Below are positions 1 through 64,000 of a stretch of 64,000 bases of DNA, piece by piece (positions within the stretch are counted from its first letter, which is position 1; each line of letters starts with the position of its first letter). A program made the translations under genes and the position numbers. Origin of the DNA: a virus; IMG/VR virus record IMGVR_UViG_3300027675_000004, positions 62,001-126,000 of that record. One strand, 5' to 3'. The notes below the pieces were generated by a model, which saw nothing but the letters and a program-made list of their open reading frames with translations, was not told where the DNA came from and made no database searches.

Positions 1-2
1 AT

Positions 3-128
3 AGAAATCTTGAAGGTATATTACGTGGATTTGAAGGATATATTATGCCTAGATCTGCATATTTTAGCGAGAGACCTGGGGTTGAAGAACGTTTTAATTT
101 AGATAAGAATAGAGGTTATTACGGATAA
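3..128 (+). CDS. C-terminal fragment of a virion-module protein
   Basis: The window opens inside this reading frame. The last 41 codons are visible, end in TAA TAA, and contain PRSAYFSERPGVEERF and a terminal NRGYYG. I do not recognise the family. It lies on the same strand as, and directly upstream of, the tail genes, so a structural or assembly role is likely by position only. Confidence 0.6.
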   Translation, partial: RNLEGILRGFEGYIMPRSAYFSERPGVEERFNLDKNRGYYG

Positions 129-131
129 TAA

Positions 132-172
132 ATATAATCAAAATATGATTACATATAATCAAAATATGATTA
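132..172 (+). promoter_or_regulatory. Tandem operator-like repeat upstream of the DUF5659-like gene
   Basis: Two perfect 20-bp copies of ATATAATCAAAATATGATTA start at 132 and 153, a 21-bp period or two helical turns. Each copy contains the inverted arms TAATCA and TGATTA. The half-site ATATGATTA also occurs in the palindrome beside the RHH repressor promoter at 55275-55294. These are probably operator sites bound by that repressor on one DNA face. The assignment to the RHH protein is inference. Confidence 0.5.
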
Positions 173-188
173 TTATGAAAAAGGAGAT

Positions 189-464
189 ATGATGTTTAAT
201 TTAAAAAAAGATGAAAAAACAAAAGGATACCCAGTAAGTGATTTCTATTTAGCAGCATATTTAAAAAGTAAAAATATTAAATTAATTAATATTAGTCGTG
301 ATGGTAAAAGGGTAACATTTATTTTTGATGATCAATCAGATTGTGTCCAATTAGCAAAGGATTTTTATAATGATGGAAGTGTTCAAGTAAATCCTTTTAT
401 CCATGCAATCCAAGATTTGAAAAGTATTATTTATTGCACAACTAAAGAAGATTTAATTGTATAA
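189..464 (+). CDS. DUF5659-like small protein (copy 1)
   Basis: A 91-residue protein of unknown function. The N-terminal region (VSDFYLAAYLKSKNIKL, then basic residues and TFIFDD) matches the layout of phage DUF5659 proteins. A second, divergent copy is encoded at 53458-53712 on the other strand (NLAAFLKAKYNFKLKAL, ALFVFLTD), so the window holds two paralogues. The AAGGAG at 181-186 sits only 2 nt from the ATG at 189 but 5 nt from the ATG at 192, so the second Met is probably the true start. Tandem operator-like repeats lie just upstream. Confidence 0.75.
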   Translation: MMFNLKKDEKTKGYPVSDFYLAAYLKSKNIKLINISRDGKRVTFIFDDQSDCVQLAKDFYNDGSVQVNPFIHAIQDLKSIIYCTTKEDLIV

Positions 465-480
465 AGGTTATAATATATTT

Positions 481-1082
481 AAATTTGGTATAGAGATGCC
501 AAGAATAGAAAGGGGAAATACATGACGCAAAAAGAAATAGTAAAAGAAGGGGTAAAGTTAGCAGAAAATGAAATGAAGGAAGAAGAGATAAAACGCATTA
601 AAATTATAGTAAAAACAACATTGGAAATATTAAAGCAAAAAGAAGAACAAAGACAAAAATTAGATGAAGAAATTAGAATATTAAAACGCGATTTAGAGGA
701 CATGAAAGATGGCCGTATAGATCGCATTAAAGAACGTCAGGATATCGATCCGAAAGCAAAAGAAGCATCTATTATTATTATTAAAGAAAAAATAATAGAA
801 AAACAAGTTTCTGTTCCTTGGTATATCCCTTGGGAAATAGAAATTAAACCACAATATACACCATATGTTCCACCTTGGTGGTGTACAGCAGCTGATAATC
901 TGCAAATAACTTATACAACAACAGCGACTAATGCTGTTTTAACAGCAGCGTCAACATTACCTGAAAATATACAATTAACTACTAATAATTCTATGGTACA
1001 TATGTATACAGGTGGAACATATAAACTTAATGATGGTAGTATAAAATATTTATAATAATAATGGCATCTCTATACCAAATTT
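481..1082. repeat. Perfect 20-bp inverted repeat flanking one gene
   Basis: AAATTTGGTATAGAGATGCC at 481-500 recurs as its exact reverse complement at 1063-1082. The arms fall just upstream of the ribosome binding site and just after the stop codon of the 522-1055 gene. In the mRNA the two untranslated ends could pair and close the message into a loop. A similar arrangement surrounds the gene at 57182-57763. Confidence 0.8.
522..1055 (+). CDS. Coiled-coil protein of unknown function in the tail module
   Basis: This 177-residue protein has a strongly charged, heptad-like N-terminal half (about residues 1-95, rich in E, K, I and R) that should form a long coiled coil. A proline- and tryptophan-rich linker follows (VPWYIPWEIEIKPQYTPYVP, then PWWC), then a Thr/Asn-rich tail. 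AAAGGGG precedes the ATG. The coiled coil plus a beta-rich end resembles small trimeric fibre or baseplate adaptors, but no family is recognised. It is enclosed by a perfect inverted repeat. Confidence 0.7.
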   Translation: MTQKEIVKEGVKLAENEMKEEEIKRIKIIVKTTLEILKQKEEQRQKLDEEIRILKRDLEDMKDGRIDRIKERQDIDPKAKEASIIIIKEKIIEKQVSVPWYIPWEIEIKPQYTPYVPPWWCTAADNLQITYTTTATNAVLTAASTLPENIQLTTNNSMVHMYTGGTYKLNDGSIKYL

Positions 1083-1102
1083 ATTTTAAATTATAAAAAA
1101 TC

Positions 1103-1549
1103 ATGAGTAGAATAAAATATTGGTCAATTGAACATTTTGATACTGGGACAAGTTTATGGGTAAGAGATACATCAATTCCTAGAGCTGGTTTAAATTCATT
1201 AACACGTACAAATCAAGCTAACATTAACTTTATGACATTAGCTGATGGATCATTATCTTTAATGTCGTCTGAGCATAAAGCGAATTGGCAAACTATTACT
1301 TTAACTTTCCCAAAACAAGTCATTACCGATACTGTACGTACTCAATTATCTGATTATATAGATAATAATCAGGGCGTAAGAATTACTGTCCCTATTAATA
1401 GTGGGGCAAATTTATATTCTGAAAAAAAGCTTGAAGGATACTTACTAAAATATAACGAACAATGGATACCTGGTGATACAACGCAAAAATATATTGTTGA
1501 AATAACAATGCAAGAATTTGATGTTGACGCAGATGGGTCATTGGTGTAA
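1103..1549 (+). CDS. Small tail protein related to the end of the next gene product
   Basis: A 148-residue protein that resembles the last ~150 residues of the following 1736-residue protein. Shared features are an opening with an aromatic-rich W..Y.Y/TG.LW block, a central T.E..N.K.L.I.FP segment, a V/ITD..R..L..YIDNN block, and a terminal I...L/MQEY/F. It appears to be a free-standing copy of that C-terminal domain, so the two may share an attachment site on the tail tip or baseplate. Spacing to the next gene is 2 nt. Confidence 0.7.
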   Translation: MSRIKYWSIEHFDTGTSLWVRDTSIPRAGLNSLTRTNQANINFMTLADGSLSLMSSEHKANWQTITLTFPKQVITDTVRTQLSDYIDNNQGVRITVPINSGANLYSEKKLEGYLLKYNEQWIPGDTTQKYIVEITMQEFDVDADGSLV

Positions 1550-1551
1550 AA

Positions 1552-4500
1552 ATGGCTATATATTATATTAAAAATGGTGGCAATGATATTTTAGATGGTC
1601 TTTCAGACGCTAATGCTTGGGCTACAATTGAAAAAGTTACTTCTGTTACATTTAGCCCTAGTGATAGCATTTTATTCAAACGGGGGGATACTTGGAGAGA
1701 AGCATTAACCCCTTCCAATGGATCTATTGCTGGTTATGTAACATATGGAGCTTATGGTACAGGAAATAAACCTTTAATTTTAGGCTCTTGGCAAGCTAAT
1801 GCTTCATCTGACTGGGGAGATTTTAGTAATAATATTTGGCAAACATCTGGTGTAAATGCAACTATTATTGGTAGCGAATTATTAAATAATACATCATTTG
1901 AAGTTGATACTACTGGATGGTCGTTATACCGTAATACAACTAATGGTGCAGATACTACTGGAAGTGGAAGAACTACTACAGTAGGTGAATTTGATAGTGG
2001 TATAGCAGGGTATAAACTTATTTGTGTAAATAATGGTATTACTAGTAGTGATATTCAATTATATACATCTACTACAAATATTGTTAGTATTATTTCAGGA
2101 CAATGGTATAAGCTAATATTTAAAGCAAAAACGACAATAGATTTTACTATCTTAAGTATACCTTTAATGCAAGAAGGTTCACCTTGGGAACATTACTATT
2201 CGACCTCTTCTTCACAAAGTTGTGCTATTACTACTGATTGGAAAACATTTACTATTTATTATCAAGCTGATACAACTGCTGCAGATGCAAGATTGACTTG
2301 GTATTTAGGTAATATTATCCCAGATGGTGCAATATTATATTTTGATACGGTATCATTTAATAATTGCAATGCCCCTAATTTATTAACTTTAGATGTTGGT
2401 AATATTATTTTTAATAATGAAAATAGTTGTGGGGTAAAAAAACAATCTTCTAATGATTTAAGTGCACAAGGTGATTTTTGGTATGATTTTGACAATGATT
2501 GTGTTTTACTTTATTCAATTAGTAATCCTGCAAGTTATTATACCGATGTTGAATTAGCGCTTCATCATAATGGAGTTTCTGGTAATAAAAGTTATGTTAT
2601 TATAGAAAATTTAGACTTTAGATATTGGGGTAGACATGGAATAGGTAGTGGTGTTGCTAATAGTTCAATTATTAGAAGTTGTGACTTTTCATTTATTGGG
2701 GGCGCTGATCAATATAGTGATTATACTGTTAGATTAGGCAATGCTATTGAATTCTATGGTAATGCTTCTAATTTATTAATTGAAAAATGTAGAATAGATA
2801 ATGTATACGATGCTGGTATTACAACTCAAGGATCAGGTACATATGTAATTAATAATGTTGTTTTTCAGAATAATATTATTACTAATTGTGAGTATTCTAT
2901 AGAAATATGGGAAAGAGATATTACAACAACAGTAAATAATGTTCAATATATTAATAATACATGTAGGTACGCAGGTGGTGGATGGGCCCATGATCAAAGA
3001 TGGAATGGTGTAAATGGTAGCCATTTAATGCTTTATTCTAATACAGCTACAATGTTATCTAATTATATTATAAAAAATAATATTTTTGATACTACAACTG
3101 AAGTTGGACTAAGGTTTAATAGCGCTAGTGATATATCTGAATTTGATATAGATTATAATTGTTGGAATGTTTCTATATTAGCCAGAGTTTCTAGTACTTA
3201 TTATACTACGCTTGGTAATTGGCAAAATATATCAAATCAAGATCAACATTCTATATCTACTACTCCTTCGTTAACTGATAAATATAGACTCTTTTCTAAT
3301 TCATCTTGTATTAATACTGGGACTGAAATTAATATTACAGAAGATTATGAATCTAATATTAGACCTCGTAATGGTGAGTATGATATTGGGGCATATCAAT
3401 GGAATGGTAAATTTTATGTATCAAATGATGGAACACAAGATTTTACAACATTAGCACAAGTCAGTTCAAGTTTTTTTGCTCCAAATGATATAGTTTATTT
3501 CAATCGTGGCGATACTTGGAGAGAGACATTGCATTGTTGGTATTCAGGAACAGAAGATTCACCTATAACTTATACTTCTTATGGCACCGGAGCAGAACCA
3601 ATTATAGATGGTAGTGATATTGTTACTGATTGGACTGATGAAGGTGGTAATATCTGGTCTAAGGTTATGAATGAGACTGCTCAAGTATGGGAAGATGATG
3701 TTAGATTGACGTATCGAGATTATGAAAATAGTGAAACAATAAACGCATCAGGACAATGGGGATATGATTTAGTAAACAGTAAAGTTCTTATCCGTTGTAC
3801 GGATGACACTAATCCAAATACTCATATAATAGAAGTTGGTGCAAGAAATGTAAGTGCTTGGTTATCTCATAACGGTGGTACACAAGCGAAAAATAATAAC
3901 TGTTATATTATTTTAGAAAACATTACTTTTCAGAAAACAGCAGGTCTTTATTCTTCTGCTACTGGCGGCGCAACAATGATAGACGGCAATGGTGACTACC
4001 TTGTTTATCAAATAATGATAAGCCAGGGCCATCATATTATCGTTAGGAATCTTACTACTAAACAGTGTGGTGGTGGTCGCAGATATTATACAAGCGAACC
4101 TACGCTTCATACAGTATGGGCGGCAAATGTAGAGTTTTGGAAATCACCTTTTTCAGAAATGTATGGAGTTACCTCGTATGACAGTTCATGTATTCTCTTA
4201 AACATGGAAACTTTAGTCAATGCTGGCGATTATTACACGATGCATGATAATATTGGCTATGATTGTTGGGAGATGGGAATAGGTTTTGGTGGTGGAGATT
4301 GCTACAATAATTCTGTTTCTAATGTGGGCACTTCTTTTACTTCTGGAGAGTCAGGACAAACATTAAAATATAAGAATGGTATTTTTATCAATGGCACAAT
4401 ACAACATGATACAAATATTTATAATAACCATTTTGATAATTGTGCTAATGGGGTATGGACATATGGTTCAGGTAATGATGGATATACAATTAATTTTTAT

Positions 4501-6762
4501 AATAATCTTATTACTGATTGCACAGAATATTTAACATATTTACAAACTGGAACAAAGTATTTTAATATCTACAATAACACTTTTACAGGAGTAACCACTT
4601 GTAATGGTTTATTTGTTGGCAGCGATGGAGTAACAATTAATCATGACATAACTTTTAAAAATAATATAATATCTGTGGTCGATGGATATTGTCTAAGAAA
4701 AGCTACTACACAAGATACTAATATTAACTTTGATTATAATTGTTATTATAAAACAATAGCGGGAGATAGCTTTTATTATAGTACCCAATATTCTTATGCC
4801 CAATTTGCTCTATATCAATCCACAACCGGTCAAGATGCTAATTCTATGGCGTCTAACCCTTTATTATGTTCTGATTATGGGTTATCAATTAATTCACCTG
4901 CTAGAATAGTAGGGGTTGATATAATATCTATAACAACTGATTATGCAGGAATTGAACGAATACCTGGGTATTATTCTATGGGAGCATATCAAGCTAATAC
5001 CTTTTACATTTCAACTTCTGGAAATGATACTAATTCTGGTAAAGATACTATATATCCATTACAAACCTTAAGTTTTCTCAGTACGGCAACACTGCATCCT
5101 AACGATAAATTATTATTTAAAAGAGGTGATATCTGGGATGAAACATGGGAACTATATAACATTTTTGGCATAGCAAATAATATTATTACTTTTAGTGATT
5201 ATAGTTCTGGTGATCTACCAAAATTCTATTGGTGGCATAGTCAACAACATGATGCAAATTATTTTAAATTTGAAAACTTACATTTTAGAGCTTTAACAAG
5301 CAACCATCCTTTAGAATTTTATGGAAGACATAGTTTTATAGACATAATAGGGTGCACTTTTGATGCTAATAATATTACCGGTAATCAAGCGCTTGCTATT
5401 GGTTTAACTGATATTTGCCATGATTTTAATATACAAAATTGTACAGTTATTGGAGACGATAAAATAGGTGGACTACAAATATATGGCCAAAGTTATGGAT
5501 GTTATAATATTACCTTTGATGGTAATATTATTAATAATGTTGGAAATTCTAGGGAAGGTATTGAAATATCTTCTACTGGTGGGGCGAATTACAGCTTAAC
5601 TTTTAAAAATAATAAAATTTATAATGGTTGCCGTCATGGTATAAATATTGGTTGGTATTGTCATGATGTTATAGTAGAAAATAATTATTGCGAAGGTAAT
5701 GATAGATTTGGAATTGTATGTGATAGTGGTGTTTATAATGTTACAATGAAAAATAATATTTGTTATAATAATTTATATAATATGGGTACAGAGGGTGATC
5801 TAGCGCATGGAGTTACTGATAATATTAAATTTTACAATAATACTCTGATTGGTGGTGTAAATACTACTGTTCCTGGGTTTATTTTTTCTGTACAAAGTGG
5901 TGGTAACAACTATGAAGTAAAAAACAATATTGCTTATGGTAATGGTGAAACATTATACTTTCTAGCTGATTCATATAGTAATTTAACTAACTTTGATTCA
6001 GATTATAATTGTTATTATAATTTGAGCGACCCAGAAACTAACGAAGCATATGCTTTAAATTTTTTGTATAAAGGAGTAACTTATAGCACATTACTAGCTT
6101 ATCAAACCGCTACTCAACAAGATCTAAACTCTATTTTTGGTGATCCTGCATTAACTGTTACATATAATTTATATACAAATTCTCCATGTATTGATAGAGG
6201 TACGATTGTAGATGTTACAACAGATTATAATGGATTATCACGTCCACAAGGTCGTACATATGATATTGGGGCATATGAATATGAAATACCAATAGCACGA
6301 TGGTTAGTCTATCTTTATAATACTGTAACTGGTTTATGGGAATATCAAATAGATATTCCTCCTGGTGGTATAGATACTCTTATATTATCTAAAGAACAAA
6401 CACAAAGTTTTTACACCTTATTAGAGGGTAATTTAGCACATATTACAAATGAAACAACAAATAATAAAAAAGAATTAAAAATTAGATTTCCTTCGATATT
6501 ATTAACTGATGAAATTAGAAATTTATTTATAAATTATATTGACAATAATGAATATGTTAAAATAGCCCTTATTGGAACAGAAACAGATATTATTGGGTAT
6601 ATCAAAACATGTCAAGAAGAATATTTATTGTCTGGGATAAAACAAACAATAGAAACAGTGCTAACTTTACAAGAATATACAACTGATGAAGTAAGCACTA
6701 TAAGTGTTTCTGAAGAATCAGTTGTAACTGAATATTATGATTTTTCTTTAGATTTAACATAA
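1552..6762 (+). CDS. Giant three-module parallel beta-helix tail protein
   Basis: At 1736 residues, with many short Asn/Gly-rich strands (IINNV..., NNTFTG, FKNNII) typical of right-handed beta-helices (pectate-lyase and tailspike type). Three times a module opens with an aromatic-V/I-S/K-N-G start followed by ...PNDxxxFxRGDTWRE, near residues 40, 640 and 1170, and each module ends with GAYQ/GAYE after a TDY or YDIG motif. The final ~150 residues resemble the upstream 148-residue protein and probably form the attachment domain. It likely binds or degrades host surface polysaccharide. No catalytic residues can be assigned by eye. Confidence 0.8.
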   Translation: MAIYYIKNGGNDILDGLSDANAWATIEKVTSVTFSPSDSILFKRGDTWREALTPSNGSIAGYVTYGAYGTGNKPLILGSWQANASSDWGDFSNNIWQTSGVNATIIGSELLNNTSFEVDTTGWSLYRNTTNGADTTGSGRTTTVGEFDSGIAGYKLICVNNGITSSDIQLYTSTTNIVSIISGQWYKLIFKAKTTIDFTILSIPLMQEGSPWEHYYSTSSSQSCAITTDWKTFTIYYQADTTAADARLTWYLGNIIPDGAILYFDTVSFNNCNAPNLLTLDVGNIIFNNENSCGVKKQSSNDLSAQGDFWYDFDNDCVLLYSISNPASYYTDVELALHHNGVSGNKSYVIIENLDFRYWGRHGIGSGVANSSIIRSCDFSFIGGADQYSDYTVRLGNAIEFYGNASNLLIEKCRIDNVYDAGITTQGSGTYVINNVVFQNNIITNCEYSIEIWERDITTTVNNVQYINNTCRYAGGGWAHDQRWNGVNGSHLMLYSNTATMLSNYIIKNNIFDTTTEVGLRFNSASDISEFDIDYNCWNVSILARVSSTYYTTLGNWQNISNQDQHSISTTPSLTDKYRLFSNSSCINTGTEINITEDYESNIRPRNGEYDIGAYQWNGKFYVSNDGTQDFTTLAQVSSSFFAPNDIVYFNRGDTWRETLHCWYSGTEDSPITYTSYGTGAEPIIDGSDIVTDWTDEGGNIWSKVMNETAQVWEDDVRLTYRDYENSETINASGQWGYDLVNSKVLIRCTDDTNPNTHIIEVGARNVSAWLSHNGGTQAKNNNCYIILENITFQKTAGLYSSATGGATMIDGNGDYLVYQIMISQGHHIIVRNLTTKQCGGGRRYYTSEPTLHTVWAANVEFWKSPFSEMYGVTSYDSSCILLNMETLVNAGDYYTMHDNIGYDCWEMGIGFGGGDCYNNSVSNVGTSFTSGESGQTLKYKNGIFINGTIQHDTNIYNNHFDNCANGVWTYGSGNDGYTINFYNNLITDCTEYLTYLQTGTKYFNIYNNTFTGVTTCNGLFVGSDGVTINHDITFKNNIISVVDGYCLRKATTQDTNINFDYNCYYKTIAGDSFYYSTQYSYAQFALYQSTTGQDANSMASNPLLCSDYGLSINSPARIVGVDIISITTDYAGIERIPGYYSMGAYQANTFYISTSGNDTNSGKDTIYPLQTLSFLSTATLHPNDKLLFKRGDIWDETWELYNIFGIANNIITFSDYSSGDLPKFYWWHSQQHDANYFKFENLHFRALTSNHPLEFYGRHSFIDIIGCTFDANNITGNQALAIGLTDICHDFNIQNCTVIGDDKIGGLQIYGQSYGCYNITFDGNIINNVGNSREGIEISSTGGANYSLTFKNNKIYNGCRHGINIGWYCHDVIVENNYCEGNDRFGIVCDSGVYNVTMKNNICYNNLYNMGTEGDLAHGVTDNIKFYNNTLIGGVNTTVPGFIFSVQSGGNNYEVKNNIAYGNGETLYFLADSYSNLTNFDSDYNCYYNLSDPETNEAYALNFLYKGVTYSTLLAYQTATQQDLNSIFGDPALTVTYNLYTNSPCIDRGTIVDVTTDYNGLSRPQGRTYDIGAYEYEIPIARWLVYLYNTVTGLWEYQIDIPPGGIDTLILSKEQTQSFYTLLEGNLAHITNETTNNKKELKIRFPSILLTDEIRNLFINYIDNNEYVKIALIGTETDIIGYIKTCQEEYLLSGIKQTIETVLTLQEYTTDEVSTISVSEESVVTEYYDFSLDLT

Positions 6763-9419
6763 TGGATAATAATTCTCCTGCAAATATAGGTAAAATAATT
6801 GCAACACCTACAACAATAGAAGCTATTACTACTGGTGCAGGTGTCTTTTTACGCAATAACGAAAATTTTAAAATTTTTGGCGCAGGATTAGCATATAGTG
6901 GTAATGTTCCATCAAAAACAAATGCTGTTTTATATGCTGATTATTTATCATTTTTTGGTATAAATGCTATTAGAATTCATCATTTAGATCATTTTTATCC
7001 AAGTGGTATTCTTAGTAATGATGGGACAACGCAAACATTAGATACGACAGCATTGGATTTATTTGATTATTATATGGCACAATTACGGAGCAAAGGAATA
7101 TATGCTTACTTGTGCACACATTGTTATAGACAATGGACTAATCAAGATATAGCTGTTGATGTTATTGTTGATAATCTTGATGCTGCATGTATTTTTACTG
7201 GTAGTTGGACAAGTAGTACTACTACTGCAGGATATTATGGTAGTAATTATCAATACAAATCATCTGGATCAGGATTATATACAGCAACATTTACTCCAAC
7301 TATTATTACAGAAGGTAATTATAGTATTTATGCAATGTGGAGTGCAGATGATAATAGGACTTCAAACGCAAAATTTATAGTTACACACGCAAGTGGGACT
7401 GGTATTTTATTAAAAAACCAACGTATTAATGGTGGCGTATGGAACTCTTTAGGCGATTATTATTTGAGTGTTGGGACAACAAATAATGTAGTATTAAGTG
7501 ATGTTGCAGACGGTATTGTAATTGCTGACGCAATTAAATGTGAATATATTGGACCACAAGATTTTGAAGGTGCATTAGATGTTCATAATCCTTTAAAAAC
7601 AATTACTCATTTTGATACTAGGTGTATTGAATTACAAAAAGATTATATTAATAAGGTTTTATCACACATTAATCCATATACTGGATTAGCGTATAAAGAC
7701 GACCCAATGTTTGCCATAATCGAAATAGTCAATGAAGATAGTTTTTTAAAATATTATTGGAACTCAGGGCATTTAGATCCAGCTCTTTATAGTAATGCAA
7801 GTACTAGATATCCTGAATATTATTTAAATGAATTAACATTGCAATGGAACACCTGGCTAGAAAATAAATATATTACTCCTGCAGCAACTATTGCTGCTTG
7901 GGGACTAAATGAAATAGCAGAAGGTATACAAATATTTGACCACAGTGTACAAGGTAATTCTTGGGGAGTTGTATTACCAGCTGTAGCTTCGAAAGTTTAT
8001 TCTAGTGGTTCTTGTATAATAACTATCACCACAGCTAGTACATCAGATTGGCATGTAAATTATGGAAATACGGGGTTGACTATCAGTACAGATAAAATAT
8101 ATGAATTAACAACAGTGTTATCTGCTTCTTCCGAAAGAACTATTCAAGTCAGTTTACAGGCTGTTAGTCCTCCAGAATATCAACCAGCTTATAATATTAA
8201 TAAAACTATAACTACAACTCCAACAGAATATAAAACATATTTCAAATCTACTTTTGCAGGGACTATGATGGCAAGAATTTTTGTTGGAAAAAATACTGGT
8301 ACGGTTACATTAGGAAGTTTTATTCTTAAAGAATACAATGGATTTCCTATTGAAATAACTGAGAAAGATAAAACTACTTTTACTTTTCATAGACCTTATT
8401 ACGCATATTTAACTAGTTATACTACACAACATCAAGCAGATATTACTGAATTTATGCATTATACAGAACGTGCTTATTATAATACAATGCGTGATTATAT
8501 TAAAAATACTGTTGGATGTTCTGCTCTAATACAATGTAATGGCGGCGGAAAATCATATGCTGACGAAGAAGATTATAATGGATATACTGATTTTTATGAC
8601 GCACATTCTTATCATGACCATCCAAGATTCCCAAATATATCTTGGGATAGTGATAATTTTACCATAACTAATACGCGTATGATAACACATAGTACATTAG
8701 GAATGGTAGGCTCAGTAAACAATGTACAACAAACAATAAAAACTCTTCCTTTTACAATAACTGAATATCAACACTGTTATCCAAATAATTATGCATATGA
8801 AGGTAATTTAATGATGGCAATTTATGGATTAGAATATGAATGGAATGGTATGTTTATTTTTGCATTCTCCCATAACGCAACTTTTAGTAATTTATCTTCT
8901 TTTTTTGATATTGCCCCTAATCCACAAAAAATGCTTATAGCTGGATTAGGAGCATATATATTCCAAAAAGCGACAAATTGGAGTTTTACCAATACTGATG
9001 GAGTTTTAAGATTTGAAGCTGATCAAATTAAAGGTATTATTGGATCAATAGCTGATAATACATATACATTAGGGAATATTACTTTTAAAGCTAAAACAAA
9101 TGGCATAGTATTTATATTTTCTACTTCAAATGAAACTTTTGCTTTATCTAAATCATTAATTGTTGTTACATTGGGAGATGTACGTAATACTGGTGTATAT
9201 TGGATAGATAGTTCTCATTTTGAATGGGGTAATGCTCCTGTACAATTACAGCGTATTGAAACATATTTTTCTATGCCTTATGATCAAAATATAACAATTT
9301 ATGCATTAGATAATCGTGGCACAGTTGATACAAAAATAGATACAACTAGAAATAATGGACCATTATATTTTAATAATAGATCAATTGATTCACCTTGGTT
9401 TATTATTAATACACCATAA
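6762..9419 (+). CDS. Tail glycoside hydrolase with golvesin-like domain
   Basis: This 885-residue protein has an apparent (beta/alpha)8 glycosidase core of clan GH-A type. IEIVNED places a candidate acid/base Glu at E325 and TITEYQ a candidate nucleophile at E668. Early motifs INAIRIHHLDHF and YLCTHCYRQW also fit. Residues about 132-263 form an inserted golvesin C-terminal-like/CBM domain (FTGSWTSS, GYYGSNY, VADAIKCEY), also found in the fibre at 13558-16602. Its ATG overlaps the previous stop. It probably clears host capsule or exopolysaccharide. Family-level substrate is unknown. Confidence 0.8.
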   Translation: MDNNSPANIGKIIATPTTIEAITTGAGVFLRNNENFKIFGAGLAYSGNVPSKTNAVLYADYLSFFGINAIRIHHLDHFYPSGILSNDGTTQTLDTTALDLFDYYMAQLRSKGIYAYLCTHCYRQWTNQDIAVDVIVDNLDAACIFTGSWTSSTTTAGYYGSNYQYKSSGSGLYTATFTPTIITEGNYSIYAMWSADDNRTSNAKFIVTHASGTGILLKNQRINGGVWNSLGDYYLSVGTTNNVVLSDVADGIVIADAIKCEYIGPQDFEGALDVHNPLKTITHFDTRCIELQKDYINKVLSHINPYTGLAYKDDPMFAIIEIVNEDSFLKYYWNSGHLDPALYSNASTRYPEYYLNELTLQWNTWLENKYITPAATIAAWGLNEIAEGIQIFDHSVQGNSWGVVLPAVASKVYSSGSCIITITTASTSDWHVNYGNTGLTISTDKIYELTTVLSASSERTIQVSLQAVSPPEYQPAYNINKTITTTPTEYKTYFKSTFAGTMMARIFVGKNTGTVTLGSFILKEYNGFPIEITEKDKTTFTFHRPYYAYLTSYTTQHQADITEFMHYTERAYYNTMRDYIKNTVGCSALIQCNGGGKSYADEEDYNGYTDFYDAHSYHDHPRFPNISWDSDNFTITNTRMITHSTLGMVGSVNNVQQTIKTLPFTITEYQHCYPNNYAYEGNLMMAIYGLEYEWNGMFIFAFSHNATFSNLSSFFDIAPNPQKMLIAGLGAYIFQKATNWSFTNTDGVLRFEADQIKGIIGSIADNTYTLGNITFKAKTNGIVFIFSTSNETFALSKSLIVVTLGDVRNTGVYWIDSSHFEWGNAPVQLQRIETYFSMPYDQNITIYALDNRGTVDTKIDTTRNNGPLYFNNRSIDSPWFIINTP

Positions 9420-9421
9420 TT

Positions 9422-12400
9422 ATGGCAAAAGCATTAAGCACTAAAGCACAACAACTACTCTTACGTAAAGATATTGTACGTTCTTATACTACTACTATTA
9501 ATGGCGTAATTAATAATAATATTATTAATTACAATCAAAATTTTTCCTATGAATTTGGTATTGCTTCATTAACAATAGAAATTAATAATAATTCTGGAAA
9601 TTACTCACCAGGATGTGTATCAGAAATTAGATTAGGTAGTACTATAATATTAAAAGAAAGATTTTATGCTACTGGAAGTGATGAATTTACTAATTTTACA
9701 GGATATGTGCGTCAGAGGGAAATAATACGCAAATATAACTCTAATGTTATTATTTTAACATGTTTAGATCTTTTGTGTAGATTACAAGATACTGAAATAC
9801 AGGCACAAATAGAAGCTGATAAAATACAGGTAACTAATGAGACTTTAACCCCAACATATTTACCTGCCCCTAATGATAGTTTAGCTTCAATATTTAATTT
9901 TGCACATAATGCCTTAGCTCCAATTCCACCAATTGGAATTATTATTAGAAATAAAGACACATTAATCGAAACACCACAAGCATCAGGTGATGGGTTTGAG
10001 ATTAATTATGAAACTGGGCAATTAGTATTAGGGTCTGCATTAAATGTTCTTTATAATTATGATATTATTTGCCCTTCATATTACTTCTATCCTATTGGTG
10101 AATATGCAGAAGATATTATAGAAACTATCATTACATCAGTTGATGGTTACAATAATTATTTATTTAATGAAACATCTGCTGCGGATGTTACTACAAATCA
10201 TCTAACTGAAACATTTTATAATATGACTGATAAGGCGTACGATACATTAGTTCCTAATTATCTTACCGAAACTATATCAATACGTACAACTCTAACAACA
10301 GCATGTACAGCTGGTGATAGTATTATATATGTAACAGATACATCTGGTTTTCCTGCTACTGGTATAGGAGAAGTTAATGGAGATATCTTTAGCTGGTCAA
10401 GTAAAACTACAGCAACATTAAATGGAATACCAGCTACTGGAAGTACTGCTATTCAATCTCATCCTATTGGATCAAATGTAATATATGATCTTTCAGCAGC
10501 TCCAGGTAGAGTTTGGTATTTAAAATATTCTAATTTAATTACTGATTTATATGTTACCAATAATGGTTTAGACGCAACACCAGATATGACTGGATATTCT
10601 ACACCAAGCGGAACCGTTAGTTCTTCTGGGGAATTTGCTGGAAGATACGCCTGGACATCTTTTAATAATAGTAATAATGATGGTGCTGATTCTTGGATGG
10701 CTCCAACATGTGCTACCCCAAGTGCTCCTGTATGGTTAAAATATGCATTTCCTACTACTGAGGTAATTAGTAGATATACTGTTACGACTAGAAATTATAC
10801 ACCACATCGTTCTATGACTAGTTGGCAATTCCAAGGTTCTAATGATAATACAAATTGGACTGTGTTAGATTCACAAACAAACGCTATTACTAATAGCACT
10901 CCTAAATTAACAACTTTAACATTTACATTTAGTAATAATACTGCGTATCTATATTATAGATTTTATATCACTGGTTCCTCAGACCCACTTTTACAACAAA
11001 CCACAGCTGGTGAAATTGAGTTAATCAATAATACTTTCAATATCTCTAATATTGATTATTTCGATAAAAGAAACGGTAGAATTATTTTAAGCGAAAGCAT
11101 TTCAACAACAACTTCTGTATCATGTAATGTAAATTATAGTTTTAAAACTTTACAAGCTACTGGGATAGAAATCAATAAAATAGATTTTACATATGAAAAA
11201 ACTGAAAATCGTCTTGAGGCAATTAAAAAAATTCGTGAATATTTAGCACCAAATTATCTTTTAAATACTATCGGAGATGATAAAGTTTGGGGACAATATG
11301 TAAAACAAAAATCAGTTGAAGATTTTGAAATTGATCTAAAAGAAAGTTTAAGTTATGCAGAAGATACTGATATCTATACCCGTACTAAATTTTTAGGTAA
11401 AGCACAAAACCCTACAAATGTTTGTATGGATGAAAATGTAACTTTATTAACTACTGGTGAAACATATTCAGCTAGAGCGAATAACCATGAATTAACATAT
11501 GGTTATGAAGAAGGTAATTATCGTGTATATGGTATTGGACTACCTGCAGCAGGGTGGATTACAACAGAAAATATGCAGCCAGTTGTCCGCATTGATGGAG
11601 TACCTATCGATAATAAAGTGCATGAAATCATTATGCAACAAGTTATTGTTGAAGTAACGACTACATTATATACACGCACTGGTTGTCATGGTATTTGTTT
11701 GTCACAGTATGTAAAAACAGATACATACTTTTATTATAAGGTTTATTTACCAGCTACAAATATTGTTAGAGAAAAACCAATATATTTTTATGCTGCTAAT
11801 GGAACATTATTAATTACTATTGATGCAAATGATGCACGCATGAATTATGAAACTGGAACTTGGAGCCCTTCTGGTGATCAACGTAATACTATTTTAGAGC
11901 AATTATCAACAGCATCATTTTGGTTAAATTATTCTACATCAAAATTGGTAATTGATTTTGAAAATTGTCTTTTTAAGATTTCAAGAGATTTAATTGCTAA
12001 TATTACAAAATCTGTTATTACCGCAGATTTTGAATATTATAGTATTGTTACTCCAATTGATACAGCGAGTTGTTTTATTGATGGCAGGTGGGACACATAT
12101 ACACAAACTATCTTTTATGCTAAACCACCAGCTGGATTCGTATACTGGATATTAGATCTAGGCCAAGTGCAAGCAATACAAGCCATAGATATGACGCATG
12201 GTTTTTTTAAACCTGATGAAAAACGTTCAATTGATGTTACAAATAAATTTACGCTACAATATTCATTAGATAATGCTACATATTACAATGTTTGCAAAGA
12301 ATCAATTAATTTCACTCTATCTGGTGGCGAGGCTAAATCGTTTGAAAGGAGTGACTTAGGTGATACATTTGAAGCACGATATTTTAGACTCTTAATCCAG

Positions 12401-13045
12401 GATATGAATAAAATAGATTATGGTGAATATGGCGTATATGTTATTTCATTAGTTGAATTTGCTGCGTATAAAGATATTGTTCTTGTTGGTGAAGCTAAAT
12501 TAATACCACAAACAACATTATCAAGTGCGTGGACGGGTGATTTATATTCAGGCGCGAATACTACCCAAAATATTCCAGTTGTATCAACAGCTACATTTGA
12601 TGATTCTGGAACAGCATATATAAATAGTATTGCGTTTACTTATGGTAGTAAAAATAGTGTAACCTTAAATACTTGTTCTGGCGCTGGAATTGCAACAAGT
12701 TATTCTTCTGGAGAAATTGTTGTACAACAATTAGAATCTGATACATTGGCATATGATAATGATAATTTATTAGAGTATGTAGGGGATAAATTATATAAAG
12801 AAACAAAATTAAATGAATTTTTGGATACTCAAGAACGTGTTGATAAACGTGCTAAAGATTATTTAAACGAATTTTTAAAAAATCACACACGTGCAACTTT
12901 AGTGACATTATATGCACCACATGTACGTGTTGCACAAACATTATTAGTTAATGATACCATCAACAATATTTCTCGTAGGTATTTTGTTGAGAGCATTAAC
13001 GCAACTAATGAAAGGGTAACATTAACATTAGCATATTATCCATAG
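9422..13045 (+). CDS. Large tail-hub-like protein with two discoidin (F5/8 C) domains
   Basis: A 1207-residue protein. The N-terminal ~130 residues (LRKDIVRSYTTTINGV, FTGYVRQREI) and the C-terminal 60 residues (RATLVTLYAPHVRVAQTLLV) resemble phage tail-hub (gp27-like) proteins. Residues about 380-540 (SFNNSNNDGADSWMAP, LKYAFP, WQFQGSNDNTNWTVL) and about 860-1020 (DLGQVQAIQAIDM, FTLQYSLDNATYYNV, EARYFRLLIQDM) look like two F5/8 type C carbohydrate-binding domains. Hub plus lectin-like insertions fits a baseplate centre that also contacts the host. Confidence 0.75.
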   Translation: MAKALSTKAQQLLLRKDIVRSYTTTINGVINNNIINYNQNFSYEFGIASLTIEINNNSGNYSPGCVSEIRLGSTIILKERFYATGSDEFTNFTGYVRQREIIRKYNSNVIILTCLDLLCRLQDTEIQAQIEADKIQVTNETLTPTYLPAPNDSLASIFNFAHNALAPIPPIGIIIRNKDTLIETPQASGDGFEINYETGQLVLGSALNVLYNYDIICPSYYFYPIGEYAEDIIETIITSVDGYNNYLFNETSAADVTTNHLTETFYNMTDKAYDTLVPNYLTETISIRTTLTTACTAGDSIIYVTDTSGFPATGIGEVNGDIFSWSSKTTATLNGIPATGSTAIQSHPIGSNVIYDLSAAPGRVWYLKYSNLITDLYVTNNGLDATPDMTGYSTPSGTVSSSGEFAGRYAWTSFNNSNNDGADSWMAPTCATPSAPVWLKYAFPTTEVISRYTVTTRNYTPHRSMTSWQFQGSNDNTNWTVLDSQTNAITNSTPKLTTLTFTFSNNTAYLYYRFYITGSSDPLLQQTTAGEIELINNTFNISNIDYFDKRNGRIILSESISTTTSVSCNVNYSFKTLQATGIEINKIDFTYEKTENRLEAIKKIREYLAPNYLLNTIGDDKVWGQYVKQKSVEDFEIDLKESLSYAEDTDIYTRTKFLGKAQNPTNVCMDENVTLLTTGETYSARANNHELTYGYEEGNYRVYGIGLPAAGWITTENMQPVVRIDGVPIDNKVHEIIMQQVIVEVTTTLYTRTGCHGICLSQYVKTDTYFYYKVYLPATNIVREKPIYFYAANGTLLITIDANDARMNYETGTWSPSGDQRNTILEQLSTASFWLNYSTSKLVIDFENCLFKISRDLIANITKSVITADFEYYSIVTPIDTASCFIDGRWDTYTQTIFYAKPPAGFVYWILDLGQVQAIQAIDMTHGFFKPDEKRSIDVTNKFTLQYSLDNATYYNVCKESINFTLSGGEAKSFERSDLGDTFEARYFRLLIQDMNKIDYGEYGVYVISLVEFAAYKDIVLVGEAKLIPQTTLSSAWTGDLYSGANTTQNIPVVSTATFDDSGTAYINSIAFTYGSKNSVTLNTCSGAGIATSYSSGEIVVQQLESDTLAYDNDNLLEYVGDKLYKETKLNEFLDTQERVDKRAKDYLNEFLKNHTRATLVTLYAPHVRVAQTLLVNDTINNISRRYFVESINATNERVTLTLAYYP

Positions 13046-13057
13046 GAGAAAATAAAA

Positions 13058-13540
13058 ATGATTCCGATGTCACATGAATTAAAAAATAAAATAATAAATT
13101 ATATTAAATCTGGAGTAGATATTTCTGATTTAATTAAAGGAATAGATTTAAAAAATGTGGATTTAGCAAATGCTGTTATTTCTCAATTCGATGTACATGA
13201 ACAAAATATTTCTGGTTGTAATTTAACAAATACTAAAATTATAAATGCTAATTTAGCACATACAATTGCGCATAATGTATCTTTTAGTTATGCTAATCTT
13301 ACTAATGCGAATTGTACTTATATGGATGCATTAGGATCAAATTTTGTACATGCAATATGTATTAATACAAATTTCTCATGTGCCGATCTAAGAGGTATTG
13401 ATTTTGGTGGTGTTACTCTTACTGTATCACCACGCACATTATATCATACTAAAATATCAGGAAATATTTTAAATGTTTTAGACCATTTCTGGAATCGCAT
13501 TGAAGATAATACTGTAACTGTTTGCACTGAAGCACATTAA
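13058..13540 (+). CDS. Pentapeptide-repeat protein
   Basis: A 160-residue protein with AGGAG before the ATG. From residue ~35 it runs through A(N/D)LxN-type pentapeptides (GIDLKNVDLANAV, GCNLTNTKIINANLAH, SYANLTNANCTYMDAL, CADLRGIDFGGVTL), which fold as a right-handed quadrilateral beta-helix. Such proteins can act as DNA mimics or as structural spacers. Sitting between two tail genes, a structural or chaperone role is more likely, but a function cannot be assigned. Confidence 0.8.
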   Translation: MIPMSHELKNKIINYIKSGVDISDLIKGIDLKNVDLANAVISQFDVHEQNISGCNLTNTKIINANLAHTIAHNVSFSYANLTNANCTYMDALGSNFVHAICINTNFSCADLRGIDFGGVTLTVSPRTLYHTKISGNILNVLDHFWNRIEDNTVTVCTEAH

Positions 13541-13557
13541 TATTTAAAGAGGCGTTA

Positions 13558-16500
13558 ATGACAAAAACATATTCTGCATTATTTCCACAAGTAGTTAAAG
13601 AAATTAACAAACGTACCGGAATAGCTCTTACAACAACAGATAGCCGTTATTCTGTACAACCAAGTGGTGCTGGTGGGTCTATTGATTCTAGAGCATTAGC
13701 TGAAATCATTACTACCATTGCTTCTGATCTTGCTGAATTAATTAAACCGTATATTATGTCTGGATTAGACGTAACAGCAACAACACCATCGTCAATGTCG
13801 ATTAATATTTCAGCTGGGACATGTACTTCACATGGTAGAAAATGGGTTATTGAAAGTGATGCAATATTACAAATACCAGTTGATAATACTGTATCTGTTT
13901 TTTTTGTTGTTGTATATAATAACGCATTTGAAATTAATAAAACGCATGATGATACAAAATGTGAAATATGTAAAATTATTATACCTCAGCCAGGTATCAC
14001 CTCTGCTATTGTTGATGATAAACCAGATGACGGTTATGATGGATGGATTATATCGGCAAAAGATATTGTCTATACAGAAGAACAAGAGTTTGATGATACT
14101 TCTGTAGAAAAATTAAGGGATGTAATTGGAAGAGTTTTAGCTGATAATTTAATTGGTAATATCAGATTATCTGAAAATCTTAAAATTACAAATACTCAAG
14201 GATCGTTAGAATTAGATAGTTCTTCAATAAAAATTCTATCTGCAGAAAATAATGTTTTAGCTAAATTTAACCGAAATGGAACATTTTTTTATAATGAAGA
14301 TGGGGAAGAATTAGCTAAATTTTCAACTACTGGCGCGAGAGTAGGTAATATATCTATTACTCAAAACAGTATCCAAAGTACTAACTTTGTTTCAGGTAAT
14401 TTAGGCTCTGGTTTTAAAATTCAAGATTCTGGGGATGCTGAATTTAATAATGTATTAATGCGTGGTAAGTTAACTGCATCTGTTTTTGAAAAAGATACTA
14501 TTTCTGCGGTTGGTGGTAGCTTATTAGTCATGGATGCAGACATATTAGATGCAGATATGTCTAATTTAGATAATCCAACAAGTGATATTATTGTAGATAA
14601 TAATGATTCTAATATCAGTGTTGTTGGAACTTGGTCATTAAGTACATCTACGCCTGGATACTATGGTATAAACTATCAGTTTCATACAAGTGGTACTGGA
14701 ACAAGTACATTTTCTTGGCTACCAGTAATTGCTCTTTCTGGTAATTATGAAGTATTTGCAATATGGACCGCGTCAAGCAACAGAGCAACAAATGCAAAAT
14801 ATACCATTACTACTCATGAAGGTAATAAAGGAATAGTATCAGTTAACCAAAAATTAAATCATGCTACTTGGTATAGCTTGGGGATATATAATTTTCAAGC
14901 TGGTGGCACAGCTATCATTACTTTAAGTGATAATGCTGACGAATATGTTATTGCAGATGCTATAAAACTTGTGTATGAACAACCAACTATGAAAATTATT
15001 GGAGATACATCTTTTGCGATAGGTGATATTTTAAGAATAAAAGATGGTGTTGATGATGAATGGTTAATTGTAACAGATAACACCAATGCACCAATATATA
15101 AAATTAATAGGGACAGAGCTAATGCATACCAAACAAACGAAAAACCTGCATGGAAAAAAGGTACTTCTATAGTAAATTATGGTCAATCTGGAGAAGGTGG
15201 TGTATATTTAAGTGGGTCAGAAACTAACTCCCCTTATATGAGTGTTGTAACACATAATGGTGAACCTTGGTCAATACTAACAACACATTTAAGAGTTGGT
15301 AATTTAAATGGGTTTCTAGAGTATGTATCTGATCTATATGGGATAGGTATAGGGTCTACTGACGCATATTTAAAATATGATCCAACAAATGGGTTAACCA
15401 TTAAAGGTAAGGTAACTATTACTGGTAGCGATAATATTGGTACTCCAGATACAGCTGGTTTATATTTTGGTGGTGATTATTTAGGGTATTATTCTGGGGC
15501 AGAATGGTTAGTATATATTACAAATACTGGACAATTCACTTTTAAAGGAGATAATAATAACTATATTATATGGTCAGGGAGTACATTAACAATTAGAGGC
15601 GCATTAAATGCTGATGATATTACTGCAGGAACCATAGATGTAGATAGATTAGCTGCCGATTCTATTACAGCAGATAAATATAACCAATTACGTAACACAT
15701 TAGTATATACAGGTGAGGATAGCTTAGATACTTCTTATCCTTATGAAATACCTTTTAGAATTGTATCAGAATTAGTTGCGATAAACTCCATAAAATTATC
15801 TTTTAAAATATTAAGTTTTAGAGCATACTCTACTGGTGTTCCTTCTGGTGGAGGGTCAACAACTGTTTCTGGTGGAGGGTCAACAACTGTTTCTGGTGGA
15901 GGGTCAACTTCTGGTGCTGTTGATGCAAGCAGCAACCATACTCATACAATCACATTAGCTAATGGAACAAGCGCTTATGGTGTGTATTTTGACGCGAGCA
16001 CTTTAGGAATATCTGCCGCACTATCAGCTTGTACATTAACAACATCTAGTTCAGATAGTCATACACATACTTTAACAGTTGTAAATAATAACGCTATAGG
16101 AAATGTTGTTAGATATAGTGGTGGTGTATTAGTATGTGCTACTGCAGGTGTTGTATTAACAGATACTATTAACGGGCATTATCATACTTTCCCTATAGGA
16201 TTAGCTGCAGGATCTGAAAATATAGTATATCGTGCTAGTGATTCAAGTATTGAATGTACTGGTGGTGGAACAATTACAAGTAATAGTACTTTTGGTACTA
16301 CCCATACACATACAACCCCAAATCATACCCATGCTACACCAGATCATACTCATGCTACACCTTCACATGCACATGATCTTACTTTTGCAATATACGAAGA
16401 AGCTAATAGTCCTACAATTAATGTTTATGTTGATAATGGAGCAGGATATGGGGCAAGTATTGGAGCATACACTGTTGACCAATTAGATATAGATTTAACA

Positions 16501-16602
16501 GCGTCAGTGAGTGGGGTGGGATGGAAAAAAGTAAAATTTACTACAACTGCAAGATGTCGGATTGCTAGTATTATTGAATGTAAGTTAGATATAGAGGCTT
16601 AA
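13558..16602 (+). CDS. Tail fibre with golvesin-like domain, Gly/Ser linker and HxH tip
   Basis: A 1014-residue protein. Residues about 339-476 form a golvesin-like domain (VVGTWSLSTSTPGYYG, NRATNAKYTI, VIADAIKL). A triple SGGGSTTV linker follows near residue 765. The C-terminal 250 residues carry many His-x-His motifs (NHTHTI, DSHTHTL, GHYHTF, THTHTTPNHTHATPDHTHA). In the T4 long fibre, HxH motifs coordinate iron in an intertwined trimeric tip, and the same arrangement is inferred here. It is the likely distal receptor-binding fibre. Confidence 0.8.
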   Translation: MTKTYSALFPQVVKEINKRTGIALTTTDSRYSVQPSGAGGSIDSRALAEIITTIASDLAELIKPYIMSGLDVTATTPSSMSINISAGTCTSHGRKWVIESDAILQIPVDNTVSVFFVVVYNNAFEINKTHDDTKCEICKIIIPQPGITSAIVDDKPDDGYDGWIISAKDIVYTEEQEFDDTSVEKLRDVIGRVLADNLIGNIRLSENLKITNTQGSLELDSSSIKILSAENNVLAKFNRNGTFFYNEDGEELAKFSTTGARVGNISITQNSIQSTNFVSGNLGSGFKIQDSGDAEFNNVLMRGKLTASVFEKDTISAVGGSLLVMDADILDADMSNLDNPTSDIIVDNNDSNISVVGTWSLSTSTPGYYGINYQFHTSGTGTSTFSWLPVIALSGNYEVFAIWTASSNRATNAKYTITTHEGNKGIVSVNQKLNHATWYSLGIYNFQAGGTAIITLSDNADEYVIADAIKLVYEQPTMKIIGDTSFAIGDILRIKDGVDDEWLIVTDNTNAPIYKINRDRANAYQTNEKPAWKKGTSIVNYGQSGEGGVYLSGSETNSPYMSVVTHNGEPWSILTTHLRVGNLNGFLEYVSDLYGIGIGSTDAYLKYDPTNGLTIKGKVTITGSDNIGTPDTAGLYFGGDYLGYYSGAEWLVYITNTGQFTFKGDNNNYIIWSGSTLTIRGALNADDITAGTIDVDRLAADSITADKYNQLRNTLVYTGEDSLDTSYPYEIPFRIVSELVAINSIKLSFKILSFRAYSTGVPSGGGSTTVSGGGSTTVSGGGSTSGAVDASSNHTHTITLANGTSAYGVYFDASTLGISAALSACTLTTSSSDSHTHTLTVVNNNAIGNVVRYSGGVLVCATAGVVLTDTINGHYHTFPIGLAAGSENIVYRASDSSIECTGGGTITSNSTFGTTHTHTTPNHTHATPDHTHATPSHAHDLTFAIYEEANSPTINVYVDNGAGYGASIGAYTVDQLDIDLTASVSGVGWKKVKFTTTARCRIASIIECKLDIEA
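15844..15909 (+). repeat. 24-bp in-frame tandem repeat in the fibre gene
   Basis: The unit TCTGGTGGAGGGTCAACAAC plus TGTT occurs twice exactly, at 15844 and 15868, and a third, partial copy starts at 15892. It encodes SGGGSTTV and makes a flexible linker. Exact DNA identity suggests recent expansion by slippage, so copy number may vary between isolates. Confidence 0.9.
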
Positions 16603-16616
16603 CATAGGAGAGTAAA

Positions 16617-16796
16617 ATGACTATTGATGAATTAAAACAAGAAATTACTGCACGTGAAAAAATGTTACATAATACACAAATTATTTTTCACCAATTAGAA
16701 GGGCAAATATCTCTTTTACACGATTTGTTAAAAAAAGAACAATTAAAGACTGAAAAAATGATTGACGAGGTGAAGAATGACAATCCAGAAAGTTAA
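16617..16796 (+). CDS. Small coiled-coil protein between the fibre genes
   Basis: A 59-codon reading frame preceded by ATAGGAG. It starts MTIDELKQEITAREKML and ends VKNDNPES. The sequence is a regular amphipathic helix over nearly its full length. It overlaps the start of the next gene by 20 nt, so translation is probably coupled. Function is unknown; a fibre chaperone or trimerisation factor is a guess from position. Confidence 0.75.
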   Translation: MTIDELKQEITAREKMLHNTQIIFHQLEGQISLLHDLLKKEQLKTEKMIDEVKNDNPES

Positions 16797-18255
16797 TTCT
16801 GCTTTAAATACATCTACTAAAATAGAACAAATAAACGATCAAGTATTAGAACTTAATGGTTTAATTGCTAAAGGTAGATTTGATGTAAATGACATTGATA
16901 GTCTATATAGTGGTAGTGGTATGCCACGTGAATTTAAACGCGATATTGGATTAGGTAATACTATCAATACATATACTGGATGGTCTCATGTTTATGCGGA
17001 AGATAATTATAGCATTTGGAAGTACGCTCCTACAAATTATACCTATAGCACAAAAAATAAAATTTATTTTGATAACAAAGAATTAACCAATCGTGGTTCG
17101 GCAGATTCAGAGACAGCGTTAACTTTTAATAAAGTATTCTTATATAATGGAGCATATACAGATAATACAACAGAGGCTGGAACTGACGCTGGTACAACAT
17201 TTGATTTAATGGCAGCAACAACAGATTATTTATATCTAGGGTATAACAGCACATTTGTAGGGGTAGCTTTTGATTTAGATACTCGTGGTTCTAATTATAC
17301 ACTTGTACCACAAATATATCATACAGGTGCTGGTTGGGTTGGGTTAACATCTACAGTTGATAATTTATCAGACCAAACCTCTAATTTTGTAAGCAATGGA
17401 AAAATATCGTGGGATCTTGCTGGATCTGGTTCAGGTTGGATTAAAACACCAGTCAACTCACAACATATGTATTGGATGCGTTTAAAAACAACAACAACGC
17501 CAGTTACTACTGCTGACGCTAATCATATTTATCCATCAGATAGTGTTGTTAGTATATTGAGCTTATCTGGTGATGAAATTATTGCCGAAGAATGGGCGTT
17601 TTGTTCCTATAATAATTATGTTTATTTAACTATACGTAATCAAGGTAAAACAGCATATGAAGGCGATTATTATATTACTTCTGCAAGTTCAAATACTAAT
17701 AAACAAAATTTCTTTATTTATAACCATGGGTATACTGCTGATTATAAGGATAGTACCTACCCTCAAACTGGAGCTTTAAGTATTACTGGTAAGGTTGGTA
17801 TTGGAACAAGAGCTACTACACCAAGATTACATGTAAAAGAAGAATTTATTGGTAGTGAATTATTGCGGTTAGAAACAGAAGCAACTAATGATAACCCTAC
17901 TTATAAAATGTACCAAAATAGAATTACTACAACAAATGCAACACAAACTGTCTTACATACAATTAATATGGAAGATAATAGTGTTTATTTTGTTGAAGCT
18001 AAAGTAGCAGCCAGAGCAACAGGCGTAATTAATACTGGTGCTGGATACGTAAGACGTGCTACCTATAGGAGATATGCGGGTGGTGCAGCACAATTAATTG
18101 GGGCTGTACAAGATGATTTTACAGCTGAAAGTAATACAGCATGGGATTGTACTTTAACTACTTCAACAAGTTATATCCAAGTACAAGTAACGGGTAGCGC
18201 GAATACACCTATTACATGGCATGGGACAATATTTTTAATGCATTTAAGTTCATAA
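16777..18255 (+). CDS. Probable receptor-binding or tail-fibre protein
   Basis: A 492-residue protein rich in Thr, Asn, Gly and Tyr, with a helical first 35 residues and beta-rich remainder. Blocks such as GKVGIGTRATTPRLHV near residue 345 resemble the shaft-to-head junction of phage tail fibres that carry a GIGT.TP..LHV motif. The last ~130 residues form a compact beta domain ending in WHGTIFLMHLSS. No enzyme motif is visible. Overlap with the upstream coiled-coil gene suggests they are made together. Confidence 0.7.
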   Translation: MTIQKVNSALNTSTKIEQINDQVLELNGLIAKGRFDVNDIDSLYSGSGMPREFKRDIGLGNTINTYTGWSHVYAEDNYSIWKYAPTNYTYSTKNKIYFDNKELTNRGSADSETALTFNKVFLYNGAYTDNTTEAGTDAGTTFDLMAATTDYLYLGYNSTFVGVAFDLDTRGSNYTLVPQIYHTGAGWVGLTSTVDNLSDQTSNFVSNGKISWDLAGSGSGWIKTPVNSQHMYWMRLKTTTTPVTTADANHIYPSDSVVSILSLSGDEIIAEEWAFCSYNNYVYLTIRNQGKTAYEGDYYITSASSNTNKQNFFIYNHGYTADYKDSTYPQTGALSITGKVGIGTRATTPRLHVKEEFIGSELLRLETEATNDNPTYKMYQNRITTTNATQTVLHTINMEDNSVYFVEAKVAARATGVINTGAGYVRRATYRRYAGGAAQLIGAVQDDFTAESNTAWDCTLTTSTSYIQVQVTGSANTPITWHGTIFLMHLSS

Positions 18256-18268
18256 AATATCTACTCAG

Positions 18269-18463
18269 ATGAAATATCAAACCACAATAAAACATAAAAA
18301 AAGGGATAAAACATATTGTCATGGTGTTTTGTGTTCTGAATTTTGGGGTGGTGATGATTTCAGATTAACATGTCATATTTGTGGATTTTCATGTATTATC
18401 AATAAAAATATTTTAACAGATATTATACAACATAATGAAATCAAAGAAGATCTATACTATTAA
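18269..18463 (+). CDS. Small Cys-containing hypothetical protein
   Basis: A 64-residue protein with CHGVLC and CHICGFSC, a possible four-cysteine zinc site. There is no strong ribosome binding site (ACTCAGATG). No family recognised. The next small gene starts inside its end. Confidence 0.5.
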   Translation: MKYQTTIKHKKRDKTYCHGVLCSEFWGGDDFRLTCHICGFSCIINKNILTDIIQHNEIKEDLYY

Positions 18464-18596
18464 GGTAAGTTATGCGACATTGGATAAGTTGAGCCATATA
18501 ATAAAACAAATTTTGTGTTTTAAAAATTTGTCTTATAAAAAACAATTATATGAAATAAAAGATATTATAGATGAATTTATAGAAACAATGGAATAA
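18435..18596 (+). CDS. Small basic/amphipathic hypothetical protein
   Basis: A 53-codon frame that begins inside the previous gene (overlap 29 nt) and ends ETME before TAA. The protein starts MKSKKIYTIKVSYATLDKL and is predicted helical in its second half. Support is an uninterrupted frame and position in the lysis region. No clear Shine-Dalgarno. Confidence 0.45.
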   Translation: MKSKKIYTIKVSYATLDKLSHIIKQILCFKNLSYKKQLYEIKDIIDEFIETME

Positions 18597-18677
18597 AATA
18601 ATGGAATGAAAGGAGGGATATAGTTTTAATAACAAAATATAAACTTTAATTTTACTATATTCGAAAGGAGATTAAAA

Positions 18678-18956
18678 GTGGAAAATAAAACATTAGAGTT
18701 GGTTATTAATTTAATAGTATCTCTGGGGGGGATACCTTGGGTAACAAATTTGGTGAAAAAATATTTGCCAAAATTAAAGAGATTCGCCCCAATTGTAGTA
18801 GTAATATTAGCTGGTATATATGTTATCATAGGAAATATTGTTGGTTTAAATCCTGATTTTTCTACTACAATTGAAAAATTGTTCTTAGTATTAGGTCTAT
18901 CGGGTGGTTCTGTGTTAGCATATGATACTGTAAAAACTACTCTTAAAAACGAATAA
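18678..18956 (+). CDS. Holin-like small membrane protein
   Basis: A 92-residue protein with a GTG start behind AAAGGAG. Two hydrophobic stretches (about residues 5-22 and 38-58), a basic loop between them (KKYLPKLKRFAP) and a short charged tail ending TLKNE fit class II or phage-type holins that permeabilise the inner membrane at lysis. It is followed by a terminator-like hairpin and a lipoprotein gene. No endolysin is recognisable in the window. Confidence 0.65.
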   Translation: MENKTLELVINLIVSLGGIPWVTNLVKKYLPKLKRFAPIVVVILAGIYVIIGNIVGLNPDFSTTIEKLFLVLGLSGGSVLAYDTVKTTLKNE

Positions 18957-18965
18957 TATGATAAG

Positions 18966-19003
18966 GATAGCCATACTCTTAATAAAATAAGGGTATGGCT
19001 ATT
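18966..19003 (+). terminator. Strong hairpin after the holin gene
   Basis: ATAGCCATAC pairs with GTATGGCTAT across a short AT-rich loop, followed by TATTTAT. The stem is long, but the U-tract is interrupted, so it may be a partial terminator or an mRNA-stabilising hairpin. It overlaps an upstream in-frame ATG of the next gene, which argues for the later start there. Confidence 0.6.
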
Positions 19004-19009
19004 ATTTAT

Positions 19010-19246
19010 ATGGCAAATAATATTACCTCAATTATAGCTAATGCGTTAATGATCTTAGCATATTTTTTTGATCCAGCTTTAAGAGAAAAAAAAGAAAAAG
19101 AAAAGATATGGGCTATATTTAATGATTTAGAGACTAAACTTGCTGCTGCATTAATAATACCTGATATGTATTTAGTAGATAAAATAAGACATTGGTTAGA
19201 AGAAATGAGAGATAAATATGATTATTTAAAAGGAGATAAAAAATGA
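19010..19246 (+). CDS. Membrane-anchored small protein of the lysis region
   Basis: A 78-residue protein from the ATG at 19010; an earlier ATG at 18995 lies within a hairpin stem. Residues 1-22 (SIIANALMILAYFF) form one hydrophobic segment. The rest is charged and helical (LREKKEKEKIW, then IRHWLEEMRDKYDYLKGDKK). One transmembrane segment plus a cytoplasmic or periplasmic coiled coil, overlapping a lipoprotein gene by 4 nt, resembles an inner-membrane spanin (Rz-type) pair. That role is inference. Confidence 0.55.
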   Translation: MANNITSIIANALMILAYFFDPALREKKEKEKIWAIFNDLETKLAAALIIPDMYLVDKIRHWLEEMRDKYDYLKGDKK

Positions 19247-19488
19247 AGTTGATACAAAGTTTATTAATACTTTTTTTATTACAGGGTTGCATTACAACAA
19301 AACCTAATCCTATCCTAATTTCTAAAGAAGAATCTTGGTATATACCTCAAGGTGTCACATTTCAAGCTAAAAAACAACCTGCTGATGAACTAAAAACATA
19401 CCAAGCTGAAGAGAATTTAATAGTACTTTACATGGGAAAATATCTTGAGTTAGAACAAAAAGCAAATTCATGCACGCAAACAAAATGA
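19243..19488 (+). CDS. Small lipoprotein, possible outer-membrane spanin
   Basis: An 81-residue protein with a type II signal peptide (MKLIQSLLILFLLQGC) whose lipobox LLQG-C would be lipidated at Cys15. The remainder is polar. AAAGGAG precedes it and its ATG overlaps the previous stop (ATGA). Following a one-TM helical protein, it could be the Rz1-like partner of a two-component spanin. A lipobox supports a bacterial host with lipoprotein sorting, probably Gram-negative. Confidence 0.6.
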   Translation: MKLIQSLLILFLLQGCITTKPNPILISKEESWYIPQGVTFQAKKQPADELKTYQAEENLIVLYMGKYLELEQKANSCTQTK

Positions 19489-19512
19489 AAATAAATATAA
19501 AGGAGTATGAAA

Positions 19513-20367
19513 ATGATAAGTGATAGTATATTTACGATACATAAACATCAAATCAATGTCACTAATATTAATGAACCAATATACCTTATACCATTTGGCG
19601 ACATGCATCGTTTTGCACCATTATGCGATGTTAATAAATGGAACGAATTCTTAGTTTGGGCTAAAAATAAAAAAAACAGCCTATTCCTGGGAATGGGGGA
19701 TTATTGTGATTTCCTATCATTTAATGAAAGAAAAGCATTAACTGCCGCCTTATTGCATGAGTCATCGTACCAAACACTTGATGATTTAATGGTTTCACAA
19801 ACTAATCGTCTTTGCGAAGAAATAGATTTTATGAAAGGGGAATTAATAGGGTTTATTGAAGGCAATCATCATGGCATTCTACAATCTGGTATGACAACAA
19901 CACAAATGATGTGTCAAAAACTTAATACTAAATATCTTGGGGTTAGTTCTTTTATACGTCTAGCATTTACATATGGACATAAACATGCCTCAGTTGATAT
20001 TTGGGCACATCATGGTAAGGGGGCGTCACGTTTAGTTGGTGGTAGTTTAAATAGTGTCGAACAAATGTCAGAAATAAGTAATGCCCAAATCCATTTAATG
20101 GGGCATGACCACAAAAAATCTGTTGGTTTTAAAACAAGTCTATATTTATCAGACAGTAAATTTGGTGTTAAATTAAATCAAAAAAAAGTTTTATTAGGCA
20201 GAACTGGTTCTTTTTTAAAAGGGTATGTTGATAACGCACCAAGTTATATCGCAAAAGGTGCCATGTCTCCAACAGATTTAGGGGTGCTTAAAATAGAGTT
20301 AACCCCAAAAAGGGACCAAAAGAATAATAACGATGCATTTTACATTGATATACATTGTTCAATATAA
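19513..20367 (+). CDS. Metallophosphoesterase (calcineurin-like)
   Basis: The ATG at 19513 is 7 nt from GGAG; the ATG at 19507 is too close. All metal-binding motifs of the calcineurin-like fold are present in order: PFGDMHR, GMGDYCD, EGNHH, AHHGKG and GHDHK. The family hydrolyses phosphomonoesters or phosphodiesters with two metal ions. Large phages often carry such enzymes, but the substrate cannot be told. It is the last complete clearly functional + strand gene before the convergent point. Confidence 0.85.
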   Translation: MISDSIFTIHKHQINVTNINEPIYLIPFGDMHRFAPLCDVNKWNEFLVWAKNKKNSLFLGMGDYCDFLSFNERKALTAALLHESSYQTLDDLMVSQTNRLCEEIDFMKGELIGFIEGNHHGILQSGMTTTQMMCQKLNTKYLGVSSFIRLAFTYGHKHASVDIWAHHGKGASRLVGGSLNSVEQMSEISNAQIHLMGHDHKKSVGFKTSLYLSDSKFGVKLNQKKVLLGRTGSFLKGYVDNAPSYIAKGAMSPTDLGVLKIELTPKRDQKNNNDAFYIDIHCSI

Positions 20368-20372
20368 AAAAA

Positions 20373-20603
20373 ATGAAATGTCCTAGAAAAAAAGAATGTA
20401 TTCCATGTTTACAGAAATTCGCTAAAAAAGATTATGTGTGTTGTGGCTTAAATAAAAAACCTCATAAATATAAAAATGATATTGTAAAGCTTTGCTTAAG
20501 TGGTGCATACATCAAAGAATTTGGTATTGAAATGACACCACATGAAGCTTTAGTGATTACATCATGTATTACATCTACATTATCTCAAATAGCGAAACAT
20601 TAA
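20373..20603 (+). CDS. Cys-rich small hypothetical protein
   Basis: About 76 residues from the second Met (MKCPRKKECIPCLQKF). Cys at CPRKKECIPC and YVCCG could bind zinc. It ends the + strand block: its stop is 16 nt from the stop of the convergent phosphatase gene. No family recognised and no clear ribosome binding site. Confidence 0.5.
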   Translation: MKCPRKKECIPCLQKFAKKDYVCCGLNKKPHKYKNDIVKLCLSGAYIKEFGIEMTPHEALVITSCITSTLSQIAKH

Positions 20604-20619
20604 TCATTGGTATCAATAA

Positions 20620-21363
20620 TCATGGGTGTTCATGGAATAAACGAGAATACATCTTTTCTTTAATAATATAATCTTTTCTACCGTCGCTCTTCGGATAGAG
20701 TGTCTTCACGAAATCTGACTGCCAATATTCTCTAGTATCGAGATCCATTATTGTGAGCTTTCCTTCCCAACCACCACCTGTATCTAGATCAGTAATTTCA
20801 CAGAATTTAACTGGTTTGTATGTTTTATCAAAATTTCCTGTTGTTGTATGACCTACAAAAATTTCACTATATATATCTTGCATCCTATAATCTGTACGAT
20901 TATATCCTTTTTTATGAGCATTAAAAATCAAGTCTCGATCCCACATGATATCTTCAGCACCATTGTTTTCAACAAAGGTTCCTGGTTTTATGCCTCCGTG
21001 TACAAAAAGGATATTGTCTTCAATATGCCAAAGTATCGCAGATTCTAGAAACTTAATATGCGATTCGGGCATTTTGTCTTTATATGAATTTATGGTATTA
21101 GCACCACCTTGCGTTACCCACATATATTCTTTTTTACCATTTTTAAAGTAATCTAATGTCCATGCGTCGTGATTACTCCGAATTAAAATCAAATTCTTAA
21201 TCTTTAAAAGTTCTTTTATACATTGTTTTGTTTCTGTCCAACCATCACAAACATCGCCAAGCACTATGAGTTTACCGTTTTGATAATCGAATTTCGAACG
21301 TTGCAAACATTGTATTAATGCTTTGTGGGCTCCATGAATGTCACCAATGACAAATCGCTTCAT
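20620..21363 (-). CDS. Serine/threonine phosphatase-like phosphoesterase (PPP family)
   Basis: A 247-residue protein with AAGGAG before ATG. PPP-family motifs are GDIHG (residues 7-11), GDVCDG (36-41) and RSNHD in the place of GNHE/GNHD, plus HGGIKPG and GHT. This is the phage lambda-type/ApaH-like fold that removes phosphate from proteins or cleaves dinucleoside polyphosphates. Its start overlaps the stop of the Pif1-like helicase gene by 4 nt, so both are co-translated. Confidence 0.85.
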   Translation of the reverse strand: MKRFVIGDIHGAHKALIQCLQRSKFDYQNGKLIVLGDVCDGWTETKQCIKELLKIKNLILIRSNHDAWTLDYFKNGKKEYMWVTQGGANTINSYKDKMPESHIKFLESAILWHIEDNILFVHGGIKPGTFVENNGAEDIMWDRDLIFNAHKKGYNRTDYRMQDIYSEIFVGHTTTGNFDKTYKPVKFCEITDLDTGGGWEGKLTIMDLDTREYWQSDFVKTLYPKSDGRKDYIIKEKMYSRLFHEHP

Positions 21364-22577
21364 TGCAACTCCTTATAAAAAGCTAACGCTTTTTTATTTG
21401 CTTTAATCATGTTTGGTTTAAGATTTTTAATAATTAAATTATTTTTAGAACGGACTCTGCTTAATGCTACATAAATTTGTCCACATTCAAAAGTTCCATT
21501 ACAGTCAATACACACACTATCTAGTGTTAACCCTTGTGCCTTGTGTATTGTTAAAGCGTATGCAAGACGTAATGGTATTTGTTCTCTAGAAGCTAATTCT
21601 TGGTTTCTTGTTTTATTTTTATCAATAATCTTAGCTACTACCTCATAGCCTAACAATACTTCAATACCATTATCAAATCTAACCTTTACAATTGCATGTT
21701 GATATTCTGATGCATTAATAATATCTATAACCTCACCAAGAGAACCGTTACTTAATCCAAGATCAATATATTTATTTATTAATAACATTACTCTTGCCCC
21801 AATTTTTAAATAAAGGTCTTTTGGGACAAGACAATCTTTATCAATTTTTTCCACCATACTGGTAAAACCAATATCAATCGCCTGAAAATGATATTCTGCT
21901 CCTCTTAAAGAATCAAGCTTTGTTTTATTGTGTGCGTCAGCGATACGATTTAAAGCAAAAAGATGTACTGCATTATTCGTATCAATAGTTATTTCTGATG
22001 TATTATCGATGGTGGTTATATCGCCCAATCTTACTTTATTCAGATCAGAAAGAAAATTAATATCTTGTTGTCTATATTGTTTAGTTAAGACTTTGTTAAT
22101 AAAATTAGCTTCTTTCCATGCGGTGCTTTCAAAAGCAAAATTTATAGCTTGATTATCTTTTGATACTGGTGGTAATTGTAAAAAATCACCTATCACTATC
22201 AATTGTATACCACCAAAAGGTAAATCAGTACTTTTAATTAATTTAAAAACAGTATTAATTAAATTAAATGTCTCAGCTGATAACATGGAAATTTCATCTA
22301 TTGCCAATAATGTACAATCTTTGATTTTATATTTTTTTTCTAAACGCATAGAAGAAGCAATTTGTTTTGCCGATTTAAGACCATACCCTAAACCAGCAAA
22401 ACTATGTATGGTTTGTCCATGTATATTAATTGCTGCAACACCAGTTGACGCTGTTACTACTAACTCCGGTAAATCATGTTTTAATCGTGTTAAGGTATGA
22501 GATTTCCCTGTACCAGCTTGCCCGGTAATAAACACATTTTTATTTTGAGAGATAAGAGATAGGATTTCTTTATACAT
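21360..22577 (-). CDS. Pif1/RecD-type superfamily 1 helicase
   Basis: A 405-residue protein. Walker A is GQAGTGKS (residues 19-26), Walker B is LLAIDEISML, and downstream motifs include FGGIQLIVIGDFLQLPPV, KQYRQQD, MLLINK and ALTIHKAQGLTLDSV with a C-terminal IYVALSRVRS. This is a compact Pif1 5'-3' DNA helicase, probably for fork progression or recombination. The ATG lies only 11 nt downstream of the tRNA-Met gene and lacks a clear Shine-Dalgarno, so it may be translated from a tRNA-processed transcript. Confidence 0.9.
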   Translation of the reverse strand: MYKEILSLISQNKNVFITGQAGTGKSHTLTRLKHDLPELVVTASTGVAAINIHGQTIHSFAGLGYGLKSAKQIASSMRLEKKYKIKDCTLLAIDEISMLSAETFNLINTVFKLIKSTDLPFGGIQLIVIGDFLQLPPVSKDNQAINFAFESTAWKEANFINKVLTKQYRQQDINFLSDLNKVRLGDITTIDNTSEITIDTNNAVHLFALNRIADAHNKTKLDSLRGAEYHFQAIDIGFTSMVEKIDKDCLVPKDLYLKIGARVMLLINKYIDLGLSNGSLGEVIDIINASEYQHAIVKVRFDNGIEVLLGYEVVAKIIDKNKTRNQELASREQIPLRLAYALTIHKAQGLTLDSVCIDCNGTFECGQIYVALSRVRSKNNLIIKNLKPNMIKANKKALAFYKELQ

Positions 22578-22587
22578 ATTAATATAG

Positions 22588-22662
22588 TGGCTAAGAGTGG
22601 ATTTAAACCACTGATCTTTCGCTTATGAAACGAACGCATTGATCAAACTATGCTACTTAGCC
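22588..22662 (-). tRNA. tRNA-Met(CAU)
   Basis: Full cloverleaf: acceptor GGCTAAG/CTTAGCC, anticodon loop TTCATAA, T-arm AGTGG-TTTAAAT-CCACT, discriminator A, no encoded CCA. The perfect G1-C72 pair indicates an elongator, although a lysidine-modified Ile tRNA cannot be excluded by eye. Confidence 0.9.
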
Positions 22663-22673
22663 AATTATTTTTG

Positions 22674-22754
22674 TACCAGCGGAAAGAGTTGAACTTTCAA
22701 GTCTTGCGACAATAGCTTCTAAGGCTATCGCGTTTTCGATTTCGCCACGCTGGC
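22674..22754 (-). tRNA. tRNA-Leu(UAG)
   Basis: Class II tRNA with long variable arm; loop CTTAGAA, stem ATAGC/GCTAT, acceptor GCCAGCG/CGCTGGT (one wobble), discriminator A, no CCA. Confidence 0.92.
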
Positions 22755-22767
22755 ATTATTAATAAAG

Positions 22768-22850
22768 TGCAAGAGAAGAGAGTTGAACTCTTACATCCTT
22801 TCGGACATCGGCTTTTAAGACCGAGGCGTCTGCCATTCCGCCACTCTTGC
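22768..22850 (-). tRNA. tRNA-Leu(UAA)
   Basis: Class II; acceptor GCAAGAG/CTCTTGC, loop CTTAAAA, variable arm TGTCCGAAAGGATGT, T-arm AAGAG-TTCAACT-CTCTT, discriminator A, no CCA. Confidence 0.94.
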
Positions 22851-22855
22851 GTTAA

Positions 22856-22937
22856 TGTCGAAGAAGAGAGTTGAACTCTTATGATTATTAATCGATCGCT
22901 TTTGAAACGATTGCGTCTGCCATTCCGCCACTTCGAC
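22856..22937 (-). tRNA. tRNA-Leu(CAA)
   Basis: Class II; acceptor GTCGAAG/CTTCGAC, loop TTCAAAA, same D-arm (TGGCGGAATGGCAGACGC) and T-arm as the neighbouring Leu(UAA), so the two probably arose by duplication. No CCA. Confidence 0.93.
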
Positions 22938-22996
22938 CATCATTTTTCTGTATAAATTAATACAACTCTTTGTATAAATTAATACAATCTTATTAG

Positions 22997-23070
22997 TGCC
23001 CTTAGTTGGATTCAAACCAACATATCTCACGTTAGAAGCATGATGACTTATTCATTTAGTCTATAAGGGC
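22997..23070 (-). tRNA. tRNA-Arg(UCU)
   Basis: Acceptor GCCCTTA/TAAGGGC, stem TCATG/CGTGA, loop CTTCTAA, T-arm GTTGG-TTTGAAT-CCAAC. Reads AGA, a preferred Arg codon in AT-rich DNA. No CCA. Confidence 0.92.
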
Positions 23071-23250
23071 AAATTGCTCCTGATAACATTTACACAATTC
23101 CATAATACTAATATGTTCTGTTAAATATAAATATGTTAATATAACAAAAACATGTTCATGAATTTTAAAATTTAAAAAAGTATTATATTTAATTTGTATT
23201 ATTGAATGATCATGATTATAAACAATATCTAAAGCGTTATTCTTATCCAT
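23056..23250 (-). CDS. Small hypothetical protein ending inside tRNA-Arg
   Basis: A 64-residue frame whose last 15 nt overlap the 5' end of tRNA-Arg(UCU). The protein has a hydrophobic centre (HVFVILTYLYLTEHISIMEL). There is no convincing ribosome binding site. It may be real, since a similar overlap occurs at 26602-26787, but the call is weak. Confidence 0.35.
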   Translation of the reverse strand: MDKNNALDIVYNHDHSIIQIKYNTFLNFKIHEHVFVILTYLYLTEHISIMELCKCYQEQFALID

Positions 23251-23262
23251 ATATTTTTTTAA

Positions 23263-23335
23263 TGCGCTAAGTAGAATTCGAATCTACTCTTTCAGTTTAG
23301 GAAACTGATGTGCGATCCTATTACACTATAAGCGC
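23263..23335 (-). tRNA. tRNA-Arg(CCU)
   Basis: Acceptor GCGCTTA/TTAGCGC with one U-U mismatch, stem TCAGT/ACTGA, loop TTCCTAA, T-arm GTAGA-TTCGAAT-TCTAC, discriminator A, no CCA. Confidence 0.88.
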
Positions 23336-23336
23336 G

Positions 23337-23531
23337 TTATTTTTTAAAAATGAATAATCCTCTCTTTGTGTCTAGATACGATTTAGGATATATCTTTAAA
23401 AATATTCTTGGTATTCCTGTATTTTTAAAAATCTTATTTTTCATTTCTAACATCAACGCTTCAAATCTACCGGGTGTATAATCTATCTCAGCCATATAAG
23501 GTTGAAACTCTTCTACTTTCGAACGCTTCAT
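23337..23531 (-). CDS. Small hypothetical protein
   Basis: A 64-residue protein; AGAGG sits 4 nt before the ATG. It starts MKRSKVEEFQPYMAEIDYTP and is basic at its end. It overlaps the upstream gene's end by 44 nt in another frame, a tight spacing seen throughout this island. Function unknown. Confidence 0.55.
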   Translation of the reverse strand: MKRSKVEEFQPYMAEIDYTPGRFEALMLEMKNKIFKNTGIPRIFLKIYPKSYLDTKRGLFIFKK

Positions 23532-23679
23532 ATAACCTCTTACATTCTTCTAGAAACTCTAATTGTTTTTTTCGATACACAGGATCTTGCATTAAACGAT
23601 TTACTTCTTCAAAATCACGTAGAAAAATCTCTGCATCTTTACCTCTTAGTGTTGGAGTTGCTTCAATAGGTCTTGCCAT
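23488..23679 (-). CDS. Small conserved-type phage protein (MARPIEATP start)
   Basis: A 63-residue acidic/basic helical protein. The opening MARPIEATPTLRGKDAEIFL resembles a widespread short family in bacteria and phages that begins MARPI.xTP.L.G.DA..F, of unknown function and often found beside other small genes. Its start follows the previous stop by 2 nt (TAATAATG). Confidence 0.65.
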   Translation of the reverse strand: MARPIEATPTLRGKDAEIFLRDFEEVNRLMQDPVYRKKQLEFLEECKRLYEAFESRRVSTLYG

Positions 23680-23681
23680 TA

Positions 23682-23825
23682 TTAAAGAAAACGCAAATTT
23701 AAATTCCAGTTAATTTCATATTCCAGAAAGTCGAAAAACATGTCTTCCATAAGTTTTTCTAAGTTTCTGTTGACTTGTTCTAAGTTTTTATTTGTTTCAA
23801 TAATCTTTTTAGTTATATCATCCAT
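23682..23825 (-). CDS. 47-residue helical protein
   Basis: A short uninterrupted frame starting MDDITKKIIETNKNLEQ and ending NWNLNLRFL, stopping 2 nt before the next start. Repeated N-L-E-Q/K heptads predict one coiled-coil helix. Tight coupling with 23488-23679 supports expression. Function unknown. Confidence 0.55.
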   Translation of the reverse strand: MDDITKKIIETNKNLEQVNRNLEKLMEDMFFDFLEYEINWNLNLRFL

Positions 23826-23834
23826 TATCATTAG

Positions 23835-23908
23835 GGTGCTTACGAAGATTTAAACTTCGAGTTTCGAGCTTCAGATGCTCGCTTGTTATTCATTTACACT
23901 ATAAGCAT
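23835..23908 (-). tRNA. tRNA-Gln(CUG), first copy, weak 1-72 pair
   Basis: Stem CGAGC/GCTCG, loop ATCTGAA, T-arm CGAAG-TTTAAAT-CTTCG. The acceptor is closed by six pairs with A1 opposed to C72, and the D-stem is weak. A second, better formed Gln(CUG) lies at 29761-29831, so this copy may be degenerating or need editing. Confidence 0.75.
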
Positions 23909-24123
23909 GCTCTTGGTGTTTCTGATAAATTATCTAGTTTCTCTATTTCCCATCTACTATGATCACCTAATAATTGACTACGATACAAATGGTCATCGAT
24001 ACTTGAAATACATTCTGTCATACAACCACCACGCCCTGGTTGTGTGGAACATTTTATTAATATAAATATAGGTACTTCTTCTTGCGAACCATCGTCTCTA
24101 ACTAAAATACATTTTATATTCAT
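23899..24123 (-). CDS. Small hypothetical protein
   Basis: About 74 residues from the ATG at 24123, 7-10 nt from GGAAAGG. It starts MNIKCILVRDDGSQEEVPIF and contains GRGGCMTEC. It ends 10 nt inside the tRNA-Gln gene. Part of a run of three closely packed small genes. Function unknown. Confidence 0.55.
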   Translation of the reverse strand: MNIKCILVRDDGSQEEVPIFILIKCSTQPGRGGCMTECISSIDDHLYRSQLLGDHSRWEIEKLDNLSETPRACL

Positions 24124-24128
24124 CACAC

Positions 24129-24311
24129 TCACCTTTCCTTTTTTAATTCCAAAGTAATTTTATATTTATCAGCTATACATTGAATAATAAATTTCAAAAT
24201 TTGTGTCATATAACCAGTATACTCTATATTGTAATCACGTTCTAAAACACAAATATCAAACCATATTTTTTTTAGCATAGTTGTTACATCTTTTTTATTT
24301 TTTTTATTCAT
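24129..24311 (-). CDS. Small hypothetical protein
   Basis: A 60-residue basic, helical protein (MNKKNKKDVTTMLKKIWFDI) located between two other small genes with 2 to 6 nt gaps. No motif recognised. Confidence 0.5.
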   Translation of the reverse strand: MNKKNKKDVTTMLKKIWFDICVLERDYNIEYTGYMTQILKFIIQCIADKYKITLELKKER

Positions 24312-24313
24312 AT

Positions 24314-24595
24314 CTATTTCCTTTTATACATTTTTTCCCATTCATTTCTATACTTTATAATTTCTTCATCAGTAAATTCGGCTATATCTTCACGCTTTTT
24401 TATTGCTTGTAAATATTCATTAAATGTTTCTTTTATTTTAAAATCACAAATATTATATTGTTGAAACATTTTCTTATAAAACATGCCATTTGACAACGCT
24501 TCTAAAGGTTGCTTACGTACTCTACGATTTGCAATTGTTTTCATTCCTTTAGAATGATCTTTTATTATAGGGAATTTTTTATAACTTCTACTCAT
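24314..24595 (-). CDS. Conserved small phage protein (MSRSYKK family)
   Basis: A 93-residue basic protein. The opening MSRSYKKFPIIKDHSKGMK and a following ANRRVRKQ block are typical of a common phage family of unknown function that often lies near tRNA or replication genes. A nucleic-acid-binding role is plausible from charge. Confidence 0.7.
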   Translation of the reverse strand: MSRSYKKFPIIKDHSKGMKTIANRRVRKQPLEALSNGMFYKKMFQQYNICDFKIKETFNEYLQAIKKREDIAEFTDEEIIKYRNEWEKMYKRK

Positions 24596-24604
24596 AGTAT
24601 TTAG

Positions 24605-24679
24605 TGCCCCCAGCGCGATTCAAACGCGCATTATTTTTCGTTCGTAGCGAAATGCCATTTTCAATTAGGCGACAGGGGC
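24605..24679 (-). tRNA. tRNA-Arg(ACG)
   Basis: Acceptor GCCCCTG/TGGGGGC, stem TTTCG/CGAAA, loop CTACGAA, T-arm GCGCG-TTTGAAT-CGCGC (first pair near-perfect), discriminator A. A34 would need TadA deamination to inosine. No CCA. Confidence 0.92.
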
Positions 24680-24685
24680 AAATAG

Positions 24686-24759
24686 TCTCCGCGGTGTGAA
24701 TTGAACACACGTCCTCAGAGTTATCAGCTCTGCGCTCTTAACCTCTCAGCCACACGGAG
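24686..24759 (-). tRNA. tRNA-Ile(GAU)
   Basis: Acceptor CTCCGTG/CGCGGAG, stem CAGAG/CTCTG, loop CTGATAA, T-arm GTGTG-TTCAATT-CACAC, discriminator A, no CCA. Confidence 0.93.
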
Positions 24760-24769
24760 AATGAATTAG

Positions 24770-24891
24770 CGGGTATGATGAGAATTTCACTCATTTAGAG
24801 AGCAACCTCTATTCTGTCAGCATACCTCTACGGAGCTTATCCCGTTTATCTTTGCTCAAGTCTGTGCTTTGCTTTATAACAGACCATACCC
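24770..24891 (-). ncRNA. tRNA-like cloverleaf RNA with enlarged central arm
   Basis: Between two tRNAs lies a 121-nt element whose ends pair as a 7-bp acceptor (GGGTATG/CATACCC). Inside are a 6-bp D-like hairpin (GTCTGT/ACAGAC), a 6-bp central stem (GAGCAA/TTGCTC) holding a further ACGG/CCGT hairpin, and a 5-bp T-arm (ATGAG/CTCAT) with a 7-nt loop TGAAATT. The central arm is about 46 nt larger than an anticodon loop. It could be a Y-RNA-like partner of the Ro60 homologue or a tRNA with an inserted intron. Confidence 0.5.
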
Positions 24892-24901
24892 ATATATTTA
24901 G

Positions 24902-24991
24902 TAGACGGTGTAGGATTCAAACCTACAATGCGCTCTAATCGGGAGCTTCACGGGTATAAGCCGTGGGTTTTGTCATTTAAACTAACCGTCC
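24902..24991 (-). tRNA. Class II-shaped tRNA with UAU (Ile, AUA) anticodon
   Basis: Acceptor GGACGGT/ACCGTCT, stem CACGG/CCGTG, loop CTTATAC, T-arm GTAGG-TTTGAAT-CCTAC. The variable arm is long (hairpin GCTC/GAGC), unlike normal Ile tRNAs, and the D-loop lacks the GG pair. Amino acid identity is therefore uncertain. Confidence 0.75.
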
Positions 24992-24997
24992 AATTAG

Positions 24998-25072
24998 TGT
25001 CTAGGGAGTGACTTGAACACTCATTATTACTGGGTGTAGACCAGTTGCCATTACCAATTAGGCGACCCAGAC
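24998..25072 (-). tRNA. tRNA-Val(UAC) with C33
   Basis: Acceptor GTCTGGG/CCTAGAC, stem ACTGG/CCAGT, loop TCTACAC, T-arm GAGTG-TTCAAGT-CACTC, discriminator A, no CCA. Position 33 is C instead of the near-universal U. Confidence 0.88.
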
Positions 25073-25080
25073 ATATATTG

Positions 25081-25472
25081 TGGAGACGCGCGGAATTGAA
25101 CCGCGGTCTTTAAATAATTAAACATAAATATGCTACACATATAGTCTATTGTTTTATCTTCATTGTGTACATACAAACAGACATGTTCATACACACATAG
25201 TCTTTTAGTTTCATTTTAATATCAAGACAATATTAAAACTAGTGTAATATCGTACCTTACTTATTACTTACACAAAATAAGTAGGTGCGTAACTATATTG
25301 TAGCTACGACTGGTGCATCGGCAAATACATGTGCTACAATAGCATTTGCTTCAGCTAACAAACGGGTATTTTCGTCTGCGTTTAGATTTGCAATGTTTGT
25401 TAACGCAGCCAACATTGCGTCTGCGATGTGCGATCCATGCTTATTTATTTAAATCGAAACCTGATCGTCCCC
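25081..25472 (-). ncRNA. ssrA: tmRNA (transfer-messenger RNA)
   Basis: A 392-nt one-piece tmRNA. The 5' GGGGACG pairs with 3' CGTCTCC, and the T-arm is CGCGG-TTCAATT-CCGCG with discriminator A and no CCA. An H-type pseudoknot (CGCAG/CTGCG interleaved with GCAATGTT/AACATTGC) forms PK1 ahead of the tag frame, which starts GCA GAC GAA AAT. The tag reads ADENTRLL and ends APVVATI before TAG, 28 residues. It would rescue stalled ribosomes during infection. The tag end is not the usual -AA proteolysis signal. Confidence 0.95.
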
Positions 25473-25499
25473 AAATTTTAAAAGAACAAACTATATTGG

Positions 25500-25571
25500 C
25501 AGCTAGGGAAAGAGTCTAACTTTCATATCACGAGTTAACAGCTCGTTCCATTAACATTATGGTACCTAGCT
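25500..25571 (-). tRNA. tRNA-Asn(GUU)
   Basis: Acceptor AGCTAGG/CCTAGCT, stem ACGAG/CTCGT, loop CTGTTAA, discriminator G followed by CCA in the DNA, apparently the only complete tRNA here with an encoded CCA. The T-loop is TTAGACT (A instead of C56). Confidence 0.9.
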
Positions 25572-25592
25572 ATCATTTTTTGTAACATTTAT

Positions 25593-25620
25593 ATTATATC
25601 ACATTCTTATCAAATGTCAA
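25593..25620 (-). promoter_or_regulatory. Sigma-70-like promoter for tRNA-Asn/tmRNA segment
   Basis: On the - strand, TTGACA (25615-25620), a 16-bp spacer, and TATAAT (25593-25598) preceded by TG at the extended -10 position. Transcription would run into tRNA-Asn and tmRNA. Confidence 0.85.
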
Positions 25621-25630
25621 TATTTTTTTG

Positions 25631-25702
25631 TGCCGGATGTCAGTATCGATCTGACCTCTCCGCGTCTTCAGCGCAGCGCTAATCTATCTCAGCTAACCCG
25701 GC
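25631..25702 (-). tRNA. tRNA-Phe(GAA)
   Basis: Acceptor GCCGGGT/ATCCGGC, stem CTGCG/CGCGG, loop CTGAAGA, T-arm GTCAG-ATCGATA-CTGAC (A54), discriminator A, no CCA. Confidence 0.9.
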
Positions 25703-25711
25703 ATTATATCA

Positions 25712-25915
25712 TTATTTTTTAATTGCCTTAAATCCGTCACACGATTCTAACCATACTGGATCAAAATTTACTGGCCAGAAAAACCACCCAGATCGTCTAC
25801 CATAAGCGTCTCCTTCTACATGTGCATTTATGTTATGACATTGTGAATGTGCATCACCTGGTATTGAACCTCGAAATTCACATTTGTAACAATTTGGTTT
25901 CTTCTGCATTTTCAT
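25712..25915 (-). CDS. Small Cys-containing hypothetical protein
   Basis: 67 residues from the ATG at 25915, which follows AAAAGGAGA. The longer frame would run into a tRNA gene. NCYKCEFRG, QCHN and a later SCDG give four cysteines that could bind metal, and the centre is aromatic (GRRSGWFFWPVNFDPVW). Resembles short phage zinc proteins found among tRNA genes. Function unknown. Confidence 0.65.
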   Translation of the reverse strand: MKMQKKPNCYKCEFRGSIPGDAHSQCHNINAHVEGDAYGRRSGWFFWPVNFDPVWLESCDGFKAIKK

Positions 25916-25929
25916 TCTCCTTTTATTAG

Positions 25930-26001
25930 AGCGTCTGATGGGAGTTAAACCCATTCTCACAGTTTGGAAAACTGTAGTGCACTCTCCAACACTTCAGACG
26001 C
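25930..26001 (-). tRNA. tRNA-Gly(UCC)
   Basis: Acceptor GCGTCTG/CAGACGC, stem ACAGT/ACTGT, loop TTTCCAA, T-arm ATGGG-TTTAACT-CCCAT, discriminator U, no CCA. Confidence 0.92.
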
Positions 26002-26022
26002 ATTACACAGCCCTGATAACTT

Positions 26023-26095
26023 AGCCAAAGGTCAGTAACGATCTGACAACCTCTAACTTACCAAGTTAGCGCTCTTCCTCTTGAGCTACAATGGC
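26023..26095 (-). tRNA. tRNA-Thr(GGU) with two acceptor mismatches
   Basis: Stem CTAAC/GTTAG, loop TTGGTAA, T-arm GTCAG-ATCGTTA-CTGAC. The acceptor GCCATTG/CTTTGGC has adjacent U-U mismatches at 5-68 and 6-67, so it is impaired or edited. Discriminator U. Confidence 0.8.
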
Positions 26096-26106
26096 ATTAA
26101 TTTTAA

Positions 26107-26177
26107 AGCCAACACTGGGAATTTAACCCAAATCTAAGCTTTACGAAAGCCTTATTCTAACATTGAACTATGCTGGC
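26107..26177 (-). tRNA. tRNA-Thr(CGU)
   Basis: Acceptor GCCAGCA/TGTTGGC, loop TTCGTAA in a 5-bp stem with wobble pairs, T-arm TTGGG-TTAAATT-CCCAG, discriminator U, no CCA. Confidence 0.85.
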
Positions 26178-26184
26178 AAATATG

Positions 26185-26273
26185 ATAAACTAACTCTTTG
26201 GTGCATCCTTCTAAATTATCTTAGAGAGTTTCCCTGAGCATTTAGTTGGTTTTCAGCTCTGCATTAACTAGTA
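26185..26273 (-). ncRNA. Structured spacer RNA between Thr tRNAs
   Basis: About 90 nt that fill a tRNA-sized slot but do not form a tRNA. The ends pair as GATACTA with TAG-TT-TATC. Inner stems are AACTCT/AGAGTT enclosing CTAA/TTAG. No T-loop is present. Possible small RNA or processing spacer. Confidence 0.3.
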
Positions 26274-26299
26274 TCGTTGCAGATATCATATAAATTTAG

Positions 26300-26371
26300 A
26301 GCCCATCCGCAGAATTCAACTGCGACTCACGGTTTACAGGACCGTTGTGCTAACGTTATCACTAGACGGGC
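26300..26371 (-). tRNA. tRNA-Thr(UGU) with C33
   Basis: Acceptor GCCCGTC/GATGGGC, stem ACGGT/ACCGT, loop CCTGTAA (C32 C33), T-arm CGCAG-TTGAATT-CTGCG, discriminator U, no CCA. Confidence 0.88.
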
Positions 26372-26388
26372 AATATTAAAAAGAACAG

Positions 26389-26460
26389 AGAGATATACGG
26401 GATTTAAACCCGTTCTTCTACATTGGCAATGTAGTGTGCAATCATCAACACCTATATCTC
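26389..26460 (-). tRNA. tRNA-Gly(GCC)
   Basis: Acceptor GAGATAT/ATATCTC, stem CTACA/TGTAG, loop TTGCCAA, T-arm ACGGG-TTTAAAT-CCCGT, discriminator U, no CCA. Confidence 0.92.
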
Positions 26461-26463
26461 ATT

Positions 26464-26537
26464 TTGGTCAGCTCGGTAGTACGCCACCTCTACCTACTTC
26501 AGACTTAATCTGATGCTTGCGTCTCCGCTACGAGCCG
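26464..26537 (-). ncRNA. Degenerate tRNA-like element ending in A-CCA
   Basis: A 7-bp acceptor (CGGCTCG/CGAGCTG) is followed by A and CCA. Three hairpins lie inside: GCG-GAGA-CGC, TCAG/CTGA with loop ATTAAGT, and GTAG/CTAC with a 10-nt loop that lacks TTC. Spacing is shorter than in a tRNA. It is either a tRNA decayed in the D- and T-arms (anticodon would be UAA) or a deliberate tRNA mimic. Confidence 0.5.
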
Positions 26538-26545
26538 AATTTTTG

Positions 26546-26616
26546 TGGACTGGAGGGAACTCGAATCCCTATCCTCTGTTTGCAAAACAGAAATCCTCCC
26601 ATTAGACGACCTGCCC
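26546..26616 (-). tRNA. tRNA-Ala(UGC)
   Basis: Stem TCTGT/ACAGA, loop TTTGCAA, T-arm AGGGA-TTCGAGT-TCCCT. The acceptor GGGCAGG/CCAGTCC keeps the G3-U70 pair that defines alanine identity, with one A-A mismatch at 5-68. Discriminator A, no CCA. Confidence 0.9.
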
Positions 26617-26787
26617 ATCATATCTAAAATATTTTATTTTTTCACATACTATATTAAACATTTTTATCGCTTCTTCATTATCTACAAAACCATTTAAAGC
26701 ATATGTTTGCATATCAGTATGGATATGAATAAACCCTTTTTGCTGACAATAAGCACATCCAGACTCGGTTTTAATTAATTTATTCAT
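26602..26787 (-). CDS. Small hypothetical protein overlapping tRNA-Ala
   Basis: A 61-residue protein with CAYCQQKG near the start and a predicted alpha/beta body. Its last 15 nt are also the 5' end of tRNA-Ala, so RNase P cleavage would remove the stop codon from the mRNA. It overlaps the next upstream gene by 8 nt. Function unknown. Confidence 0.55.
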   Translation of the reverse strand: MNKLIKTESGCAYCQQKGFIHIHTDMQTYALNGFVDNEEAIKMFNIVCEKIKYFRYDGQVV

Positions 26788-27250
26788 TTCTAATTATGTG
26801 ATATATAACTTCTTTATTCAATTTTCGAGCTTCTTTTGCTGTCCAACATGCTCCAGACTTTACATGATCAGAACTATTACAATGGTAACATTTACTAAAC
26901 TTTCTACCTTTATAATCTTTCGGGTATTTATCTACTAAAATTATATGTAGTATATCTGAAGAACTTGCAATATCTAAATTACGTTGTTTAAATCCGTATT
27001 CTGCGTCCCAACATTTTTGTTTAGGTATCTTAAGTTCTAACGGAATACCTAATAGTTTTGCTATTTTTTCTCCCCATATATCAACCCCACCTACAGGTGA
27101 ATGTCCTGAAACAAATCCTGTATCATAATCTCTTTTCTCAATACATTGTACACAATAATCTTTTAAAATAGCTGCAATTAATTCTGCTGCATTTAATCTA
27201 CTAACTTCTGTGAATTTATCTGCACCATGACCAATAATACCAATTTTCAT
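26780..27250 (-). CDS. SLOG-like Rossmann nucleotide-binding protein
   Basis: 156 residues from the ATG at 27250 (GAAAGG, 6-nt spacing); a TTG 6 nt upstream is less likely. MKIGIIGHGADKF opens a Rossmann-like strand-loop. TGFVSGHSPVGGVDIWGEKIA resembles the GG-D nucleotide-binding motif of SLOG/lysine-decarboxylase-like proteins. A later CYHCNSSDHVKSGACW could bind zinc. SLOG proteins sense or cleave nucleotide derivatives. Precise role unknown. Confidence 0.6.
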   Translation of the reverse strand: MKIGIIGHGADKFTEVSRLNAAELIAAILKDYCVQCIEKRDYDTGFVSGHSPVGGVDIWGEKIAKLLGIPLELKIPKQKCWDAEYGFKQRNLDIASSSDILHIILVDKYPKDYKGRKFSKCYHCNSSDHVKSGACWTAKEARKLNKEVIYHIIRNE

Positions 27251-27269
27251 ATTCAACCTTTCAAATTAG

Positions 27270-27352
27270 TGCGTAGGGCAAGATTCAAACTTGCAACGTT
27301 TCGAATGTAACAGTTTTACAGACTGCGCCCTTCATCATTTGGATACCTACGC
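27270..27352 (-). tRNA. tRNA-Tyr(GUA)
   Basis: Class II; acceptor GCGTAGG/CCTACGC, stem GCAGT/ACTGT, loop CTGTAAA, T-arm GCAAG-TTTGAAT-CTTGC, discriminator A, no CCA. Confidence 0.94.
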
Positions 27353-27361
27353 ATATCTTAG

Positions 27362-27435
27362 GGTGAGTAACGAGACTCGAACTCGTGTCACAAGGGTCAC
27401 GACCTTGTATCCTTAACCGCTAGACGATACCCACC
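27362..27435 (-). tRNA. tRNA-His(GUG) with C33
   Basis: Acceptor GTGGGTA/TACTCAC with the His-specific extra G-1 opposite C73. Stem CAAGG/CCTTG, loop TCGTGAC (C33), T-arm ACGAG-TTCGAGT-CTCGT. Confidence 0.9.
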
Positions 27436-27440
27436 AATTT

Positions 27441-27947
27441 CTAAAATAAATACTTTTCCCAAAGATCATGTAACTCACCAATTTTAATCCTAATGATTTC
27501 TCTGAACCCTCTAGGTTTAGTTGGAATACGCATAAGTTTCATTTTTGCTTCTTCAGGTGTTCTATTATCTTTCACTAAATTACATCCATGACAACAAGAT
27601 ACGGTATTTTCCCAAGTTGTTAAACCCCCTCGTGATTCAGGTAATACATGATCAATACCTAATTTTCTAGCATCATGTTTTGTATGACAATATTGACAAG
27701 TATAGTTATCTCTTAGATGCACATTACGTTTAGTATATGAAACATACATCACTTTTTCATATGTAACTTTTACATAATGACGTAATCTAATAACGGCAGG
27801 AATACGCATAGTTGTTGAAGGTGATCTTACTTCCTGCTCATATTCTTCCTCAACATAAACCTTACCGGATACTTTAGCACAAATGGCAGATTGCCAATCA
27901 CAAAAACCAAGAAATTCATACGAACTATTTAAAACTAAAACTCTCAA
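27441..27947 (-). CDS. HNH endonuclease
   Basis: 168 residues from a TTG at 27947, 9 nt after GGAG; the TTG at 27956 abuts the Shine-Dalgarno. The start RVLVLNSSYEFLGF is typical of this HNH family. YTCQYCHTKH, IDHVLPESRGG and NTVSCCHGCNLVKDNRTPEEA give the HNH core and a CxxC-CxxC zinc site (about residues 85-145). It may be a free-standing homing nuclease within the tRNA island or a genome-processing nuclease. Confidence 0.88.
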   Translation of the reverse strand: MRVLVLNSSYEFLGFCDWQSAICAKVSGKVYVEEEYEQEVRSPSTTMRIPAVIRLRHYVKVTYEKVMYVSYTKRNVHLRDNYTCQYCHTKHDARKLGIDHVLPESRGGLTTWENTVSCCHGCNLVKDNRTPEEAKMKLMRIPTKPRGFREIIRIKIGELHDLWEKYLF

Positions 27948-27975
27948 CTTAATCAACTCCTTTCAAATATTTTAG

Positions 27976-28019
27976 TGGAGTAGAGAGTCGCGAACTCTTT
28001 TAATGTACTTAACTACTCC
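27976..28019 (-). ncRNA. Acceptor/T-arm minihelix lacking D and anticodon arms
   Basis: A 44-nt element. The ends GGAGTAG/CTACTCC pair over 7 bp, followed by discriminator-like A. A 4-bp T-arm AGAG-TTCGCGA-CTCT is present, but only 13 nt replace the D- and anticodon arms. It is either a deletion remnant of a tRNA or a minihelix decoy recognisable by acceptor-binding enzymes such as RNase P or the CCA enzyme. Confidence 0.5.
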
Positions 28020-28024
28020 GAAAG

Positions 28025-28100
28025 TCAGCACGGAAGGATTTGAACCTTCAACCTCCTGGTTCCAGGCCAGGCGACCTAATCCAAGTTGGCCCACGCACTG
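28025..28100 (-). tRNA. tRNA-Pro(UGG) with C33
   Basis: Acceptor CAGTGCG/CGTGCTG, stem CCTGG/CCAGG, loop CCTGGAA (C32 C33), T-arm GAAGG-TTCAAAT-CCTTC, discriminator A, no CCA. Confidence 0.88.
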
Positions 28101-28103
28101 TGT

Positions 28104-28373
28104 TTATTTAGAATATAAAGTATCACAACCACATAGATAATGTTTCATTTTAAGGTTTTCATTTTTACAAAAACTTAATGGACAATTATCACAATAACCC
28201 TCATCAACATTTAATCCTTTTTCATAATCTACGTCTGTAATTTGATGCAGACATTTAAAATTAGCTAATGTTAAAACTTTAGTACGTAAATCATTTAAAA
28301 GAGATTCAGTCTTATCTTTATCTGGGTTTCTTTCCAATTTTAAATATTCTTCTTCTGTTAATAAATATTGCAT
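28104..28373 (-). CDS. Small Cys-rich hypothetical protein
   Basis: An 89-residue protein, helical at first (LLTEEEYLKLERNPDKDKTE) and then with about seven cysteines (FKCLHQ, YCDNCPLSFC, YLCGCDTLY), a likely zinc-binding module. It lies between tRNA-Pro and the CCA enzyme gene. No family recognised. Confidence 0.6.
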   Translation of the reverse strand: MQYLLTEEEYLKLERNPDKDKTESLLNDLRTKVLTLANFKCLHQITDVDYEKGLNVDEGYCDNCPLSFCKNENLKMKHYLCGCDTLYSK

Positions 28374-28417
28374 ATGTATGCTCTATTCTCTTCCTAATTT
28401 TTTATTAATTTCTAACA

Positions 28418-29746
28418 TTATTTTATCTCCATCTTGCGTTTCGCATATTCTAATATTACTTCTTCACTGTCTTCAATTTTTAATTCACCATTAATGATAG
28501 CATTCAGAATCAACTCTTTTATTTCACCAACTTTCTTGCAGGCTGGTAAATCAAAGAATTCCATAATAACTAAACCACTTATTGGGCATTTTAATTCTTT
28601 AAAATTTCTTAATTCATTAATACGTCTTTCAAAATCATTTAAAGAATCGAGATGCTTCTGCACAGTAATTGGGTTATGACTAGTGATATCAGCTCTACTA
28701 AGTACTAAAAGTCTATCGCAATATTCACCAGTATCACGTATAAAACGTCTTACTGCACTATCTGACCAGTCTTTTTCATAGGTATTAGCACGCATATGAT
28801 TTCTCACTAGATATGTAATATCTTTACACCAGCGTTTTGGTAAACCTAATCTTTGTAGAATTGGATATGTCATAAGCGCCGAAATATTCTCGTGATGATA
28901 AAAATGGACATTACCATTTTCTACAGACCGGGTTACCATTTTACCCAAGTCGTGAAAGATTGCGGCATATCTTAAGATTATATCTTTTGAAGTATTACGC
29001 AATACCTCTATGGTATGTAATAATGCATTTTTTGAATGGTAAATACTGTCTTGCTCGATCTTACTTAACATCTTTAATTCAGGAATTATATAATCTAGTA
29101 ATCTAAATTGATATAAATCATGTAATGCATCTGCCGCATTATCTGTCATTAAAATCTTATTTAATTCTTCTTGGATCCTTTCTTTTGGAAGAATTAATAA
29201 ACGATGTGCTTGTCTATATAAAGCTTCTTGTACATTTGTGCTATATTCAAAACCAAGTCTTGCCTTAAATCTTACAGCTCGTAACATCCTTAAAGGATCA
29301 TCATTAAACGCTATATTCGCATCGATCGGTGTAACAAGTAACTTATCTTTAAGATGTTGTACTCCATTAAATAAATCTATGATCTCGCCGGTGCTATTTT
29401 GTGCTAGTGCATTAATGGTAAAATCACGTCTTATAAGATCTTCTTGAATAGTTTTTCCCCATTCAACTGTCGGGTTTCGATTATCGCGCTGATAATCTTC
29501 AGCCTTACGATATGTCGTAATATGTACCTCATATTGATCATTTACAATACCAACTGTGCCAAATGCCCATCCAACAGTATGCGGATGATACCCAGCAGCT
29601 TCGAGTATTGCTTTAGATTGATCTGGGGTTGCGCTAGTAGCGAAATCTAAATCGTTAGTTTCGAGATTCAAGAGTTGATCTCTTACTGAACCGCCAACAA
29701 GAAATATCTCAAAATCTTTAAACAACTCAAATATTTTATTTTTCAT
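28418..29746 (-). CDS. cca: CCA-adding tRNA nucleotidyltransferase
   Basis: A 442-residue class II pol-beta nucleotidyltransferase. LVGGSVRDQLL (GGxxR, residues 18-22) and the metal-binding NDLDFAT (D32, D34) head the catalytic domain. The RRDFTINALA and FNDDPLRMLRAVRFKA blocks of the neck/body are intact. A C-terminal HD domain follows (AAIFHDLGK, then FYHHE). It would add or repair the 3' CCA. Nearly all tRNAs in this island lack an encoded CCA, so the enzyme fits directly. It lies within the tRNA array. Confidence 0.95.
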   Translation of the reverse strand: MKNKIFELFKDFEIFLVGGSVRDQLLNLETNDLDFATSATPDQSKAILEAAGYHPHTVGWAFGTVGIVNDQYEVHITTYRKAEDYQRDNRNPTVEWGKTIQEDLIRRDFTINALAQNSTGEIIDLFNGVQHLKDKLLVTPIDANIAFNDDPLRMLRAVRFKARLGFEYSTNVQEALYRQAHRLLILPKERIQEELNKILMTDNAADALHDLYQFRLLDYIIPELKMLSKIEQDSIYHSKNALLHTIEVLRNTSKDIILRYAAIFHDLGKMVTRSVENGNVHFYHHENISALMTYPILQRLGLPKRWCKDITYLVRNHMRANTYEKDWSDSAVRRFIRDTGEYCDRLLVLSRADITSHNPITVQKHLDSLNDFERRINELRNFKELKCPISGLVIMEFFDLPACKKVGEIKELILNAIINGELKIEDSEEVILEYAKRKMEIK

Positions 29747-29760
29747 TATTACCTTTCTAG

Positions 29761-29831
29761 CTGCGAAGCAAGTAATCGAAACTTGATTTCAACGTTCAGA
29801 GCGTTGCGGCCTACCATTAGTCGACTTCGCA
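29761..29831 (-). tRNA. tRNA-Gln(CUG), second copy
   Basis: Acceptor TGCGAAG/CTTCGCA with the Gln-type U1-A72 pair and G73. Stem CAACG/CGTTG, loop CTCTGAA, T-arm CAAGT-TTCGATT-ACTTG. No CCA. Confidence 0.92.
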
Positions 29832-29853
29832 ATTTAATATACTCTATAAGATA

Positions 29854-30060
29854 TTATATAACTTCTAATTTATTTTTTTTACAATAGTTTAAGCATTTTT
29901 TACAGGTTCTACCTCTCATATATGCAGCATTCCATTGTTGTGTAGGATGTTTGCTTTTTCCACAAATACTTTTTTCTTTATTTATATAATAATGCCAAGT
30001 ATACCCCTCACGATAATGCTCCATATCTTGCAACCATCCTAAATAATTTTTGACTTTCAT
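29854..30060 (-). CDS. Small zinc-ribbon-like hypothetical protein
   Basis: A 68-residue basic protein; ICGKSKHP, then RTCKKCLNYC could form a four-cysteine zinc site. It abuts the next gene with no gap. Similar short phage proteins with a CG...CxxC pattern are common and uncharacterised. Confidence 0.6.
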   Translation of the reverse strand: MKVKNYLGWLQDMEHYREGYTWHYYINKEKSICGKSKHPTQQWNAAYMRGRTCKKCLNYCKKNKLEVI

Positions 30061-30243
30061 TTAAAACCACCCTAATTGTTTTGAAATTTCTGGTGTAAAA
30101 CCACCTTTTTCTTTTAAAATTTTACTATAATATTCACCAGTATCTCCTTGGAATAAAGGATCTCCAATTTTAGCAAATCTCCATCTATGACATAATTCGT
30201 ATTGTGTCATATCATCAATTAATTTCTTTTCTTCAACAGTCAT
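30061..30243 (-). CDS. Conserved small phage protein (LFQGxTGEYY family)
   Basis: A 60-residue protein: EEKKLIDDMTQYELCHRWRF, GDPLFQGDTGEYYSKIL, and a terminal ISKQLGW. This layout is a widespread phage family of unknown function. The ATG is preceded by GGAGATG. Confidence 0.75.
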   Translation of the reverse strand: MTVEEKKLIDDMTQYELCHRWRFAKIGDPLFQGDTGEYYSKILKEKGGFTPEISKQLGWF

Positions 30244-30259
30244 ATCATCTCCATTTTAG

Positions 30260-30330
30260 CTACAGCGGAAGGAATCAAACCTTCATTGACGGGTTCAAAG
30301 CCCATTCTCCTATCGTTAGAGGACACTGTA
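30260..30330 (-). tRNA. tRNA-Gln(UUG)
   Basis: Acceptor TACAGTG/CGCTGTA, stem ATGGG/CCCGT, loop CTTTGAA, T-arm GAAGG-TTTGATT-CCTTC, discriminator G, no CCA. Confidence 0.92.
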
Positions 30331-30337
30331 ATTTAAA

Positions 30338-30442
30338 ACCCCGGTGTGCTAAAATTACACTAATATAATGTCGCTTTTGGGTTGGTTGGCGCCTTCACCG
30401 CAAGCTGTTATATATAAGGATTCGCACCTTGTCTTCCGGAGC
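30338..30442 (-). ncRNA. tRNA-sized cloverleaf-like RNA with displaced T-loop
   Basis: A 105-nt spacer whose ends pair over 7 bp (GCTCCGG/CCGGGGT, wobble at two positions). Three inner hairpins can form: AAGG-TGCGAAT-CCTT, whose loop looks like a tRNA T-loop but sits in the D-arm position, GCTT/AAGC, and GTGT/ACAC. Not a tRNA. It resembles the 24770-24891 element in overall plan and could be a tRNA-mimicking small RNA. Confidence 0.4.
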
Positions 30443-30449
30443 AATAATG

Positions 30450-30521
30450 TGGGCGTAGGAGGACTCAAACCTCCAATATGCTGGTTAAGAGCCAACTGCA
30501 TTATCATTTTGCTATACGCCC
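30450..30521 (-). tRNA. tRNA-Lys(CUU)
   Basis: Acceptor GGGCGTA/TACGCCC, stem GTTGG/CCAGC, loop CTCTTAA, T-arm GGAGG-TTTGAGT-CCTCC, discriminator A, no CCA. Confidence 0.92.
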
Positions 30522-30528
30522 GAACTAG

Positions 30529-30607
30529 TGAGCCCGGCGAGAATCGAACTCGCTTGCAAAATGCGCTTGCTTAAAAGGCAAGTGTCTGACCAGTCGACAT
30601 CGGACTC
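30529..30607 (-). tRNA. Class II-shaped tRNA with UUU (Lys) anticodon
   Basis: Acceptor GAGTCCG/CGGGCTC, stem CTTGC/GCAAG, loop CTTTTAA, T-arm GCGAG-TTCGATT-CTCGC. The variable region is 12 nt (GCA-TTT-TGC hairpin) and the D-stem is 3 bp, features of Leu/Ser/Tyr tRNAs. Discriminator A. Confidence 0.82.
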
Positions 30608-30611
30608 GTTG

Positions 30612-30685
30612 AGGCACTAAAGAGATTTGAACTCTTGATAAATTGTTTTGCAGACAATCGCTTTCGACCACTCAGCCATAGTGCC
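30612..30685 (-). tRNA. tRNA-Cys(GCA)
   Basis: Acceptor GGCACTA/TAGTGCC with U73, the Cys identity base. Stem ATTGT/ACAAT, loop CTGCAAA, T-arm AAGAG-TTCAAAT-CTCTT. No CCA. Confidence 0.94.
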
Positions 30686-30695
30686 AATTATATAT

Positions 30696-30723
30696 ATTAT
30701 AGCATAATTAATTAATTTGTCAG
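30696..30723 (-). promoter_or_regulatory. Promoter upstream of tRNA-Cys
   Basis: CTGACA (30718-30723), 16-bp spacer, TGC-TATAAT (-10 at 30696-30701). It would drive Cys, Lys, Lys, Gln and the following genes. Confidence 0.8.
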
Positions 30724-30742
30724 TAACTTTTTTCACCAATTG

Positions 30743-30813
30743 CAGGAGCTACTGGTTCCGCCCCAGTAAATTCGGTTTTGGAGACCGACAGTTTGCTGTT
30801 AGCTTAAGCTCCT
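30743..30813 (-). tRNA. tRNA-Trp(CCA) with non-canonical T-loop
   Basis: Acceptor AGGAGCT/AGCTCCT, G73 (Trp identity), stem TCGGT/ACCGA, loop CTCCAAA. The T-arm ACTGG-GGCGGAA-CCAGT lacks the TTC of a normal T-loop, so m5U54/pseudouridine-55 modification is not expected. Confidence 0.82.
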
Positions 30814-30819
30814 ATCTTG

Positions 30820-30898
30820 CGGAAGAGGTAGGTTCTGCCCCTACATGCCGTAATTAACGGTTACCTGTTTTCAAGACAAGTCGGATCTCTATACTTCC
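30820..30898 (-). tRNA. tRNA-Ser(UGA), D-arm reduced
   Basis: Anticodon stem CTTGT/ACAGG, loop CTTGAAA, long variable arm (CCGT/ACGG), T-arm GTAGG-GGCAGAA-CCTAC, G73. Only about 11 nt separate the acceptor from the anticodon arm, so there is no normal D-arm. The 5' end overlaps the last codons and stop of the GIY-YIG gene. Confidence 0.65.
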
Positions 30899-31572
30899 GT
30901 CAACTCTTCCAATTTCCCAAAACACCCAGCATTAAATCTTCTACCAATTATCCAACCTTGAGCTAAATAATCTTGTATCAGGTTTTTTTTAATAAGAACA
31001 GATTTCTTAAATCTTAGATTCGATATCCATTTTTTGTTATATTGAGGATTATTTCTGCCTTTATTTTGAATTGCATTTATTTTACCGATAAACCTTTTAA
31101 ATTTATTAGTATGCTTTTTATTCAAAAATCCTTTACACAAGCCTTTAGCTCTAGCTTGTTTCTGTCCTATTGATAGTTTTGTACAAAATTCCTTTCTCCA
31201 TTCTCTATTGCGCAACAATTTTTTGAATTTTATATAAATTCTTTTATATCGTTCTTTTCTATTTGGAGAAAAATAATTATTATATATCCACGATCCTGCC
31301 CCGCCACCATTTCTATTATATAATCGATGCTTATTCTTTTTTATGTACCTAGCGTCCAATAATTTTTTTTCAGCACATAATAATTCATCTTTCGAATTAA
31401 AACAATTCAAAACTATCTTTTTGAAATTATTTTTACCGTATTTTTTAATATCTTGACATAAATATAATCCCGATCCTATGTAATTATCATTAATATTCTC
31501 TGTTATATGGGCACCAATATAAAATTTCTTATTTATTTTATTGATTGTTTTATATAAAACATATTTTTTCAT
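30889..31572 (-). CDS. GIY-YIG homing endonuclease with NUMOD repeats
   Basis: A 227-residue basic protein. KYVLYKTINKINKKFYIGAH holds the GIY-YIG-type core, followed by YIGSG and FKKIVLNCF. The C-terminal half has NUMOD3-like DNA-binding repeats (GFLNKKHTNKFKRFIGK, NKGRNNPQYNKKW). It lies between two Ser tRNA genes and its 3' end runs 10 nt into tRNA-Ser(UGA), whose D-arm is deformed. That suggests homing into a tRNA gene. Translation may be limited by tRNA processing. Confidence 0.85.
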   Translation of the reverse strand: MKKYVLYKTINKINKKFYIGAHITENINDNYIGSGLYLCQDIKKYGKNNFKKIVLNCFNSKDELLCAEKKLLDARYIKKNKHRLYNRNGGGAGSWIYNNYFSPNRKERYKRIYIKFKKLLRNREWRKEFCTKLSIGQKQARAKGLCKGFLNKKHTNKFKRFIGKINAIQNKGRNNPQYNKKWISNLRFKKSVLIKKNLIQDYLAQGWIIGRRFNAGCFGKLEELTEV

Positions 31573-31590
31573 TTTTTCTTAATTTTTTTG

Positions 31591-31676
31591 CGGAGGGTGC
31601 AGGTGACGCTCCTGCGTTTCTTTCGATTTCCAGTTTAGCAAACTGGCGTGCCAATCTAACCATGCACATACCCTCC
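31591..31676 (-). tRNA. tRNA-Ser(GCU) with non-canonical T-loop
   Basis: Class II; acceptor GGAGGGT/ACCCTCC, G73, stem CCAGT/ACTGG, loop TTGCTAA, T-arm GCAGG-AGCGTCA-CCTGC (no TTC). No CCA. Confidence 0.88.
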
Positions 31677-31685
31677 AAAAAGTAT

Positions 31686-31944
31686 TTAGTTAATGATAAG
31701 CCAGGTTTTGTTTATCTAGCCATCCGTCTATGCGATCGTTACCCGAACCTATCGACCGAGCAGGTCAGGTTCTGTTTGATCTTGCTCTGCGTAGAGATTG
31801 GTCGTCTCATTTTTCTCGTCTCTGTCCTCTTATCGTCAATTTTATGATTGCTCAAAGTTGTTAGCTTTGATACGCTGCTATGTAGAGCCTGGACTTTCCT
31901 CAGATAAGTCATTAAGGCTTACCCGTAGCTAGTTCATTAACTAA
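31686..31944 (-). ncRNA. rnpB: RNase P RNA (compact)
   Basis: About 259 nt. The ends form a perfect 11-bp P1 (TTAGTTAATGA/TCATTAACTAA). The CR-I hallmark GAGGAAAGTCCAGGCTC lies near the 5' end and the CR-V hallmark ACAAAACCTGGCTTAT at the 3' end, with an AGAGGACAGAGACG block between. It is shorter than cellular RNase P RNAs (often 350-400 nt), so peripheral helices are missing. It would act as the ribozyme that trims 5' leaders of the surrounding tRNAs, presumably with host RnpA. No protein subunit gene is seen. Confidence 0.9.
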
Positions 31945-31952
31945 ATTCTTAG

Positions 31953-32028
31953 CGCCCCGTGGGGAATTTGAATCCCCGATCTTTGGCGTGACAAGCCAAC
32001 GCATTGAGCCAAACTATGCTAACGAGGC
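31953..32028 (-). tRNA. tRNA-Asp(GUC)
   Basis: Acceptor GCCTCGT/ACGGGGC, G73 (Asp identity), stem TTGGC/GCCAA, loop TTGTCAC, T-arm GGGGA-TTCAAAT-TCCCC. No CCA. Confidence 0.93.
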
Positions 32029-32036
32029 AATTCTAG

Positions 32037-32109
32037 CACCGCTGGCGAGAGATCGAACTCGCTTTGCGAGAGTGAAATTCTCGCGTCCTAACCCGTAGAC
32101 CACAGCGGC
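32037..32109 (-). tRNA. tRNA-Glu(UUC)
   Basis: Acceptor GCCGCTG/CAGCGGT, stem CGAGA/TCTCG, loop ATTTCAC, T-arm GCGAG/CTCGC with an apparent 8-nt loop TTCGATCT. Discriminator G, no CCA. Confidence 0.88.
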
Positions 32110-32115
32110 ATAAAT

Positions 32116-32143
32116 AAAAAAACCGACTCTTTTTAGTAGTCGG
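32116..32143 (-). terminator. Rho-independent terminator
   Basis: On the - strand CCGACT...AGTCGG is a 6-bp, GC-rich stem followed by seven T. It ends the promoter-proximal transcript that carries tRNA-Met and the structured RNA just upstream. Confidence 0.85.
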
Positions 32144-32300
32144 TAGCTTTAGGTCCTAGATCTGTCAGCTACGTTCTACTGTGAATCGGTTATATTATCT
32201 GTAGAAACAAACGCTGGCCTAAAGCTACCCGAACATAAAATGGCTGCGGGCCAAAGCTTACGGCTTTGGTTTTTATACATCTTATGTTCGAATCTAACTT
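32142..32300 (-). ncRNA. Two-hairpin structured RNA before the terminator
   Basis: Two long stems: CGAACATAA/TTATGTTCG (32230-32238 with 32282-32290) enclosing CCAAAGC/GCTTTGG, then a 12-bp stem GGTAGCTTTAGG/CCTAAAGCTACC (32142-32153 with 32218-32229) enclosing an irregular rod with TTCTAC/GTAGAA. A terminator follows at once. This looks like a discrete small RNA of about 170-190 nt. The family is unknown; a Y-RNA-like or 6S-like role is possible but unproven. Confidence 0.55.
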
Positions 32301-32333
32301 TTATAGTCATGTTTGTTTATACTATTAAATTTG

Positions 32334-40454: not shown

Positions 40455-40482
40455 ATTATAACATAATTTATAAAATTGTCAA
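40455..40482 (-). promoter_or_regulatory. Promoter of the ARPP-1/DnaN/Ro60 operon
   Basis: TTGACA (40477-40482), 16-bp spacer, TGT-TATAAT (-10 at 40455-40460). Perfect consensus. An AGACAA/TTGTCT inverted repeat just downstream of the start could be an operator or leader hairpin. Confidence 0.9.
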
Positions 40483-40493
40483 GATATTTTTTT

Positions 40494-40952
40494 CTACGGA
40501 ATTTTATTAGATGAATTAGTGGAAGGATAATATACAAAAAGATTAGAAAATATTTTACGCAACATGAACGTGTCTGTAGGAACATAACTACAAATAGCAA
40601 AAATTTGTTCTGTGTTTTTATTTTTCCAATTTTTTAATTCCATATCTATAGTATTTATTCTATGCTCGGTATTAGGAAAAATAAATCTCGTTATTACACT
40701 ACAATCTACACCAATATATTTTTTATGGTTAATAAAGTAATACGCTTGTGGTGCATACGCACAACCAAAATCAATAATAGTAAAATGTTTTGGTATTAAG
40801 TAGGATAAATAATAATATGTCGTTATAAAACCTAAAAACTCAGGTTCAATATCACATTCAGCTTGATTAAAAACTCTTTGATATTGCTCATGGTACTGTT
40901 TAAATAATATCGAGTTTAATTTATTATTAATATACTCAGGTTTATTCTTCAT
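40494..40952 (-). CDS. SAM-dependent methyltransferase-like protein
   Basis: About 152 residues from the ATG at 40952; an upstream Met overlaps the preceding gene. TIIDFGCAYAPQAYYF is motif I (G-C-A instead of GxGxG), and KKYIGVD is the motif II acidic strand end. Short for a full methyltransferase, so it may lack the substrate domain. Its C-terminal end overlaps the operon promoter's upstream edge. Target unknown. Confidence 0.6.
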   Translation of the reverse strand: MKNKPEYINNKLNSILFKQYHEQYQRVFNQAECDIEPEFLGFITTYYYLSYLIPKHFTIIDFGCAYAPQAYYFINHKKYIGVDCSVITRFIFPNTEHRINTIDMELKNWKNKNTEQIFAICSYVPTDTFMLRKIFSNLFVYYPSTNSSNKIP

Positions 40953-40954
40953 AT

Positions 40955-41155
40955 TTATTTCTCTATTCCACATTGATTACATCTATAATAACTATCATTA
41001 TTACCAGTGCCCATTATAAAAGAAAACTTATGCTCACATCGTTCTTGCCGTTTTTTTAAAATAAATTCAGCGCGCAACTTCCCAGTCTCAAATTGTTTTT
41101 TTAAAATAGCATATCTTTTATCAAATAATTGTAATGGTGTTTTTTTAGGGGGCAT
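40955..41155 (-). CDS. Zinc-ribbon small protein
   Basis: A 66-residue basic protein; RCEH followed by CNQCGIEK gives a plausible Cys/His zinc site. It overlaps the start region of the next upstream gene end. No family recognised. Confidence 0.55.
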   Translation of the reverse strand: MPPKKTPLQLFDKRYAILKKQFETGKLRAEFILKKRQERCEHKFSFIMGTGNNDSYYRCNQCGIEK

Positions 41156-41651
41156 CTTTATACTCTAATTGATTTTTACATCCATCTCTGTTTAATTGTA
41201 AATCGTGACATATTTTATTCATATATGTGTAAAGCATGGAACTTAACCTCATCTCAATTTTTTTTCTAATTGTTAAATCATATGGTCGATTAAATGGTTT
41301 TGCCGAACGTCTAATAACAAGATTCAAATATGATTGATACTCTATCACACCATAATTTTTATTTGTTTCTTCAACCCATTTTAATACATCATTAATTAAA
41401 TATGAAGGGGCACAAATATAAAAACGATTGCTTTTAATACCAGTAATATGTTTTTCCTTTTTTTTCTCGCCCCGGTATAGATCATTTTTAGTAAGTTTTA
41501 CCTCTACTTCTATAATATCTTCACCAGTATCGCTTAAAATATCTGCTAATCCACCAGCAAATTGTACTTCTTCAGCACATAACCATTGCCTTTGAAACCT
41601 AAAATATGATATTAATGATGTTTTAATTTCAAATGATGTTACTTTATTCAT
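41145..41651 (-). CDS. PD-(D/E)XK nuclease-like protein
   Basis: A 168-residue protein. FAGGLADILSDTGEDIIEVEVK carries the D...ExK active-site pattern of the PD-(D/E)XK fold, preceded by a helix with a conserved E. The family includes many DNA repair and recombination nucleases. Specific role unknown. Overlaps its neighbours on both sides, so part of one operon. Confidence 0.7.
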   Translation of the reverse strand: MNKVTSFEIKTSLISYFRFQRQWLCAEEVQFAGGLADILSDTGEDIIEVEVKLTKNDLYRGEKKKEKHITGIKSNRFYICAPSYLINDVLKWVEETNKNYGVIEYQSYLNLVIRRSAKPFNRPYDLTIRKKIEMRLSSMLYTYMNKICHDLQLNRDGCKNQLEYKDAP

Positions 41652-41895
41652 CTTTATACTCTAAGATTTTTTTACATATTTCTTCATCAATATGTTTTTG
41701 TTCTTTAAAACGAGATACTAAAAGTTCTAAAATTTTATTCCATTGTGCGAAACATACTGAACATATTGCTAATTGCATATTACGCACTACAATAGCATAA
41801 ACCCCTAGAACAATCTGATCATTAGCAGTAACCATCATTTCTTTTTCGATTTCACAATCACAAATATAACATTTATAAATTTCTTTATTTGTCAT
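41644..41895 (-). CDS. Small zinc-binding hypothetical protein
   Basis: An 83-residue protein with YKCYICDCE near the start and AICSVCFAQW in the middle, a paired-Cys zinc site. Ends KKILEYKDE. Operon member with the nuclease-like gene. Confidence 0.6.
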   Translation of the reverse strand: MTNKEIYKCYICDCEIEKEMMVTANDQIVLGVYAIVVRNMQLAICSVCFAQWNKILELLVSRFKEQKHIDEEICKKILEYKDE

Positions 41896-41904
41896 TTTAT
41901 TCTC

Positions 41905-42600
41905 TTATTTTAATATTTTATAAAAAGGGAACATTAATTGTTGTTTCATGTTTTCTTTATGGTTATTATATAAGTTAATTCGATCTTGCCCAATATTATA
42001 AAAATCTTGATTAATTTCACTACCTAAATAAAAACGATTAGTTTCCAGACACGCAATTGCAGTTGTTGCTGATCCCATAAAAGGATCATAAACAATGGCT
42101 GATTCTTGAGTAAAATTAATTACACAATGTTTCACAACTTCTAACGCAATAGCATAGTTGTACCCTAAATATGAGTATATAGGATGATTCCAAACATCAA
42201 TTTCATATTCTTTATCATGTTGTTGTTTATAAGGTTTCTTCGCAAAACTCATAATAAAACTATAATTTAAACGATATAAATTTATTTTTATAGATTTACA
42301 CCATATCTTTTGTGATATATATGTATATCCTAACTCTTGCATTAATTTAATAATTAACTCATGTTTTGTGATAATAGCTGATTGATATTTACGATCTGTA
42401 ATCGCGATAGTAACAATATTGCATCTAGGACTAAACCCCATAAATATTTTCTTTAAAAAAGCAGTGTATTTTAACGCGTCTTTAATGGGATGTAATTTTA
42501 GTTCGTCAAAATCTGGTGGGACACAAAATATATAATCATATTTAATTTCTTTATTATATAATGTATTAATACAATCTTCTAAAAAAATAATATTCTTCAT
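41905..42600 (-). CDS. DNA methyltransferase (N4/N6 type)
   Basis: A 231-residue protein. The catalytic motif appears as CVPPDFDE near residue 27 (DPPY-like, degenerate), and the SAM-binding motif as VYDPFMGSATTAIACLETN near residue 175, followed by FYLGSEINQDFY. Motif order IV to I is that of beta-class MTases. PPDF is unusual, as S/D/N-P-P-Y/F is expected, so activity should be treated with caution. Likely protects phage DNA or marks it. Confidence 0.75.
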   Translation of the reverse strand: MKNIIFLEDCINTLYNKEIKYDYIFCVPPDFDELKLHPIKDALKYTAFLKKIFMGFSPRCNIVTIAITDRKYQSAIITKHELIIKLMQELGYTYISQKIWCKSIKINLYRLNYSFIMSFAKKPYKQQHDKEYEIDVWNHPIYSYLGYNYAIALEVVKHCVINFTQESAIVYDPFMGSATTAIACLETNRFYLGSEINQDFYNIGQDRINLYNNHKENMKQQLMFPFYKILK

Positions 42601-42640
42601 TTAAATTTTTAAATAAAATTTCACAACTCATCTCATATTT

Positions 42641-43111
42641 TCACTCAATTTTATTAATTAAATCACTATAATAAACAGCAATCGCTAAAGCACTCCAAAT
42701 GTCCTTTGAAACACCATACAATAATCCTGGCATTTTTTTAACACCAGGGTCACCAAAACGATCAATAAGTGCTTGTCGTATATTGCTATCCTTCGCCTTC
42801 ATTGAATTACAATGATGTATTTTAATATCTTTCCTATAAACAAGAACAACTTGTTGTTTGCCCCAAGATTGTTTAAATTGTCCTATCCATAAAACAGTAT
42901 CAAATATTTCTTTTCCCACAGGCATGCCATAACACGCCACCATTTCAATTATTAAATAATATTCTTCTTTTTCTGGTAACAACTCTAACAACTCTAACAA
43001 CTCTTGGTTATTAATAATATCTTTATTTTTTATATTTTGCTGTTTATGATCCCAAATTAAAAACGCACTTTTTTCATTTCCAGGGTCAATAGCAAAAATA
43101 AATTTCTTCAT
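42641..43111 (-). CDS. RuvC-like RNase H-fold Holliday junction resolvase
   Basis: A 156-residue protein. FAIDPGNEKSAFLIWD supplies the first catalytic Asp, LIIEMVACYGMPVG the Glu, and SKDIWSALAIA the closing Asp, a RuvC-type arrangement. The tandem LLELLELL segment near residue 40 reflects a short codon repeat. Together with the RuvB homologue at 60887 it could complete branch migration and resolution. Confidence 0.75.
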   Translation of the reverse strand: MKKFIFAIDPGNEKSAFLIWDHKQQNIKNKDIINNQELLELLELLPEKEEYYLIIEMVACYGMPVGKEIFDTVLWIGQFKQSWGKQQVVLVYRKDIKIHHCNSMKAKDSNIRQALIDRFGDPGVKKMPGLLYGVSKDIWSALAIAVYYSDLINKIE

Positions 43112-43127
43112 AACTTATCCAATATGA

Positions 43128-44147
43128 TTAAAATATTTTATCTATAATACTTACTAAATATGGTAAATCTACAACCCAATTAGAGTCCTTAACTTGTTCT
43201 GCGCGCATATATGTTATCATTTGTGTAAAATATGCTTGGTCTACACCCGTAAGTTGATCCTCTAATACATATAAATCTTCTAAATTTAATTTACTAATTT
43301 GAAAACAAATTTTTACCATTTGCCCAGCATCAATATACCAACCACGTTGAATAAATTTTCTTGTTCTAATAAAAGAACATAAAGGATATTTAGAGCCAAT
43401 ATAATATAAACGTTTTAATAGTAAAGATTCTAATGCTTCAGGTTTTAAAACTAATTTTTTTGTTTCTGAATCCCAATAGTTTGTACAATGTACAAAATCA
43501 TAATTTTTATGTATATCTTCAGCCTGCCCATAAAATCTAATAATAAGCTGTATTTTATCACTTAATGTAATTGCATTATCTGTTAAAAATACTGGTCTAA
43601 ATTTACCTTTTTCAGAACTTGCCCCATGTAAACTGCCAATTTGTCCAGCGTCAACCTCATCACCATCGGACATGGTTTGTTGAACTTGTTCTCGCATTGA
43701 TGGGGGCATCGCTTCGTCAATATATTCTTCCCCTGCTGGCATTAATGAAGAATCCAGTTCGCTCTGTGTCATTCTCCCCTCAAAATATTGATATTGCTTA
43801 TCATTGGTATTTTCGCCAACTACTCCAGCAGATTGTATACGAATACGTACTCTGGGGTTTCCCTCCAAGTCTTTTGCATTGGTGTCAACACTTGGTATAA
43901 TTTTTAAATGTGTATGTGTAGATATGAACTCATTAGTATAATAATTAGCAACTGCCAAACATGTTTCATAATCTTTAAAATAAAAATCAAAATCTTTAAT
44001 CTCTTCTTTTAGAAGTAATGACGCAATGCACCCGCCTGTAATAATCGTATTTTTTTCAACTAAAGAACGCACCTTATCATTTTTAATACTTTCTTTCCAT
44101 GATTCAAATTTTTTATTTAAAATAATTTTAATAATTCTCATACTCAT
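43128..44147 (-). CDS. Nucleotidyltransferase-fold protein
   Basis: About 339 residues from the ATG at 44147, 7 nt after GGGGAGG. TIITGGCIASLLLKEEIKDF followed by DFYF matches the pol-beta nucleotidyltransferase core (GG(S/C), DxD) near residue 45. The centre is variable and acidic; the C-terminal half is helical. Similar phage proteins are uncharacterised. It may modify RNA or a protein. It is unrelated in detail to the CCA enzyme at 28418. Confidence 0.65.
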   Translation of the reverse strand: MSMRIIKIILNKKFESWKESIKNDKVRSLVEKNTIITGGCIASLLLKEEIKDFDFYFKDYETCLAVANYYTNEFISTHTHLKIIPSVDTNAKDLEGNPRVRIRIQSAGVVGENTNDKQYQYFEGRMTQSELDSSLMPAGEEYIDEAMPPSMREQVQQTMSDGDEVDAGQIGSLHGASSEKGKFRPVFLTDNAITLSDKIQLIIRFYGQAEDIHKNYDFVHCTNYWDSETKKLVLKPEALESLLLKRLYYIGSKYPLCSFIRTRKFIQRGWYIDAGQMVKICFQISKLNLEDLYVLEDQLTGVDQAYFTQMITYMRAEQVKDSNWVVDLPYLVSIIDKIF

Positions 44148-44350
44148 TTTTTTACCTCCCCTTTTTGTTCTTGTGCTCGTATTTTTAACCATTCAATAAA
44201 TAAATCGATCGACTCCCTTACTGTAAATGGTGTTTGGTCTAAACGAAAATGTATGCCTTTCTCTTTATAATCAAGACCATAACAGGCTTTACAAGCCTCA
44301 TCCATGATATATTCGCATGCATCTTGTTTATCTTGTTCGGTTAATTTCAT
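44144..44350 (-). CDS. Small hypothetical protein
   Basis: A 68-residue acidic, helical protein (LTEQDKQDACEYIMDEACKA). Its stop overlaps the nucleotidyltransferase start (4 nt), so the two are translationally coupled. No motif recognised. Confidence 0.55.
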   Translation of the reverse strand: MKLTEQDKQDACEYIMDEACKACYGLDYKEKGIHFRLDQTPFTVRESIDLFIEWLKIRAQEQKGEVKK

Positions 44351-44365
44351 TTTATACCATATAGA

Positions 44366-44530
44366 TTATGATGATACTGAAGAACGTTTACTCGATCTAT
44401 TATTAGGAAGACATGCACTATTGCCTACAAAAATATGTTTATTATCTTGTTTACATCTAGGGCACAGTCTATTAAAACACCTATGTGCTGAATTAAATTT
44501 CTTATTACATTTTAAACAATACATTTTCAT
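44366..44530 (-). CDS. 54-residue zinc-finger microprotein
   Basis: The frame begins MKMYCLKCNKKFNSAHRCF and continues LCPRCKQ, giving two CxxC pairs of a zinc ribbon, with a Ser/Asn-rich tail. The next upstream gene ends 33 nt away. Probably RNA- or DNA-binding. It fills what would otherwise be an empty 200-nt gap. Confidence 0.65.
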   Translation of the reverse strand: MKMYCLKCNKKFNSAHRCFNRLCPRCKQDNKHIFVGNSACLPNNRSSKRSSVSS

Positions 44531-44562
44531 AGTTGTCACTTCTCCGTTGTATATTATTATCT

Positions 44563-44907
44563 TTATTCATCCCCAGATAATAATTCATCACCTATATCAA
44601 TGCCCTGATCATTAATCTTAGCGATAATCTCATTCTCGTGTATTAAACGATAATTCTTACTTAACGCTAATCCAGCTCTGCTATTGAATATAATTCTTTC
44701 ATTTACTTTTGATTCTAACGGGTCCCATAAACTTTTTTGTGTTATTTCATCTTTTTTATCAGAAAGGTATCCTTGCCCTAATCCTACTATTTCACCAATA
44801 GCTGCATTACCTGAAATGATAACGTTTTGTGGCATAATAATACCTTTATGTTCCTCAATCTTAATTACTTTAATTAAAATACGGTCCCCCATAGGTTGTA
44901 TTTTCAT
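44563..44907 (-). CDS. groES: GroES-like co-chaperonin
   Basis: A 114-residue protein with GGAGAAAA before ATG. PMGDRILIKVIKIEEHKGII and GNAAIGEIVGLGQG match the Cpn10 fold, with the mobile loop shortened (IIMPQNVIISGN). A C-terminal acidic extension ends LLSGDE. Phage co-chaperonins (T4 gp31 type) re-tune host GroEL to fold capsid protein. No GroEL is encoded here. Confidence 0.88.
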   Translation of the reverse strand: MKIQPMGDRILIKVIKIEEHKGIIMPQNVIISGNAAIGEIVGLGQGYLSDKKDEITQKSLWDPLESKVNERIIFNSRAGLALSKNYRLIHENEIIAKINDQGIDIGDELLSGDE

Positions 44908-44918
44908 TTTTCTCCTTT

Positions 44919-45107
44919 TTATTGTAAAAAATCTTCAATTTGCTCTTCACACGATCTTTGAAAATCTTGTATAACTTTAATAGCTTCTAAAACTTTTTCT
45001 GCATCTTTTTTATCGGTACATATTTCTTTGGGATCTAAATAACCACCATCAGTTAAATCATACCAAAAATCAATTGTAGAAATTGATAAGCCTTTTTTTA
45101 TTTTCAT
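44919..45107 (-). CDS. Small hypothetical protein
   Basis: A 62-residue acidic protein (LSISTIDFWYDLTDGGYLD, then a helical FQRSCEEQIEDFLQ). It starts 4 nt inside the end of the acyl carrier gene. Unknown function. Confidence 0.55.
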   Translation of the reverse strand: MKIKKGLSISTIDFWYDLTDGGYLDPKEICTDKKDAEKVLEAIKVIQDFQRSCEEQIEDFLQ

Positions 45108-45346
45108 TTCTCACCCCTTTCATGAATTTTAGTTTTAACATAACTAATTAAATCATTTACTGTAATAATTTTTTCCGCATCAACATCGCTAATAGAAATA
45201 TCAAATGCATCTTCAATACTCATGATTAATTCTATCTTATCTAAACTATCTGCGTGTAAATCTTCTGCTATGGTGGAGGAAATATCTGTAACATCAACAT
45301 CTAACTGTTCTTTAAGTATTGCCTTTATTTTATCTTCAATCAACAT
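45104..45346 (-). CDS. acpP: Acyl carrier protein
   Basis: An 80-residue acidic four-helix protein. The phosphopantetheine site is S34 within ADSLDKIEL, preceded by EDLHA as in AcpP. Compared with cellular AcpP it is the expected length. Carriage by a phage is unusual; it may redirect fatty acid or lipoyl synthesis, or buffer host AcpS. It lies beside GroES and ChaB-like genes. Confidence 0.92.
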   Translation of the reverse strand: MLIEDKIKAILKEQLDVDVTDISSTIAEDLHADSLDKIELIMSIEDAFDISISDVDAEKIITVNDLISYVKTKIHERGEK

Positions 45347-45593
45347 GCTTCACCTCAATATCTTTAATTTTTGTTTTAATACCACCTTTTTTAATTAATT
45401 CATCTCTTTTTATTTCTGCATCACTTTTTTTAGTCCATTTATCTTGTTTATTTTTATACCATCCAGCATTTTTAGCTGCTGCCCATGCTACTTTTGAACA
45501 TATAGTAGCATTCTTTTTATCTTTCATACAACTACTATATACTGTTTCGAGTAAATTATTCAACTCTTTCGGTCCATTCAATACTTGCGGCAT
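45336..45593 (-). CDS. ChaB-like small protein
   Basis: An 85-residue basic protein. MPQVLNGPKELNNLLETVYSS and CSKVAWAAAKNAGWYKNKQD-KW correspond to the AxxVAWxAVKxxY..W pattern of ChaB-family proteins found in bacteria and viruses. Possibly a nucleic-acid-binding accessory. Operon with acyl carrier protein (11-nt overlap). Confidence 0.65.
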   Translation of the reverse strand: MPQVLNGPKELNNLLETVYSSCMKDKKNATICSKVAWAAAKNAGWYKNKQDKWTKKSDAEIKRDELIKKGGIKTKIKDIEVKHVD

Positions 45594-45789
45594 TTTTTTT
45601 ACCCCCTAGAATTAAAGGATTAATAATTTTATCATATTTAGAAGATACCTTAATAGTAAGAATAATCCCACCATCCTCAACAAAAGCGCTAATGATCTTT
45701 CCTATCTTTTTTTTATTTAAAACAACAGGCTTATTTTTCATAAAACTTGTATAAGATTTGCTTAAGTTCATATAAGATTTAAAAATCAT
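45556..45789 (-). CDS. Small hypothetical protein
   Basis: A 77-residue protein with a beta-strand-rich centre (VVLNKKKIGKIISAFVEDGG, IILTIKVSSKYD). It overlaps the ChaB-like gene by 38 nt. Function unknown. Confidence 0.5.
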   Translation of the reverse strand: MIFKSYMNLSKSYTSFMKNKPVVLNKKKIGKIISAFVEDGGIILTIKVSSKYDKIINPLILGGKKNAASIEWTERVE

Positions 45790-45797
45790 ATTTTCAC

Positions 45798-46685
45798 CTA
45801 TATATTACAATTACATTTCATATCTTTCCTAAATTTTAAAGCACGATGGCATTGTATCGTTTCTTTGCATAATCCAATTTCACTAATTTGTAAATTTTTA
45901 ATAAACCATTGATATATTTCAATACGCTTCTCAAAAGGTATACGTAATTTTTTGTCTCTATCATTATTATCAATCACATATTTTGCAACATCTTCATCAC
46001 AATCCACTTGAGGTAAGGTTTGGAATAACCATAATGACCCCAAAGTAACCCTTTCTGGTTGTAAAAAACTATTAAGAACATCAATTAGATTTTTATACTC
46101 TGTTTTATAATCTTTTATTTCAACAATTGGGTCAATACGGATACGTACACGTTGACCTTGTTTTTTAATACGATACGCGGTCGCTAATCTTTCAAACGGA
46201 TTGGGCACTCCTTTTTCATATTTTGAAGAAAATTCAGCGCTGTTCACTGAAAAAGAAAAAATTGTTTGTACATATTTTTTTGTGTAAATGTTATTTTCTA
46301 TTTCTGCTGGTATGATATTATTTTTTGTTACAAATAATAATTTATGTTTAGTTTGTGCCTCAAACATATCCATTAGGTTAGCAAGAATCTGATTATTTTG
46401 CAACATAAAACTATCAGCTAACTCACCTGTATTGAGTATATGAGGTAAAGAAGTATTTTTTAACCATTGTTGCACCTCATCTAATATTTTATTTGATTTA
46501 TAAACAATGGGTGCATCAATAAAGCGCGCAGTATAATGTAAATAACAATAACTACAACAAGGATTAAATAAACATTGATGTCCCCAACATAAAATATTAA
46601 ATCTCGAAGGGCAGATAATATCTTTTATATTATTTTTTGCAGCAATAATAAATTTACTCCTACGTTCTTTTGTTATAATATCCAT
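45798..46685 (-). CDS. Radical SAM enzyme, spore-photoproduct-lyase-like
   Basis: A 295-residue protein. CLFNPCCSYCYLHYTARF near residue 35 carries a Cys cluster of radical-SAM type (C-x3/4-C-x2-C). A later pattern (LADSFMLQNNQILANLMDMF, LLFVTKNNI, RIRIDPIVEI) matches SplB-like enzymes that repair UV-induced thymine lesions. The protein lacks C-terminal extensions of the family. It may repair phage DNA or modify another substrate. Confidence 0.75.
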   Translation of the reverse strand: MDIITKERRSKFIIAAKNNIKDIICPSRFNILCWGHQCLFNPCCSYCYLHYTARFIDAPIVYKSNKILDEVQQWLKNTSLPHILNTGELADSFMLQNNQILANLMDMFEAQTKHKLLFVTKNNIIPAEIENNIYTKKYVQTIFSFSVNSAEFSSKYEKGVPNPFERLATAYRIKKQGQRVRIRIDPIVEIKDYKTEYKNLIDVLNSFLQPERVTLGSLWLFQTLPQVDCDEDVAKYVIDNNDRDKKLRIPFEKRIEIYQWFIKNLQISEIGLCKETIQCHRALKFRKDMKCNCNI

Positions 46686-46981
46686 TAAAATTTTTTCCCA
46701 TGTAATCTAGTGCGTTGTTTATTGGTTTCTATTTTATTATTAATAGCATTTTCAAGATCAAGTCCAAACGCACCACAATAATCAAAAATACGTATACAAG
46801 TATCCGCTAATTCCTCAGCAATATTATTTTTAGTTTCATCATTTGAACGCAACGCCTCTAAAGCTTCCGACAATTCTGAGTGCATCAAAGCAATTAATTC
46901 ACCTTGATTTCTTTCCCCATCCCAAAACCCCTTACTAACAGCTATTTTATGGCATACTTCACAGTATTGATTAATTTTCAT
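46685..46981 (-). CDS. MazG-like NTP pyrophosphohydrolase
   Basis: A 98-residue protein. HSELSEALEALR, then NIAEELADTCIRIFDYCG forms the four-Glu/Asp metal site of the MazG fold. Single-domain phage MazG proteins cleave (d)NTPs or lower ppGpp-type alarmones. It starts 1 nt from the radical SAM stop. Confidence 0.85.
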   Translation of the reverse strand: MKINQYCEVCHKIAVSKGFWDGERNQGELIALMHSELSEALEALRSNDETKNNIAEELADTCIRIFDYCGAFGLDLENAINNKIETNKQRTRLHGKKF

Positions 46982-47159
46982 TTTTCTTTATCTCCCATTC
47001 ATAAAAATAAACTCCTTCTTGTGGTTTACCTTCCCAAAAATAACGCACCTCATACTTGATTGCTTTTTCTGTTATCCAAATAGATGTTATCATACCAGTT
47101 AATTCTTTGTGTATCGCATTAGGTAATTTAACTTGATCATGCAAATTAAATTTAAGCAT
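46971..47159 (-). CDS. Small hypothetical protein
   Basis: A 62-residue protein (MLKFNLHDQVKLPNAIHKEL, then beta-rich WITEKAIKYEVRYFWEG). Resembles short SH3-like phage proteins. Overlaps the MazG-like gene by 11 nt. Confidence 0.55.
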   Translation of the reverse strand: MLKFNLHDQVKLPNAIHKELTGMITSIWITEKAIKYEVRYFWEGKPQEGVYFYEWEIKKNEN

Positions 47160-47164
47160 TTTTT

Positions 47165-47401
47165 CTACTCTTTAAAATTCTCTATTAACCATTTATTGAT
47201 TTGTGCTCCTGATACTTGATATTCTACAGTATCATCATTATTTAATGCAATTAATGTAGGGATACTCATAATACCATATTGTACAGCTTTTTCATTTTGT
47301 TTTTCTACATCAATCACAGCTATTTCGGGATGTTTATATATCTTTGGTTTTAATACTTTACATGGTGAACAATGTTCAGATGTAAAAAACATATATCGCA
47401 T
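47165..47401 (-). CDS. Thioredoxin/glutaredoxin-like protein
   Basis: A 78-residue minimal thioredoxin fold. CSPC (C11, C14) sits after MFFTSEH, and the cis-Pro motif SIPTLIAL follows. It probably reduces a ribonucleotide reductase or a metabolic partner. No RNR gene is seen in this window. Confidence 0.85.
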   Translation of the reverse strand: MRYMFFTSEHCSPCKVLKPKIYKHPEIAVIDVEKQNEKAVQYGIMSIPTLIALNNDDTVEYQVSGAQINKWLIENFKE

Positions 47402-47454
47402 ATCAACCTCCTATTTTCGTTATTTTTTAACACGTAATATCTTAACCCTATAAC

Positions 47455-47691
47455 TTAAAAATAATTTCTATATCTACGAAAAAAGTAGAAATCTGCATCA
47501 TCAGAATCTTTGCCCCTTATTTTACCATCTTTGCGGTGAATGACTACCTCAGAACTAGTAGAAGATGCACTATGCCGAGCATTGCTCACTGCAGCTTTTT
47601 TAGTGTCATAAACCACTGAAACTTTCGTATTCCCTTCTTTTCTTACTGCCCATTTATCGCCGTATGGAACAATATGATAATTCCTGCTCAT
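47455..47691 (-). CDS. DUF2188-like small protein
   Basis: A 78-residue protein. NYHIVPYGDKWAVRKEGNTK and later EVVIHRKDGKIRGKDS are the signature of DUF2188, a short beta-beta-alpha domain common in bacteria and phages. Function unknown. Confidence 0.75.
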   Translation of the reverse strand: MSRNYHIVPYGDKWAVRKEGNTKVSVVYDTKKAAVSNARHSASSTSSEVVIHRKDGKIRGKDSDDADFYFFRRYRNYF

Positions 47692-47706
47692 TTTATTCCC
47701 TAAATA

Positions 47707-47898
47707 TTATCTCTCAACCACATTAATTTGCTTCAAATTTACGCCACAATTAGCACAGAACTGCCAATTTTGATCAATCTGTCTTTTACATATAATACAT
47801 AATTGTTTAGTCAAATCCTGCTGAATTCCGCATATTGTACAGAAATTCTGATCTCTAGATTCAAGTTTCGAACCGCAATTCTCGCATATTTTTTTCAT
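47707..47898 (-). CDS. Double zinc-ribbon protein
   Basis: 63 residues from the inner Met (MKKICENCGSKLESRD), which aligns with the zinc-ribbon start; a longer frame extends 14 codons upstream. Four CxxC pairs (CENCG, FCTICG, LCIICK, FCANCG) make two ribbons. It borders the candidate origin. Confidence 0.65.
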   Translation of the reverse strand: MKKICENCGSKLESRDQNFCTICGIQQDLTKQLCIICKRQIDQNWQFCANCGVNLKQINVVER

Positions 47899-47945
47899 GA
47901 AAATGTTTATAATTGTAAACATTTGGCATAATTTGCTCAAAAACC

Positions 47946-48243
47946 CTGTGCATAAACCTGTGTATAAGTTGGTTAATACATTAATACATAATAGGTTAAT
48001 CTAAATATATCTTCAAAATAGTTCTGAACAAGATTAGTATTCCACGCTACCTTTACCACGGATTTTTTTTCTACAATTTTTTTTATCATAAGAGATAATT
48101 TATAAATTTCCCACGAAAAAAAGTAGCCATGAAGATTATATTGTGGCCGTACAATATACTATGGTTAGTATATTGAAGAGTCTGTGTGATTAACTTGTTA
48201 TGTATTAATATATTAACCAACTTATACACAGGTTTATGCACAG
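47946..48243. other. Candidate replication origin with DnaA boxes
   Basis: A 46-bp inverted repeat (47946-47991 and 48198-48243, one mismatch) bounds ~205 bp of AT-rich noncoding DNA. Each arm carries TTATACACA and TTATGCACA, two matches to the DnaA box TTATNCACA, giving four in total. Between the arms lie poly-T/poly-A tracts and a perfect 10-bp hairpin CAATATACTA-TGGT-TAGTATATTG (48152-48175). The region lies beside the winged-helix and primase-helicase genes, as expected for a phage oriC-like site using host DnaA. Confidence 0.75.
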
Positions 48244-48339
48244 ATGATGTCTAAATTATGTTGTAATATGTTGTTATATAATATCTTAAGTACATTTCCG
48301 AGTGGATGCATGGGAATATTTATTTATTTCTTGATTTAT

Positions 48340-48873
48340 TTATATTTTATCAATATTAGATTGTTCTGTGGTTAAAGTGTCCCCTAAAGGTTGTTGATTA
48401 ATAGCAACATTTACTGTCTCTTGCGATGATTTACTAAAGGTCTTTATCTCTTTTTTTAAATTACTATAACTATTCAATTTTTCATTCACTTTTAACATAA
48501 TCTTTCTTCCAGCAATCTTATTGTATACTTTAGGACAACGACAATCACTAAAAACAAAAAATAAAAATAACTCTAAATAGGCTGACCTTCTAAAAGTAAA
48601 TACCCTTTGATTATGTGTATAATTAAATGTTTTAACACAAACTCTTAATTTTTTCAATACTTTGAAATAATGATAAAATGTGTTTCGTGACATACTAAGA
48701 TCAGTTTTAACCATGTCTAAAGTAATTTTCTTTTTTAAAATAAGATAATCTAACAATATCATCAGCTGTTTAAAAGCATGCTTTTGTCTGCCCATAGAAT
48801 TTAACATTGCTACAGCTGTTAAAATATCATGATGAATTATATTACAAATATATTGTTTCTTATTTACACTCAT
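48340..48873 (-). CDS. Winged-helix DNA-binding protein beside the origin
   Basis: A 177-residue basic protein. Residues about 50-85 (ITLDMVKTDLSMSRNTFYHY) read as a helix-turn-helix, followed by a wing (NYTHNQRVFTFRRS). The C-terminal tail is Gln/Ser-rich. Located between the DnaA-box origin and the helicase gene, it may be a replication initiator or regulator. Inference from position. Confidence 0.65.
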   Translation of the reverse strand: MSVNKKQYICNIIHHDILTAVAMLNSMGRQKHAFKQLMILLDYLILKKKITLDMVKTDLSMSRNTFYHYFKVLKKLRVCVKTFNYTHNQRVFTFRRSAYLELFLFFVFSDCRCPKVYNKIAGRKIMLKVNEKLNSYSNLKKEIKTFSKSSQETVNVAINQQPLGDTLTTEQSNIDKI

Positions 48874-48878
48874 AGTAT

Positions 48879-51467
48879 TTAGTTACCTTCAGCAAAAATA
48901 TCATCCGTATTCATATATTCTTGGGTATCTTTTATGATTGGTACATTTTCAATAGTTACCACAGTCCCAGCATTAACTAGTTCTTGTGTTGTTAATAAAC
49001 GTTTTAAAAAATTAATACCTGCTGCAGTTAGTTTAAATCCATGTGAAGTAGCTTTCATAAGATTATGCACATGTAAAATCTTAATCGTTCTCCGCATATC
49101 ATCTTTATCATATCCTACTAATTCTTCCAAGATGGTTTTTCTGAAAAAAGGCATTTTTACTAAAGCACTTGCTAATAACTTATACTCTGGTAAGTGCATA
49201 AATTCATTCTTAATCGTTTCAAATTCAGACTCTATAAACTCCCTTTTATTTAATTGACTATAATTATAATAATCTAATGCACGACCATCATACTGTTCTT
49301 GTAAAAAATCACGTACAAAATGTACATGTTCAGATAAAACAATAATATGTTCGCCTTGTTCGTCAGTCGAAAAAAGCCTTGCCGCTATCGCCACACTTAA
49401 ACGTGCTATCTTATTACGCTGATCTGATGGCTCAACAAGAGGTATTAAAGAAGAATATTTCTGAGACATATGCATTGCAGTTTCAAGGATAGCTTGCTCC
49501 GCATCTGGTTTAATAATAATTTGATCAACTTTACGCGTCCATGCCCATAAAATCAGATTTCTGCATAAATAAGATGTGTATATGTGCTCCACTTTATCAC
49601 GTTGTGAAATTAATTGGTGTATCATAGCATCAGATACATCACCAGAACGTACGGCTATTGCTAAATCGAACCTTCTTATATCTTCTGTACGTCTAAAAAC
49701 TTGTTGTATAGCTGTAACTGGGTAAGGGTATTCATTTAACGGCGCCCCTGTTTTTGTATTAGTCATCCAAATTAAACGTGTACGAGCATGTGTACGTGCT
49801 GGTATCGGGCCACCTCTTGCATCAGCTATACCTTCAGAACGCATATCTGTCAATTTAGATAATTCTTCATCATCAATACCACCGGCCTCATCTATAAAAA
49901 CAATACGCTTATCATTTCTTGGTATCACACCGAAAGAAACAGACCAACGATTAGCAGTTTGATGCCAAGTATACGCCAAACCTGTTCTGCGCGCACCCTC
50001 ACCAGAAATACGATATCCAAATCCATAATGCTGGGATATTTTTTGTGCCGCAGCCGTTTTTGCTTGTCCAGAATCACCAATTACAAGTAACTCTGACCAC
50101 CCTTTACGTAAAATATCTCCTTGAAAATAAAAGTTTAAAACTGAGTGATACACAAGATCAAAAGCAATAAACAATGGTGCACGTTGCCAAATATGATGTA
50201 CATTTAACTCAAGATCTTTATGAATCTCTAGAATTTTCTGATCAATGGTTTGATTGTTTTTTGGTTTGAAAATAGACAATTCCTTTACTTTATGTGGATC
50301 CATTTTAAAACTATTCAAAGATGTTTCCGCAGAAGAAAAATCACTAAATAAATGAACCGCATGTTGCGTTTTAGGGTCAGCATATGTATAACATGATATT
50401 TCAACTTCTTGATTTAAAGGCATGTTATGTCCAATATAATATGCTTTACGCGTAACATATTCTTCACTACCTTCCGCAGCCATATTAACCTGCTTATCTA
50501 TTTCTGGAGTAATCTCTAATTCCTCAACATTGCCTGTATCAAGGATCGAAAGCTTTGGTTTATTGCATTTAGTTGTTTCAGTTAAACGTCTTAAAACATT
50601 AATTTGTTGTGTTGTAGAACATTGGATACACTCTAATAATAAAGCATCATGTTCATTTAGTTCAAATTCAAAATTACCACCGTGTTTTGCCATCTTACAT
50701 TCTTTACATTTACTATCTTCCTGCTTTAAATCTGGAACACAGACCATTTTAATACGTCTTGGTACTAAATATGGAGAAGTATCTTTACCTGCCACTAGCA
50801 CTTTGGATTTTATTTTCTTTCTTATATAACATGCATTAGAGGCTTCAGATAAATGTAATATAATCTCTTTCTCTGGTTTTTGATCTTCTTCATTGGCAAT
50901 TTCACAATGTTCAAAATCACATGCAATTTCTCCAAGAGAACGCATAACACTGCAAACAAAATGATAATCACTTCCAAAAACAGACTTTATACATGAAATT
51001 GTAGATGCTTTCAATTTAGATGCATCTTTTGTAGAAGTGAATTCTTTTGGTGTGCGTAACGCCCAAGGAAGTAAAACATCAATTGTCTCTTTTTCATTAA
51101 ACCCTTGATCCTTGAAATATGTAGCTAAATTCATAGTAGCTAAATTACGGGTTCCATTTTTACGTATATGCTTTTCAAGTAAATCTTTAACACAAGTAGC
51201 AGTTTCACCTGTTTTACGTATCAAAACTTGAGGCTTAAGTTTCTCAATCATTTCTTGCTGCTTATAGAGGTCAACAAAATGCTTATAAAATATGGCCGCA
51301 TCATCTACAGGTAAGATATTACCAAATTCTTCCTCAGGCCATAAGCTACCTCTTGGCTGTTTAGCAAGATCACGTATTTCTTCAATAGTCTTATTTAATT
51401 CATTATGTTGCAATTCTATCTTAAAAAGCTTAGATTTTTGATGTAAAGAGTCTGGTAGCCGCATCAT
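48879..51467 (-). CDS. MCM-like replicative helicase half (C-terminal part of primase-helicase)
   Basis: The open frame of 862 residues. Residues about 455-640 are an MCM-type AAA+ core: Walker A VIGDSGQAKTAA, a GEGARRTGLAYT insert, Walker B RIVFIDEAGGI, TRLIWMTN (sensor 1) and RRTEDIRRFD (arginine finger region). The first residues MMRLPDSLHQKSKLFKI are the end of a primase domain, and upstream the same frame continues into SYFKSIALYLEQLLELKTLD. It is therefore the second part of a primase-helicase split from 51536-53281. Confidence 0.85.
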   Translation of the reverse strand: MMRLPDSLHQKSKLFKIELQHNELNKTIEEIRDLAKQPRGSLWPEEEFGNILPVDDAAIFYKHFVDLYKQQEMIEKLKPQVLIRKTGETATCVKDLLEKHIRKNGTRNLATMNLATYFKDQGFNEKETIDVLLPWALRTPKEFTSTKDASKLKASTISCIKSVFGSDYHFVCSVMRSLGEIACDFEHCEIANEEDQKPEKEIILHLSEASNACYIRKKIKSKVLVAGKDTSPYLVPRRIKMVCVPDLKQEDSKCKECKMAKHGGNFEFELNEHDALLLECIQCSTTQQINVLRRLTETTKCNKPKLSILDTGNVEELEITPEIDKQVNMAAEGSEEYVTRKAYYIGHNMPLNQEVEISCYTYADPKTQHAVHLFSDFSSAETSLNSFKMDPHKVKELSIFKPKNNQTIDQKILEIHKDLELNVHHIWQRAPLFIAFDLVYHSVLNFYFQGDILRKGWSELLVIGDSGQAKTAAAQKISQHYGFGYRISGEGARRTGLAYTWHQTANRWSVSFGVIPRNDKRIVFIDEAGGIDDEELSKLTDMRSEGIADARGGPIPARTHARTRLIWMTNTKTGAPLNEYPYPVTAIQQVFRRTEDIRRFDLAIAVRSGDVSDAMIHQLISQRDKVEHIYTSYLCRNLILWAWTRKVDQIIIKPDAEQAILETAMHMSQKYSSLIPLVEPSDQRNKIARLSVAIAARLFSTDEQGEHIIVLSEHVHFVRDFLQEQYDGRALDYYNYSQLNKREFIESEFETIKNEFMHLPEYKLLASALVKMPFFRKTILEELVGYDKDDMRRTIKILHVHNLMKATSHGFKLTAAGINFLKRLLTTQELVNAGTVVTIENVPIIKDTQEYMNTDDIFAEGN

Positions 51468-51535
51468 ACGACGTTTTGAATAAATAGAAGCTGTATCTAG
51501 CGTCTTAAGTTCTAAAAGCTGCTCTAAATACAGTG

Positions 51536-53281
51536 CTATAGACTTGAAATATGATGTAATTTTGCGTCTGGATGCACATTTAAGACATTTGGATGCACAA
51601 AGACATGGAATCCTTTGGACCCAGAATTGTGTAATAAAATTGGGTATGAACCACCAAAAAAATTCTCATTTTGATCAACCGATAAATCATATACCATTTC
51701 TTTCTTTTTTGTTTTAATTATTTTTGTAATTGGTAATACAGAAAGATTATTTTGAAAGAATTGTTTATAGGACGTAATAATAGATTTACTTAATATATCA
51801 AATTCTTTTGTTTTATAACGATCTAAAAGTCGAATAATTTTATATATTTGTTGCTTATTTAATCTATTTTTTTGAAGAAAAAATGTGCGAAATACACGTT
51901 TATTTTTTTGTTGAAATATTGGACAACATTGTCTATAAACATTGCCTAGTGGTTTAACTGGTAATAATAAATCTCTTGGTGCTGGTGCAAATTTTGTAAA
52001 TTTTTGTTTTTTAAAACTAATACGATAAGAAAGATGAGAATGTCTATTGTGTGTCATGTCATAATTACCAACACGGATTGTCGAAGAAAAACCCAATGAT
52101 TTCCCTAACCAAACTAATTGTTCTGCTAATATTTTTGATATCGTAGTACCATATCTATTTCTATAATTATCATAATGTCCATCTCCATCTAAATATCCTT
52201 CTAAAAGCGCCATTTGAATATTTTTTCTATAACTTAAAAATTCATCAGGAAAATGTTTATTAATTGCACCTTTTCCACATAGTTGCTCCATTAAAATAGC
52301 TAATTCACGCGAATGAAATAATATCTGTGTACAATTATTAGAGGTATGGGAATGTGCTTGTAAATTAAAATATTGTTTTGCTGTTTTTATAATAAATTCG
52401 ATATATTCTTTTTCTTTACAATGAAATGAAAATCCTATTCCAATACGAGACAATCCAACATTACCACAAAATCGACAATATTTCTGTTGATCAGTAGAGA
52501 TATGACCTTCACTAACAAAAAATCCTATAAATTTAGCAATATCATTATTAATTTTTATTGATTTATTCTTATAAGATATAGTATAATTAGGGCGTTTTGC
52601 ATTATTATTGCCAAAATCATAATCTAATGAATTAAATGTTACTAAATAATCATTACGTTGTAATTCGTTACCCTTTTTAACTATTAATTCTAAATTCTCA
52701 TTAACAACATATACAGAATGATCATTAGTAATAATAAGTGGTAAATTTGAACATTCGTGATAAACATTAATAACATGTTCTTTGTGTGATAATGTATCAT
52801 ATATATTACAAAATTTAGATTTTTTTGTAGTAGGATCTAAAGAATAAACTTTTAGATTTTTTGTTCTTTTAAATTCTTCAACAACTTGTTGTATGCTAAT
52901 TAATCTGACCTTACCATTATTTTGCTTAATTAATACAGGTGTGTCACCAATAATGGAATAATAACTACGTACATACTCGTGGTTGATACCATGGCCTTTC
53001 ACAAAAAAATCAACCAGTTTACGCGCATCTTCTTTTGCTATTTCAATAGGATATTGTTCGGAAGCATCTAAATCAAAGTATAAAGGCCCCCAAAGTAACT
53101 CCTCTTCTACTCTTTGTGGTGAACAGAATTGTTGTGCTGTAACAAAAACGTTGAAATTTTCTGCTTTTTTCTTTAAATTAGGTATTTCAGAGATTTTAAT
53201 TCTTTTCCAGGGAGTAGCATGACCGGAAGATTTTTCATAATAACCATCAACATAAATAAATTGATTTTCATAAGAATCCAT
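51536..53281 (-). CDS. Archaeo-eukaryotic primase N-terminal part, intein-interrupted
   Basis: A 581-residue frame. The catalytic motif LYFDLDAS (D70, D72) and the second AEP motif SGSKGFHVFVH are separated by an intein from S109 to N552. The frame ends abruptly at HHISSL, while the -1 frame continues with primase sequence into the helicase gene. Spliced product would be a primase domain joined to MCM helicase, as in other phage AEP-helicase fusions, if the frameshift is bypassed or is a sequence error. Confidence 0.85.
   Translation of the reverse strand: MDSYENQFIYVDGYYEKSSGHATPWKRIKISEIPNLKKKAENFNVFVTAQQFCSPQRVEEELLWGPLYFDLDASEQYPIEIAKEDARKLVDFFVKGHGINHEYVRSYYSIIGDTPVLIKQNNGKVRLISIQQVVEEFKRTKNLKVYSLDPTTKKSKFCNIYDTLSHKEHVINVYHECSNLPLIITNDHSVYVVNENLELIVKKGNELQRNDYLVTFNSLDYDFGNNNAKRPNYTISYKNKSIKINNDIAKFIGFFVSEGHISTDQQKYCRFCGNVGLSRIGIGFSFHCKEKEYIEFIIKTAKQYFNLQAHSHTSNNCTQILFHSRELAILMEQLCGKGAINKHFPDEFLSYRKNIQMALLEGYLDGDGHYDNYRNRYGTTISKILAEQLVWLGKSLGFSSTIRVGNYDMTHNRHSHLSYRISFKKQKFTKFAPAPRDLLLPVKPLGNVYRQCCPIFQQKNKRVFRTFFLQKNRLNKQQIYKIIRLLDRYKTKEFDILSKSIITSYKQFFQNNLSVLPITKIIKTKKKEMVYDLSVDQNENFFGGSYPILLHNSGSKGFHVFVHPNVLNVHPDAKLHHISSL
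51626..52957 (-). other. Intein with LAGLIDADG homing endonuclease
   Basis: About 444 residues inserted between Y108 and S of the conserved motif SGSKGFH. Splicing signals: N-terminal S with GDTPVLI, block B TNDHSVYV, C-terminal block F YDLSVDQNENFFGG and ending LLHN before extein S. An endonuclease domain with IGFFVSEGH and LEGYLDGDGHYDN is present. Inteins target such active-site motifs. Ser as the first residue and the complete blocks suggest splicing competence. Confidence 0.9.
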
Positions 53282-53296
53282 AATAACCTTCCTAAT

Positions 53297-53455
53297 CTAT
53301 TTAAATAGATTTTTTTCAAACGGAGAGTATTCTTGTATATCAGTAACAGAAAACAAGCTGCATACTTGTATTACTGTTTCAAGGAATGTTCTGTCAGGAC
53401 ATTTTAATTTGAAAAGCTTAATCTGTTGTATAACATTTTTATATAATATAGCCAT
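53297..53455 (-). CDS. 52-residue hypothetical protein
   Basis: An uninterrupted frame: MAILYKNVIQQIKLFKLKCP ... ending FEKNLFK before TAG. It starts 2 nt after the stop of the DUF5659-like gene. Basic N-terminus and helical, no motif recognised. Confidence 0.55.
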   Translation of the reverse strand: MAILYKNVIQQIKLFKLKCPDRTFLETVIQVCSLFSVTDIQEYSPFEKNLFK

Positions 53456-53457
53456 TT

Positions 53458-53712
53458 TTATCTATTCATTTTATAATTTCTAAGACAACTGCGTAAATCC
53501 GCTACTTCTCTGACAAATTCATTAATAGAACATTGTTCATCTCCATTATAATAATTAAAGATAAACTGTTCTATAAGACTATCTTGATCTGTTAAAAAAA
53601 CAAAAAGAGCCCGATCTTTTTCCATAGGATCAGGCTCTAAAGCTTTTAGTTTAAAGTTATATTTAGCTTTTAAAAAAGCAGCTAGGTTTATATCTGTTGT
53701 TTTGTATTCCAT
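53458..53712 (-). CDS. DUF5659-like small protein (copy 2)
   Basis: An 84-residue paralogue of the protein at 189-464 (NLAAFLKAKYNFKLKAL, ALFVFLTD, then NEFVREVADLRSC). Its promoter lies at 53773-53800 and a TAAGCATATAA direct repeat (53722-53746) sits in the leader, a possible operator. Function unknown. The two copies are on opposite strands in different operons. Confidence 0.75.
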   Translation of the reverse strand: MEYKTTDINLAAFLKAKYNFKLKALEPDPMEKDRALFVFLTDQDSLIEQFIFNYYNGDEQCSINEFVREVADLRSCLRNYKMNR

Positions 53713-53772
53713 TATATATATATTATATGCTTAGTTATATGCTTAATTTGACACAATACCACATTATACTAT

Positions 53773-53800
53773 ATTATACTACAAAAACCTACAAAGTCAA
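53773..53800 (-). promoter_or_regulatory. Promoter of the DUF5659-like/primase operon
   Basis: TTGACT (53795-53800), 16-bp spacer, TATAAT (-10 at 53773-53778). Leader of ~55 nt. A second TATAAT-like box is at 53763-53768. This is the only one of the seven promoters without TG before the -10. Confidence 0.75.
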
Positions 53801-53808
53801 GTTTTATC

Positions 53809-53941
53809 TTTTAATAGAACTGGCAGGATTCCCCACTCTGCTCCGCTCCAGAGAAATGTCTAATATATTTATAGTAATTATTAGATCATTGCACTCCTTG
53901 AACACCCTTACCTAGTCACTATAACTACAATTCTATTAAAA
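53809..53941. ncRNA. Structured 130-nt intergenic element
   Basis: Perfect 11-bp arms TTTTAATAGAA (53809-53819) and TTCTATTAAAA (53931-53941) enclose a CTCTG/CAGAG hairpin and TCTAATA/TATTAGA. On the - strand it begins right after the stop of the 53942-54250 gene. It may be a 3'-end RNA or a terminator-like structure. Orientation is uncertain. Confidence 0.4.
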
Positions 53942-54250
53942 TTATTTTAATTGGTTTGGTAATGTTTTTAATGATGCAATTTCTTTTGTTAAATCAGAAA
54001 TTTGAGTTTTTAAGGTTTCAAACTCAGCTTGTTCAGAGACACTGGGAATAGCTTTTACTACTGATAGCATTTTTAATTGTAAGGCATTAACCCCCCCTAT
54101 CACTTCATCAAGCTTTAATACAATATCTTTGATAGTAATTTCAATATATTCACTATCATCAACATTAAAGTGATGACTTAAATATATTAAGTTCCCCGTG
54201 TTTAAATTAATACGATAATATGCTGGATTTTTTGTTAATAATTTCTCCAT
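53942..54250 (-). CDS. Coiled-coil hypothetical protein
   Basis: A 102-residue protein. The C-terminal half (EQAEFETLKTQISDLTKEIA) forms heptads. It starts 3 nt after the ssDNA-binding-like gene. Function unknown. Confidence 0.6.
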   Translation of the reverse strand: MEKLLTKNPAYYRINLNTGNLIYLSHHFNVDDSEYIEITIKDIVLKLDEVIGGVNALQLKMLSVVKAIPSVSEQAEFETLKTQISDLTKEIASLKTLPNQLK

Positions 54251-54253
54251 TAT

Positions 54254-55048
54254 TTACGCTCCTTCTAAATCATTTATATTCAAATCATCTGTTGGCATAT
54301 CATCTGCGGTAAGATCAATCTTTTTACCTATCGTATTACGATATACTAATTCTGCCCACATACGTTCATCAGCTGTGGTATCACGTAATTGTTGTACCTC
54401 TAAGATATATGCAGGCCCTCTCTTAAAAGGTTTTAATTTTGGTGTAACGCGCCATACTTTATTCCAGAAAGGTTGACGTGGTAAAGTACATTCAACAGAT
54501 ACGTTGATTTTTAATGCAGACTGTGCCGATGTTTTCATAAAACTTAATATATTAGGTAAAAACATTATACCTATTTCTTTAGGTTGTATAACTAAATAAT
54601 TAAAGATCATATTACATACCGGTGGTTTACCTTCTTTCCATTGTGCATTACTACATTCTGCACACTTGCTACCATCTGATCCAATTTTTGTATCATTAGA
54701 ACGACATAAAGGCGCGCCCATACGATTATCAACATCAAACATAGTACGCGACTTATGCATTGTCAAGGGAATAAAATCAAATGTAGTAAAAATTTCACCC
54801 GTAATGCTGTTTTTTAATAAACCAGACTCTTGTTCTTTAGCCTTTACCTCAATTGATTGATCTTGTAGTAATCTAATACGGGGCATAATAACATCTTCAG
54901 AACTAACTTCTTCAGTACCAGGTGCTGGTTTTAAAAGTTCAGCTAAAGCTTTTTCATCTTTTGGTAGAGATATTGGGGGTAAAGCTTGTCCTGTCTGTGA
55001 TACAGATAGTGCTTCATCTTGTTTCTTTTCTTTTTTAGCTTCTGTCAT
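54254..55048 (-). CDS. Probable phage ssDNA-binding/recombination protein
   Basis: A 264-residue protein. The N-terminal 60 residues are charged and disordered. A Cys pattern (LCRSNDT, KCAECSNAQW, PVCN) forms a zinc site within a beta-rich OB-like body. The C-terminal end is acidic (DDMPTDDLNINDLEGA), a tail type that in SSB proteins recruits partners. The layout matches a common phage protein beside replication genes. The assignment is by pattern, not by a clear family match. Confidence 0.6.
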   Translation of the reverse strand: MTEAKKEKKQDEALSVSQTGQALPPISLPKDEKALAELLKPAPGTEEVSSEDVIMPRIRLLQDQSIEVKAKEQESGLLKNSITGEIFTTFDFIPLTMHKSRTMFDVDNRMGAPLCRSNDTKIGSDGSKCAECSNAQWKEGKPPVCNMIFNYLVIQPKEIGIMFLPNILSFMKTSAQSALKINVSVECTLPRQPFWNKVWRVTPKLKPFKRGPAYILEVQQLRDTTADERMWAELVYRNTIGKKIDLTADDMPTDDLNINDLEGA

Positions 55049-55073
55049 TTGTTCCTCCCTTACGTTGTTTAAA

Positions 55074-55256
55074 TTATAACTTGTTGTAATTATTAATATA
55101 GCAAGTTATCGCTTCTCTAACTAACAAGGCTAGACTAGGCCGTTTATGCGTTTTTTTAAATGTTGTTATTTGGATATCTAATAAGGATTGATATTGTTCG
55201 ATAGGCATTTGGATAGGTATTTGAATTATTTTTGGTGTGATTTTGGTAGTTTTCAT
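55074..55256 (-). CDS. Ribbon-helix-helix (CopG/Arc-type) repressor
   Basis: A 60-residue protein: strand IIQIPIQMPIEQYQSLLDIQ, then a basic turn and helix KRPSLALLVREAITCYI, the RHH layout. It follows the promoter at 55297-55324 and the palindrome AATCATATT-TT-AATATGATT, so autoregulation is likely. Similar half-sites upstream of the 189-464 gene suggest a regulon. Confidence 0.75.
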   Translation of the reverse strand: MKTTKITPKIIQIPIQMPIEQYQSLLDIQITTFKKTHKRPSLALLVREAITCYINNYNKL

Positions 55257-55274
55257 TTATATCCTTTATAGAAT

Positions 55275-55294
55275 AATCATATTTTAATATGATT
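55275..55294. promoter_or_regulatory. Operator-like palindrome at the RHH gene
   Basis: AATCATATTTTAATATGATT has perfect 9-bp arms and lies just downstream of the -10 box and upstream of the RHH start. This is a typical repressor position. The arm ATATGATT occurs twice upstream of the gene at 189. Confidence 0.8.
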
Positions 55295-55296
55295 AT

Positions 55297-55324
55297 ATTA
55301 TAACATAATTATTTATTTTGTCAA
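55297..55324 (-). promoter_or_regulatory. Promoter of the RHH repressor operon
   Basis: TTGACA (55319-55324), 16-bp spacer, TGT-TATAAT (-10 at 55297-55302). Perfect consensus, overlapped downstream by the repressor palindrome. Confidence 0.9.
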
Positions 55325-55618
55325 GGGCTTATTTAAAAACTCATTATCTACTAGTTGTGTTTTTATAAAAGCAGCGTCTCTTTTTTCTTTTAAGCTTTTT
55401 TTAGATAAAACTTTTTCATAATGACAACATAAACAATTTGATTTTCCACAATCATAGGGATGTTTGTCTCTTAACCGTCCTGGTTCTTTTTTCATCCTTT
55501 CATAATATGTTTCTCCATTAGAATCTTTAAGACTAGGTTTCTCAAGAGTTTTTAATAGTTTTAAACGTTTATGGATCACTTTTTTGTTAAGATATCTTCT
55601 AATTGCTCGGTTCTGCAT
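55313..55618 (-). CDS. Conserved small phage protein, HPYDCG type
   Basis: A 101-residue very basic protein (RAIRRYLNKKVIHKRLKLL). HPYDCGKSNCLCCH is a Cys/His zinc-like motif seen in uncharacterised phage proteins near DNA metabolism genes. Its 3' end overlaps the RHH promoter, so it lies upstream of it. Confidence 0.65.
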   Translation of the reverse strand: MQNRAIRRYLNKKVIHKRLKLLKTLEKPSLKDSNGETYYERMKKEPGRLRDKHPYDCGKSNCLCCHYEKVLSKKSLKEKRDAAFIKTQLVDNEFLNKPLTK

Positions 55619-55635
55619 CTTAGTTTATTTTATAG

Positions 55636-55726
55636 ACTAGCGGGATATAATCTTCTTTCACAATTAGATTGTCGAGGCAATGATATATATCCAGATATTG
55701 CCCATCTACATTTAAATGTCGCTAGT
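55636..55726 (-). ncRNA. Cloverleaf-like 91-nt RNA outside the tRNA array
   Basis: The ends ACTAGCG/CGCTAGT pair perfectly over 7 bp, the length of a tRNA acceptor. Inside are three hairpins: ACATT-TA-AATGT, GGCAAT/ATTGCC with an AU-rich apical part, and ACAAT-CTA-ATTGT. No T-loop or anticodon is recognisable, so it is not a tRNA. It sits between the Band-7 gene stop and a small basic protein gene. Candidate tRNA mimic or Y-like RNA. Confidence 0.45.
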
Positions 55727-55748
55727 TTAAGCACTATTTAATCCTTAT

Positions 55749-56888
55749 TTACTTATCATCAGCAGATATTGCTAATGTTGATCTTCCAATATTTAAAATT
55801 GTTTTTTCAGGAACTATTTGCACACCATGAAATAAACCTTTTAATTTTTCTGCTTGCGCAACAGCAATTTCAACTTGTGCCCTACGATTACCAGCTTCCC
55901 CGCCATAAAGCGCTTCTCGTTTTAACATCTGTACCTCAGCTTCAGCTTTACCCACGGCTAAAACACCAGATGCCATAGCTAAATTAGCGTCTCTATTACC
56001 TTCAGCTTCGAGTAAACGTTTTGCTTTTTCAGCTTCAGCGGCTAATACAGCACGTTCTTTATCAGCTTCAGCTTGTTTTACCATCTTGATTTTTGCCGCT
56101 TCAGCTTCTTGTTTTATTTTTTCTACATTCGCTTGCGATTCTGCGTAAATCCTTTTTGCTTCTTCTTCTTTTGCTTTTGTTTGTTCTTTAAGTTTCAACG
56201 TTTCTTGTATAGCCAACATTTTAGCAGCGATTTCACTTTCATATGCTGGGTCAAGATGGACACTATACACTATTGTATTTTCAATAAATATGCCTCGTTC
56301 TTTAAAAACATCAGAATTTTTTAATTCTTCTTCTAATGATTTTACAAAATCGACAAAACCTTGTCCAGAATAAATTTCAAGGGCATGTCTTGGACGGGCT
56401 ACATGATTAACTACTTCAACAATAGTTCGTTTTAAAATCATACTTTCATAAGTTTCTCTTAAGCCTTCTTTATGTAAAGTAATTAACTTTACTGGAGCAA
56501 AAATAGGGGCATTATTTTTATCTGTGTCCCACCCTATACGGTAATTAACAGATAAAGCAACCCACGCTTTTTGCCCACCATTTTCTCCACAATTTACTTC
56601 GATACGCTCATATTCGGCATCTTTATTAGTTTTTAACGTATCAAAAGTAATTTTTTGTGTACCGATATTATAAATATACATATCAGAAATCCAACCGCAA
56701 TACCAATGTGTTCCAGATAATTTTACGTTTTCCAAGACACCTTGAGTTAAATGCTGTTCGACCATAGCTTCATTACCTTCTACCTTTTTCCAACTTATTG
56801 TATGAAACCCTAATACAACACCAATAATTGCTACAATACAAATGAATGCGATTTTTATCGGTATCCCAAACTCTTCATTTTTTATCAT
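55749..56888 (-). CDS. SPFH/Band-7 (prohibitin-stomatin) membrane protein
   Basis: A 379-residue protein. A transmembrane segment (residues ~10-30, IAFICIVAIIGVVLGF) is followed by the Band-7 domain (GNEAMVEQHLTQGVLENVKL, ALSVNYRI, RTIVEVVNHVARPRHALEIY) and a long Ala/Glu-rich coiled coil (~230-340). SPFH proteins form membrane cages around proteases or RNA/DNA machinery. In bacteria Band-7 proteins also co-occur with RNA-repair components. Overlaps the following membrane gene by 4 nt. Confidence 0.88.
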   Translation of the reverse strand: MIKNEEFGIPIKIAFICIVAIIGVVLGFHTISWKKVEGNEAMVEQHLTQGVLENVKLSGTHWYCGWISDMYIYNIGTQKITFDTLKTNKDAEYERIEVNCGENGGQKAWVALSVNYRIGWDTDKNNAPIFAPVKLITLHKEGLRETYESMILKRTIVEVVNHVARPRHALEIYSGQGFVDFVKSLEEELKNSDVFKERGIFIENTIVYSVHLDPAYESEIAAKMLAIQETLKLKEQTKAKEEEAKRIYAESQANVEKIKQEAEAAKIKMVKQAEADKERAVLAAEAEKAKRLLEAEGNRDANLAMASGVLAVGKAEAEVQMLKREALYGGEAGNRRAQVEIAVAQAEKLKGLFHGVQIVPEKTILNIGRSTLAISADDK

Positions 56889-57121
56889 TGCTCATCTCCA
56901 TTTTTAATTGTATCTTTTATTTTTTGTTTTGCTTTTTTTAATTCATTTGAATCTATATCTGGTATTTTTTTAGCAAGGTCTAAAGTTGTTTTAATATCTT
57001 CGATTGCATTATTAAGAGGTTCTTTTTTTAATAACCTTTTTATAATTTTATTATATATAATATAAATTGATATTATAATTAATAATATTAAAAAAAGAGT
57101 TCGTAATAACATAAAAACCAT
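56885..57121 (-). CDS. Small single-TM membrane protein
   Basis: A 78-residue protein with a hydrophobic N-terminus (LLRTLFLILLIIISIYIIY) and a charged helical tail (LKKAKQKIKDTIKNGDEQ). Its stop overlaps the Band-7 start (ATGA), so the two are probably partners in one membrane complex. Confidence 0.65.
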   Translation of the reverse strand: MVFMLLRTLFLILLIIISIYIIYNKIIKRLLKKEPLNNAIEDIKTTLDLAKKIPDIDSNELKKAKQKIKDTIKNGDEQ

Positions 57122-57155
57122 TGTTTACCTCCTTCCTTCAATATTTAATTAATAT

Positions 57156-64000: not shown

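Follow-up and report, generated by a model that had tools for sequence, protein, structure and literature searches.

A gene for a class II tRNA nucleotidyltransferase, with every tested sequence mark of a CCA-adding enzyme, lies in the phage DNA considered here within an array of tRNA genes, all but one of which lack an encoded CCA. A sequence-only reading of this DNA had held that enzyme and CCA-less tRNA genes explain each other. The enzyme indeed is where it was said to be, as judged by domain, motif and predicted fold. Among 24 phages with such an enzyme and 13 without, however, no positive coupling of the two features was found. That is, they occur independently, and the enzyme is therefore more likely a general tool of tRNA finishing and repair than a component required by these tRNA genes.

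The ‘window’ here is the whole stretch of DNA that was analysed, i.e., the 64,000 nt at positions 62001-126000 of IMG/VR record IMGVR_UViG_3300027675_000004 (175,053 bases). The genome is tailed-phage-like, encoding a major head protein, a DNA polymerase III beta subunit and a PIF1-like helicase, with an RtcB RNA ligase encoded elsewhere. Features of the window, all on the minus strand, are as follows.

22587..32405 (-): tRNA array with 33 tRNAs, tmRNA and RNase P RNA (ARAGORN, Rfam, three tRNAs by eye)
25080..25472 (-): tmRNA with tag ADENTRLLAEANAIVAHVFADAPVVATI, 3' end ACAA and no encoded CCA (ARAGORN; Rfam RF00023, 137.5 bits)
25497..25571 (-): tRNA-Asn(GTT), the sole tRNA of the array with an encoded CCA (ARAGORN)
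25631..25702 (-): tRNA-Phe(GAA), tail CAA (Rfam)
26300..26371 (-): tRNA-Thr(TGT), acceptor GCCCGTC/GATGGGC, tail CTA (by eye; overlooked by ARAGORN and Rfam)
28418..29746 (-): predicted CCA-adding enzyme (class II tRNA nucleotidyltransferase), 442 aa (Pfam, PHROG, motifs, predicted fold)
30743..30813 (-): tRNA-Trp(CCA), acceptor AGGAGCT/AGCTCCT, tail CAA (by eye; overlooked by ARAGORN and Rfam)
30820..30910 (-): tRNA-Ser(TGA), acceptor GGAAGAG/CTCTTCC, tail CAA (by eye)
31682..31944 (-): RNase P RNA, bacterial class A, compact at 263 nt (Rfam RF00010, 112.2 bits, above the gathering threshold of 100)

The earlier count of 33 complete tRNAs was reproduced, with 29 from ARAGORN, one (Phe) from Rfam and three, with 7-bp acceptor stems, by eye. 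Spacers in the array are short, and small ORFs lie between tRNA genes. The 3' end of a homing-endonuclease-like ORF (30889-31572, minus strand) overlaps the 5' part of the tRNA-Ser(TGA) gene. Additional tRNA-like elements, also on the minus strand, were seen as well. Between tRNA-Ala and tRNA-Gly (~26460-26530) is a degenerate hairpin resembling a tRNA, CGGCTCG/CGAGCTG with ACCA after it, which neither ARAGORN nor Rfam calls. At ~27974-28020 is a mini-tRNA-like element of ~47 nt consisting of acceptor and T-arm (GGAGTAG...CTACTCC-A-CTA), its tail CTA as in array tRNAs. At 32441-32500 an anticodon-arm plus T-arm half is followed by ACCA, its acceptor strand CTTCCCC pairing with a downstream rather than an upstream GGGGAAG; this element, a weak match to permuted tmRNA (E 0.57), possibly is a tRNA remnant or a terminator.

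The enzyme is encoded by a single open frame of 442 aa, for which the coordinates and strand given by the sequence-only reading are correct. Its head domain (residues 14-137), RNA-binding domain (165-225) and HD domain (236-355) match PF01743 (PolyA_pol, 7e-32), PF12627 (PolyA_pol_RNAbd, 3e-15) and PF01966 (HD, 1.5e-7), respectively, and among PHROGs it matches phrog_2244, tRNA nucleotidyltransferase (1e-72). Motifs diagnostic of CCA-adding enzymes, as opposed to CC-adding, A-adding or poly(A) ones, were judged by the criteria of PMC10673834, according to which A-adding enzymes are without the first E of ERxxxExxxhh, and CC-adding enzymes are without the flexible loop between motifs A and B. 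Across 26 phage homologues the head-domain motifs (motif A/B, G18-G19-x-V-R22-D23, D32/D34, and R106-R107-D108) are invariant or nearly so, with G18, G19, R22, D32, D34, R106, R107 and D108 strictly invariant. Invariant also in those homologues are D150 and R153 of motif D (EDxxR, the motif for C and A selection; here D150-x-x-R153), E189, R190 and E194 of ERxxxExxxhh, which is completed by I198-L199, and H265-D266 of the HD domain. The A-B loop is full length upon alignment with 1MIV. An AlphaFold2 model has a mean pLDDT of 92.6, dipping locally at residues 81-90, and the best PDB match, top by sequence and by fold, is 1MIV, the CCA-adding enzyme of B. stearothermophilus (E 1.4e-19).

From these motifs and the predicted fold, the gene product appears to be a full CCA-type adding enzyme. 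That it instead has another activity, i.e., as a poly(A) polymerase or by adding only CC or only A, or else is inactive, is very improbable. Pointing in that direction are the Asp which replaces Glu at the start of EDxxR, as it does also in several phage relatives, and a score against TIGR02692, the actinobacterial CCA equivalog and best NCBIfam model, of 357.3 bits, far under the curated cut-off of 438.8, because of which the enzyme is not filed under that model. The catalytic residues are all kept in the 26 homologues, however, CCA-type motifs and loop are present, CCA-adding enzymes rank first in both structure and sequence searches, and the NCBIfam poly(A) polymerase model, PcnB, yields 154.9 bits, about half its cut-off of 305.65. 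No known marker speaks for an inactive protein.

As to the tRNAs, CCA follows N73 in 1/33, that one being tRNA-Asn, as had been claimed; accurate end mapping, with ends set by Rfam in agreement, likewise leaves most of the tRNAs without CCA. To describe them simply as lacking CCA, as the sequence-only reading did, nevertheless is too coarse. The whole CCA is absent from 32 of the 33, but C74 remains in 29 and A76 in 28, with C75 kept in just one. Bases 74-76 are CTA in 16/33, CAA in 8/33 and TTA in 3/33, with other tails occurring once or twice. The Rfam tRNA model stops at N73 and therefore is blind to these bases; with ends so set for 28 tRNAs, C74 is found in 24 (P ~1e-16) and A76 in 23 (P ~7e-7), relative to a local composition predicting ~15% C and 36% A. 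Ends anchored on the T-loop agree with a kept C74. The tails, that is, are not random. A bias of ARAGORN was considered as a source of C74 and rejected: with positions 74-76 rewritten in silico, all 29 tRNAs were still called, ends shifting by at most one base. A stop codon directly following C74 (CTAA, CTAG, CTGA) was rejected as well, being present in only 13 of 28 tails of the window and not general.

C74 is also practically universal in otherwise CCA-less tRNA genes of a number of other phages (with Rfam ends, L208 17/17, L099 18/18, L102 13/13 and L244 12/12; further, G048 39/39, G046 17/17 and G044 28/30; L198 is similar). In some other arrays it is mostly absent (L218 1/8, L212 1/6, G045 0/7), with T74 present instead. 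A small sample of chromosomal tRNAs is similarly divided: position 74 is mostly T in several Bacillus-type clusters and is C in individual tRNAs without CCA from Streptomyces, Microbacterium and Herbiconiux. As C74 is common in some phages and hosts but absent from others, this ‘half-template’ probably is a convention of certain host lineages rather than a product of the phage enzyme. In M. tuberculosis most tRNAs need ‘a final or partial sequence’ of CCA, and the tmRNA gene ends in CCG (PMC10673834). In the literature searched, no description was found of phage tRNA genes that retain C74 while otherwise lacking CCA.

A tRNA without an encoded CCA needs a CCA enzyme from somewhere. Enzyme and tRNA genes could thus be a dedicated pair, with the enzyme kept for phage tRNAs that otherwise could not be finished, and with the tRNA genes having lost CCA since the enzyme is there. 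This possibility was addressed by comparing phages. The enzyme-positive set (n=24) was assembled by searching viral contigs by alignment and whole records by profile, with one named complete phage added. The enzyme-negative set (n=13) comprised T4 and contigs no shorter than 74 kb that had nine or more tRNAs but no PF01743 match. PVPSE1, Hena1 and SRB7757 contributed nothing to this comparison, the stretches examined being without tRNA genes.

At least 80% of tRNAs have an encoded CCA in 11 of the 24 enzyme-positive phages, versus 4 of the 13 enzyme-negative ones, and at most 25% do so in 6 of the 24, versus 8 of the 13, the enzyme-negative contigs possibly being incomplete, such that in some the gene might sit elsewhere. 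The direction is opposite to that of the proposed coupling (Fisher P 0.04 for mostly CCA-less phages; Mann-Whitney P 0.10), though the two samples stem from different search patterns and are neither random nor phylogenetically independent, for which reason the claim here is limited to that of no positive coupling. Enzyme-positive phages which encode CCA include L019 (22/22), L069 (11/11), L074 (8/8), G005 (14/15), G036 (16/16), G054 (29/29), G056 (28/29) and Salmonella phage ST-3 (23/27). Enzyme-negative contigs, conversely, can have few tRNAs with CCA (6/36, 2/10, 3/16, 6/26, 1/10, 2/15, 0/9 and 2/22), and T4 encodes CCA in 4 of 8.

A dedicated pair consequently is unlikely, though it is not without points in its favor. 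In addition to the single CCA among the 33 tRNAs beside the window's enzyme gene, phage L011 has its enzyme (61% identity to that of the window) within its array, with CCA in 2/18 tRNAs, and the 735-kb enzyme-positive phage L015 has CCA in 0/11. Against this stands most clearly the second-closest distinct relative, the L019 enzyme (55% identity), which also is found within a tRNA array, but one in which all of the tRNAs encode CCA. Of 20 long enzyme-positive contigs, moreover, four have no tRNA gene and four more have just one to three, with 9-46 tRNAs seen in ten; enzyme carriage goes with tRNA-rich large phages in general. Host CCA enzymes, too, are able to finish tRNAs, as is needed for the CCA-less tRNAs of T4. 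That the two features explain each other hence fails as a general account. Local dependence may still exist in the window's phage and in L011, where the enzyme coincides with CCA-poor arrays.

Phage CCA enzymes are already known, including as parts of RNA repair, and the window's gene is another of them (phage tRNA nucleotidyltransferases are described in PMC5852040, PMC7824862 and PMC7162821). Relatives are found in 460 phage records, with all matches there below 60% identity. Bacterial class II enzymes (B. stearothermophilus 1MIV; M. tuberculosis Rv3907c) share with the phage enzyme their domains, catalytic motifs, CCA-type loop and ERxxxExxxhh, the likeness to M. tuberculosis extending to the HD domain along with a mostly CCA-less host tRNA set (PMC10673834). 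The window's enzyme differs in being phage-encoded, in sitting within a tRNA array, in having DDxxR for EDxxR, and in falling below the TIGR02692 cut-off. Other phage tRNA nucleotidyltransferases (phrog_2244; XacN1 ORF446; ST-3 QGF21813; those of huge or jumbo phages) are of the same family and likewise occur in tRNA-rich phages, but CCA is encoded by most tRNAs in ST-3 rather than by one as in the window, whose array in addition holds RNase P RNA and tmRNA. T4 resembles the window's phage in that its tRNAs are partly without encoded CCA, its cluster being finished by the host, but its CCA-less tails (TAT, TAA, CTG, CGC) differ from the uniform C-T/A-A of the window. No CCA enzyme is known from T4. 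Less ordinary features of the window are its phage-borne RNase P RNA, the retention of C74, and a tmRNA with a non-LAA tag.

The latter tag is long, as is that of the L011 tmRNA (15517-15916, tag ADENQRLLASAEDIVAPIFAGDPVFA), and neither terminates in LAA, the usual degradation signal. A search of the window's record for SmpB found no gene. Another phage contig, L218, has a Pistol ribozyme (4010-4073, 56.5 bits) ~160 bases upstream of a tRNA gene.

The window's RNase P RNA retains its P4 partners, a compensatory A-U replacing G-C, and carries a CGGGUA motif that resembles L15, the element by which tRNA 3' ends are read. As no match to RnpA (PF00825) was found in the 175-kb record, this RNA would have to use a host protein or none. 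RNase P RNA was not found in L011 or in two other enzyme-positive phages. A short RNase P RNA core motif matches in 78 viral contigs, many of these by chance inside other sequence, but in ~20 the motif is found among at least eight tRNA genes, and Rfam gives 261-300 bits for all five of the candidates tested. Other viral tRNA arrays with an RNase P RNA gene are the following.

L150, 8153-8517: RNase P RNA
L117, 800-1149: RNase P RNA
L102, 2968-3382: RNase P RNA
L099, 9376-9703: RNase P RNA
L174, 536-887: RNase P RNA

Some of the motif-matching contigs may be misfiled bacterial DNA, which for the window's locus is not likely. No description of phage-carried RNase P RNA genes was found in the literature searched, so that these genes, in several viral tRNA arrays, and the kept C74 are two regularities for which that literature supplied no account.

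RNase P, whose L15 GGU base-pairs with N73-C74-C75, performs better when CCA is already present (PMC11143913). The retained C74, the CGGGUA-containing phage RNase P RNA and the CCA enzyme of this one array would for this reason fit together. L15 pairing was rejected, though, as a cause of the T at position 75, A or G being equally frequent there in other C74-keeping phages; it therefore accounts at most for C74. A broader and rather doubtful possibility is that the phage carries within the array a small tRNA-maturation kit of its own, i.e., RNase P RNA for 5' ends, the CCA enzyme for 3' ends and a tmRNA, along with RtcB at another place in the genome, with C74 serving as a half-template for L15 pairing and/or as a stop for 3' exonucleases, C75-A76 being left to the enzyme, and the enzyme also rebuilding CCA tails cut by defences.

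A general enzyme of tRNA 3'-end finishing and repair, which completes as well the phage's partly templated tails, is what the gene probably encodes. No host cell is without a CCA enzyme or an equivalent pair of enzymes, and phage tRNA genes therefore are free to lose CCA, as T4 shows; the missing CCA, that is, is tolerated because a CCA enzyme, the host's included, is always present. CCA-less genes would not then be the reason that the phage carries the enzyme gene. During infection the enzyme would complete and re-complete tRNA 3' ends, acting both on host tRNAs with trimmed or cut tails and on the tRNAs and tmRNA of the phage itself, which are encoded with N73-C74 and usually a wrong base at 75. 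The phage tRNAs likely are first trimmed, or cut at N73 or C74, and then given the rest of the CCA, i.e., the missing C75-A76 or all three bases. The phage enzyme in this manner would add capacity, independence from the host, and repair of tRNAs cut or trimmed at N73, C74 or C75.

We infer that the enzyme is active, that these are its tRNA targets, and that the gene is maintained for repair and host-independence. The analysis itself establishes the gene with its domains, motifs and predicted fold, the statistics of the tails, and the absence of coupling across phages; RtcB in the same genome adds a context of repair. Were the host enzyme to act poorly on these tRNAs, however, the phage enzyme would be needed for their maturation, which would speak against finishing and repair. 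Repair of trimmed tRNAs, which the sequence-only reading mentioned as well, is a better general explanation than mutual dependence, and one already in the literature, where the CCA enzyme is listed among jumbo-phage RNA-repair enzymes as restoring CCA ‘or parts thereof’ (PMC7824862).

Repair could also serve as counter-defence, the enzyme rebuilding CCA tails cut by Cas12a3-type nucleases or other 3'-end effectors such that both host and phage tRNAs stay usable. Cas12a3 removes CCA tails, and according to its authors viruses would have to resist it by means not yet known (PMC12851939), making such a role plausible but unproven. It would be consistent with an enzyme presence that is independent of CCA in the phage's own genes, as repair predicts, with RtcB as a second RNA-repair enzyme in the same genome, and with the placement of CCA enzymes among those of phage RNA repair (PMC7824862). 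No feature of the sequence points specifically to this role, however, and no defence of such activity is known from the phage's host; counter-defence as the explanation for the gene is improbable. As Cas12a3 is newly described and the enzyme is found in 460 phage records, Cas12a3 is unlikely to be a sole driver.

A phage CCA enzyme, in short, is not evidence of a need imposed by CCA-less tRNA genes, and the reverse inference fails as well. This lack of coupling in both directions indicates instead repair or host-independence as the selected function, which, now that a tail-cutting Cas12a3 has been described, is directly testable.
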